A stretch of DNA of 40,123 nt from Rhodoferax sp. OV413 (GTDB lineage: Bacteria > Pseudomonadota > Gammaproteobacteria > Burkholderiales > Burkholderiaceae_C). The DNA lies in the NCBI GenBank assembly GCA_945861785.1, contig CAMAWD010000059.1:1-40123 (forward strand), read 5' to 3'. Under the pieces are notes generated by a model. It saw only the letters and a program-made list of their open reading frames with translations. It had not been told where the DNA came from and searched no databases. Shown here in pieces: positions 1 through 40,123 of this stretch; the stretch's first letter is position 1; each line of letters begins with the position of its first letter. The translations under genes and the position numbers were made by a program.

Positions 1-42
1 GTGGCGAGCGCGATGGTGATCGAGCGGACGCACCTGCGGTAG
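1..42 (+). CDS. 3' end of an unidentified gene (partial)
   Basis: The first 14 codons of the window form an open frame that ends in TAG and reads VASAMVIERTHLR. All 13 sense codons end in G or C, as in the clear genes of this window, which suggests the tail of a real rightward gene whose body lies outside. The fragment is too short to assign a family. A chance open frame of this length is also possible. Confidence 0.3.
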   Translation: MASAMVIERTHLR

Positions 43-208
43 GAAACCCTGGTCGCGCCCCTGCTCCCTAGGGTAAATCCCCTGTGCGGCGCCCTTGCAC
101 GCCATACACTGGGCTTCGTTCAACGCTTGGGGCACCCATGCCACACCTCACCGTCCGCACGCGCCGCGGAGAGCTGATGGGGTCAGGTCTCAATACTCGT
201 AGCTTTGG

Positions 209-270
209 CCCGTTCGTACCGTGCCTGTCGAAGTGCCTGGTGGGGGTTCGACAGGCCCAGCCCGAACGGG
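209..270. repeat. Large imperfect hairpin repeat
   Basis: CCCGTTCG (209-216) pairs with CGAACGGG (263-270), and CCTGTCGAA (224-232) pairs with TTCGACAGG (247-255). Between the paired parts are a mismatched inner bulge and a 14-nt loop. This TTCGACAGG...CGAACGGG architecture looks like a dispersed intergenic repeat of Comamonadaceae-type genomes, based on recollection rather than a search. It lies inside the 179-338 element. Confidence 0.6.
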
Positions 271-293
271 TCTGTTCTTAAGCGATGAGTGTT

Positions 294-337
294 GGGTCAG
301 GTCTTGTTTTGCAATGTCGCAATGCAAGACCTGACCC
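294..337. repeat. Perfect 13-bp inverted repeat hairpin
   Basis: GGGTCAGGTCTTG (294-306) is exactly complementary to CAAGACCTGACCC (325-337). The 18-nt loop itself contains TTGC/GCAA pairing, giving a long near-continuous stem. The sequence GGGTCAGGTCT is also found at 180-190, so there are two direct copies and one inverted copy within 160 bp. This is typical of a REP/REPIN-type repeat and could act as a transcription stop on either strand. Confidence 0.65.
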
Positions 338-350
338 CCGCCCCCCGGGG

Positions 351-655
351 CCGTGCAGGAGGAAGTGTTCGGGCCGGTGCTGTGCGTGTTGCCCTGCGAC
401 ACGTTCGATGACGCGCTGGCCATGGCCAGCGACCACCAGCTCGGCCTGGCGCCGGTGCTCTATACCGAGAACTACCGCCAGTTGATGCAGGCGGGCAACG
501 AGATCGAGGCTGGCGAGTTGTACATCAACCGCACGCCCGCAGACCCCTACCAGGGTTACCACGCCGGCTCGAAACGCTCTGGGCTGGGCGGGGACGACGG
601 CAAACACGGCATGCTGGAGTTCACGCAGACGCGGTTGGTGGTGATGCCGTACTGA
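351..655 (+). pseudogene. Aldehyde dehydrogenase, C-terminal remnant
   Basis: About 100 residues are open, beginning at VQEEVFGPV, a conserved block about three quarters through NAD(P)-dependent aldehyde dehydrogenases, and running to the natural end at TGA 653-655. The C-terminal signatures are visible: INRTPADPYQGYH, GGDDGKHG and a final LEFTQTR. The NAD-binding domain, catalytic glutamate and catalytic cysteine are missing, and the DNA where they should be is the inverted-repeat element at 179-338. The leading GTG has no ribosome binding site, so I read this as a dead fragment. It is not the missing end of the broken dehydrogenase at 5009, because both carry the EEVFGPV block. Confidence 0.8.
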
Positions 656-755
656 GCCGATGGCGATTGGCGAGCGGCGCCGGCACTGTCCGGAATAGGC
701 ACTACAACGCTGCAAGGGCGGCCCGCGGACTTCCCGCGCGCTGGCAGACGTGGCA

Positions 756-1271
756 TTAGCGTTCGCGCAGCACCATCTGGTCACGTGACAGCACAATGTC
801 GAACCGCGACAGAAAGCTCTGGCCCAACAAGGCGTCGCCCACTTCGCCGCCAACCAGCCCCACCCCCACACTGACCGCCGATACCGCGACCGGCCCGACT
901 GTCACCGGGACATCGGCCACGATGCGCCCGGGCAGATTTCCGTTGGCTGTCCTGAACGTGGTGGGGGTGCCGGCAGCCAGCCCGGCAGTGCGTGCGAACG
1001 TCTCGCTGACCACCACCAGCGTCGCGCCGGTATCGACCAGAAAACGCACCGGCTGCCCACCGACCATGCCCGGCGCGTAAAAATGCCCGTCGCGCGACTT
1101 GGGGATCACCAGGTCGCCGGATGCAGTGACCACGACAGGTTTCGGTTGCAAATAGTGGTTCATCGCCAGGTACAGCAAGCCCATGCAGGCCAGCCAGAAA
1201 ACCGCGATGGCCGCCGGGCCCCATTTCAGGCCCCTCGTCAACCCACCGGACGAACGCGGGTCAGCGCCCAT
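756..1271 (-). CDS. Membrane-anchored retropepsin-like aspartic protease
   Basis: The 171-residue protein has one membrane segment near residues 19-37, followed by a single retropepsin-type domain. The catalytic motif DTGA is at residues 80-83 within FLVDTGATLVVVSE, and the partner strand block LLGQSFLSRFDI is near the end. This matches the bacterial clan AA family with a DTGA motif and an N-terminal anchor; such proteins should act as dimers, with the domain outside the cytoplasmic membrane. Natural substrates are poorly known. It lies 45 bp downstream of the GMC oxidoreductase on the same strand, and a 19-codon open frame bridges the gap, so co-translation is possible. The chosen ATG at 1271 has a weak ribosome binding site. 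Confidence 0.8.
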   Translation of the reverse strand: MGADPRSSGGLTRGLKWGPAAIAVFWLACMGLLYLAMNHYLQPKPVVVTASGDLVIPKSRDGHFYAPGMVGGQPVRFLVDTGATLVVVSETFARTAGLAAGTPTTFRTANGNLPGRIVADVPVTVGPVAVSAVSVGVGLVGGEVGDALLGQSFLSRFDIVLSRDQMVLRER

Positions 1272-1320
1272 CGGGCTCGGCGGGTGTGATGCTGGCGCAG
1301 TTTTCCTGCGGCAGGTTCAT
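1261..1320 (-). CDS. Possible 19-residue coupling ORF
   Basis: An ATG overlaps the stop codon of the GMC gene in an ATGA arrangement. It opens a 19-codon frame (MNLPQENCASITPAEPDGR) whose TGA at 1261-1263 lies just inside the start of the protease gene. A ribosome could thus pass from the oxidoreductase through this frame to the weak protease start. The arrangement is seen in the sequence; expression is inference, and a chance frame of this size is common. Confidence 0.25.
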   Translation of the reverse strand: MNLPQENCASITPAEPDGR

Positions 1321-2981
1321 TGCCGCATCCAGCGCGCCGCCTTCTCGGCCAGCATCAGCGTGGGCGCGTTGGTGTTGCCGCTGGTGATCGTCGGCATCAC
1401 GCCGGCATCGACCACACGCAGGCCCTGGATGCCGCGCACCCGCAATTGCGGGTCGACCACCGCCATCGGGTCGTCGGCGCGCCCCATCTTCGTGGTGCCC
1501 ACCGGATGGAAGATCGTGCTGGCGATGTCGCCGGCCAGTTTGGCCAGTTCGTCGTCGCCCTGGTACTGCGCGCCCGGCTTGAACTCCTGCGGCTGGTACC
1601 GGGCAAAGGCCGGCTGGGCCACGATGTTGCGCGTGACGCGCAGCGAGTCGGCGGCCACCTTGCGGTCTTCCTGCGTGCTGAGGTAGTTGGGTGCGATGGC
1701 TGGCGCGTCCTCAAAGTTGGCGCTCTTGATGCGCACGCTGCCGCGGCTGGTCGGGTTGAGGTTGCACACACTCGCGGTGATGGCCGGGAAGGTGTGCAGC
1801 GGTTGGCCGAATGCGTCCAGGCTCAGCGGCTGCACGTGGAATTCAATGTTGGGGTGCGGCATCGACGGGTCGCTGCGCGTGAACGCACCGAGTTGCGAGG
1901 GCGCCATGCTCATCGGCCCGCTGCGCGACACGGCGTACTCCAGCGCAATGGCGGCCTTGCCCACCAGCGAATTTGCCAGTGTGTTGAGCGTGCGGGCGCC
2001 TTGCACCTTGTAGACGGCGCGGATCTGCAGATGGTCCTGCAGGTTGGCCCCGACACCGGGAAGGTCGTGCACCACCGGCACGCCAAGCTGCTGCAGCAGT
2101 CCGGCCGGCCCCACGCCCGAGAGCTGCAGGATCTGCGGCGACCCGATGGCGCCTGCGCACAGGATCACTTCGCGCCGTGCCGCCACGGCCAGCTTGTGAC
2201 CACCACGGCCGCCCCGCACGACTTCGGCGCCGCTGCAACGCAACGCGCCATCGGCACCGCGTTCGAACACCAGCCGCCCCACCTGGGCATCGGTCCACAG
2301 GCTGAAGTTGGGCCGGCGCATTGCGGTGGGCCGCAGAAACGCCTTGGCCGCATTCCATCGCCAGCCGCTTTTCTGGTTCACGTCGAAATACCCGACGCCG
2401 TGGTTGTCACCGCGGTTGAAGTCGTCGGTCAGCGGAATGCCGGCCTGCTGTGCAGCCTGCAGAAAAGCATCGAGCACATCCCAGCGCAGGCGCTGCTTTT
2501 CCACCCGCCACTCGCCTGTGCTGCCATGGAACTTCGCCATCACCGCGTCGGCCTTGGCGCCAGCGTCGAGTTGGTAGTGGCTCTCATGGGCCTTGAAGTC
2601 AGGCAGGCAATGCTCCCAGTTCCAGGCCTCGTCGCCGGTCAGCGCCGCCCAGTGGTCGTAGTCACGGGCCTGGCCGCGCATGTAGATCATGCCGTTGATG
2701 CTGGAGCAACCGCCCAGCGTCTTGCCGCGCGGGTAGAGCAGGCTGCGCCCGTTGAGTCCGGGCGACGGCTCGGTGCGGTAGCGCCAGTCGGTGCGCGGGT
2801 TGTCGATGCAGTACAGGTAACCCACCGGGATATGGATCCAGTGGTAGTTGTCCATGCCACCGGCCTCCAGCAGCAACACGCGGCGCGACGGGTCGGCGCT
2901 CAGGCGGTTGGCCAGCAGGCAACCGGCGGTGCCGGCGCCAACGATGATGGTGTCGAAGGTTTCGGTGGGCGGTGTTGTCAT
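1317..2981 (-). CDS. GMC-family FAD oxidoreductase (choline dehydrogenase-like)
   Basis: The 554-residue protein is the usual length for the bacterial glucose-methanol-choline family, which oxidises primary alcohols to aldehydes with FAD. The ADP-binding motif IIVGAGTAGC lies at residues 12-21. PRGKTLGGCSSINGMIYMRG is the GMC signature 1. The C-terminal catalytic block HPVGTTKMG carries the active-site His, and SGNTNAPTLMLAEKAA carries the second active residue. The start at 2981 is fixed by GGAG upstream and by the ATGA overlap with the LysR stop. A longer in-frame start at 3179 lies inside the LysR gene and is rejected. The substrate cannot be read from sequence. The neighbouring HIBADH-like and aldehyde dehydrogenase genes suggest an alcohol-to-acid pathway, now broken at the aldehyde step. 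Confidence 0.88.
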   Translation of the reverse strand: MTTPPTETFDTIIVGAGTAGCLLANRLSADPSRRVLLLEAGGMDNYHWIHIPVGYLYCIDNPRTDWRYRTEPSPGLNGRSLLYPRGKTLGGCSSINGMIYMRGQARDYDHWAALTGDEAWNWEHCLPDFKAHESHYQLDAGAKADAVMAKFHGSTGEWRVEKQRLRWDVLDAFLQAAQQAGIPLTDDFNRGDNHGVGYFDVNQKSGWRWNAAKAFLRPTAMRRPNFSLWTDAQVGRLVFERGADGALRCSGAEVVRGGRGGHKLAVAARREVILCAGAIGSPQILQLSGVGPAGLLQQLGVPVVHDLPGVGANLQDHLQIRAVYKVQGARTLNTLANSLVGKAAIALEYAVSRSGPMSMAPSQLGAFTRSDPSMPHPNIEFHVQPLSLDAFGQPLHTFPAITASVCNLNPTSRGSVRIKSANFEDAPAIAPNYLSTQEDRKVAADSLRVTRNIVAQPAFARYQPQEFKPGAQYQGDDELAKLAGDIASTIFHPVGTTKMGRADDPMAVVDPQLRVRGIQGLRVVDAGVMPTITSGNTNAPTLMLAEKAARWMRQ

Positions 2982-3856
2982 GGTCGCATCTCCTGCAACA
3001 GCCATTGCTTGAACGCCTTGGCTGCTGCGTTGGTGTGGCTGCCCTCGGGGGCAATCAGGTAATAGGCTTCTTTCATGGGCATTGCAAATGGCACCGGACG
3101 CACCAGGCGACCGCAGGCAATCAAATCGTTCGCGACGGTTTCGTGCGCCAGCGCCACGCCCAGGCCCTGCAGCGCCCACTCCAGGCTGACCGCCCAGGTG
3201 CTGGCGCGGTGCACCGGCGGCTTGTGCAGTTGCGCGCCATCACCGCAGGCTTCGAGCCAGGCGTCCCAGCTCTGCAAGGTGCCTGGCAGGTCAAACAGGC
3301 GTTGCCGCAGCAAGTCACCAACACCTTGAATCTGCGCCCCGAGCGCCGGCGTGCAGACCGGAAAAACACTGTCATGCGTCAGGCGCTGGCCGACCCGGCT
3401 TTCCCATTTGCCCTGCCCGAACACGATTTCGACGGCGGCCGAATTACTCGGTTTTTCCTGGGGCCATATCGAGGTGGCTACGTTCAGGTGCACCCAGGGG
3501 TGCGCGTCCATGAAACGCCCCAGGCGAGGAGTGAGCCAGAAGATGGCAAACGACAGGTTGGCGTGCAGTTCCAGCACGTCTGGGTCGTTGCGCCCCACCA
3601 GCAATGCCGTGCCTTCCTCCAACGTGGCAAAGGCCGCCTGCACGGTGGGCAGGTAACCGCGGCCTTCGTCGGTGAGCTCCAGCCCGCGCACGCGGCGGAA
3701 AAACAGCGTGCGCCCCAGCGCATTTTCCAGACTTTTTATCTGCTGGCTGACCGCCGACTGTGTCATGTGCAGTTCCTGCGCCGCGGCGGTGAAACTCAGT
3801 GCCCGCGCCGATGCCTCGAAAGCGCGGAGCCAGTTCAGGGGAGGAAGACGCAGCAT
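2978..3856 (-). CDS. LysR-family transcriptional regulator (GcvA-like)
   Basis: The 292-residue protein has the typical LysR length and layout. A winged helix-turn-helix covers about residues 5-65 (LSFTAAAQELHMTQSAVSQQ), followed by an effector-binding domain. Opening with PPLNWLRAFEASARALSFT and retaining LFFRRVRGLELT places it in the GcvA-like branch. Its stop overlaps the start of the GMC gene (ATGA), so the regulator and enzyme are co-transcribed and probably translationally coupled. It is divergent from the HIBADH-like gene, with an ATTAG-N5-CTAAT operator in the 119-bp gap. This supports autoregulation plus activation of the divergent gene. The inducer is unknown. Confidence 0.9.
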   Translation of the reverse strand: MLRLPPLNWLRAFEASARALSFTAAAQELHMTQSAVSQQIKSLENALGRTLFFRRVRGLELTDEGRGYLPTVQAAFATLEEGTALLVGRNDPDVLELHANLSFAIFWLTPRLGRFMDAHPWVHLNVATSIWPQEKPSNSAAVEIVFGQGKWESRVGQRLTHDSVFPVCTPALGAQIQGVGDLLRQRLFDLPGTLQSWDAWLEACGDGAQLHKPPVHRASTWAVSLEWALQGLGVALAHETVANDLIACGRLVRPVPFAMPMKEAYYLIAPEGSHTNAAAKAFKQWLLQEMRP

Positions 3857-3876
3857 CGATGACGAATCAGTCAGGC

Positions 3877-3891
3877 ATTAGCGACACTAAT
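3877..3891. promoter_or_regulatory. LysR-type operator, ATTAG-N5-CTAAT
   Basis: A perfect inverted repeat, ATTAG/CTAAT, contains the T-N11-A core expected of LysR regulators. CTAAT is the element described for GcvA binding sites, and the adjacent regulator is GcvA-like. Its centre lies about 68 bp upstream of the start point predicted from the -10 at 3940-3945, the usual place for a LysR recognition site. Confidence 0.65.
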
Positions 3892-3913
3892 CTTACAACG
3901 CATGTTTCTTGGT

Positions 3914-3945
3914 TTGCCATTGCGGGCGAGACGCGTCAGTATGAT
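3914..3945 (+). promoter_or_regulatory. Candidate activator-dependent sigma-70 promoter
   Basis: TTGCCA (3914-3919) and TATGAT (3940-3945) each match 5 of 6 consensus bases but are 20 bp apart, longer than the optimal 17. Over-long spacing is common at promoters that need a LysR activator. It would transcribe the HIBADH-like gene at 3976. Confidence 0.4.
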
Positions 3946-3975
3946 GGGCTTGGCACAACTTGAGACACCCCCACC

Positions 3976-4947
3976 ATGACGACATCCAGCAAACTCAAAA
4001 TCGGATTCATCGGCCTCGGCGCCCTGGGCCAAGGCCTGTGCAGCAGCCTGGTCAAAGGCGGCTTCCAGGTCACGGTCACCGACCTGAACAAAGAGCTCGG
4101 CAAACCCCTCGTGGCCTGCGGCGCCCACTGGGCCGACGACGTCGCTGGCGCCTGCAAGGGCGCCGACGTGGTGATCACCGCGCTGCCCTCGCCGGCCGTG
4201 TCGCGCAAGGTGGTGGAAGGTGCCGGTGGCGTGTTCGAGAACCTCGCCTCCGGCGGCGTCTGGATCGAGATGAGCACCACCGACTTCGAAGACCTGCAGC
4301 GCCTGCACGACGCCGCCGCCGCACGTGGCATCAGCGTGCTGGAGTGCCCGGTCACCGGGGGCGTGCACCTGGCCAACTCGGGTGAGATCACGGTGCTGGT
4401 CGGCGGCGAGCAGTCGGTTTACCAGCGCGTCGAGCCCTTGCTGCAGACCATGGGCGGGCAGATCATCTACATGGGCAAACTGGGCAACGCCTCGGTGGTG
4501 AAGGTGGTCACCAACATGCTGGCCTTCATCCACCTGGTGGCTGCGGCCGAGGCCATGATGGTGCCAGCCAAATACGGCGTCGACCCCGACGCCACCTACC
4601 GCGCCATCCGGGCCAGTTCGGGCAACAGTTTTGTGCATGAGACCGAATCCAAACTCATCCTGTCAGGCAGCTACAACGTCAAGTTCACGATGGACCTGGC
4701 CTGCAAGGACCTCGGCCTGGTGAACAACATCGCCGAGAAACTCGGCGTGCCACTGGAGTTGGGCAGCATGACGCAAACCATCTTCACCCGCGCCCGCGGC
4801 CTGTTCGGTGGCCAGGCGCAGTCGCCCGAGGTGGCGCGCATGATCGAGCAGGCCTGCGGCCTGGAGCTGCGCGCGCCGGGCTACCCGCTGGAGCTGCTCG
4901 CCGAAGACGGCGCCCTGCGCCCCTCCGGCACACAGCCCAAGGCGTGA
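3976..4947 (+). CDS. 3-hydroxyisobutyrate dehydrogenase-like NAD(P) oxidoreductase
   Basis: The 323-residue protein belongs to the beta-hydroxyacid dehydrogenase family, which oxidises short 3-hydroxy acids (3-hydroxyisobutyrate, tartronate semialdehyde and relatives). The Rossmann motif GFIGLGALG is at residues 10-18. The substrate-binding block ECPVTGGV is at 123-130. The catalytic lysine is K176 in NASVVKVVTN, and the KDLGL block follows in the all-helical C-terminal domain. The first substrate-block residue is Glu rather than the common Asp. The gene is divergent from the LysR-GMC operon and is followed after 61 bp by an aldehyde dehydrogenase pseudogene. That suggests an ancestral 3-hydroxyacid-to-acyl-CoA or acid route. 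The exact substrate is undetermined. Confidence 0.88.
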   Translation: MTTSSKLKIGFIGLGALGQGLCSSLVKGGFQVTVTDLNKELGKPLVACGAHWADDVAGACKGADVVITALPSPAVSRKVVEGAGGVFENLASGGVWIEMSTTDFEDLQRLHDAAAARGISVLECPVTGGVHLANSGEITVLVGGEQSVYQRVEPLLQTMGGQIIYMGKLGNASVVKVVTNMLAFIHLVAAAEAMMVPAKYGVDPDATYRAIRASSGNSFVHETESKLILSGSYNVKFTMDLACKDLGLVNNIAEKLGVPLELGSMTQTIFTRARGLFGGQAQSPEVARMIEQACGLELRAPGYPLELLAEDGALRPSGTQPKA

Positions 4948-4959
4948 GCGCCGTGCCGC

Positions 4960-4979
4960 GCCGCCCCCAGCAGGGCGGC
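4960..4979. terminator. Intercistronic GC hairpin
   Basis: GCCGCCC (4960-4966) and GGGCGGC (4973-4979) form a perfect 7-bp stem with a 6-nt loop, 13 bp after the HIBADH-like stop. No U-run follows, so it may protect the upstream message or attenuate rather than terminate. Confidence 0.35.
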
Positions 4980-5008
4980 AACGCGCTGTCGAACAAGCAA
5001 GGACTGCC

Positions 5009-5574
5009 ATGACAACCAGTTCACCCAAGACCCGCAAGGAGTGGTCGGCAGCCGCAGCGGGCCTGTCGCTCGCCACCGGCCTGTTCATCAACGGCCGGCA
5101 CGTGCCGGCCCTGGGTGGCGAGACCTTCGACTGTGTCAATCCGGCCAATGGCAGCGTGCTCGAAAAGATCGCCAGGGGCCAGGCGGCGGACGTCGATGCC
5201 GCAGTGGCGAACGCGCTGCAGGCCTGGCACGACCGCCTCTGGTGGGCCACGCGCACCAGCGCAATGTGCTGGCGCGCATCGCGCGCGGTCAGGGCGAAGG
5301 CGCACAACTGGCCCTGGGCGGCAGGGCAGTCGCACCGGTGGTGGGCGGCGCATTTGTCGAGCCGACCCTCTTCGTCGGGGCCACCAACCAGATGGGCATC
5401 GGCCGCGAAGAGGTGTTCGGCCCGGTGGCAGCGCTCACGGCCTTCGACACGGTGGACGAAGCCATCGCGCTGGCCAACGACTCCATCTAGGGCCTGGCCG
5501 CGTCGCTCTGGACGCGCGACCTGAAGCTGGCGCACCGCGTGGTCGGCGCACTGGAGGTCGGCGTGGTTCACGCC
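5009..5574 (+). pseudogene. Aldehyde dehydrogenase, internally deleted
   Basis: A good ribosome binding site (AAGGA) and ATG at 5009 begin a normal aldehyde dehydrogenase N-terminus (GLFINGRHVPALGGETFDCVNP, then ADVDAAVANALQAW). At about 5235 the similarity jumps to another frame and resumes far downstream with PLVGHAHQRNVLARIARGQ, FVEPTLFV and EEVFGPV. Roughly 240 residues are missing, including the NAD-binding core, catalytic Glu and catalytic Cys. A TAG at 5488-5490 sits where the family has Tyr in the NDS-x-YGLAAS block, a one-base nonsense change. Similarity stops near EVGVV, about 5560, leaving out the last part of the protein. The gene cannot make an active enzyme. It probably followed the HIBADH-like gene in one operon. 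Confidence 0.88.
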
Positions 5575-5599
5575 TGGGGTGAAAGAGACAGCAGCCACA

Positions 5600-5613
5600 C
5601 AGGGTTAACCCTG
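5600..5613. promoter_or_regulatory. Perfect 14-bp palindrome, candidate enhancer site
   Basis: CAGGGTTAACCCTG is a perfect palindrome in the gap before the PEP-CTERM esterase. Its centre is about 130 bp upstream of the start point predicted by the sigma-54-like promoter at 5711. That is the distance range used by sigma-54 enhancer-binding proteins. No binding protein is encoded nearby. Confidence 0.4.
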
Positions 5614-5710
5614 GTTTTCCTGCGCTTGCGTCGCTGCCTCAACGTCGGAGAATCTAACAGTCAGATGACGACACGGGCGCAAGTGTTTGATTTGTATGGG
5701 TTGGCTTCAG

Positions 5711-5726
5711 GTGCACGGAAATTGCT
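5711..5726 (+). promoter_or_regulatory. Candidate sigma-54 promoter
   Basis: GTGCACGGAAATTGCT aligns with the -24/-12 consensus TGGCACG-N4-TTGCW at 10 of 12 defined positions with correct spacing. The flaw is GT for TG at the first two -24 positions. It lies about 80 nt upstream of the esterase start. PEP-CTERM genes are known in some bacteria to be under the PrsK/PrsR sigma-54 system, which makes the match more credible. Confidence 0.42.
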
Positions 5727-5817
5727 TTGGGCTTTGCCTGCATTCGGCCGAAGGCATAACGTCCTTGGCTGCCATGCACCCGGTGCCATATTGCACCACC
5801 CCCGTTCTGGAGTTTTC

Positions 5818-6876
5818 ATGCACGTGATTTCAAAGTTGTTGGCTGCATCCATCCTGGCTTGCGCGGCTGTCTCTGCCAGTGCAGTAGCGGCGCCTTCCCC
5901 CTACAGTGCGCTGGTTGTTTTTGGTGACAGCCTGTCGGACAGCGGCAACAACTCCAATCTTGGTGCCTTCGGCATTGGCGCAGACCCTGGCCAGGTCATC
6001 ACCAGCAACTTCTACATCCCCACACAAACCTACAGTCCGGCGCCGTTCGGCACCTATTCCAACGGGCCAGTCTGGACCACCCAGTTCGGTGCAATGCTCG
6101 GGCTCGGCGTCCTGCCTTCACTGTTAGGCGGAACCAATTTCGCGTTTGGCGGGGCAACCACCAGTGGCGGGCTGGTGCCCAGCCTGCTGGCGCAACTTAC
6201 AGCACCGGTGGCCCCGTCCAACCCGTTTCCAGGCTATCTGGCAACCCACGGCGGGTTGGCCGACCCCGATGCGCTGTATGTGGTGGCCGGTGGCGGCAAC
6301 AATGCGCGCGCCACCTTTGACAACGTGGTTTCCACGTCCGACTTCGGGCTTATCGGCTCGGTCATAGGGCACGATGCCGCAGCCTATGCAAACGATGTCG
6401 GCACCATGGTTGACTTGCTGCAGGCCGCCGGCGCCCAGCACATCATTGTGTGGAACGCACCGAATCTTGGGCTTACCCCAGCACTTCGCGGTGTCCCGTC
6501 CGCATTCACCGGGTCCGGTTTGAGCGGAACACAAATCGGATCCTTGATTGGTGGCAACTTCAACGGCGCGTTGCAGAGCCGCTTGGCCGGCGAAGCCGGG
6601 GTGCAGATTTTTGACCTGTACGGCATTGCAGCCAGGGCTGCCTCCCCGGGCTTCACCAACACATCCGATGCCTGCGGTGTCACCAACACCATTTGCGCAA
6701 CATCATTGTTCTGGGACGGCATACACCCGACAACCGCAGCCCATGGCGCTATCGCAGCTGAAATGTTTGCCCTTGCAGCACCTGTGCCAGAGCCCACAAC
6801 CGTCGCAATGATGCTGGCGGGCCTGTTGGTGATTGCCCGCGTCGCACGCCGCCGCGTGACAGGTTCCGCCGCGTGA
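5818..6876 (+). CDS. Secreted SGNH/GDSL esterase with PEP-CTERM anchor
   Basis: The 352-residue protein starts with a signal peptide (residues 1-25, cleavage near AVAA). An SGNH/GDSL hydrolase domain follows. Block I GDSLSDSGNN contains nucleophile Ser38. GGTNFAFGG supplies the oxyanion Gly, VVAGGGNN is the block III Asn, and DGIHPT has the catalytic Asp-His. Near the end VPEP (residues 323-326), a hydrophobic stretch and an Arg-rich tail make a PEP-CTERM sorting signal. An exosortase should therefore cut and process it at the cell surface, usually in exopolysaccharide-producing bacteria. No exosortase lies in the window. ATG 5818 is chosen because of CTGGAG upstream and the signal peptide. 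It likely hydrolyses an ester or acetylated glycan outside the cell; the substrate is unknown. Confidence 0.92.
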   Translation: MHVISKLLAASILACAAVSASAVAAPSPYSALVVFGDSLSDSGNNSNLGAFGIGADPGQVITSNFYIPTQTYSPAPFGTYSNGPVWTTQFGAMLGLGVLPSLLGGTNFAFGGATTSGGLVPSLLAQLTAPVAPSNPFPGYLATHGGLADPDALYVVAGGGNNARATFDNVVSTSDFGLIGSVIGHDAAAYANDVGTMVDLLQAAGAQHIIVWNAPNLGLTPALRGVPSAFTGSGLSGTQIGSLIGGNFNGALQSRLAGEAGVQIFDLYGIAARAASPGFTNTSDACGVTNTICATSLFWDGIHPTTAAHGAIAAEMFALAAPVPEPTTVAMMLAGLLVIARVARRRVTGSAA

Positions 6877-6887
6877 CAGGTTCCGCC
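6854..6887. repeat. 17-bp tandem duplication at the gene end
   Basis: GCGTGACAGGTTCCGCC occurs twice in direct succession (6854-6870 and 6871-6887). The stop codon of the esterase (6874-6876) lies in the second copy. In the first copy the same TGA is out of frame. Because 17 is not a multiple of 3, the duplication is what brings the stop into frame. Confidence 0.9.
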
Positions 6888-6911
6888 GCGCGCCATTTGC
6901 GCCCAGCCGAC

Positions 6912-7889
6912 CTACCCCATGACCTGCGCTGCCGCCTGAAACGACGACAGCAGGTCGTGCCGGGCTTCGAAACCCAGTTCCGAGCGCGCCCGCGACACGT
7001 CGAAAGGCTGGTTGCGCGGGTGCGCAAATCCGGCGAAACCGGTCGCTGGCAGAAGCACCGGCGCACATCGCAGGTCAGGGCGGACCCTTTGCGCCGCATC
7101 CTGGAACTCTGCGAAAGTGGTCAGCCGCCCGCTGCCGATGGTGTAGACCCGCCCAGGCAGCGCCACGGCATCCAGCGCGGCAACATTGGCAGCGGCCACA
7201 TCGCGCGCATCGATGAAATCATCCCCACCGGACCACAACAACAACCGGTCTGACAGCTGGACCAATCCGCCTTGCGCGCCTTGCCCGAGCAGTGCCGCCA
7301 TGAGCCTTCCCGGTACCGAGTTGTTCGGCCCGGCCCACAACCCCAGCACCGCCGAATACCGCAGGATGGCGACCGAAAGGCCGAACTGGTCAGCATAGTG
7401 CTGGGTGAAAAACTCCGCGGCCATCTTGCTCGCGGCATACAGGCTGCCAGGGCGCTCGCTCACCGAATGAAACTCGAAATCTTCGCCCACCGGCGCGGTC
7501 AGGGCGCGGTGGAAGGTCGGGTAATACAGTGTGGTGGACGACGCCAGCAGAAAACGGCGCACACCGGCAACACGCGCCGCTTCAAGCAGATTGACCGTGC
7601 CGCCAAAGTTGACGTCTGCCGCGAGCGTGGGGGTTTCACGGATGGCCATGCTCAGTGCCGCCGCAGTGTGGACCACGGCGTCGATGCCGTGGCGCCGGAA
7701 GATGCCGTGCATCGCTGCGCGGTCGCGCACATCGCCGGCCTCCAGCGTGACGCGTTCCAGCGGCAGTACCGTAGAGACCAGCACCGGCTCCGGGCGCAAA
7801 TCGAGCAGCACCACCTTGTCGCCACGCGCGGCGAGCAGTGCCGCCGTCTGGCAACCAATCAGCCCTGCGCCGGTGATCAGTATGGCCAT
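6912..7889 (-). CDS. NAD-dependent epimerase/dehydratase (extended SDR)
   Basis: The 325-residue protein is an extended short-chain dehydrogenase. The nucleotide-binding motif GAGLIG is at residues 7-12 and D30 probably contacts NAD ribose. The active site is Ser117/118 (LLASSTT) with Tyr151 and Lys155 in LYAASK. A divergent C-terminal domain binds the substrate. Relatives act on nucleotide sugars or on hydroxy-acid and aromatic intermediates. The context of an EthD protein and GntR upstream, with FAH hydrolase and TRAP importer across the promoter, favours catabolism over sugar-nucleotide biosynthesis. AAGGAA seven bases before ATG 7889 supports the start. It is third in the GntR-EthD-epimerase operon, 14 bp after EthD. 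Confidence 0.85.
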   Translation of the reverse strand: MAILITGAGLIGCQTAALLAARGDKVVLLDLRPEPVLVSTVLPLERVTLEAGDVRDRAAMHGIFRRHGIDAVVHTAAALSMAIRETPTLAADVNFGGTVNLLEAARVAGVRRFLLASSTTLYYPTFHRALTAPVGEDFEFHSVSERPGSLYAASKMAAEFFTQHYADQFGLSVAILRYSAVLGLWAGPNNSVPGRLMAALLGQGAQGGLVQLSDRLLLWSGGDDFIDARDVAAANVAALDAVALPGRVYTIGSGRLTTFAEFQDAAQRVRPDLRCAPVLLPATGFAGFAHPRNQPFDVSRARSELGFEARHDLLSSFQAAAQVMG

Positions 7890-7903
7890 GCCAAGTTCCT
7901 TCT

Positions 7904-8221
7904 TCAGTCCTGCGCGAACACCTGGTGGTAGACCCGGCCCTGGAACCGCGACATCATCTGCGCGATTTGCTGGCGTACCGCCTGGCGCGTGGGCGTGGCC
8001 AATGCGGCCTCCATGGCCGCGAGGTCGGCGAAGTACAGGTCGAACACCATGTACAGCGGCGGCGCGCCTTCGTCCGCCTGCACCAGCCGGCGCAGTTTCA
8101 CGCCCTGGATTCCGGGATAGGTGCCAATGGCGGTGAGCACCGGGCCGGCCATGTGCGCGTCGAATTCGGCGCGATCGGCCTCAGTCACGGTGCCTTCCAA
8201 AAATGCAGATCGGACGATCAT
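7904..8221 (-). CDS. EthD-domain protein
   Basis: The 105-residue protein fits the EthD/dimeric alpha-beta barrel family. FLEGTVTEADRAEFDAHMAG is near the start, a PGIQGVKLRRL strand is central, and YMVFDLYFADLAAMEAAL follows. Small proteins of this fold include ether-degradation accessory factors and monooxygenase-like or cyclase-like enzymes; their roles are often unclear. The ATG at 8221 shares one base with the GntR stop (TGATG) and AGGAG lies eight bases before it, so translation is coupled to the regulator. Co-occurrence with the epimerase suggests a step in the same catabolic route. Confidence 0.75.
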   Translation of the reverse strand: MIVRSAFLEGTVTEADRAEFDAHMAGPVLTAIGTYPGIQGVKLRRLVQADEGAPPLYMVFDLYFADLAAMEAALATPTRQAVRQQIAQMMSRFQGRVYHQVFAQD

Positions 8222-8949
8222 CACTGTTTCTCCTTTTGGTTGCGGGCTTGCATCAGGTCGGCTGTGGCCTTGCTGGTGGCAATGAGGTGGCGGTTCATCA
8301 GGTCAACGGCCAGCGCAGCGTCGCGCCGCAAGACCGCATCCATGACCGCCTGGTGTTCGGCGTTCACGTTGCGCACCTGGGCACCCTGCTCCTGGTGGTG
8401 CAGGATGCGAATCTTTCGGTAACGCTCGGACTGGTCAACCAGTTGCGCGTGCAGGCGCAGCAACCAGGGCGACCCGCATCCGGCCACCAGGGCATGGTGG
8501 AACGCGCGGTGGCGCGACTCCCACAGGCTGGCATCCGCCATCGCCGCCGGATCGAGTGGCAACGAGGTGCGCGACAAACGGTGGAAGGCGGCCAGGATCT
8601 CGGCCTCCCAATCGGCGTTTCCCTTGCTTATGGCCATGGGCAGCATCACCGATTCCAGCGAGGTGCGGGCCAGCGTCAGGTCTTCGAGTTCGGCTACGGA
8701 CACCGGCGCCACGGCAAACCCACGCTGCTCGTCGTTCACCACCATGCCCTCGGCAGAGAGGCGCTGCAGCGATTCGCGCAGCGGGCTCAGGCCCAGGCCG
8801 TAGCGCACCTGCAGGTCTTTGGTGCGCAGGCGTTGGCCGGGTGCGAGTTGCCCGCTGAGGATGTCCTTGCGCAGCAGTTCCTGGGCCTGGCTGGCGAGGG
8901 TTCGGGCGCTGGCCGCGGCGTCGATCCGGGAGGTGCTGGGTGTTTCCAT
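8221..8949 (-). CDS. GntR-family regulator (FCD type)
   Basis: The 242-residue protein has an N-terminal GntR winged helix: LLRKDILSGQLAPGQRLRTK, then a recognition region with GLGLSPLRESLQRLSAEGMV at about residues 50-70. A helical FCD-type domain follows, with the metal/effector histidines plausible in HRAFHHALVAGCG and NAEHQAVMDAV. It heads the GntR-EthD-epimerase operon and diverges from the FAH-TRAP-SDR operon. Three ATTTATG repeats with 19-bp spacing in the 162-bp gap are candidate operators. Members of this group usually repress carboxylate catabolism genes until a pathway metabolite binds. Confidence 0.9.
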   Translation of the reverse strand: METPSTSRIDAAASARTLASQAQELLRKDILSGQLAPGQRLRTKDLQVRYGLGLSPLRESLQRLSAEGMVVNDEQRGFAVAPVSVAELEDLTLARTSLESVMLPMAISKGNADWEAEILAAFHRLSRTSLPLDPAAMADASLWESRHRAFHHALVAGCGSPWLLRLHAQLVDQSERYRKIRILHHQEQGAQVRNVNAEHQAVMDAVLRRDAALAVDLMNRHLIATSKATADLMQARNQKEKQ

Positions 8950-9002
8950 GGGTTCAGCTTATTGGCATGTGCTGCCGGGATGGTAAAACAAAAATTCTCC
9001 TC

Positions 9003-9050
9003 ATTTATGCAAATTTCAATAATTTATGTTGAAACAGTTTATTTATGTTG
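9003..9050. promoter_or_regulatory. Three ATTTATG direct repeats at 19-bp spacing
   Basis: ATTTATG occurs at 9003, 9022 and 9041, exactly 19 bp apart, and the last two copies extend to ATTTATGTTG. They lie in the AT-rich 162-bp gap between the divergent GntR and FAH genes, where both promoters must be. The regular phase points to cooperative binding by a regulator, most simply the adjacent GntR protein. Confidence 0.55.
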
Positions 9051-9111
9051 CAAAAATCCACCCGAACCTGCTGCCCGTTTTTCTTGAACCATCCCCATCG
9101 GGAGCCCGACC

Positions 9112-10017
9112 ATGTTGTCACTTGCCACTGTTGAACACCTCGGAAAACCCGTCGCCTGCATCGAACAGGACGGGCGTTTCCACCCTATCACCACCCTCGC
9201 CCAGGTGGCCGGCCGCACCGACCTGCCCGCAGACCTGATCGGCCTGTTTGGCGACTGGCCGCACAACGAGGCGGCCCTGTACGCGCTGGGTGCGCGCTGC
9301 AGCGCCGCCACCGCCCTGCCGGCGACCGGGCTCCGGGTACTGGCACCACTGCTCTACCCCGGCAAGATCCTGTGCGCGGGCGCCAACTACTTCGACCACC
9401 TGGCCGAGATGGGCATGCCCGGCGCCAGGAAGGAAGACCAGCGCCTGTTCTTTTTCATGAAGCCGCCGCGCAACGCCGTGGTCGGCTCCGGGCCGACCGT
9501 GCACATGCCCATCGGCACCAAGGCTTTTGACTGGGAAGTCGAACTCGCGATCGTGATCGGCAAGACCGCGCGCAATGTGCCGGTCGAGACCGCGCTGGAG
9601 CACGTGGCCTTCTACACGGTGGCGATCGATTTTTCGGCGCGTGACCACAACCGCGCGCCCGAGACCTTCTACAAGCTGGATTGGGTCGCCGGCAAGGCGA
9701 ACGACACCTGCTGCCCACTAGGCCCACGCCTGGTGCCGGCCACTGCAATCGCCAATCCGCAGACACTCGGCCTGAAGCTCTGGGTGAATGGCGAACTCAA
9801 ACAAAACGGCAATTCACGCGACATGATCTTCACGATTGCCGAACAGATCGCCACCGCCTCGCGCATCATGACACTCGACCCGGGCGACGTGCTGCTCACC
9901 GGCACCCCGGCCGGTGTGGGTGCGCCCAAACAGACCTTTCTGAAGGTCGGTGACCGGGTCGAGGCCGAGATCGAAGGCATCGGCCGGCTGGACGTCACGG
10001 TCCAGGAATCCCGCTGA
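9112..10017 (+). CDS. Fumarylacetoacetate hydrolase-family protein
   Basis: The 301-residue protein has the FAH C-terminal catalytic fold. ANYFDHLAEMG holds active-site His96, DWEVELAIVIG carries metal ligands Glu142 and Glu144, and VAIDFSARD supplies ligand Asp173. LTGTPAGVG near the C-terminus is a family signature. These Mg- or Mn-dependent enzymes cut or decarboxylate beta-diketo and 2-keto acids, such as fumarylpyruvate, 2-oxohepta-3-ene-1,7-dioate, or 2,4-diketo-3-deoxy sugar acids. GGGAG upstream supports the ATG. It is first in an operon with a TRAP importer and an SDR, which suggests that an imported acid is oxidised by the SDR and split here. The exact substrate is undetermined. Confidence 0.87.
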   Translation: MLSLATVEHLGKPVACIEQDGRFHPITTLAQVAGRTDLPADLIGLFGDWPHNEAALYALGARCSAATALPATGLRVLAPLLYPGKILCAGANYFDHLAEMGMPGARKEDQRLFFFMKPPRNAVVGSGPTVHMPIGTKAFDWEVELAIVIGKTARNVPVETALEHVAFYTVAIDFSARDHNRAPETFYKLDWVAGKANDTCCPLGPRLVPATAIANPQTLGLKLWVNGELKQNGNSRDMIFTIAEQIATASRIMTLDPGDVLLTGTPAGVGAPKQTFLKVGDRVEAEIEGIGRLDVTVQESR

Positions 10018-10068
10018 AACCTTGCACACCGACAACCCGCACTTTTTCATCCAACCAGGAGAATGACC

Positions 10069-11061
10069 ATGAACCTTCGCAGATCTCTCGTCGCCGCATC
10101 CTTGCTCGCCCTTGGCCTTGCCGTGGGCACCAACGCGTGGTCGCAAGCCATGCAGATGCGCATCTCGCACGCCGCAGCCGAATCGGACTGGCTGCACAAG
10201 TCGATGCTGATGTTCAAGGACAACGTGGAAAAGGCCTTGCCGGGCCAGGTCGCGGTGTCGGTGCATGGCGCGAGTTCGTTGTTCCGCCAGGGCACCGAGG
10301 TGCCAGCGTTGCAGCGTGGCAACCTGGAGATGAGCACCATGACCACGTTCGAGGTCGAACAACAGTTGCCCGAATACGGCATCCTGAGCAGCGGTTACCT
10401 GTTCCGCGACTACGAACATCTGGCCAAAGTCATGCGTGGCACTATCGGCAAGGACTACTACGATGCGGTCGCCGCGAAGATGGGCATCCAGATCATCGAG
10501 GTGAGTTACCTGGGCACGCGCCAGGTCAACCTGCGCCAGGCGAAAGATGTCAAGACCCCGGCGGATCTGGCCGGCGTCAAGCTGCGCATGCCAGCCGGGC
10601 CGGGTTGGCTGGCCCTGGGCAAAGGGCTGGGTGTGAGCCCCACACCGATGGCCATGCCCGAGGTCTACCTGTCGATGAAGACCGGCACGATCGACGGCCA
10701 GGAAAACCCGCTCGGCCTGGCCAAGAACAACAACCTGCAAGAAGTGTCCCAGCAGTTCGTGCTGACCTCGCACCTGGTGCAACCGATCTTCTACGCCATC
10801 GCCAAGCCGTTCTGGGACAAACTCAGCCCGGCCCAGCAGGAGGCCCTGCGCAAGGCGGCGCGCGAGTCGAGCAAGGCCAATGACGACGCCAAGCTGGCAG
10901 AGGAAAAGCAGATGGTCGACTTCTTCCTGAAGGCAGGCATGAAAGTCACCACCCCCGACCTGAACGCGTTCCGGGCGTCGGTGGACAAGCAGTATGTGGA
11001 TTCCGGCCTGGCCGCCAAGTGGATGCCCGGCCTGAAGGAGAAGATCCTCGCCGTGAAGTGA
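10069..11061 (+). CDS. TRAP transporter substrate-binding protein (DctP family)
   Basis: The 330-residue protein has a signal peptide (about residues 1-24, ending near AWSQA) and the DctP fold. VKLRMPAGPGW holds the conserved Arg that salt-bridges a substrate carboxylate, and the GTIDGQENP loop follows. It should bind an organic acid in the periplasm and deliver it to the membrane subunits encoded next. An ATG two codons earlier (10063) is only two bases from AGGAG, whereas 10069 has normal spacing, so the latter is chosen. The gene is 51 bp after the FAH gene and in the same direction. Confidence 0.92.
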   Translation: MNLRRSLVAASLLALGLAVGTNAWSQAMQMRISHAAAESDWLHKSMLMFKDNVEKALPGQVAVSVHGASSLFRQGTEVPALQRGNLEMSTMTTFEVEQQLPEYGILSSGYLFRDYEHLAKVMRGTIGKDYYDAVAAKMGIQIIEVSYLGTRQVNLRQAKDVKTPADLAGVKLRMPAGPGWLALGKGLGVSPTPMAMPEVYLSMKTGTIDGQENPLGLAKNNNLQEVSQQFVLTSHLVQPIFYAIAKPFWDKLSPAQQEALRKAARESSKANDDAKLAEEKQMVDFFLKAGMKVTTPDLNAFRASVDKQYVDSGLAAKWMPGLKEKILAVK

Positions 11062-11086
11062 TCGCCGCCCATCGAATCCGCACGCC

Positions 11087-11614
11087 ATGAACAGCTTGAA
11101 GGCCTTGCTCAACCGCGGCGCGAAGTTTGCCGAGTGGTTGTCGGTGGGCATGTTTTTTGCCATCTTCGTGCTGTTCATCGCGGCGGTGGTGATGCGTTAT
11201 GTCTTCGTGCGTCCGATCGAGTGGGCAGACGAATTCATCCTGATCCTGTTCCTGTGGACGACCTTCCTGACCGAGGCACTGGTGCTCACAGAGCGCGAGC
11301 AGGTGACTTTCGACGTGGTCTACGACATGTGCGGGCCCGCCGGGCGACGCGGCATAGGCCTGGTGGCCTCGGTCGTGGTCTGCGCAATGTTCCTGGCGGC
11401 CTTGCCCACGGTATTCGGTTACATCCTGTTCCTGTGGCGTGAACGCACACCGGTCATGGAGTGGCGACTGGACATCATCTTTTCGTGTTTCATGGTGTAT
11501 TGGGTGGCTGTCTGCGTGCGCGCCATCGCCAAGTTCAGCGCCTTGTGTGGTGCACGCTGGCAAACACATGTCGCGGGCGCCCTGCCGGATGAACGCGCCA
11601 ACGTGCTGGGCTGA
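11087..11614 (+). CDS. TRAP transporter small permease (DctQ family)
   Basis: The 175-residue protein has four predicted membrane helices, at about residues 18-40, 50-65, 88-112 and 128-148. The family marker EWADEF sits at the start of helix 2. It forms the membrane complex with the large permease and uses an ion gradient. It starts 25 bp after the binding-protein gene with a poor ribosome binding site, so coupling to upstream translation is likely. Confidence 0.9.
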   Translation: MNSLKALLNRGAKFAEWLSVGMFFAIFVLFIAAVVMRYVFVRPIEWADEFILILFLWTTFLTEALVLTEREQVTFDVVYDMCGPAGRRGIGLVASVVVCAMFLAALPTVFGYILFLWRERTPVMEWRLDIIFSCFMVYWVAVCVRAIAKFSALCGARWQTHVAGALPDERANVLG

Positions 11615-11637
11615 CCCATGCAGAAAGCAGGATGTCG

Positions 11638-11703
11638 ATGAGCCCCGCGCCGGACCGCCCCAAGCAAAGTCGCACCGCAGCGCGTAGCGTGGGGACCGCC
11701 TGA
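11638..11703 (+). CDS. Possible 21-residue ORF in the DctQ-DctM gap
   Basis: The 88-bp gap between the two permease genes carries a 21-codon frame (MSPAPDRPKQSRTAARSVGTA) ending in TGATG that shares a base with the large permease start. The Arg/Pro/Ala-rich text looks like a translated GC-rich intergenic repeat more than a protein. TRAP permease genes usually abut or fuse, so the insertion is unusual. The frame may just couple translation. Confidence 0.25.
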   Translation: MSPAPDRPKQSRTAARSVGTA

Positions 11704-12998
11704 TGAGCAATGCCCTGATGGCCATGTGCGCCATGCTGGTGGTCGGCGCGATACTGCGCTTTTCCATCGTGCTGCTGATGTTCACCAGTGGCCTGGCCTA
11801 CCTGTGGGTCAGCAAGCAGGACCTCGGCCTGATCGTCGACCAGACGCTCAACACCATGTTCGGCCTGTACGTGATGCTGGCGGTCCCGATGTTCATCCTG
11901 GCCGGCAATGTGATGAACGCCGCCACCATCAGCGAACGCATCTGGAGCGCGGCCGACGCCTTCGTGGGTCGCATGCGCGGCGGCATGGGCCATGTCACCG
12001 TGCTCATGAACCTGGTGATGTCGAGCATGAGCGGCAGCGCCGTGAGTGATGCCGCCGGCCCTGGGCTGGTGTCCGTCAGGATGATGCAGAAGGTGGGCAA
12101 CTACCCCGGCGGCCTGGCAGCAGCCATCGCTGCAGCCGCGGCGTGCCTGGGCCCCATCATCCCCCCGTCGATCCCGATGGTGATCTACGCACTGATCAGC
12201 GGCGCGTCCCTGGGCGCGTTGTTCCTTGCGGGCATCGTGCCCGGCCTGCTGATGGCTGTCAGCCTGATGCTGCTGATCGCCTGGATCGCCAGGAAGCGCA
12301 AGCTGCCCTTCGGAACGCCGATTGCCCTGCGCCAGATCCCCGCAGTGCTGGCGCGTGCAGCATTGCCCATGACGCTGCCCGTATTGCTGCTCGGCGGCAT
12401 CTGGAGCGGCATCTTCACGCCCACCGAGTCGGCCGCAGTAGCAGCCCTGTGGGTGATCATCCTGGGCGTGGTGGTGTACCGCAACATGGGCCTCAAGACG
12501 CTGGTGGCGACGTTCGCGGTGTCCACCCGCCAGTCGGCCGTGGTGATGATGCTGATCGTCAGCTCCTTCATCGTCAATTACGCCATCACGGCAGAAGGCG
12601 TTTCGGCCAACCTGGCGGTATTTATCAAGAGCCTGGACCTGTCGGCCATCGGTTTCCTGCTGCTGGTCAACCTGCTGTTCCTGGTGCTGGGCACCGTGCT
12701 CGATGGCGCGGTGATGCTGCTGGTGTTCGTGCCGGTCTTGTTGCCCACCGCCAAGGCGCTGGGCATCGACCTGGTGCAGTTTGGTGTGGTGGTGATACTC
12801 AACTTCATGATTGCCATGATCACGCCCCCGTATGGGCTGATCCTGTACGTGTTGTCGTCGCTGACCGGCGTGCGCATGCGCGACATCAACCGCGAGATCT
12901 GGCAGTTCTGCGTGCCGCTCACCGTGGTGATGCTGCTGCTGATCATCTTCCCCAGCCTCACCTTGTGGATGCCGCGCATGTTCGGCTACACGGGTTGA
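11703..12998 (+). CDS. TRAP transporter large permease (DctM family)
   Basis: The 431-residue polytopic protein is of standard DctM length, with a dozen or so hydrophobic segments. Family blocks include MLAVPMFILAGNVMNAA, MSGSAVSDAAG, CLGPIIPPSIPMVIYAL, TPTESAAVAALW and MITPPYGLILYV. It is the transport channel, coupling uptake of the bound acid to sodium or proton entry. GGGGA lies before the ATG. With the binding protein and small permease it makes a complete TRAP system. Confidence 0.94.
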   Translation: MSNALMAMCAMLVVGAILRFSIVLLMFTSGLAYLWVSKQDLGLIVDQTLNTMFGLYVMLAVPMFILAGNVMNAATISERIWSAADAFVGRMRGGMGHVTVLMNLVMSSMSGSAVSDAAGPGLVSVRMMQKVGNYPGGLAAAIAAAAACLGPIIPPSIPMVIYALISGASLGALFLAGIVPGLLMAVSLMLLIAWIARKRKLPFGTPIALRQIPAVLARAALPMTLPVLLLGGIWSGIFTPTESAAVAALWVIILGVVVYRNMGLKTLVATFAVSTRQSAVVMMLIVSSFIVNYAITAEGVSANLAVFIKSLDLSAIGFLLLVNLLFLVLGTVLDGAVMLLVFVPVLLPTAKALGIDLVQFGVVVILNFMIAMITPPYGLILYVLSSLTGVRMRDINREIWQFCVPLTVVMLLLIIFPSLTLWMPRMFGYTG

Positions 12999-13019
12999 TC
13001 CGTTCTGTCAGCCGACACC

Positions 13020-13775
13020 ATGATGCCAACATCAATACCCGCAGCGCAAGGAAAACCCGTCGCTTTTGTCACCGGTGCCGCCCAGGGCATCGGACTGGCC
13101 ACCGCTGAACGCCTGGCGCATGACGGTTTCCGTGTCGTCGCGATGGACCGCAATGGGGAGCGCCTGAACGTGGCGGTCGACCTGCTTGTCGCTGGCGGCC
13201 TCGACGTACTTGCGGCCGCTGTCGACATCTGCGACCGGGCCGCCGTGACCGCGGTGCTGGACGCCCAGCCACGCGTGGACGTCATGGTCTGCGCTGCCGG
13301 GATCTACAACGACGCCCGTTTCCTCGACCTGACCGAAGACGCATTTCGCGCCATGCTGGAGGTCAACGTGATCGGCACCTTCATCCCGGCGCAGGAGGCG
13401 GCACGGCGCATGCAGGCCGGTGGGCGCATCGTCACCATCTCGTCACGCGGCGCACTCGGCGGCACGCGTTTTGCGCACTATGTCGCGTCCAAGGCCGCCG
13501 TGATCGGCCTGACGCGTGCCATGGCGATGGAACTGCGCGAACGCCAGATTGCCGTTAACTCGGTTGCGCCGGGTTTTACCGATACTCCGATGACGCGTTC
13601 AGCGCCAGCGGAGATGTTTGCAGCGTGGGAGCAGTTGGAGCCGGGTGGGAAGGCAGCGACACCCGACCTGATCGCCAACGCAATTGCCTTTTTCGCCGCG
13701 CCGTCGACGCAGTTCATCACCGGGCAGACGCTGTTCGTCGATGGCGGCAAGTCGCTGGGCGGGCAGGGGATCTGA
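13020..13775 (+). CDS. Short-chain dehydrogenase/reductase
   Basis: The 251-residue classical SDR has the cofactor motif TGAAQGIG at residues 18-25 and the structural block CAAGIYND. The catalytic residues are Ser141/142 (TISSRG), Tyr154 and Lys158 (YVASK), and the C-terminal block is ITGQTLFVDGG. Acidic D43 after the second beta strand (VVAMDRN) favours NAD(H). It is the last gene of the FAH-TRAP-SDR operon, 21 bp after the large permease, and probably oxidises a hydroxyl on the imported acid. A second ATG at 13023 is equally possible, with no strong ribosome binding site for either. Confidence 0.88.
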   Translation: MMPTSIPAAQGKPVAFVTGAAQGIGLATAERLAHDGFRVVAMDRNGERLNVAVDLLVAGGLDVLAAAVDICDRAAVTAVLDAQPRVDVMVCAAGIYNDARFLDLTEDAFRAMLEVNVIGTFIPAQEAARRMQAGGRIVTISSRGALGGTRFAHYVASKAAVIGLTRAMAMELRERQIAVNSVAPGFTDTPMTRSAPAEMFAAWEQLEPGGKAATPDLIANAIAFFAAPSTQFITGQTLFVDGGKSLGGQGI

Positions 13776-13778
13776 GCC

Positions 13779-13794
13779 CGGGCTGCGCCGCCCG
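13779..13794. terminator. Weak hairpin between convergent operons
   Basis: CGGGC (13779-13783) and GCCCG (13790-13794) can pair around a 6-nt loop in the 24-bp gap between the converging SDR and M29/NicX-like genes. The stem is short and lacks a U-run, so a bidirectional terminator role is only a possibility. Confidence 0.25.
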
Positions 13795-13799
13795 CCAGG

Positions 13800-14960
13800 T
13801 CAGTCGACCTGCGCTTCCAACAACTCGACGGGGTCGCCGTAGCGCCTGGCGAGTTCGATCACCGATGCGTCGCGCAAGGCGCACAGGAACCCGTCCTGTA
13901 TCAGCGTGTTCGGGCCTGCCGTGACAGTGCTGTCGAGCGTAATCAGGTCCATGTGCACCGGCGGCTCCTCCCAATCGGGCATGACCCGGCGAATGTAGTC
14001 GCTGGGTTTTGCGAGATCCAGTCCGAAGTGCAGCGCGCCCGGCGAATTGGAGCCCGCCGGGTACACCGTATGCCGCGGCGCCTTGGGGTTGAAGCCGCAG
14101 CCACCGCCTTCGATCATCCGGCTTCCGATCAGCATGTCGCGCAGGATGACGGCCTCTGCGGAGACGCCTTCCACCGCACACACCGTGTCGCCCTGGAAAC
14201 GCACCGCGATCTTTTCCTCGAACGGCCGGGCGAATCCGACCGCCCACTGCGGGTACAACACGCCGGCCATCGGCACCACGGCCGAGAAGTCGTTCTTCAC
14301 GGCGTTGTGGTCCCACAGGTTGGGGCCGTGGGTCGCCAGGTAGTGCACATAACAGCCATCCTCCTCGGCTGTCATCTGGCCGCGCCAGCGGTTGGTCGAG
14401 AGCTGGTTCGCGCGCATTTCCGGCGTGAAGCTGATGCGGAAATCGCTGCCGCGCCGATCGGTGAAACGCAGGTCGAAAGCACCCTCGGCCGGGTAACGGC
14501 TGGCCGTGGCGCGGATGATCTCACCGATCAGATCCATCGGCACCCGCGCCTGCGGTGTGTGCAGCAGGTCGAGGTTTCGAAAATAAGTGATCTTCACCCA
14601 GCGCTGGCCCTTGCGGCGCAAGTCGATACACAGCGGGTCGAGGATCGAGCAAAACCAGGTCGACACGACGAACGTGGCCTTGCGCAACATGGCGTGGACT
14701 TCTTCGGGCACAGCCGTGACCTGGGTGCTGGGCTCCATGTACACGCGCACTGTCGCACCGCGTGACCTGGCGATGCCGATCACAGCATCGATGACGCGCG
14801 GATCAAGCAGCGGGTCGGCCAGCATCAGCACCCGGTCGCCGGCGCGTATCGCCATGACACGCGTGAAGTTGTCCAGTGCCTGAAAGAAGTACTTGGTCTC
14901 GGTCAGGTTGGCCGCCACCGGCACCGGCAAGCCGACATAAGGAATGGGCGCAGCAGTCAT
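13800..14960 (-). CDS. M29 aminopeptidase/NicX-like metalloenzyme
   Basis: The 386-residue protein has a domain order resembling the M29 aminopeptidase clan and the related 2,5-dihydroxypyridine dioxygenase NicX. The N-terminal half has RAGDRVLMLADP and TFVVSTWF. The C-terminal metal region has His311 (ALHFGLD) and the HxD pair His336-Asp338 (PVHMDLITLDST). NicX binds iron with a comparable His, His-x-Asp set, so the ligands appear retained. Conserved Glu residues expected of two-zinc M29 peptidases are not obvious, which leans towards a NicX-like or new activity. It is the last gene of the ABC-enolase operon, 32 bp after the enolase-superfamily gene. GGAG before ATG 14960 supports the start. 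The alignment is by eye and the reaction is unknown. Confidence 0.6.
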   Translation of the reverse strand: MTAAPIPYVGLPVPVAANLTETKYFFQALDNFTRVMAIRAGDRVLMLADPLLDPRVIDAVIGIARSRGATVRVYMEPSTQVTAVPEEVHAMLRKATFVVSTWFCSILDPLCIDLRRKGQRWVKITYFRNLDLLHTPQARVPMDLIGEIIRATASRYPAEGAFDLRFTDRRGSDFRISFTPEMRANQLSTNRWRGQMTAEEDGCYVHYLATHGPNLWDHNAVKNDFSAVVPMAGVLYPQWAVGFARPFEEKIAVRFQGDTVCAVEGVSAEAVILRDMLIGSRMIEGGGCGFNPKAPRHTVYPAGSNSPGALHFGLDLAKPSDYIRRVMPDWEEPPVHMDLITLDSTVTAGPNTLIQDGFLCALRDASVIELARRYGDPVELLEAQVD

Positions 14961-14992
14961 GGTCGTCTCCGCAAGGTCAGGGCAATGAAATT

Positions 14993-16057
14993 TCAGTGTT
15001 GGGCATCCCACCAGGCCTGGGGGTCGAAACCCAGGCCGGGGGTGGTGGGCAGTGCCATGCGGCCATCGATGATGGGTGGCGGCTCGCACACGTTCTCGGC
15101 AAAGAACCGGGCCGTGCCGATGCCGGCGGCAAACATCGGCTGCGGCGTCAATGCGGTGCAATGGATCCCCAAGTACAGACCGACGGACGTCTCGATGCTG
15201 GAGGTGACGGTGCAATGGACGCCGGCATCCACTGCCGCGCGCACGATGTCGAGCAGCCGGTCTGGCCCGCCCACGCGCTGGGCCTTCAGAATGAAATAGT
15301 CGGCGGCCTGGTGCAGCACGGCCAGTTCGACATCGCGCAAGGTGCGGATGCTGTCGTCCAGTGCGATCGGCACCGGTGTCTGGCGGCGCAAGGCGCCATA
15401 CACCGCCAGTGGTGTCCCGCGTGGCAGCGGTTCCTCGCAGTATTCGATGCCCAGCGGCGCCATCGCATTGAGCTGTTCGGCAGCCCAGGAGACCGGCCAG
15501 CTCTCGTTCGGGTCCAGCCGGATCTTCACCGCCGGCAGCGCAGTGCGGATGGCGGTGATGCGGGCCAGGTCCAGGGCACGCTCCGGGGTGCATTTCACCT
15601 TGACGGTGTCCTGCCCACGCGCCACGGCGGCGCGAGCACGCGCCACACAGTCCTCGGGCGCGGCATCACCAATCAGGTCGTTGACCGGTACATGTGTCGG
15701 CAGGGCATGCGTAGCGCCCAGCAGGAAGGCTGCCAGCGGCAAGCCCGCCTGCGCCGCCTTGAGTGTGAGCAGCGTGGTGGCGATGCCGCAGCGTATGCGT
15801 GCCGGGCATTCGCGCAGGTCGACCTGCGCCAGGAAATCGTCGTCCATCGGATCCAGGCCCGTCAACAGCGCCTCGCATTCACGTGCAAAAGCGGCAGGTG
15901 CATAGTCGACATGGGGTGGCAACGCTGCCTCGCCCCATCCCACCAAAGCGCCCTGCTGCAGCCGCAGGATGAGCCCGGCGCGGTGGTGCTGTGTTCCCTT
16001 GGACCAGCGGTAGGGCGTGGACAAGGCCAGCCGGTAGGGTCGGATTTCCATCTTCAT
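14993..16057 (-). CDS. Enolase-superfamily enzyme (muconate-lactonizing subgroup)
   Basis: The 354-residue protein keeps the full active site of the MLE subgroup. The KxK motif is Lys153/Lys155 (TVKVK). Metal ligands are Asp182 (LDPNESW), Glu208 (EYCEEPLP) and Asp234 (IALDDS). The opposite base is Lys258 (ILKAQRVGG), followed by SSIETSVG. The subgroup includes muconate cycloisomerase, o-succinylbenzoate synthase, N-acylamino acid racemase and dipeptide epimerase. The two-base KxK and lack of menaquinone genes nearby favour a racemase/epimerase or cycloisomerase in catabolism. Its start shares ATGA with the ABC ATPase stop and has AGGAG, so it is translated with the importer. The substrate presumably enters through that importer. 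Confidence 0.82.
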   Translation of the reverse strand: MKMEIRPYRLALSTPYRWSKGTQHHRAGLILRLQQGALVGWGEAALPPHVDYAPAAFARECEALLTGLDPMDDDFLAQVDLRECPARIRCGIATTLLTLKAAQAGLPLAAFLLGATHALPTHVPVNDLIGDAAPEDCVARARAAVARGQDTVKVKCTPERALDLARITAIRTALPAVKIRLDPNESWPVSWAAEQLNAMAPLGIEYCEEPLPRGTPLAVYGALRRQTPVPIALDDSIRTLRDVELAVLHQAADYFILKAQRVGGPDRLLDIVRAAVDAGVHCTVTSSIETSVGLYLGIHCTALTPQPMFAAGIGTARFFAENVCEPPPIIDGRMALPTTPGLGFDPQAWWDAQH

Positions 16058-17127
16058 GCAGGCTCCTTCTTCAGTCCCATCAGCCGGGCGGCAGGCAATT
16101 CCACCTGGACCGGCGCTCCGGCGTCGAATGGCCGTGTGGCATCGACCTGGGCGTTGAGTTTGCGCCCGGACGCCAGCTGTACCACCAACTGCTGCTGTCG
16201 CCCGGAAAACACCACGCTGTGCAACTGGCCCGCGATCCGGTTCGGGCCCTCGGGCAGGATCTCGCTGCCCTGCCGCACCACAATCGCCTCCGGCCGGATC
16301 GCCACCGAGCTCAGGCCCTCTTGCCCTCGGGCCAGCGTCAGGGGACCGAGTTCGGTGTCCACCTGCAGGCCCTGGCACCGCGACACCGACAGGATCTCGG
16401 CTGCACCCAGGAAGGTGGCGCCGAACACGGTCGTCGGTGACAGGTACAACCCACGCGGTGTGCCGATCTCGACCAGTTGCCCGGCATTCATCAGTGCAAT
16501 GCGGTCGGACAGCATCAGGGCCTCTTCCTGGTCATGGGTGACATAGATGGCCGTCATGCCGACACGTTTGAGCAGGTCGCGCAATTCGATGCGCATCTGT
16601 TCGCGCAGTTTGGCATCCAGATTGGACAGTGGCTCGTCGAGCAGCATCACGGCAGCGCGGCGCACGAGTGCGCGCGCGATTGCCACGCGCTGCTGCTGGC
16701 CACCCGACAGCTGGGTGGCACTGCGCTGCGCCATATCGCCCAGGCCCACCATCTCGAGCACTTCGGCGACGCGCCGGCCAATCTCGGGGCGCGCGAGCTT
16801 CTTGACCTCCAATGGGAAGGCCACGTTCTGCCCCACCGTCATGTGCGGCCAGACCGCGTAGGACTGGAACACCATCGCGATGTCGCGCGCATGGATCGGT
16901 ACGTGGACCGCGCCGGAATGGTCGAACACGCGCTGCTCGGCGATGGTGATGACCCCGGCAGACGGCGTCTCCAGCCCGGCCACGCTGCGCAGCGTGGAAG
17001 TCTTGCCACAGCCGCTGGGGCCCAGCAGCGTGAAGAACTCCCCGGCTGCGATGTCCAGCGACACACCGCGCACGGAGGGGTGCGCCGCCCCGGGATAGGA
17101 AAGCCAGAGATCCTGGATGTTTACCAT
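16054..17127 (-). CDS. ABC importer ATPase (iron/phosphonate/polyamine type)
   Basis: The 357-residue protein has a standard ABC domain: Walker A GPSGCGKT at residues 36-43, Q-loop VFQSYAVWPHMTVGQN, signature LSGGQQQR, Walker B VMLLDEPLSNLD and switch His in YVTHDQEEA. A C-terminal TOBE-like domain (about residues 275-350) is typical of the FbpC/PotA/2-aminoethylphosphonate branch. The start at 17127 follows the permease stop by 8 bp. A longer in-frame start at 17268 would lie inside the permease gene. It powers import together with the next two upstream genes. Confidence 0.92.
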   Translation of the reverse strand: MVNIQDLWLSYPGAAHPSVRGVSLDIAAGEFFTLLGPSGCGKTSTLRSVAGLETPSAGVITIAEQRVFDHSGAVHVPIHARDIAMVFQSYAVWPHMTVGQNVAFPLEVKKLARPEIGRRVAEVLEMVGLGDMAQRSATQLSGGQQQRVAIARALVRRAAVMLLDEPLSNLDAKLREQMRIELRDLLKRVGMTAIYVTHDQEEALMLSDRIALMNAGQLVEIGTPRGLYLSPTTVFGATFLGAAEILSVSRCQGLQVDTELGPLTLARGQEGLSSVAIRPEAIVVRQGSEILPEGPNRIAGQLHSVVFSGRQQQLVVQLASGRKLNAQVDATRPFDAGAPVQVELPAARLMGLKKEPA

Positions 17128-17135
17128 GCGTTGAC

Positions 17136-18839
17136 TCAGTTGTGCGGCAGAGGCGCACGCCGCTCCGAGAGCCACTGCCACACGATCGTCACCACGGTCA
17201 TTGCCACGACCAGCCACACACCGACCGCTGCTGCCTTGTTGGGTTCGCCGCCCGACCAATAACTCCAAAGCTGGACCGATACCGTGGCGTTGCTGTCACC
17301 CTGCAGCAGCAAGGCGGTGGACAACTCGCGCATCACATGGGCGACCACCCAGACCCAGGCCCCCACCAGTGCCGGCAGCATAAGCGGCAGCACGATCCGG
17401 CGCACGGCATAGGCGGGCGTGGCGCCGCTGGTGCGCGCGGCCTCCTCCAGCTCGGGATGCAACTGGATCATGGTGGCCGACGCCGCGCGCGAGGTGAATG
17501 ACAGGTACACCGTGACATAGGCGATCACCAGGATCCACGGCGTACCGTAGACCGGAACCGCACTCAGGGTCAGATAGACATAGATCAGCGCCATGCCGAT
17601 CATGGTGCCCGGGATCGCCAGCGGCAGGAACGACAGGGTGTCGATGAGGTTGCGGCCGCGCCCCTTGCCGCGCAACACCGTCCAGGCCACCAACAGCGCC
17701 AAGACCGTGACCACGGTGGCGCTGAGCATGGAGACCCAGACCGACATCCAGGTCGCCTGGCCCATGCGTGTGTTGTCCAGCAAGGCGCGGTGCTGGTCGA
17801 GCCCGAGTTTGGGCACCATCTCCCAGCTGACGGGCGCCAGGTAGGGTGTGAGGCTGGTCCACAACAGCAGGCTCAGCGGCGCGAGAACTGCCAGCAGGAA
17901 ATACAGGGCGATAAGCGCCATTGCCACACCCTTCAAACGCCCCAGCTTGAGTTCGCGCGGGCGAAAACCCTTGCCGGTCACGGTGACGAACCGGTCGGCC
18001 TGCGCGGTCATACGGCGGTAGGCCCATGCCAACGCCATCAACAGCACCAGGAAGGTCACACCGATCGCCGCGATCTGTCCATACGCAGAGATCCCGCCGG
18101 ACTGGTCTGTCGCCAGGTAGACGATGCGCGAAGAAACGACGAACAAACCCACCGGCATTCCCAGGGTGCCGGGCACGTCGAACACGAGGGAGCCCACGAT
18201 GAGCAGGTAGGCGGCCGCCGCCAGCAAGGCCGGGGCCAACATGGGGATGAAGATACGCGTGACGATGCGCGGCCAACGTGCGCCACTGGTCATGGCGGCC
18301 TCTTCCAGCGCCGGGTCCATGTTGCGGAAAGCGCCGGCCAGGATCAGGTACACCGACGGCACCAAGGCCAGGGTTTCGACAAAGACCATGCCACCCAGGG
18401 TGTAGATGTCCAGGGGCCCCTGCGTCCATCCAAACACGCTCTTGAACACTTCGTTGAGCGATCCATTGCGCGGGCTGGCCAGCAGGGCCCAGCCCATGGC
18501 CAGCAAAAAAGGCGGCAACACCATGGGCAAGGCAATCATCACCCGGGCCAGGCCCTTGAACGGAAGGTCAGTGCGCTCGACCAGCCAGGCCAGTACGCCC
18601 CCGGTCAACAGGGCGCACACCATGCAGCCCAGCGCGAACACCGCCGTGTTGCGCAACAAGGCATAGAAACCCGGGTCGCCGTACACCGCCGCGTAGTGAA
18701 CCAGGCCCCACCCGTCGTCCAGTGGCAGGCCCGTCGGCTTGAAGCTGGCCACGAGTAGCAGCAACAACGGCACCGCCACCAGATACAGCAACAGCAGCAG
18801 CAAGCCTGCCTTCAACCAGGGCAATCGCTGCAAGGACAT
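17136..18839 (-). CDS. ABC importer permease, two fused membrane domains
   Basis: The 567-residue protein joins two binding-protein-dependent transport domains, as in ThiP and FbpB. Each half carries an ATPase-contacting EAA loop: EEAAMTSGARWPRIVTRIF in the N-half and EEAARTSGATPAYAVRRIV in the C-half. About twelve membrane segments are visible. A single chain therefore supplies both halves of the channel. Its ATG at 18839 overlaps the stop of the binding-protein gene (ATGA). Fused permeases of this branch serve ferric iron, thiamine, phosphonates or short organic ions. Confidence 0.92.
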   Translation of the reverse strand: MSLQRLPWLKAGLLLLLLYLVAVPLLLLLVASFKPTGLPLDDGWGLVHYAAVYGDPGFYALLRNTAVFALGCMVCALLTGGVLAWLVERTDLPFKGLARVMIALPMVLPPFLLAMGWALLASPRNGSLNEVFKSVFGWTQGPLDIYTLGGMVFVETLALVPSVYLILAGAFRNMDPALEEAAMTSGARWPRIVTRIFIPMLAPALLAAAAYLLIVGSLVFDVPGTLGMPVGLFVVSSRIVYLATDQSGGISAYGQIAAIGVTFLVLLMALAWAYRRMTAQADRFVTVTGKGFRPRELKLGRLKGVAMALIALYFLLAVLAPLSLLLWTSLTPYLAPVSWEMVPKLGLDQHRALLDNTRMGQATWMSVWVSMLSATVVTVLALLVAWTVLRGKGRGRNLIDTLSFLPLAIPGTMIGMALIYVYLTLSAVPVYGTPWILVIAYVTVYLSFTSRAASATMIQLHPELEEAARTSGATPAYAVRRIVLPLMLPALVGAWVWVVAHVMRELSTALLLQGDSNATVSVQLWSYWSGGEPNKAAAVGVWLVVAMTVVTIVWQWLSERRAPLPHN

Positions 18840-19849
18840 CAACGGGCGGCGCCGACCGCCTCCAGCATCTTGTTGTAGTAATCGTTCAGGGCGCCTAGCT
18901 GGTCCGACTTCTCGGGCGGCCACTCGGACAACTTCTTGCCCTTGATGAACTGCGCGGTCTTGGTCTTGGCGATGATCGGGTTGCCGCGCCCTGTGGCCTG
19001 CTCGTAGGCCAACGCGCCGTCTTCGGTGGCCAGCCACGACAGGAACACGCGGGCGCCCTCCGGGTTGCGCGCGTTTTTGCTGATGCCGGAATAGATCATG
19101 TGCATGGGCACCACGTCCAGCGCGCGCATTTTCACCGGCGCGCCGGCATTGATCGGTGGCAACGTGGAGTGGTAAAAACCGATGCCGAGGTCGATCTCGC
19201 CAGAACCGACGGCCTGCGCCAGCGGAAACGTGCTCTTGAACAACATCGGCTTGAGTGCAATGAAGCGTTCGAGCTGCTTGCGCGAGGTGTCCGGCCCCTG
19301 TGTGGCGGCCAGCTGCGCGAAGGCAGCGGCCCGCACCCACGAGCCCATCCGGTTGGTCCACTTCGGGTCGAGCACCTGTTCCCAGGTGGTGGGCGCCTCG
19401 GCGTCGGTCACCTTCTTGGTGTTCCAGGCCACCACATACACCGACGCGGTGGTCGCCATCATGAACGGGTTGGGGTTCAGCGCCTTGGCGACTCCCAGCG
19501 CGCCCCAGTTCACCTGTTCCAGGTAACCTCGACCATTGATCTGAAACAGGTGGTCCGCACCGCCGGTCAACACATCGCCGGTGTAACCACGGGCCTGCAT
19601 CTCCTGCACTGTGCGCACGGCCAGTTCGTTGCCTCCGACCAGCCGGGTCTGTCGAACCTTGACGTTCGGGTACTTCTGCGCAAACGCGGCAATGACCTTG
19701 TCGCCCTGGTCAGCCGGCGAACTCTCGTACCAGACCACCGGTGGCTTCTTTTCTGCGGCAGTTGCCAGCTGGGCCAGGGACTGGGCGAATGCGGGCATCG
19801 CTGCAGCGCTGATCGCAAGTGCCACCGCCAAGTGCGGGAATGGGTTCAT
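18839..19849 (-). CDS. ABC importer binding protein (FbpA/AfuA-like)
   Basis: The 336-residue protein has a signal peptide (residues 1-22, ending AFAQS) and a type II periplasmic-binding fold: VVWYESSPADQGDKVIAAF, TGGADHLFQINGRG, VYVVAWNTKKV, GSGEIDLGIGFYHSTLPP, then ARVFLSWLATEDGA. The family binds ferric iron, thiamine, phosphonates or sugar phosphates. I do not see the twin-Tyr iron motif of FbpA, so an organic ligand is more likely, in keeping with two enzymes at the end of the operon. ATG 19849 has GGAG at good spacing. It heads the five-gene operon and is divergent from a GntR regulator. Confidence 0.88.
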   Translation of the reverse strand: MNPFPHLAVALAISAAAMPAFAQSLAQLATAAEKKPPVVWYESSPADQGDKVIAAFAQKYPNVKVRQTRLVGGNELAVRTVQEMQARGYTGDVLTGGADHLFQINGRGYLEQVNWGALGVAKALNPNPFMMATTASVYVVAWNTKKVTDAEAPTTWEQVLDPKWTNRMGSWVRAAAFAQLAATQGPDTSRKQLERFIALKPMLFKSTFPLAQAVGSGEIDLGIGFYHSTLPPINAGAPVKMRALDVVPMHMIYSGISKNARNPEGARVFLSWLATEDGALAYEQATGRGNPIIAKTKTAQFIKGKKLSEWPPEKSDQLGALNDYYNKMLEAVGAAR

Positions 19850-19924
19850 GGGGAAGCTCCTGATGAATGAATCGGCCAACGACACACCGACCCGGCACCT
19901 GCGACTGCCGCCCGGAGATCAAAT

Positions 19925-19936
19925 ATTGCATGCAAT
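19925..19936. promoter_or_regulatory. Palindromic operator candidate ATTGCATGCAAT
   Basis: This perfect 12-bp palindrome lies between the extended -10 of the ABC operon and its first gene, where a bound repressor would block transcription. Its core TGCATGCAA recurs at 20013-20021. The adjacent divergent GntR regulator is the obvious candidate ligand. Confidence 0.5.
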
Positions 19937-19959
19937 TGTTACCAACCAACGCACTCTAT

Positions 19960-19973
19960 CTGATCTATATCAG
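19960..19973 (-). promoter_or_regulatory. CTGAT-N4-ATCAG repeat over a candidate -10
   Basis: CTGAT/ATCAG forms a perfect inverted repeat. On the minus strand the same bases read TGATATAGA, an extended -10 (TG-N-TATA..) for the ABC operon; no good -35 is seen. A regulator bound to the repeat would control the promoter directly. Confidence 0.35.
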
Positions 19974-20012
19974 GGCTAAGATGGGTGTTTACACTTAGTC
20001 GCGACTGATAAC

Positions 20013-20020
20013 TGCATGCA
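20013..20020. promoter_or_regulatory. Second TGCATGCA operator candidate
   Basis: TGCATGCA is repeated 86 bp from the first copy (19927-19934), close to the GntR gene's own promoter region. Paired sites on both sides of a divergent promoter fit autorepression plus control of the ABC operon, possibly by looping. Confidence 0.42.
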
Positions 20021-20091
20021 AAAGTCCGCATGGTCAGGCGTTTGTCTTTCAAACTCGGCACCACCGCCGCGCACTGCACAGAGGGTTATCG

Positions 20092-20823
20092 ATGAGTTCC
20101 CAAATCGACAAGGTCGTGACCGAACTGCGCGGTCGCATCCTCTCGGGCGAACTGCCGGCCGGGCACCGGGTCGTGGAGCTGCAATTCACCCACGAGCTCC
20201 AGGTGTCGCGCACACCGCTGCGCATTGCGCTGGGAGAACTGGAGCGTGAAGGGCTGCTGGAGCGCCTGCCCACCCGCGGTTTTCGCGTGCGCAATTTCTC
20301 GATGGGCCAGATAGCGGATGCAGTCGACGTGCGTGGCGTGCTGGAAGGCATGGCGGCACGCCTGGCGGCGGAACTCGGCCTCGCGCAGGACATGCTCGCG
20401 CAGATGGAAAGCTGCCTGGAACTTGGGCAAGGATTGGTGGATTCGGCCACACGGACGTCGAGTGCGGTCGGCGCCCAGCAGTGGGCCGACATGAACCTGC
20501 GTTTGCACATGCTGATCGTTCGGTCCTGCGGCAACACCGCCCTGGAAGGCGCCCTGGGATTCGTCAGCCGCACGCCGATGGGCGGGGCGGGCGCGCTGAC
20601 TCTGCAGGGCGTGATACCTGAACTGGAGACCTCATTCATACGGCGCGCTCAAAGCGACCATGTGGACGTGGTGCAGGCGATGCGACAAGGCGCGGGCGCA
20701 CGCGCCGAGGCCATCATGCGCGAACACGCCTACCGCAGCCGGGAGAACAAGAAAGTCCTGATCGCGCGACTGCCCCGAGGGACAGAAGGACGGATCAGCC
20801 CGCTTTCGACAACTGAAAAGTGA
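20092..20823 (+). CDS. GntR-family regulator (FCD/FadR-like)
   Basis: The 243-residue protein has a GntR winged helix at about residues 1-70 (ELRGRILSGELPAGHRVVE, then HELQVSRTPLRIALGELERE) and a helical C-terminal effector domain. A possible metal-site His is in MNLRLHMLIVRSCGN, with a second in MREHAYRSREN. GAGG precedes the ATG. It is transcribed divergently from the ABC-enolase-M29 operon across a 242-bp gap holding two TGCATGCA palindromes, and probably represses that operon. The ligand is probably the imported compound or a product of the two enzymes. Confidence 0.9.
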   Translation: MSSQIDKVVTELRGRILSGELPAGHRVVELQFTHELQVSRTPLRIALGELEREGLLERLPTRGFRVRNFSMGQIADAVDVRGVLEGMAARLAAELGLAQDMLAQMESCLELGQGLVDSATRTSSAVGAQQWADMNLRLHMLIVRSCGNTALEGALGFVSRTPMGGAGALTLQGVIPELETSFIRRAQSDHVDVVQAMRQGAGARAEAIMREHAYRSRENKKVLIARLPRGTEGRISPLSTTEK

Positions 20824-20832
20824 CTTGCCTGC

Positions 20833-20863
20833 CTGAGCCTGGCGCGGGACACGCGCCCCTCAG
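20833..20863. terminator. Bidirectional hairpin between convergent genes
   Basis: CTGAG (20833-20837) pairs with CTCAG (20859-20863) and GGCGCG (20841-20846) with CGCGCC (20852-20857) around a 5-nt loop. It fills the 36-bp gap between the GntR stop and the MscS stop. No U-run follows, so efficiency is uncertain. Confidence 0.45.
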
Positions 20864-21666
20864 CCCTGGCGCACGTTGTAGGTCGCCGAAGGCACCGGCC
20901 AGCCGGCGTCCTTGCAGACCTTGACGATGGCCTCGTTGGTGTCGAAATACACCTGCCAGTAGTGGTTGGTGTGGGTGTAGGGCCGCACCGCGATCTGCGG
21001 CCCTTCGAGCTTCATGTCCAACAGGTTGACCTCGGGGGGCATGTCCTTCGAGACGTTGGGGATCAGCGCGACTGCGGTCTTGAACCGGCTGATCGCCTCC
21101 AGCGCATCCACGCCATTGGCAAGTTGCGCCACGCGGTCCACGCGGCGCACCGGCAGCACCGAAAAGTTCTGGATCGTGTCGCCGAAGATCTTGCCATTGC
21201 CCACGATGGTCATGACGTTGTCGGGGGTCACGACGGTGGTACCGAACAGGCCCAGTTCATGTACCGTGCCCACCGTGCCGCCAACGCTGACGAAGTCGCC
21301 AACCTTGAACGGCCGCAGAATCAGCATGAACGCACCGGCCGCGAAGTTGCCCAGCAGGCCACTCCAGGCGGCGCCGATGGCGAGGCCGGCACCTGCGAGC
21401 AAGGCGGCGAAGGACGTGGTCTGGATGCCGAAATACCCCAAAATACCCAACACCAGGGTGACGTTGAGCGTGATCGCGATGATCGAGCCCAGGTACTTGC
21501 TCAGCGTCGGGTCGACATGGCTGCGGTTCATCGCCGCCTGCATCAGGGCGATCACCCGGCCGATGAGCCAACGGCCCACGACCCAGAAAGCAATGGCGGC
21601 CAGCACCTTGATGGCGAGGTCCGATGCGGTGGTGGCGAGAAAATTCTGTACCGATTGCATGTCCAC
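20860..21666 (-). CDS. mscS: MscS-family mechanosensitive channel
   Basis: The 268-residue protein is close to E. coli MscS in size. Three membrane segments lie in the first 110 residues. The pore-lining helix is GLAIGAAWSGLLGNFAAGAF, rich in Gly/Ala as required for helix packing. It is followed by RPFKVGDFVSVGG, the MscS beta-domain entry, and a C-terminal cytoplasmic domain. It opens on membrane tension to release solutes after hypo-osmotic shock. GTG 21666 has GGAG eight bases upstream, and an in-frame ATG at 21660 has no properly spaced site; the GTG is chosen. Confidence 0.9.
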   Translation of the reverse strand: MDMQSVQNFLATTASDLAIKVLAAIAFWVVGRWLIGRVIALMQAAMNRSHVDPTLSKYLGSIIAITLNVTLVLGILGYFGIQTTSFAALLAGAGLAIGAAWSGLLGNFAAGAFMLILRPFKVGDFVSVGGTVGTVHELGLFGTTVVTPDNVMTIVGNGKIFGDTIQNFSVLPVRRVDRVAQLANGVDALEAISRFKTAVALIPNVSKDMPPEVNLLDMKLEGPQIAVRPYTHTNHYWQVYFDTNEAIVKVCKDAGWPVPSATYNVRQG

Positions 21667-21778
21667 GGTGGCAACTCCGAACAAGAAAAGGACAGTATCC
21701 CCGCGGCGTTCGAAAACCTGCGGTTTTTCCTTGCGTACGCGCAAGAACTTTGCAATTGCTGCGGCGCGCCGCCTGCGA

Positions 21779-22129
21779 CTACAGGGTGGCGGCGCGCAGG
21801 CGCAACACCAACTGCGCAACCTCGCCGGGCAGCGCCGCGATTTGTATGCCGTCACCGGCCATGCGGTCACGCAGCAAACGCTCCAGGGCTTCCGCCTGGG
21901 GCCGCACTGGCCCGAAGAACACCGGCTCGCCACCACGCGCGATCAGCAGCGTAGGAAAGTCATCCACTTCCAGCGGGTCCACCAGGTCGGACTGGTCTTC
22001 CACATCGACCCACGCAAATTGAACCTGGGGGAAACGCGCCCGCAGCGTGTCGAAACGCTCCAGGTAGTCACGGCACACACCGCACCATTCGGCGCACAGG
22101 CAGACCACCAGCATGTCGGATCCGGACAT
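21779..22129 (-). CDS. Thioredoxin-like protein, CGVC active site
   Basis: The 116-residue protein has the thioredoxin fold with AEWCGVCRDYLE; the redox pair is Cys16 and Cys19. FAWVDVEDQSDLVD and the cis-Pro block DDFPTLLI follow. The sequence between the cysteines is GV rather than GP, which changes redox potential in known thioredoxin relatives. There is no signal peptide, so it acts in the cytoplasm. It lies 112 bp upstream of the MscS gene on the same strand. An alternative start five codons later (MLVV) is possible. Confidence 0.83.
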   Translation of the reverse strand: MSGSDMLVVCLCAEWCGVCRDYLERFDTLRARFPQVQFAWVDVEDQSDLVDPLEVDDFPTLLIARGGEPVFFGPVRPQAEALERLLRDRMAGDGIQIAALPGEVAQLVLRLRAATL

Positions 22130-22199
22130 CAGGATCGGGCGCTGCGGCGCCAGCCGGCGCGGACGCCTGGGACGCTCCGGGCCAGTTCAACGCGCCTGA

Positions 22200-23153
22200 T
22201 CACAAGGTTTTCAGGAACGCCGCCCCGTCCCCGATCGCCTGCATGGCGAGCGGCTCCACGGCCGAGTAGTGCAGAAAGCCGTGCAACACGCCCACATAGG
22301 TTTCCAACCGGTGCGGCACGCCACGCTCCTTGCAGAATTCGGCCAGCACCAGGGAATCATCCCGCAAGGGGTCGTAGGCCACGGCGGCGATGAAGGTCGG
22401 GGGCAGGCCTGCCATGTCGGCCTTCAGCAGATTGTTGCGCGGGTGCTCGCGGTCCTGGTCCGTTGCGGTGTAGGCGTCGCGGTATTGGGCGGTGTCTTCG
22501 TCGCCCAGGCCATCGAGGTCCGCCCAGCCGTACAGGCGGCGCGAGGCGGAGTCCTTGAGGCCATAACCACCGTAATACAGCAACTGGCCGCACACTGCCG
22601 GCGACCCGGCGGCCCGCGCGTCGAGCGTGGCACCCAGGCTCAGGTGGGCGCCGGCGGAGTCACCACCGACCGCCATGCGTGTGTTGTCCAGGCCCCATTC
22701 CCGGCCATGGGCCGCCACATGCCGCAACACTGCGAACACCTGGTCGGGCTGCACGGGGAACTTCTTCTCGGGCGCCAGGGAGTAGTCGATCGCCAGCACC
22801 GCCCAGCCGCTCAGCTTTGCCAGCAGACGACAGATCCGGTCATGGGTGTCCAGGTTGCCCAGCATGTAACCACCGCCGTGGGAATACAGCAGCACCGGCA
22901 GCAAACCGTCGACCGCCGGCTGGTACAGGCGCAGCGCGACGGTGCCATGGCCGGTGTCGAGCGAAAGGTCGCGCACCGCCGGCAGGTCTACGGCAAAGCT
23001 GTTCCAGTAGGCGCGCTCGTGGTTGTAGCCCTCGCGCGCGGCCAGCAGCGGGCTGACCGAGCCGGGTTTGAAGCTGGCGTACTGCTGGCGGCTGAGTTCC
23101 AGCACCTGCAGTGATTCGGCGCGCAGGCGGCCGCGGATGTCGACTTTGGGCAT
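22200..23153 (-). CDS. Alpha/beta hydrolase, hormone-sensitive-lipase family
   Basis: The 317-residue protein has the HSL oxyanion motif HGGGY at residues 92-96, the nucleophile elbow GDSAG with Ser166, acid Asp261 (AYDPLRDD) and catalytic His291 (VLHGFLHY). These esterases hydrolyse short-chain esters in the cytoplasm. ATG 23153 is chosen because it gives the normal family length; upstream in-frame codons extend into non-conserved sequence, and the ribosome binding site is weak. It is divergent from the peptide importer at 23389 and could act on an imported compound, though co-regulation is not shown. Confidence 0.87.
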   Translation of the reverse strand: MPKVDIRGRLRAESLQVLELSRQQYASFKPGSVSPLLAAREGYNHERAYWNSFAVDLPAVRDLSLDTGHGTVALRLYQPAVDGLLPVLLYSHGGGYMLGNLDTHDRICRLLAKLSGWAVLAIDYSLAPEKKFPVQPDQVFAVLRHVAAHGREWGLDNTRMAVGGDSAGAHLSLGATLDARAAGSPAVCGQLLYYGGYGLKDSASRRLYGWADLDGLGDEDTAQYRDAYTATDQDREHPRNNLLKADMAGLPPTFIAAVAYDPLRDDSLVLAEFCKERGVPHRLETYVGVLHGFLHYSAVEPLAMQAIGDGAAFLKTL

Positions 23154-23288
23154 GCCGGCATTCTGCCATCCGCCGGCCAGCACGCGCCAGCTGCGGAACA
23201 TCGGCGCTCCTAAATGGGGCGCGCCGGACTCCCTCGAGCGACGGGTTCTTGACGCAACGCGACCTTTTCCCCATGGTAGTTTCCCCAT

Positions 23289-23317
23289 CTGGCAAAAAGC
23301 CGCATGGCGTGTAAACT
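23289..23317 (+). promoter_or_regulatory. Candidate sigma-70 promoter for the peptide importer
   Basis: CTGGCA (23289-23294) and TAAACT (23312-23317) are separated by exactly 17 bp; each matches 4 of 6 consensus bases. The predicted start is about 65 nt before the binding-protein ATG. Confidence 0.4.
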
Positions 23318-23388
23318 GGCCTGCGAAAATCACGATGGCGCGCCAGCCTGCTGGCCGACCGCAACCCGCCCACCAGGAGTATTGACCC

Positions 23389-24975
23389 ATGTCGCAGGAA
23401 CTCAATTACCTCAGCCAACAGGTGGCGCTCGGCCGCGGCTCGCGCCGCGATTTCCTTGGCCGCGCCGCCGCGCTGGGGCTGTCGGCCGCTGCGGCCAATG
23501 CCTTGCTGGCGACTGCGGCGCAGGCCGCCGGCCCGCGCAAAGGTGGCACACTGAAGATCGGCCTGCAGGGTGGCGCCGCCACCGACAGCCTGGATCCGGC
23601 ACTGGCCGCCAACCAGGTCACCTTCCACGTCGGCCGGATGTGGGGTGAAGAACTGGTGCGCCTGTCGCCGACCGGGCAACTTGAACCACGCCTCGCCACC
23701 GAATGGCGCTCCTCGCCGGATGCCAAGGCCTGGGTGTTCAAGATCCGCAAGGGCGTGCAGTTCCACAACGGCAAGGAGATGACGGCCGACGACGTCGTGG
23801 CCACCATGCAGCGCCACAGCGGGCCCAACACCAAGTCGGGCGCCCTGGGCATCATGCGCGGCGTCGACTCGGTCAGCCGCGATGGCGACACCGTGATCTT
23901 CACGCTCAAGGACGCCAGCGCCGACTTCCCCTACCTGCTGACCGACTACCACCTGTTGATCCAGCCGGGCGGCGGCAACGACAACCCCAAGGCCGCAATC
24001 GGCACCGGCCCTTACAAGATAGTCACCAACGAGCCGGGCGTGCGTGTCATCGGTGAACGCTTCAAGAACTACTGGGCCGCCAGCACCCGTGGCCATGCCG
24101 AGACGGTCGAGATTACTGTGCTCAACGACAGCACTGCCCGTACTGCGGCACTGCAAAGCGGCCGCGTCAACATCATCAACCGCATCGATCCGAAGGTCGT
24201 CGACCTGATCAAACGCGCGCCGGGCGTCACGATCCAGAGCGCCTCCGGCCGCGGTCACTATGTGTTCATCGCCCATTGCAACACGGCGCCGTTCAACAAC
24301 CTCGACCTGCGCCTGGCCCTGAAGTTCGCCATGGACCGCAAGGAGATGGTCGACAAACTGCTGCGTGGTTTCGGGTCGATCGGCAACGACTTCCCGATCA
24401 ATGCCAGCTACCCGCTGTTCTCCGAACTGCCGCAGCGCCCCTTCGACACCGACAAGGCGGCCTTCCACTACAAGAAGTCGGGCCACAACGATGCGATCCT
24501 GCTGCGCACATCCGAAGTCGCCTTCCCAGGTGCCGTCGACGCTGCCCAGCTTTACCAGGCGACCTGCGCCAAGGCCGGCATCAAGATCGAAGTGAAGCGC
24601 GAGCCTGGCGACGGTTACTGGTCCAATGTCTGGAACAAGCAGCCTTTCTCCACCTCGTACTGGGGCGGTCGCGCGGTGCAGGACCAGATGTGGTCGACCG
24701 CCTACATCACCGGCGCCGACTGGAACGACACCCGTTATTTCAACCCGGCCTTCGACAAGATGGTGGTCGCCGCGCGGGGCGAACTGAACACCGCCAAGCG
24801 CAAGACCATGTACAAGGACATGGCGTTGATCGTGCACAACGAGGGCGGCGCGATCGTCCCGATGTTCAACGACACCATCGACGCCACCGGCCCCAAGGTC
24901 GGCGGCTGGGTCAAGAACCCGAACGCCGAACTCATGGGCGGCATGGCCGCATCCGAGTGCTGGCTCGAAGCCTGA
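23389..24975 (+). CDS. Tat-exported peptide-type ABC binding protein
   Basis: The 528-residue protein is an extracellular solute-binding family 5 (DppA/OppA) member. It begins with a twin-arginine signal, SRRDFLGRAAALG at residues 18-30, ending near AQAA, so it is exported folded. Family blocks are LDPALAANQVTFHVGRMWGE, WVFKIRKGVQFHNGKEMTADDV, then IGTGPYKI. Ligands of the family include di- and oligopeptides, nickel complexes, opines and glycosides; the ligand here is not evident. AGGAG before ATG 23389 and a candidate promoter at 23289 support the start. It leads a four-gene importer operon. Confidence 0.92.
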   Translation: MSQELNYLSQQVALGRGSRRDFLGRAAALGLSAAAANALLATAAQAAGPRKGGTLKIGLQGGAATDSLDPALAANQVTFHVGRMWGEELVRLSPTGQLEPRLATEWRSSPDAKAWVFKIRKGVQFHNGKEMTADDVVATMQRHSGPNTKSGALGIMRGVDSVSRDGDTVIFTLKDASADFPYLLTDYHLLIQPGGGNDNPKAAIGTGPYKIVTNEPGVRVIGERFKNYWAASTRGHAETVEITVLNDSTARTAALQSGRVNIINRIDPKVVDLIKRAPGVTIQSASGRGHYVFIAHCNTAPFNNLDLRLALKFAMDRKEMVDKLLRGFGSIGNDFPINASYPLFSELPQRPFDTDKAAFHYKKSGHNDAILLRTSEVAFPGAVDAAQLYQATCAKAGIKIEVKREPGDGYWSNVWNKQPFSTSYWGGRAVQDQMWSTAYITGADWNDTRYFNPAFDKMVVAARGELNTAKRKTMYKDMALIVHNEGGAIVPMFNDTIDATGPKVGGWVKNPNAELMGGMAASECWLEA

Positions 24976-24994
24976 CAGCGACCCGACCCGCTTG

Positions 24995-25954
24995 ATGTCT
25001 TCGCCCTTGCTGAGGCAGGTGGCCCAGCGCCTGCTGCTGGGTGTGCTCATGCTCGTCGGCGTGTCGGTGCTGATCTTCGCCGGCACGGAGATCTTGCCCG
25101 GCGACGTGGCGCAAGCCATTCTGGGCCAGTCGGCAACCCCCGAGGCACTGGCCAACCTGCGCAAGGAGATGGGCCTGAATGAACCGGCGGTGAGCCGCTA
25201 CCTGCATTGGTTCTCCAGTGCCATCACCGGCGACTTCGGCAAGTCGCTCTCCAATGGGCAGGACATCGCCTCGGCGCTGGGCAAGCGGCTGCAGAACACC
25301 TTGTTCCTGGCTGCCTGTTCGGCAGCGGTCGCGGTTCCCCTGGCGATTGCACTGGGCTTGGTCGCAGTGCGCTTTCGCGGTGGTTTCATCGACCGCCTGA
25401 TATCGGGCCTGGGCTTGGCGTCGACGTCGCTACCGGCGTTCTTCGTCGGTTACGTGCTGATGTATTTCTTCGCTGTCAAGCTGCAATGGGTCACCAGTGT
25501 GTCGACCGTATTCGACGGCATGCCGCTGTCCGAACGGGTTGCCGCCATCGTGCTGCCGATGCTGGTGCTGACCACCGAGGTGCTGGCGCACATGATGCGC
25601 ATGACACGCGCGGCGGTGCTCAACGTGATGCAGTCGGCCTACATCGAAACGGCCGAACTCAAGGGGCTGAACGGGTTCCAGGTCATTTACCGCCATGCCA
25701 TGCCCAACGCGCTGGCGCCCATCATCAACGTGGTGATGCTCAACCTGGCGTTTCTGGTCGTGGGCGTGGTGGTGGTCGAGGTGATCTTCGTCTACCCCGG
25801 CATGGGCCAGTACCTGGTCGACCACGTGGCCACCCGCGATGTGCCGGTGGTGCAGGCCTGCGCCCTGGTGTTTGCCACCGTCTACATCGGCATGAACATC
25901 ATCGCCGACGTGGCTGGCGTGGTGTCCAATCCGCGCCTGCGGCATCCGAAGTAG
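24995..25954 (+). CDS. Peptide-type ABC permease (DppB-like)
   Basis: The 319-residue protein has six membrane segments. It opens with LLLGVLMLVGVSVLIFAGTEILPGD, as in DppB/OppB. The EAA-loop block is ETAELKGLNGFQVIYRHAMP and the end is VVVVEVIFVYPGMGQYLVDH. ATG 24995 is preferred over an adjacent TTG. It starts 20 bp after the binding-protein gene and forms a heterodimeric channel with the next gene product. Confidence 0.92.
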   Translation: MSSPLLRQVAQRLLLGVLMLVGVSVLIFAGTEILPGDVAQAILGQSATPEALANLRKEMGLNEPAVSRYLHWFSSAITGDFGKSLSNGQDIASALGKRLQNTLFLAACSAAVAVPLAIALGLVAVRFRGGFIDRLISGLGLASTSLPAFFVGYVLMYFFAVKLQWVTSVSTVFDGMPLSERVAAIVLPMLVLTTEVLAHMMRMTRAAVLNVMQSAYIETAELKGLNGFQVIYRHAMPNALAPIINVVMLNLAFLVVGVVVVEVIFVYPGMGQYLVDHVATRDVPVVQACALVFATVYIGMNIIADVAGVVSNPRLRHPK

Positions 25955-25964
25955 GGGCTGACCG

Positions 25965-26792
25965 ATGGACTGGCGACGCATTCCCCTTTCGGCCCTGATC
26001 GGTCTGGTGCTGACGCTGGTTATTGTGTTCATAGCAGTGTTCGCACCCTGGATCGCACCCTATGCGACCGGCACGGTTGTCGGGGACGTCTGGGCGCCGA
26101 TGTCCGACAAGGCCCTGCTGGGAACCGACAACCTGGGCCGCGACCTGTTCTCGCGCATGGTCCATGGCGCGCGGGTCACACTCATGATTGCCGGCGCGGC
26201 CACGGCCTTGTCTTTCACCATGGGCTCGATCCTGGGCTTCGTGGCCGCCGTGTCGGGCGGACGGCTGGACCAGTTCCTCTCGCGCACGGTGGACCTGATG
26301 ATGTCCATCCCCACGCTGATTCTGGCGCTGGTGGTGCTGTCTGTCCTGCCATCGTCTGTCACGGTGCTGGTGCTGGTGCTGGGTTTCCTGGATTCAACCC
26401 GTGTGTTTCGCCTCGCGCGCGCAGTGGCTGTCGACATTGCGGTGATGGACTACGTAGAGGCAGCGCGCCTGCGCGGTGAAAAAACCGCCTGGATCGTGTT
26501 CTCCGAGATCCTGCCCAATGCCCTGACACCGCTGGTGTCGGAACTGGGCCTGCGCTTCATATTTGCAGTGCTTTTCCTGTCGGGCCTGTCCTTCCTCGGG
26601 CTCGGTGTGCAGCCGCCCGACGCCGACTGGGGCGCCATGGTGCGTGAGAACAAGGAAGGTATTGTGTTCGGCGTGCCCGCCGCTTTGATCCCTGCAGCGG
26701 CCATCGGTGTATTGACAATTTCTGTGAATCTGGTGGCGGACTGGGTCCTGACCCGGACTTCCAGCCTCAAAGGCGGGCGTGGCAATGGCTGA
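25965..26792 (+). CDS. Peptide-type ABC permease (DppC-like)
   Basis: The 275-residue protein has the DppC layout. Family blocks are LLGTDNLGRDLFSRMVHGAR and the EAA loop EAARLRGEKTAWIVFSEILPN, followed by LSFLGLGVQPPDADWGAM. Six membrane segments are expected. It starts 11 bp after the DppB-like gene, and its end overlaps the ATPase start by 8 bp, so translation is coupled. Confidence 0.92.
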   Translation: MDWRRIPLSALIGLVLTLVIVFIAVFAPWIAPYATGTVVGDVWAPMSDKALLGTDNLGRDLFSRMVHGARVTLMIAGAATALSFTMGSILGFVAAVSGGRLDQFLSRTVDLMMSIPTLILALVVLSVLPSSVTVLVLVLGFLDSTRVFRLARAVAVDIAVMDYVEAARLRGEKTAWIVFSEILPNALTPLVSELGLRFIFAVLFLSGLSFLGLGVQPPDADWGAMVRENKEGIVFGVPAALIPAAAIGVLTISVNLVADWVLTRTSSLKGGRGNG

Positions 26793-28440
26793 GATGGCAT
26801 CCGGCAAGGGCCCGCTGCTCGACATCCGCAACCTGCGCATCGAAGCCACGGTGCATCCGCCGGGTGAAAAGCCGCGCGATATCCTGATCGTGGACGACGT
26901 TTCGCTGACCTTGCAAAAAGGTCGGGTGATGGGGCTGATTGGCGAATCAGGCGCGGGCAAATCGACGATAGGCCTGTCGGCGCTGGGTTACGGCCGTGGC
27001 GGTGTGCGCATCACGGGCGGCCAGGTGCTGCTGAACGGACGCGACATCCTGCAAGGCGGCACCAGCGGACTGCGGGCGCTGCGCGGCAAGGAGGTGGCCT
27101 ACGTGGCGCAATCAGCAGCGGCCGCCTTCAACCCCTCGCACCGTTTGATGGCACAGGTGGTGGAGAGCGCGGTTCACCATGGCGTGGCAAACCGCGCGCA
27201 GGCCGAACAACGCGCTGTTGCGCTGTTCAAGAAACTCGGCCTGCCCGACCCCGAAAATTTCGGCCAGCGTTTCCCCCACCAGGTGTCGGGCGGCCAGCTG
27301 CAACGCGCCATGACCGCCATGGCGCTGTGCGCCGAGCCCGACCTGATCGTGTTCGACGAACCCACCACCGCGCTTGACGTCACGACCCAGATCGATGTGC
27401 TGGCGGCCATCAAGGACGCGATCCGCGACACCGGCGTGGCCGCGCTCTACATCACGCACGATCTGGCGGTGGTGGCCCAGGTGTCGGACGACATCATGGT
27501 GCTGCGCCACGGTCGCATGGTTGAGTTCGGTGAAACCGCGCAGATCATCCACGCGCCGCGCGAGGAGTACACCCGCGCGCTGGTCTCGGTGCGATCGATC
27601 GTCCATGAAGAGAAAAAACCCGCGCCGCAGCCCCTGCTGGAAGTGCGCGGTGTCACCGCCAGTTATTCCGGCCGCATGGTCAAGGTGCTCGATGGTGTGT
27701 CCGTCAAGCTCAGCGTTGGCCAGACGCTGGCGGTGGTCGGCGAGTCGGGTTCCGGCAAATCCACGCTGGCACGTGTGGTCACCGGTCTGCTGGCACCCGC
27801 GCAAGGCGAAATCCTGTTCAATGGCAACACCCTGCCCGCGCGCCTGCCCGACCGCACCAAGGACCAATTGCGCGAGTTGCAGATGATCTACCAGATGGCC
27901 GACGTGGCCATGAACCCGCGCCACACCGTGGGCAAGATCATCGGGCGGCCACTGGAGTTCTACTTCGGCATGAGGGGCGACGAGAAGAAACGCCGCGTCC
28001 AGCAGCTGCTCGACGAGATCGAGATGGGTGCGGGCTACATCGACCGCTACCCGGCGGAGCTCTCGGGCGGCCAGAAGCAGCGGGTGTGTATTGCGCGCGC
28101 GCTGGCGGCCAAACCCAAACTCATCATCTGCGACGAAGTGACCAGCGCCCTGGACCCGCTGGTGGCCGACGGCATCCTCAAGCTGCTGCTGAACCTGCAG
28201 AAGATCGAGGGCGTGGCCTACCTCTATATCACGCACGACCTCACCACGGTCAAGGCCATCGCCGACTCCATCGCGGTGATGTACCAGGGCAAAATTGTGC
28301 GTTACGGCACCAAGACCGAGGTGCTCACACCACCCTTCGACGCCTACACCGACCTGCTGCTCGCCTCGGTGCCCGAGATGGAGATTGGCTGGCTCGAGAG
28401 CGCAATTTCCCGTCGCCGCATGGAGAGCGCGGGGAACTGA
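26785..28440 (+). CDS. Fused double ABC ATPase (DppD-DppF type)
   Basis: The 551-residue protein carries two complete ABC domains. Domain one has Walker A GESGAGKST from residue 53, signature VSGGQLQR and Walker B LIVFDEPTTALD. Domain two has Walker A GESGSGKS at 319-326, signature LSGGQKQR and Walker B LIICDEVTSALD. In the second Walker B the usual Pro after Glu is Val, a common DppF-type variation. Many importers use two separate genes; here one chain gives both ATP sites. ATG 26785 overlaps the permease end, and an upstream in-frame GTG at 26779 is less likely. Confidence 0.93.
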   Translation: MAEMASGKGPLLDIRNLRIEATVHPPGEKPRDILIVDDVSLTLQKGRVMGLIGESGAGKSTIGLSALGYGRGGVRITGGQVLLNGRDILQGGTSGLRALRGKEVAYVAQSAAAAFNPSHRLMAQVVESAVHHGVANRAQAEQRAVALFKKLGLPDPENFGQRFPHQVSGGQLQRAMTAMALCAEPDLIVFDEPTTALDVTTQIDVLAAIKDAIRDTGVAALYITHDLAVVAQVSDDIMVLRHGRMVEFGETAQIIHAPREEYTRALVSVRSIVHEEKKPAPQPLLEVRGVTASYSGRMVKVLDGVSVKLSVGQTLAVVGESGSGKSTLARVVTGLLAPAQGEILFNGNTLPARLPDRTKDQLRELQMIYQMADVAMNPRHTVGKIIGRPLEFYFGMRGDEKKRRVQQLLDEIEMGAGYIDRYPAELSGGQKQRVCIARALAAKPKLIICDEVTSALDPLVADGILKLLLNLQKIEGVAYLYITHDLTTVKAIADSIAVMYQGKIVRYGTKTEVLTPPFDAYTDLLLASVPEMEIGWLESAISRRRMESAGN

Positions 28441-28477
28441 GCGCCGTGCGAGGCACCGTCAGGGAGAACTGCGGCTC

Positions 28478-29452
28478 TCATGGTTTATCGACCAGCAGCG
28501 ACACCGCGGCCGAAAAACTCAGGAACGAAGCCGCCGTCGATACCAGAATGATCCGGGCGATACGCCCGTTGTCGGCCCCGAACTTCTCAGCCAGCATCGA
28601 CACGTTGCTGGCGCTGGGCAACGCGGCAACCAGAACCACCACCAAGAGCGCAAAACGGTCCAGAGGCACACCGAGCTGGATTGCGGCTGTGCCCGCCAAC
28701 AGCACCAGCAGCGGGTGCACCAGCAGTTTGATCGCGACCACCGGCAGGTAGTCACGCAGCGGCACGGCCGGCGCACCCGCTGCGCGCACCAGCATCTGCG
28801 AGCGCGCCAGCACGGCGCCAATGGTGAACAACGCCACCGGCGAGGCCGCATCGGCGAGCAAGGTCACGGTCTGGGCCACCGGCTTGGGCAGCGCAAGTTG
28901 GACCGCCGAGGCCAATGCACCCAACACAATGGCCCAGGGCATGGGATTGCCCAGCATGCCCCGCAACGCATTGCCCGCCGCGTGGGAAAAGCCATGCTTG
29001 TCGGCACCGTCGAGCCGCGAGAGCGCCACGCACAGGGACGTGGTGATGACTGTGTCGACCACGATCGTCACGATGGCCGGGCCGGCCGCCGCCGCACCCA
29101 GCAGCGCCACCAGCAATGGCACGCCCATGAACCCGGTATTGGGAAATACCGCCACCAGCGCGCCGAAAGCCGCATCGTTCCAGCGGATGCGCCGGTTCAT
29201 GCTGACCGCCACCACAAAACCGACCATCACCAGGGCGCAGAACAGGTAGGTGAAAAACAGCGCGCCGTCGAGCAACTGTGCCACCGGGGTGGTCGACCCG
29301 AACCGGTACAACATGCAGGGCAGCGCAAAAAACAGCACGAAGGAGTTCATGCCTGGGATGGCCTCCAGCGGCAACATTTTGCGCCGGGCCGCCAGGTAGC
29401 CTGCCAGGACCAGCGCGAAGAAGGGGAAAGTGACGAGCAATACTTGGAGCAC
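28478..29452 (-). CDS. AEC-family transporter (auxin efflux carrier-like)
   Basis: The 324-residue polytopic protein has two homologous halves of about five membrane segments each, the layout of the AEC family. Typical blocks are FALPCMLYRFG, VFPNTGFMGVPLL with an unwound-helix Asn-Thr-Gly, and LVVVLVAALPSASNVSMLAEKFG. Bacterial members move malate, malonate and other dicarboxylates. It converges with the ATPase gene (38-bp gap) and stands alone, so the substrate is not defined by context. Start at 29452. Confidence 0.88.
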   Translation of the reverse strand: MLQVLLVTFPFFALVLAGYLAARRKMLPLEAIPGMNSFVLFFALPCMLYRFGSTTPVAQLLDGALFFTYLFCALVMVGFVVAVSMNRRIRWNDAAFGALVAVFPNTGFMGVPLLVALLGAAAAGPAIVTIVVDTVITTSLCVALSRLDGADKHGFSHAAGNALRGMLGNPMPWAIVLGALASAVQLALPKPVAQTVTLLADAASPVALFTIGAVLARSQMLVRAAGAPAVPLRDYLPVVAIKLLVHPLLVLLAGTAAIQLGVPLDRFALLVVVLVAALPSASNVSMLAEKFGADNGRIARIILVSTAASFLSFSAAVSLLVDKP

Positions 29453-29562
29453 GTGGCATTTTCCTCCAGCATTGCATGCCTTCCGGCACCGGCCGGAAAA
29501 AGACCCGCCAGAACCTGCATCGGTATCATTCGCCGCTTGCCTTCCCGAACCAAAGTGCCTGC

Positions 29563-31701
29563 ATGTCCTCCCCAGTTTCCACCGGCCTGAACCTTGCGCA
29601 ACAAGAAGCCGTCAACCACATGCACGGGCCCTGCCTGGTGCTGGCAGGCGCCGGGTCCGGCAAGACCCGTGTCATCACGCACAAGATCGCCCGCCTGATC
29701 CAGACCGGCATGGATGCCCGGCGCATCGCAGCCATCACCTTCACCAACAAGGCGGCCGCGGAAATGCGCGAACGCGCCAAGGGCCTGGTGGGACGTACTG
29801 CAAAGGACGTGCTGATCTGCACCTTCCACGCGCTCGGCGTGCGCATGTTGCGCCAGGACGGCCAGGTGCTCGGGCTCAAGCCCAACTTTTCCATTCTCGA
29901 CACCGACGACATCACCAGCATCCTGAAGGACTGCGGCGGCAGCACCGACGCGGCCACTGCGCGCCAGTGGCAGTGGACCATCAGCCGCTGGAAGAACATG
30001 GGCCTGAATGCAGCGCAGTCCGAGGCCCAGGCAGCGGACGACCATGAACGTGTCACCGCCCGCATCATGGCGCGTTACGAAGAACGGCTGACCGCCTACC
30101 AGAGTGTCGATTTCGACGACCTGCTGGGCCTGCCGCTCAAACTGATGGCCGAGCACCCCGATGTGCGCCAGCGCTGGCAGGCGTCGCTGGGCCATGTGCT
30201 GGTGGACGAATACCAGGACACCAACGCGACACAGTACGCGCTGCTCAAGCACCTGGTGGGTGGAACGGAACGTGCCGACGCGCGCATCACGGCGGTGGGC
30301 GATGATGACCAGTCGATCTACGGCTGGCGCGGCGCCACACTGGACAACCTGCGCCAGCTGCCGGTCGACTTTCCGGCGCTCAAGGTGATCAAGCTGGAGC
30401 AGAACTACCGCTCCACCAGCGCCATCCTGCGCGCGGCCAACAACGTGATCGGCCCCAACCCCAAGCTGTTCCCCAAGAACCTGTGGAGCGATCTGGGCGA
30501 AGGCGAACCGGTGCGTGTGGTCGATGCCGACCACGAGGAACACGAGGCCGAACGTGTGGTGGCGCGTATCCAGAGCACCCGCGCCGGCAACGCGGACAGC
30601 GCCAGCGCACAGACCCAGAGCAAGGAGTTCCGCGACTTCGCCATCCTGTACCGCGCCAACCACCAGGCACGCGTGTTCGAGCAGGCCTTGCGCAAGGCGC
30701 AGATCCCGTACAAGGTGTCGGGTGGCCAGAGCTTCTTCGACCGGGCCGAGATCAAGGACCTGTGCGCCTGGTTCCGGTTGTGGGTGAACAACGACGACGA
30801 TCCGGGTTTTCTGCGCGCCATCACCACGCCCAAGCGAGGAATCGGGCACCAGACACTGCAACAACTCGGCGTGTTCGCCGGCAAATACAAACTGAGCCTG
30901 TTCGAGGCGCTGTTCAGCCCCAGCCTGGCCAGCGTCTTGCCGGCACGCGCCGTGGGCAGCCTGCACGAGTTCGGCCGGTATGTGAACGACCTGGAGTTCC
31001 GCGCCCGCCAGACACTGGGCGCCGAGGCAGCACGCGGCTTCCTGGCCGACTGGCTGAAGGAGATCGGTTACGAGCAACACCTCTACGATGGCGAGGACAG
31101 CGAAAAGGTCGCCGCCACGCGCTGGACCAACGTGATGGAATTTTGCGACTGGATGGCGGCGCGCTGCGGCGGCCAGATCGACGACGCGGCCGGCGTGTCG
31201 ACCTCCACCGAAGTCAAGCACCTGCTGGAAGTGGCGCAGACGATTTCGCTCTTGTCCACCATCAGTGAACGCGAGACCGACCAGAACGTGGTGACCCTCT
31301 CCACCCTGCACGCATCGAAGGGCCTGGAATGGCCACACGTGATGCTGGTGGGGGTGACCGAAGGCATGTTGCCGTTCAAGTTGGGCGACGAGGCCAACCC
31401 GAGCGGCCGCGCAGATGGGCCCATGAGCGACAGCCTCACAGAGCGCCTGCAAGAGGAGCGCCGTCTTATGTATGTTGGCATCACCCGCGCCCAGCGCAGC
31501 CTGGCGGTGAGCTGGACCCGCAAACGCAAGAAGGGCCGCGAGATGGTGGCAGCACTTCCCAGCCGCTTCATCGCCGAGATGGCGCTGGATGCCAAGACCG
31601 TGAAAGAAGACCCGCGCGCCAAGCTCAAGGCGCTGCGGGAGGAGTTTGCAAAGAAAGCGGCAGATGCGGCGGCGGTGAGCCTGGCGGCTTCGGGGCGCTG
31701 A
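29563..31701 (+). CDS. rep: ATP-dependent DNA helicase, Rep/UvrD family
   Basis: The 712-residue protein has all superfamily 1A motifs: Walker A AGAGSGKT at residues 28-35, Ia ITFTNKAAAEM, II VDEYQDTN at 214-221, III DDDQSIYGWRGA, IV QNYRSTSAILRAAN, V TLHASKGLEWPHVMLVG and VI RRLMYVGITRAQ. These are 3'-5' helicases. Rep clears proteins from DNA ahead of replication forks. The length is between Rep and UvrD, and the EYQDTN motif II with the absence of a long UvrD tail favours Rep. ATG 29563 begins just before the conserved GLNLAQQEAV; earlier in-frame codons add no conserved sequence. Confidence 0.93.
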   Translation: MSSPVSTGLNLAQQEAVNHMHGPCLVLAGAGSGKTRVITHKIARLIQTGMDARRIAAITFTNKAAAEMRERAKGLVGRTAKDVLICTFHALGVRMLRQDGQVLGLKPNFSILDTDDITSILKDCGGSTDAATARQWQWTISRWKNMGLNAAQSEAQAADDHERVTARIMARYEERLTAYQSVDFDDLLGLPLKLMAEHPDVRQRWQASLGHVLVDEYQDTNATQYALLKHLVGGTERADARITAVGDDDQSIYGWRGATLDNLRQLPVDFPALKVIKLEQNYRSTSAILRAANNVIGPNPKLFPKNLWSDLGEGEPVRVVDADHEEHEAERVVARIQSTRAGNADSASAQTQSKEFRDFAILYRANHQARVFEQALRKAQIPYKVSGGQSFFDRAEIKDLCAWFRLWVNNDDDPGFLRAITTPKRGIGHQTLQQLGVFAGKYKLSLFEALFSPSLASVLPARAVGSLHEFGRYVNDLEFRARQTLGAEAARGFLADWLKEIGYEQHLYDGEDSEKVAATRWTNVMEFCDWMAARCGGQIDDAAGVSTSTEVKHLLEVAQTISLLSTISERETDQNVVTLSTLHASKGLEWPHVMLVGVTEGMLPFKLGDEANPSGRADGPMSDSLTERLQEERRLMYVGITRAQRSLAVSWTRKRKKGREMVAALPSRFIAEMALDAKTVKEDPRAKLKALREEFAKKAADAAAVSLAASGR

Positions 31702-31756
31702 GCGCCCGCTGGCCAGATCGTCGGTGATACTGCGTTCCTGCCTTCCAGGAAAAGCC

Positions 31757-32185
31757 ATGGCCCCACCCGTCCCGATGCACTGCATCCCGCTGACCGACGC
31801 GACGGTGCATGAGTTCTACGACTATTTGTTTGCACCCTGGGTCAAGGGGCTGGGCAAACGCGACTTCTCGGTGCGCACAGGCGAGGTTTCGGCATTGTTA
31901 CCCCAAAGCGATGTATTGAAGTTTTCCAGCGGCGCGGTCTGCGGGCAAGTCATCATGGCCGCGATCGACACCGTGGCGTCGCTGGCCATGGCCACCACCG
32001 ACCGCATCCCCAAGGGAACGGTCTACCAGCACACCCATTTCCTGCGCCCCGCAGTCAACGATGACTTCCGGGTGTTGGCCACTGTGTTGCGTTTCGGCAA
32101 GGCATCCGCATTTGCCCAGGCGCGTGTGACGTTTGCGTCCTCCGGCGAACTGGTCGCCCATGCCAGCCTGGAGTTTGCGTTCTGA
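31757..32185 (+). CDS. PaaI-like hotdog thioesterase
   Basis: The 142-residue protein has the single-hotdog acyl-CoA thioesterase pattern. SSGAVCGQVIMAAIDTVASLAM contains the central helix with Asp as candidate catalytic residue. GTVYQHTHFLRPAVNDDFRVLATVLRFGKASAFAQARV forms the following strands. Such proteins hydrolyse acyl- or aryl-CoA thioesters. AGGA seven bases before ATG 31757 supports the start. It lies 55 bp after the helicase gene with no evident functional link. Confidence 0.8.
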   Translation: MAPPVPMHCIPLTDATVHEFYDYLFAPWVKGLGKRDFSVRTGEVSALLPQSDVLKFSSGAVCGQVIMAAIDTVASLAMATTDRIPKGTVYQHTHFLRPAVNDDFRVLATVLRFGKASAFAQARVTFASSGELVAHASLEFAF

Positions 32186-32253
32186 ATGCCACGCCGGAGC
32201 CGGGCAAAATGGCGTTGAAGTCGACTCGCATATTTTTTTCAGGAGTGATCAGC

Positions 32254-33237
32254 ATGAAGTTTTCAGTACCAATGATTCTGGGCGCAGTGCGCCGTACCGC
32301 CCTGCTGGGCGCCCTGCTGGCCGCCGGCCTCGCCCAGGCCCAGACCGGAGCGATCAAGCTGCTGGTCGGATTCCCGCCCGGCGGCGGCACCGACGCCATC
32401 GCGCGCACGCTGGCCGACAAGCTCAAGGACCAGCTCGGCATGCCGGTGGTGGTGGAGAACAAGGCCGGTGCCGGCGGGCAGCTGGCGGCCCAGGCGCTCA
32501 AGGCGGCCGCACCGGACGGCATGACGCTGTTCCTGTCGCACGACCACACCATCTCGATCCTGCCGCAGGTCGTGAAGAACCCCGGTTTCGATTCGGCCAA
32601 GGATTTTGTTGCGGTGGCCGGTTTTGCGACCTTCGTGAATGCACTGGCGGTGTCGGGCGGAACGCCTGCAAAAAGCGTCAACGAGTACGTGTCCTGGTTG
32701 AAAACCGCCGGGGCGGGCAAAGGCACGGTGGGGATCCCCGCGCCGGCGTCGACCCCCGAGTTCCTGGTCAAGGTGGTGGCGCAGAAATACAGCCTCGACC
32801 TGCAGGCCGCGCCCTACCGCGGCAGCGCGCCGATGATGGCCGACATGCTGGGCAACCAGATTGCCGCCGGCATCGGGTCGGTGCCAGACTTCATCGAGAT
32901 GCACAAGGCCGGCAAGATCCGTGTCGTGGCGGTGCTCGGCGGCGCCCGGCAGGCGACGCTGCCCGACGTGCCCACCTTCTCCGAACTGGGCCTGACCGGT
33001 TTCGAGGACATGCCCTACTACGGCATTTTCGCGCCGGCCAGCACCCCGAAGGCCTTCATCGACAAGTTCTCGGATGCGATGGCCAAGGTGGTGGCGATGC
33101 CCGATGTGCGCGACCGTCTGACCGCCATGGGGCTGACTGTGGGTTTCATGACCCAGCAGCAACTGGCCACGCGCGAACAGGCCTACACGCAGGTCTGGGC
33201 GAAACTCATCAAGGCGAGCGGGTTCCAGGCGCAGTAG
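32254..33237 (+). CDS. Bug-family (TctC-like) solute-binding protein
   Basis: The 327-residue protein has a signal peptide ending near LAQAQ (residues 1-30) and the Bug signature VGFPPGGGTDAIAR, then VVVENKAGAGGQLAAQALKAA. Bug proteins bind organic acids, amino acids or nicotinate-like ligands in the periplasm, often without a cognate transporter beside them. No TctA or TctB membrane gene is present here, so this one is an orphan. AGGAG before ATG 32254 and the signal peptide fix the start over an in-frame codon at 32209. Burkholderiales carry many such orphans. Confidence 0.9.
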   Translation: MKFSVPMILGAVRRTALLGALLAAGLAQAQTGAIKLLVGFPPGGGTDAIARTLADKLKDQLGMPVVVENKAGAGGQLAAQALKAAAPDGMTLFLSHDHTISILPQVVKNPGFDSAKDFVAVAGFATFVNALAVSGGTPAKSVNEYVSWLKTAGAGKGTVGIPAPASTPEFLVKVVAQKYSLDLQAAPYRGSAPMMADMLGNQIAAGIGSVPDFIEMHKAGKIRVVAVLGGARQATLPDVPTFSELGLTGFEDMPYYGIFAPASTPKAFIDKFSDAMAKVVAMPDVRDRLTAMGLTVGFMTQQQLATREQAYTQVWAKLIKASGFQAQ

Positions 33238-33238
33238 G

Positions 33239-33278
33239 GGCGCTCCCTGGCGCCGGTGCAGAGTGGCCGTCACGGCCA
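33239..33278. terminator. Hairpins between convergent Bug and VWA genes
   Basis: GGCGC (33239-33243) and GCGCC (33250-33254) pair around 6 nt. Just downstream TGGCCGT (33264-33270) and ACGGCCA (33272-33278) form a second compact stem. They lie in the 66-bp gap between converging genes and may end both transcripts; no U-run is present. Confidence 0.4.
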
Positions 33279-33303
33279 GCGGCGATGCCAACCGTCGGGC
33301 ACG

Positions 33304-34794
33304 CTAGCGCCGGATCGCATTCGGGAAGTACAACGCGGTCAGACTCTGGCTGTGCACGGGCGAAAATCCGTCGGTGTAGGCGTCGCGGATATCGGTCGCA
33401 TACCGCCGCCAGGCTCTCACCCAGTGAATGTGGTCACTGACTTCCAGCAGACCGATGGTCTCGCGGTCGCCGATCAGGATGGCATGCACCCGCAGGCCGC
33501 GGCGGGCCTTGCAGCTGCGCAGCATCTCCAGCGTGGCCGGCGTGACGCCGAATTCGCCGTCGCTGACAAGCAGGATGTCGGCCTGCGCGTAGGCGGGATC
33601 CGCATCACAGAGCGCCACAGCGCGCTCCAGCGGGGTCTGCACGTCGGTGCCGCCGTCGAAACCTTGGCCCATCAGGTCGAGCAGGTGGTTCAGCCCATTG
33701 GTGGTCAGCGCCAGCTCTTGTTCCAGCAGTTCACCAGCACCTCCAAACGCCAGCAAGCGGCAGGCGCGGCGCGCCCCATGCGCGCTGCGCAGGGCCTGCA
33801 GCACGCAGGCCTTGGCGACATTCTCCGGCGCACCGCGCATGGAACCTGACGTGTCAAGGCACACCAGCATCGGGCCACGGGCCAGCGGCTGCACGTGCAA
33901 GGCGCTGGCCGTCGCACGTCGCGCGTCAGGCTGCAGGCGCCACTGGGTCAGCACCGCCTCGTCCTCGTAGGTCAGCAACTGCTGCTCGGCGAACCGTGCA
34001 CGCCACAGCCGCCTGAGCAGCGGGTGGCGCACCATGGCCGCCTCGCTGGCCAGCATGCGGGCGATCTGGCCGGAACGTTTGACGCCGCGTACCTCGCTCG
34101 GCTGGTCCACCAGGTGGGTGGTGACCGCGACTGCCACCATCGGCCGGGGTGATTGCGGGGCCGGCAGCGCGTGGTCGGCCGATGGTAACGTGGGCACCAC
34201 TTCGGCGCGCCCGATGGCCTGGACAAAGGCCGTGAGATCCTTGAGCTGGGTCAGCAGTTCGCCGATGCGCCGCGCCTCGGCCCACTCGCGGCTGCTCAGG
34301 CGCCCGCGCAGGTCGTCCCACTGCAGGTCGGGCAGGTCCCCGAGGCTTTTGAACAGGACCAGCACCTCCTCCCAGCCCTGGCGCTGCTGGACCCAGGCAG
34401 CCCGGAACGCCGCCTCCATGCGGGTGATGGCCGACGCCCGGGGTTCGCCCGCTGGCCGGTCGATCAACCGGTCGAGGTGCCACAACATCGCGCGCAGCAC
34501 CTGCCGCACCATCGCGGCGCTGCCCTGCGCCAGTTCGCACAGGCCAAGCTCGGCCACCAGGCGGCGCAGCACCTGCAGCGCCTCTGGGTCGCCGAAGTCA
34601 CGCGCCGGCTCAGGCAAGCGCCCGTCCAGCAAGGCCTGCCCCCAGGCCGGCAGGTCCTGCAAGCGCTCAGCGGTGACGCCGCTGCTGCACACCAGCGCCG
34701 GCAGCCACAACGCGCGTTCCACGCCAGCGAGCAACTGGTAGGGTGAATTGGCATCGGCTGCCGACTCCGGCGAAGGCGAAGGCGCGGGCAGCAT
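33304..34794 (-). CDS. VWA-domain protein, ViaA-like
   Basis: The 496-residue protein has a long helical N-terminal region and a C-terminal von Willebrand A domain. The metal-ion-dependent adhesion site begins DTSGS at residues 314-318, with the distal Thr in FDGGTDVQTPLERA and the Asp in LLVSDGEFG. Length and pairing with a MoxR ATPase match ViaA of the RavA-ViaA system, which in E. coli assists insertion or quality control of membrane and iron-sulfur proteins. Its ATG shares a base with the ATPase stop (TGATG), so the two are translationally coupled. The ViaA call rests on architecture and context; other MoxR-VWA pairs (CoxE-like) are alternatives. Confidence 0.8.
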   Translation of the reverse strand: MLPAPSPSPESAADANSPYQLLAGVERALWLPALVCSSGVTAERLQDLPAWGQALLDGRLPEPARDFGDPEALQVLRRLVAELGLCELAQGSAAMVRQVLRAMLWHLDRLIDRPAGEPRASAITRMEAAFRAAWVQQRQGWEEVLVLFKSLGDLPDLQWDDLRGRLSSREWAEARRIGELLTQLKDLTAFVQAIGRAEVVPTLPSADHALPAPQSPRPMVAVAVTTHLVDQPSEVRGVKRSGQIARMLASEAAMVRHPLLRRLWRARFAEQQLLTYEDEAVLTQWRLQPDARRATASALHVQPLARGPMLVCLDTSGSMRGAPENVAKACVLQALRSAHGARRACRLLAFGGAGELLEQELALTTNGLNHLLDLMGQGFDGGTDVQTPLERAVALCDADPAYAQADILLVSDGEFGVTPATLEMLRSCKARRGLRVHAILIGDRETIGLLEVSDHIHWVRAWRRYATDIRDAYTDGFSPVHSQSLTALYFPNAIRR

Positions 34795-36161
34795 CAAAGT
34801 GCGGCCACCATCGGCGGCGGCACAGCACCGGTCGCACCCGCTGTGTCAAGCGGCAATTCGGCAAAACCCTGGTGCACCGCCTGCAGCCTCGCAACCAGGG
34901 CAGCTGCCAAGGCTTGGTTGTCGCGGTGGGCGGTGGCGATCCGCGTGCGCCAGGAGGGCGGCAGCCAGATCTGGGCATCGGCCTCGGCAATCGACGCCCG
35001 CCCGATTTCCTGCGCTGTCTGCAGGGTGCTTGTAGCGCGGTCCAGTGCCTCGCGCACCTGTGCCACCCGGGCCTCGACGTGGACCGGGCTGTAACGCTGC
35101 AGGGCCAGCTCCGACACGATGCGCAGCATGGCGCTGTCCTTGCCCGTGCCATCGCCTCCGATGGCGCGCGCCAGGGCCAGCTTGCCTGCGGCATCATCCC
35201 CCTCGGCCGATTGCGCGGCGCTCTCGATGCCGAGCTGTTTCTCGAAAGCCTCGACTGCGCGGGTGAGCCATTGCAGGTCGAGCGTGCGCGCCTGCGCCAC
35301 CACGTCCAGGAACCATGCCACCAGTGCATCCACCTGCTCCTGGCGGCGGCCAAGGGCATACGGCAACAACCACAGGTCCCATGCCTGCACTGCGCCTCGG
35401 CCGCGGCTGGCCGCCTGCACCTGCAACAGGCCGACCAGCTTGCGCCAGCGACGGTCCGACACCGTCACGGAGTGCGCCGAGCACCAGGCACGCATGTGCA
35501 CCAGCAGACCCAGCACATCGTCTGGCAGCACCACAGCCAGCGCGCGTTCCCGCAACTGCGAGAGCGAGCCGGTCGTGATGCGCGCCAGCACCTCGGTCTG
35601 CCTGGCCGGCAAGGCGAGCAGGGCCGGAAAACTCGCATCCTGCACCGGGCCCACCAGAACCCGGAGCAGAAAACGGTCGTAGAACGCCTGCAAAGCCTCG
35701 TCGTCAGGCACATCGTTGGTGGCGCCAACCACGCTGATCAGCGGCACCTTCACACGGCCGCTGCCGTTGTCGAACTCGCGCTCGTTGAGCAGGGTCAGCA
35801 GCGCGTTGAGGATCGCCGAGTTGGCTTTGAACACTTCGTCCAGGAAAGCCACCTGCGCCGTTGGAAGGAAACCATCGGTGAGGCGTTCATACCGGTCCTG
35901 CTCAAGCGCCTTGAGCGACAAAGGGCCGAACAGCTCCTCGGGCACTGAGAACCGCGTCAGCAGCCGCTCAAAATATCGCGCTCCGACAAACGCCCGTTGC
36001 AAACGCCGCGCCAGTTCGCTCTTGGCGGTGCCCGGCGGGCCGACCAGCAGCACGTGTTCGCCGCCCAGCGCGCCCAGCAGCAACACCCGCACCGGTTCGT
36101 CGCGCTCCAGCAGACCGCGGTCCAGGTCGGCCAGGGTGTCGGAGATCAGTTGTGGGTCCAT
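34794..36161 (-). CDS. MoxR-family AAA+ ATPase, RavA-like
   Basis: The 455-residue AAA+ protein has Walker A GPPGTAKS at residues 41-48 and Walker B AFLDE at 105-109. Around these are RFSVPEELFGPLSLKALEQDRY and sensor 1 VVGATNDVPDD. ELFGP and the KAN-x-AILN block after Walker B are MoxR traits, and RavA is the closest architecture. The C-terminal half is helical. Such ATPases form hexamers and work with the VWA partner as a chaperone-like machine. It is upstream of and overlaps the VWA gene. ATG 36161 is chosen from the conserved beginning; the ribosome binding site is weak. It is divergent from the penicillin acylase gene, 101 bp away. Confidence 0.84.
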   Translation of the reverse strand: MDPQLISDTLADLDRGLLERDEPVRVLLLGALGGEHVLLVGPPGTAKSELARRLQRAFVGARYFERLLTRFSVPEELFGPLSLKALEQDRYERLTDGFLPTAQVAFLDEVFKANSAILNALLTLLNEREFDNGSGRVKVPLISVVGATNDVPDDEALQAFYDRFLLRVLVGPVQDASFPALLALPARQTEVLARITTGSLSQLRERALAVVLPDDVLGLLVHMRAWCSAHSVTVSDRRWRKLVGLLQVQAASRGRGAVQAWDLWLLPYALGRRQEQVDALVAWFLDVVAQARTLDLQWLTRAVEAFEKQLGIESAAQSAEGDDAAGKLALARAIGGDGTGKDSAMLRIVSELALQRYSPVHVEARVAQVREALDRATSTLQTAQEIGRASIAEADAQIWLPPSWRTRIATAHRDNQALAAALVARLQAVHQGFAELPLDTAGATGAVPPPMVAAL

Positions 36162-36262
36162 GCGCCGATTTTCCGACGAAAACCGCTGTCCGCGAGCGCG
36201 CCCGGCACCAGATATGATGGGCTCGCAACACAGCACACACCGACAGTGTGGAGACAAACCGA

Positions 36263-38668
36263 ATGCACCGGATCCTCAAGGCAGTTTTCACCCTGGCCTC
36301 GGCAGCGCTGGTGCTCGCCGCAGGTGCCGCCGCCTGGTATGTCCACGGCAAACAGCCGCAACGCAGCGGCACCCTGGGCCTGACGGGGCTGCAGGGCAAT
36401 GTGGAGGTGCGTTTTGATGAACGCGGTGTGCCGCATATCCGCGCCGCCAGCGAGGCCGACCTGTACCGCGCGCTGGGCTACGTGCAGGCCCAGGACCGGC
36501 TGTTCCAGATGGAAATGTCGCGGCGCCTGGCGCGAGGCGAGCTGGCCGAGGTTCTCGGCCCGAAACTGCTCGACGTCGACCGCCTGTTCCGCACACTCGG
36601 CATCCGGGCGCGGGCCGACGCCTATGTGCAGGCCATCGACACGCGCAGCCCGGCTTACCAGGCGCTGCTGGCCTACCTGGATGGTGTCAACCAGTTCCAG
36701 GCGAGCCACCCGGCGCCGGTCGAATTCGATGTGCTGGGTATTCCCAAGCGGCCCTTCACGCCGCAGGACAGCGTCTCGGTCGCCGGTTACCTGGCCTACA
36801 GTTTTGCGTCGGCGCTGCGCACCGAACCTGCCATGACCCACATCCGCGACAAGCTCGGCCCCGCCTACCTGAAGATGTTCGACCTCGACTGGCACCCCGA
36901 AGGTGTGGACACGCCCGGCCCGGTGGCAACACTGGGCGCGCAGGACTGGCACAACCTGAACCGGATCGCACGCGCCAGCCAGCAAGTGGTGGACAACACC
37001 TGGGCCCCGCCCTTCGAAGGCAGCAACGCCTGGGTCGTATCCGGGCAACGCAGCGCCAGTGGCAAGCCGCTGCTGGCGGGCGACCCGCACATCGGCTTTT
37101 CGGCGCCGGCGGTCTGGTTCGAGGCCCACCTGACGGCCCCGGGGGTGGAACTTTACGGCCATTTCCAGCCGCTCAACCCACTGGCGCTTTTGGGGCACAA
37201 CCAGCGTTTTGGCTGGAGCATGACGATGTTCCAGAATGACGACATGGACCTGGTGGCCGAAAAGACCAATCCGGCCAACGCCGGCCAGGTCTGGCACAAA
37301 GGCCAGTGGGTCGACCTGCAGGTGCGCGAGGAAACCATTGTGGTCAAGGGGGCTGCTCCCGAAAAACTGGTGTTGCGCCGCTCGCCGCACGGCCCGATCA
37401 TCACCGATGCGTTCCAGGGCAGCCTGGGCGCGACACCGGTAGCACTTTGGTGGGCCTTCCTGGAAACCGAGAACCCGATCCTCGACGCGTTTTACGAACT
37501 CAACCGCGCCGACACGCTGGACAAAGCCCGCAGCGCCGTTACCAAGATCCACGCACCGGGCCTCAACGTCGTGTGGGCCAATGCGGCGGGCGACATTGCC
37601 TGGTGGGCGGCCGCCAAAATGCCGCGCCGGCCCCAGGGCGTCAACCCGAGCTTCATACTCGATGGCAGTGCCCAGGAGTCCGACAAGCCGGGTTATCACC
37701 CGTTCACCGACAACCCGCAGGAAGAAAACCCCGCGCGCGGCTATATCGTGTCGGCCAACCACCAGCCCAAACCACCCAGCGGCGTACCGGTGCCAGGTTA
37801 TTACCACCTGCCCGACCGGGTGCAGCAGATCAACGGCCGGCTGCGCAACGATGCGGTGAAATGGGACACCACCAACACCCAGGCGCTGCAACTGGACAGC
37901 CAGACGAATTACGGGCCCCGCACGCTCAAGATCCTGCTGCCGTTGCTGCGAGATATTGTGAGCGACCCGGCGCAGCGCAGCCTGCTGGACCAGCTGGCAG
38001 GCTGGGACGGCCACCACGACATCGGGCTGACCGCGCCAACCCTCTTCACCCAGCTGCAGTACAGCCTGGCAGCCGTCACCATGACCGATGAGATGGGGGC
38101 AGTCCAGTTCAAGAACCTGCTCGGAACCCGCTCGCTGGACCAGGCCCTGCCGCGCCTGGCGGCCGACGCGACATCACCCTGGTGGGACGACCGCACCACG
38201 CCCGTGGTCGAGACCCGCAACGACACACTGAAGAAGGTTTGGCGCCATGCGATCGACCACCTCACCGCCACGCTGGGCAAGGACCCGGCCCAGTGGACCT
38301 GGGGCCGCGCACACACGCTCACACACAACCATCCGCTGGGCCAGCAAAAACCACTCGACAAGCTGTTCAGCATCGGGCCGTTCCCAGCCCCTGGCGGGCG
38401 TGAGATCCCCAATGCGATGGGCAGCAGCATCGGGCCGGCACCGTGGGCCGTCACCTATGGGCCGTCAACCCGGCGAATCATCGATTTCGCCGACGCCAGC
38501 CAGTCGCTGGGCATCAATCCAGTCGGCCAGAGTGGCGTGTTGTTCAATGCGCATTACAGTGACCAGGCCCTGCGCTACATGGCAGGCACCTATGTGCGCC
38601 AGTGGCTCAAGCCCGAGGACGTGGCCGCCAACACCCGCAACACGCTGGTTCTGGCGCCAGCGCGCTGA
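36263..38668 (+). CDS. Penicillin acylase-family Ntn amidohydrolase
   Basis: The 801-residue precursor has an N-terminal hydrophobic export segment (residues 6-26). An alpha-chain region follows with VRFDERGVPHIRA and ALGYVQAQDRLFQMEMSRR. The autoprocessing site is EGSNAWVVSG, where Ser254 becomes the N-terminal nucleophile of the beta chain. LLAGDPHIGFSAP and later Asn residues complete the active site. The family cleaves amide bonds of N-acyl compounds: penicillins, acyl-homoserine lactones, N-acyl amino acids. An antibiotic role cannot be assumed; quorum-signal acylation chemistry is equally likely. GGAG nine bases before ATG 36263 supports the start, and TATGAT at 36213-36218 is a possible -10. 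It is divergent from the RavA/ViaA-like pair. Confidence 0.9.
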   Translation: MHRILKAVFTLASAALVLAAGAAAWYVHGKQPQRSGTLGLTGLQGNVEVRFDERGVPHIRAASEADLYRALGYVQAQDRLFQMEMSRRLARGELAEVLGPKLLDVDRLFRTLGIRARADAYVQAIDTRSPAYQALLAYLDGVNQFQASHPAPVEFDVLGIPKRPFTPQDSVSVAGYLAYSFASALRTEPAMTHIRDKLGPAYLKMFDLDWHPEGVDTPGPVATLGAQDWHNLNRIARASQQVVDNTWAPPFEGSNAWVVSGQRSASGKPLLAGDPHIGFSAPAVWFEAHLTAPGVELYGHFQPLNPLALLGHNQRFGWSMTMFQNDDMDLVAEKTNPANAGQVWHKGQWVDLQVREETIVVKGAAPEKLVLRRSPHGPIITDAFQGSLGATPVALWWAFLETENPILDAFYELNRADTLDKARSAVTKIHAPGLNVVWANAAGDIAWWAAAKMPRRPQGVNPSFILDGSAQESDKPGYHPFTDNPQEENPARGYIVSANHQPKPPSGVPVPGYYHLPDRVQQINGRLRNDAVKWDTTNTQALQLDSQTNYGPRTLKILLPLLRDIVSDPAQRSLLDQLAGWDGHHDIGLTAPTLFTQLQYSLAAVTMTDEMGAVQFKNLLGTRSLDQALPRLAADATSPWWDDRTTPVVETRNDTLKKVWRHAIDHLTATLGKDPAQWTWGRAHTLTHNHPLGQQKPLDKLFSIGPFPAPGGREIPNAMGSSIGPAPWAVTYGPSTRRIIDFADASQSLGINPVGQSGVLFNAHYSDQALRYMAGTYVRQWLKPEDVAANTRNTLVLAPAR

Positions 38669-38719
38669 GCACCTGCGATATATTCCTTCCCATTTCTTCC
38701 CAACTCGAAAAGAACCCTG

Positions 38720-39865
38720 ATGAACGACACACTCCCCACCACAGCCCTGCAATTGCGTTCGCTGATCAAAAGCAGCGGCGAACTGGAAATCACACTGGCC
38801 GACGTACCCGTGCCGGACCCGGCGGCTGACGAAGTGCTGGTGCGTATCGATGCAGCGCCCATCAACCCGTCCGACGTGGGCCTGCTGTTTGGCGCCGCCG
38901 ACATCACCACGGCCAAGGTCGGCGGCACACCGGCGCGCCCGGTGCTGACCGCGACCGTACCCGCCAAACTGATGCCCGGCATGGCCGGGCGGGTAGACCA
39001 GCCGATGCCGGTGGGCAATGAAGGCGCCGGGGTCGTCGTCAAGGCCGGCAGTTCGGCAGCTGCACAGCAATTGCTTGGCAAGACGGTGGCCTTGATCGGT
39101 GGCGCCATGTACACGCAGTACCGCGCAATGAAGGCGTCTCAGTGTCTGGTGCTCCTGCCGGGCACGACCGCCGCAGAGGGTGCATCGTGTTTTATCAACC
39201 CACTGACCGCGCTGGGTATGGTAGAGACCATGCGCACCGAGGGCCACAAGGCCCTGGTGCACACGGTGGGCGCGTCCAACCTGGGCCAAATGCTCAACCG
39301 GATCTGCCTGAAGGACGGCATCGCCCTGGTGAACATTGTGCGCAAGCCGGAGCAGGAAGCGCTGCTGCGCAGCCAGGGTGCGACCTTTGTCTGCAATTCC
39401 AGCGCGCCAACCTTCATCGACGACCTCACTGCGGCGCTGGTGGCCACCGGCGCCACCATCGCCTTCGATGCCATTGGTGGCGGCAAACTCGTGGGGCAGA
39501 TCCTGCAATGCATGGAGACCGCGATCAACCGCAGCGCCAAGGAATACAGCCGTTATGGGTCGAACGTCCACAAGCAGGTCTACATCTACGGTGGCCTGGA
39601 CCGCAGTCCGATCGAGTTCTCGCGCAACTTCGGCACGGCGTGGGGCACCGGCGGCTGGTTGCTGTTCTCGTTCCTCGGCAAGATCGGCACCGCCCGTGCG
39701 CAGGAGTTGCGCATGCGTGTGGTGGCCGAGCTCAAGACGACCTTTGCCAGCCACTACTCGCAGGAGGTGTCGCTGGCCGAGGCCCTGCAGCTCGACGCCG
39801 TCGCCGTCTATAGCAAACAGGCCACCGGCGCCAAGTTCCTGGTGGTGCCGCACAAGCCGCAATGA
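38720..39865 (+). CDS. Zinc-independent MDR-family oxidoreductase
   Basis: The 381-residue protein has the medium-chain dehydrogenase/reductase layout: an N-terminal GroES-like domain (VLVRIDAAPINPSDVG, GNEGAGVV) and a Rossmann domain (ALVHTVGASNLGQMLNRICL, FDAIGGG). The cysteines that hold catalytic and structural zinc in alcohol dehydrogenases are lacking, and Asn-Pro-Ser-Asp is typical of quinone and enoyl reductases. It is likely an NAD(P)H-dependent reductase acting on C=C or quinone substrates; the substrate is unknown. It starts 51 bp after the acylase gene in the same direction, so they may share a transcript. Confidence 0.85.
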   Translation: MNDTLPTTALQLRSLIKSSGELEITLADVPVPDPAADEVLVRIDAAPINPSDVGLLFGAADITTAKVGGTPARPVLTATVPAKLMPGMAGRVDQPMPVGNEGAGVVVKAGSSAAAQQLLGKTVALIGGAMYTQYRAMKASQCLVLLPGTTAAEGASCFINPLTALGMVETMRTEGHKALVHTVGASNLGQMLNRICLKDGIALVNIVRKPEQEALLRSQGATFVCNSSAPTFIDDLTAALVATGATIAFDAIGGGKLVGQILQCMETAINRSAKEYSRYGSNVHKQVYIYGGLDRSPIEFSRNFGTAWGTGGWLLFSFLGKIGTARAQELRMRVVAELKTTFASHYSQEVSLAEALQLDAVAVYSKQATGAKFLVVPHKPQ

Positions 39866-40123
39866 CGTGGCAGGCCTGGCGTCCGACAGCCGCTGCTGCA
39901 GTTGGAGATCGGTGGGCGCTTTCGGCCCTTTGCGGTCGTTGTTGGTCTTTCCGGAAAACATGAAAGCCTGGAGTCCGGCGGCTTGGTGTGGGACCAGGCC
40001 GACGGCGCATTCGGCTCCGCGGCTGTCCCCCGCCCTGCGGGCTCCTCCTTTATGCCGCTGCGCCGAACGCACCGCCGACCTGGTCCTGCAAAGTCGTTGG
40101 AACGCCGCGCACCAAAACCCCCC
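39866..40123. other. Non-coding tail, possible degraded repeat
   Basis: After the MDR gene 258 bp remain with no supported gene. The first 100 bases (GCGCTTTCGGCCCTTTGCGG and flanks) resemble, from recollection, GGC-TTTCGG-CC intergenic repeats of this order. Further right are GC-rich bases without a clear start, hairpin or frame. Confidence 0.3.

Follow-up and report, generated by a model that had tools for sequence, protein, structure and literature searches.

M29 peptidases carry their metal ligands in the pattern E-H-HxD, and for one of them, AmpT, we take the five ligands to be E, E, H, H and D, with Glu250 among them. Dipeptide epimerases have a DxD motif close to where their barrel ends, and the twin tyrosines of HitA are its iron-binding pair. 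For NicX, Ala mutants at H265, S302, H318 and D320 are reported to be all four inactive and iron-free (PMC7910607). A literature search found no known description of an import-and-processing operon like the one presented here; the preliminary description of this DNA had likewise named no described system with this gene set.

The window, the whole stretch of 40,123 nucleotides that was analysed, comes from a Comamonadaceae-type bacterium and holds five co-directional genes and a divergent GntR gene, placed as the preliminary description had them:

13800-14960 (-), M29/NicX-fold metalloprotein, 386 aa; E284, H311, H336, D338, H206 and H211 invariant
14993-16057 (-), MLE-subgroup enolase-superfamily enzyme, 354 aa; MR_MLE_C (PF13378) at 136.8 bits; K153/K155/D182/E208/D234/K258
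16054-17127 (-), ABC ATPase, 357 aa; Pfam ABC_tran and TOBE_2
17136-18839 (-), fused ABC permease, 567 aa; two BPD_transp_1 (PF00528) stretches
18839-19849 (-), periplasmic SBP, FbpA/HitA-related, 336 aa; Pfam SBP_bac_1 at 34.7 bits
19926-19935 (strand.), palindrome TTGCATGCAA, a putative operator for GntR, ~76 bp ahead of the start of the SBP gene
20013-20020 (strand.), second putative operator core TGCATGCA, 86 bp from TTGCATGCAA
20092-20823 (+), divergent GntR/FCD regulator facing the operon, as proposed earlier, 243 aa; Pfam GntR and FCD

The SBP and permease genes overlap by 1 base and the ATPase and MLE genes by 4 bases, the latter being the tight coupling of importer and MLE that had been claimed. 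The permease and ATPase genes are 8 bp apart, and the M29-like gene sits behind the MLE gene after a short gap of 32 bp, without overlap. SDR/TRAP/FAH genes at 9112-13775 (+) were considered as part of the operon and rejected, being convergent and without counterparts at the same-genus locus L021. A separate Dpp/Opp-type importer lies in the window at 23389-28440.

Relatives of the M29-fold gene were compared at 80 loci, the best of 109. The search for them used conserved peptides and therefore missed distant members, and cut contigs hide some neighbours. Many of these loci come from close relatives (Polaromonas, Roseomonas, Pigmentiphaga, Limnohabitans) and are not independent. Gene calls at the other loci rest on our own ORF picking, which mis-extends starts, skips genes and missed the window's MLE and SBP as separate genes; the tblastn tables are safer. 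The same gene order, GntR included, is repeated in another species of the genus (L021; 72-81% identity), and the full order with GntR was found at L125, in a genome of the same family as a Rhodobacteraceae MAG (38-57% identity), where the last gene encodes a distant M29-fold protein; such recurrence is more than chance would give. Partial versions are ATPase-MLE-M29 on a cut contig (L084), the five genes rearranged with no GntR relative (L075) and permease-ATPase-MLE-SBP without M29 (L117). At L116, L117 and L118 the MLE gene stands with an importer gene away from the M29-fold gene, so the two enzymes need not be encoded side by side, and most M29-fold loci have no MLE. Across genomes, the MLE subfamily was found in 6 of 46 M29-bearing genomes (47 of the 80 loci) vs none of 199 further genomes from the order (Fisher p 3.3e-5), a comparison made with unequal cut-offs (1e-40 and 1e-50), between different taxa and with up to 43 candidates scored per genome in the former set vs up to 10 in the latter; all six matches are at 1e-123 or better. 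The preliminary description would have fallen had enzymes and transporter not been conserved together; they are co-conserved, though rarely. Across the wider family the M29-fold enzyme is what stays constant, with MLE and the type of importer as accessories that change from lineage to lineage.

No curated Pfam or NCBIfam model matches the M29-like protein to a meaningful degree. The M29 peptidase model PF02073 matched none of 58 family members at E<=1 and was found in none of 40 related genomes. A plasmid search with the protein gave no match, and phmmer and profile searches of the family against the PDB gave no lead. The predicted structure (pLDDT 90.5) was most similar in Foldseek to NicX (7cn3; E 3.7e-15, TM 0.57/0.62), followed by the M29 peptidases PepS and AmpT (E 9e-8 to 1.3e-5). 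At E<=1e-3 the fold is common only to NicX and M29 metallo-aminopeptidases (5 chains, 4 of them PepS/AmpT), and the model thus bears out the M29/NicX-like assignment made before.

E284, H311 and H336-x-D338 are invariant in all 58 aligned family members, preserving the His...His-x-Asp set noticed earlier, and H206 and H211 are invariant as well. By sequence and profile alignment, on which the ligand mapping rests, the predicted metal site is not NicX-type, because the Fe ligand H265 is replaced by invariant Glu284; NicX S302 has no clear counterpart. The E284/H311/H336/D338 set resembles the M29 pattern, and four of the five AmpT ligands have putative invariant counterparts by pattern. AmpT Glu250 has no clear counterpart (the M29-like protein has P237-Q238-W239 there), which makes a two-metal peptidase site doubtful; the site may instead hold a single metal and be non-hydrolytic. 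In P0005, a distant partner whose alignment with the family spans 316 columns (hhalign E 2.5e-6), the E284 position falls in 'WEASIGTNP' and the H311 position in 'GVIHMGFG', and D338 is not kept (H-L-Y in the alignment).

The MLE enzyme keeps the active site described before (KxK, D182, E208, D234, K258): K153, K155, D182, E208, D234 and K258 are invariant in four sequences, the window's and three relatives. It matched 14 NCBIfam families, none at cut-off, and reached no curated isofunctional MLE family. Its structural model is of moderate quality (pLDDT 75.0, built from four sequences), with a putative muconate cycloisomerase as top Foldseek match (2pgw, E 1.3e-21) and 18-27% identity to 50 listed fold matches. 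A plasmid search returned 260 records, all below 60%, with 41.6% the highest among 15 listed. The catalytic lysine pair and metal ligands of N-acyl/N-succinylamino acid racemases are present, but are not diagnostic, since they are common to MLE-subgroup enzymes. A classical muconate pathway was rejected: the enzyme scores 88.8 bits against the muconate/chloromuconate cycloisomerase model TIGR02534 (cut-off 334.95), and the intradiol dioxygenase domain PF00775 has no match in the window's own genome (G000, 97.87% complete), which therefore has no evident muconate source for such an enzyme.

The SBP aligns with HitA (6iwf, E 3e-8) such that HitA 'NYYWY' faces 'GFYHST', with Phe replacing the first Tyr of the twin-Tyr pair. 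The pair is thus incomplete, as the preliminary description had suspected, and its suggestion of an organic rather than a ferric ligand is plausible from this alignment. A ferric-iron uptake operon was rejected, since the unit holds two metabolic enzymes and the twin-Tyr pair is incomplete.

GntR relatives occur at 17 of the 80 loci (37-72% identity). The predicted operator TTGCATGCAA lies between the GntR gene and the operon, and its pattern occurs at 6 places in the 7.13-Mb genome, vs 0 for a reversed control pattern. A pair of operator cores 85 bp apart is found at L021. Elsewhere, TGCATGCA cores precede the M29-fold gene or the GntR gene that goes with it, often paired at 51-52 or 84-86 bp, irrespective of whether the importer is Bug, ABC with MLE, TRAP (single core) or none. 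Among 55 cores in the 80 loci, 40 lie within 2600 bp upstream of an M29-fold match, 15.5 times the rate in the rest. Base composition predicts 13.2 cores vs the 55 seen; first-order Markov resampling gave 42, 45 and 62, so there is no global excess, and that idea was rejected. The predicted operator signal is instead the position and spacing of the cores. The operator, the wider regulon and the phthalate-type link described below all go beyond the preliminary description.

The reading that we favour, at a probability of a little under 0.4, is a GntR-controlled catabolic operon for import of an organic acid conjugate, its isomerisation by MLE and its metal-dependent hydrolysis. What is observed is the gene set with its tight junctions, the fold, the conservation of the putative ligand set and of the operator, and the recurring linkage to importers and phthalate-type clusters; repression, transport direction, hydrolase and epimerase chemistry and substrate class are the steps that we infer. 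The GntR regulator would probably repress from the TTGCATGCAA sites until an inducer is present, and SBP, fused permease and ATPase would bring in an organic carboxylate. MLE would abstract the alpha-proton of the carboxylate and isomerise it, most likely by epimerising or racemising an alpha-substituted acid, whether N-acyl (or N-aroyl) amino-acid-like or of another sort. Hydrolysis of an amide or ester bond might then fall to the M29/NicX-fold metalloprotein, and the released acid would pass into central or aromatic-acid catabolism.

We counted for this reading the fold confined to M29 and NicX, the E-H-HxD-like set, the change of H265 to Glu, operon recurrence, MLE enrichment, operator position and amino-acid-type neighbours (L117, L071, L101, L069, L100). 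At L117 a PF01177 Asp/Glu/hydantoin racemase gene adjoins the importer-MLE unit, with an M20 peptidase gene within 3 kb, and OCD/mu-crystallin enzymes are encoded beside M29-fold genes at L071 and L101 (by Pfam) and at L069 and L100 (by clustering). Counted against it were the first rank of NicX, a dioxygenase, in Foldseek; a phthalate linkage that suggests aromatic rather than amino acids, with no gene implying an aroyl conjugate; and the missing AmpT Glu250 counterpart, D338 in P0005 and MLE in most M29-fold loci.

Other chemistry is unlikely but has some footing: the M29-fold enzyme might decarboxylate, deaminate or cleave a C-C bond of a polycarboxylate imported by Bug, TRAP or ABC systems, with MLE as dehydratase or isomerase on a related acid. 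The lack of a curated model for the family would allow this, and a TctC/Bug-type receptor gene (family named from one member) directly adjoins in 45 of 81 loci. Relatives of MLE include the OSBS dehydratase 2opj, and the TIGR01927 menC score, 105.3 of 130.55 bits, is not far below cut-off. That cut-off is nevertheless missed, as is the other menC NCBIfam one (133.3 of 288 bits), and no given reaction has positive support. No menaquinone genes were seen among the scanned window genes.

We regard ring cleavage as quite unlikely. Here the M29/NicX-fold protein would be a non-heme Fe(II) dioxygenase acting on a hydroxylated aromatic or N-heteroaromatic acid, whose product MLE would cyclo-isomerise or rearrange. 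NicX is the best structural match and aligns with the family by profile (hhalign E 2.4e-6), and E284/H311/H336/D338 could still form a 2-His-carboxylate site. Phthalate-4,5-dioxygenase-type genes, which would make dihydroxylated acids, occur in about 22 of 81 loci as Rieske oxygenase, reductase, dehydrogenase and decarboxylase-like genes. One decarboxylase-like neighbour has 77% identity to an annotated 4,5-dihydroxyphthalate decarboxylase, and L071 has a LigB-type gene close to its M29-fold one. None of the four phthalate-type kinds is among the scanned window genes; the window's genome has a similar cluster on another contig (L126). A literature search found no link of phthalate gene clusters to M29 peptidases. 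Against ring cleavage, H265, which NicX needs (PMC7910607), is Glu284 in 58 of 58 members, and S302 has no clear counterpart. Moreover, intradiol (PF00775) and/or LigA-type (PF07746) ring-cleavage domains are already present in 30 of 30 genomes (the window's own, which lacks PF00775, plus the genomes behind 29 of the 80 loci), so ring cleavage by the M29-fold enzyme is not obviously needed. Its role as sole ring-cleavage enzyme of the phthalate-type clusters was rejected for this reason.

Plain dipeptide use, with an importer that takes dipeptides, MLE to epimerise them and the M29-like protein as aminopeptidase, is improbable. M29 peptidases make up four of the five fold matches, and by sequence the best matches of MLE include the dipeptide epimerases 3q45 and 1jpm, but the D-x-D (D-F-D) of 3q45 aligns with G-I-G, NF011708 scores 49.9 bits vs a cut-off of 343, PF02073 is unmatched, and the importer differs in type from the Dpp/Opp system that the window encodes separately. 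A 2-aminoethylphosphonate uptake operon, with SBP, permease, ATPase and GntR as distant PhnS2/U2/T2 and PhnR relatives, is very improbable: the best NCBIfam matches are indeed PhnT2 (310.6 bits, cut-off 457.7), PhnU2 TIGR03262 (131, cut-off 593.25), phnS2 (21, cut-off 392.75) and phnR_burk (81.3, cut-off 271.5), but all four fall below cut-off and the operon has no known phosphonate-cleaving gene type.

Together, the import-and-processing operon and the fold of the preliminary description stand, and its two routes are undecided, with evidence against each. Its aromatic, NicX-like route gains the phthalate-type neighbours and loses by Glu284 and the ring-cleavage domains in all 30 genomes; its dipeptide or N-acyl route suffers in the plain dipeptide form, through G-I-G and the unmatched PF02073. 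More broadly, and at somewhat short of even odds, we suggest that the M29/NicX-fold proteins form a new class of enzymes, distinct from classical peptidases and from NicX-type dioxygenases, and are central to a so far undescribed GntR/TTGCATGCAA regulon in beta- and alphaproteobacteria with interchangeable importers (Bug, PhnU-like ABC, TRAP), often beside phthalate-type catabolism, and that the rare MLE-type enolase is a partner with new specificity. An enzyme family without a curated model is now tied to a predicted operator, importers and phthalate-type pathways, so its substrate is experimentally reachable. Regulator, binding protein and both enzymes are expected to share one ligand or to bind compounds that follow one another. 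The operon may show an M29-type fold shifting between hydrolysis and, as in NicX, ring cleavage, and a phthalate-type conjugate as substrate would be relevant to biodegradation.

Compared with known systems, the M29-fold protein shares its fold with NicX (7cn3), whose H318-x-D320 aligns with H336-x-D338 and H189 with H206, but identity is 18-22% and the substrate-guiding H105 of NicX is not kept in the profile alignment. It shares its fold with AmpT (2ayi) and PepS (4icq) as well (E 9e-8 to 1.7e-6 for these), but differs from M29 peptidases in the absent PF02073 match and in the fifth ligand, Glu250, which is not evident. MLE has the KxK, D, E, D, K set of its subgroup (OSBS 2opj, epimerase 3q45, 2pgw) and differs in falling below every NCBIfam cut-off and in lacking DxD. 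The importer resembles PhnSTUV- and FbpABC-type systems in domain make-up and fused permease, with its proteins below all cut-offs and its twin-Tyr pair incomplete. The o-phthalate 4,5-dioxygenase pathway (pht/oph) is co-located with the M29-fold family at other loci, whereas the window operon holds none of its genes.

The five co-directional genes of the operon and its divergent regulator lie where the preliminary description had placed them, and the genes are joined by the short overlaps or gaps typical of operons:

13800-14960, reverse strand: 386-aa M29/NicX-like protein (M29-fold protein)
14993-16057, reverse strand: enolase-superfamily enzyme, 354 aa (MLE)
16054-17127, reverse strand: importer ATPase
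17136-18839, reverse strand: importer permease
18839-19849, reverse strand: solute-binding protein (SBP)
19926-19935: putative operator, TTGCATGCAA
20013-20020: second core, TGCATGCA
20092-20823, forward strand: GntR regulator

Pfam identified the importer components, an MR_MLE_C domain and GntR plus FCD among the products. The active-site residues claimed earlier also hold: K153, K155, D182, E208, D234 and K258 are invariant in all four MLE sequences, and H311 and H336-x-D338 in all 58 aligned M29-fold proteins, where E284, H206 and H211 are likewise invariant (58/58).

At E≤1e-3, neither Pfam nor NCBIfam gave a family for the 386-aa product. PF02073 was matched by none of the 58 aligned relatives, and the 12 families that reached E≤1 with them did so at 0.03 or worse. 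Using an AlphaFold2 model built on the 58-row alignment (pLDDT 90.5, pTM 0.88), Foldseek returned five PDB chains at E≤1e-3, namely NicX (7cn3, E 3.7e-15), PepS (4icq, 4ics, 4icr) and AmpT (2ayi). E284, H311, H336 and D338 resemble the metal ligands of M29 peptidases, one Glu of which is not evident here. Profile alignment of NicX with the family gave E 2.4e-6 at 89% probability. H318 and D320 of NicX align with H336 and D338, whereas H265 is matched by the invariant Glu284 and no residue clearly corresponds to S302. In NicX, H265, S302, H318 and D320 are the Fe ligands, and changing any of them to Ala abolishes activity (PMC7910607). The product thus belongs to the M29/NicX fold and falls outside the NicX type; by model score it is also not a classical M29 peptidase.

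Few genomes of the order hold the M29-fold family: 13 of 399 and, in another count, 4 of 60, own genome included in both. A scan of genome_contigs (84,980 species, one genome each) gave 109 relatives, and the best 80 of the 109 loci were kept. A second copy, sharing 65% identity, sits on a different contig of the window's genome (L097 10287-14073), with a Bug-like receptor gene and an FAD-binding enzyme downstream. A Bug-type receptor, a family name that rests on one member (PF03401), adjoins the M29-fold gene in 45 of the 81 stretches (window included), on the same strand in 43. The ORF script called a window-type permease or SBP in 10 of 81, the window among them, and one further contig end (L084) carries ATPase-MLE-M29. 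L082, L083 and L089 have TRAP-type genes downstream of the M29-fold gene. Ornithine cyclodeaminase/mu-crystallin family enzymes adjoin M29-fold genes in L071 and L101 (called by Pfam) and in L069 and L100 (by clustering).

The MLE reached the cut-off of none of 14 NCBIfam models (menC TIGR01927, 105.3 bits against 130.55, came nearest; menC PRK02901, 133.3/288; muconate, 88.8/334.95; DgcA, 83.7/400; Ala-Glu epimerase, 49.9/343). Among PDB entries, OSBS 2opj and the dipeptide epimerase 3q45 come closest by sequence, and 2pgw by fold, from a moderate model (pLDDT 75.0). The MLE subfamily is rare: at E≤1e-50 it was absent from all 199 further genomes of the order that were searched, and it was found in 2 of 295 genomes of the L084 genome's family (that genome being one of the two) and in 6 of 46 genomes holding the M29-fold family, which represent 47 of the 80 loci. 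A locus from the same genus (L021) has GntR, SBP, permease, ATPase, MLE and M29-fold genes in the window's order at 72-81% identity, and L125 keeps this order at 38-57%. P0005, the last product of L125 (start uncertain), matches no Pfam family; hhalign places it as a remote member of the M29 fold (E 2.5e-6, 316 columns), and D338 is not kept in it. Two different fold branches thus hold one operon place, which points to a genuine functional link. In Roseomonas, L075 carries the five genes in a different arrangement, accompanied by two Bug genes and lacking a GntR relative, and L117 has importer and MLE without an M29-fold gene; an Asp/Glu/hydantoin racemase (12524-13384) adjoins the latter unit, and an M20 peptidase (4924-6351) lies within 3 kb. 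L116 of Ottowia and L118 of Roseomonas each pair the MLE with a Bug-type gene, the L116 pair lying about 10 kb from phthalate-type and M29-fold genes on one contig.

The 242-bp GntR-SBP spacer holds ATTGCATGCAAT (TTGCATGCAA at 19926-19935) plus the second TGCATGCA. Of the 19 loci checked (the window, 17 with a GntR relative, and L125), 17 have TGCATGCA cores upstream of GntR, the exceptions being L056 and L057; in L057 the pair lies upstream of the M29-fold gene. Across the 80 loci, 40 of 55 cores sit in the 2600-bp stretch upstream of each M29-fold match (together 191,810 bp) and 15 are spread over the other 1,114,956 bp, a 15.5-fold difference in rate. That stretch has at least one core in 21 of 80 loci, at least two in 17 and none in 59. 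Pairs are spaced by 51-52 bp in 14 loci, 84-85 bp in five and 86 in the window, which would fit whole helix turns. L125 deviates (63, 120 and 204 bp), a single core is present in L089 and in L056, L051 has an additional pair at 62, and in L023 the pair is next to GntR, with the M29-fold gene 7.4 kb away. In four related Polaromonas loci, which lack any GntR relative, a pair immediately precedes a solitary M29-fold gene. The core total does not exceed first-order Markov expectation (three resamples: 42, 45, 62), and therefore the evidence is one of position and spacing only. Six places in the window's genome carry TTGCATGCAA and none its reversed control; one of the other five (L128) is 112 bp upstream of a FAD-enzyme-like ORF, and the remaining four have no evident link. 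The second-copy locus has no TGCATGCA core in its 19.9 kb.

Other genes of the window include:

within 8203-13775, forward strand: unit convergent with the operon (FAH-family hydrolase, DctP/Q/M-type TRAP transporter, SDR)
8203-9087, forward strand: 294-aa ORF, no Pfam match
22200-23159: alpha/beta hydrolase, divergent from the next entry
23389-28440, forward strand: Dpp/Opp-type importer (SBP_bac_5, two permeases, ATPase gene with two ABC_tran stretches)
32209-33237, forward strand: TctC/Bug receptor gene (PF03401), with a thioesterase-like gene on one side and an ORF lacking a Pfam match on the other
36248-38668, forward strand: penicillin amidase family protein (PF01804, 703.9 bits, whole profile); this family comprises N-acyl amide hydrolases

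We favor, at a probability of roughly 0.38, a reading in which an organic compound would be imported, isomerized by the MLE and then hydrolyzed in a metal-dependent step. Another reaction is the foremost alternative, itself doubtful.

Four phthalate-type families were counted near the M29-fold genes: Rieske oxygenase, reductase and Gfo/Idh dehydrogenase, named from weak model matches and phthalate-type context, and a 4,5-dihydroxyphthalate-decarboxylase-like protein. At least two of the four occur in 23 of 81 stretches (window included), L085 being doubtful because its two genes sit seven genes off on either side, and, with the window and L085 in the count, in 21 of the 53 stretches that reach 15 kb. 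An annotated 4,5-dihydroxyphthalate decarboxylase from Polaromonas naphthalenivorans shares 77% identity with the decarboxylase-like protein, and in one plasmid record the matched region bears the names pht5 and pht4. A similar cluster in the window's genome (contig C9, L126 5088-10192: MarR, reductase, Rieske, Bug, decarboxylase-like) had no M29-fold gene picked alongside. We consider ring cleavage by the M29-fold enzyme unlikely. Were that enzyme to open the ring in the phthalate-type pathway, some carriers might be without the usual enzymes. Among 30 genomes, one the window's and the others from 29 of the 80 loci, PF00775 is present in 29, the window's genome being the sole exception, and PF07746 (LigA) in 22, domains that by themselves are no proof of protocatechuate cleavage. 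Since all 30 carry at least one of the two, a ring-cleavage role is made less likely.

Plain dipeptides are an improbable substrate. DxD is a mark of dipeptide epimerases, but the D-x-D of 3q45 aligns with G-I-G in the MLE. Phosphonates are very improbable.

Searches of a library of open-licence PubMed Central papers turned up no description of the gene set, and within that coverage the M29-fold family appears to be undescribed, as do its regulon and phthalate-type linkage; every operon protein falls in a known fold.
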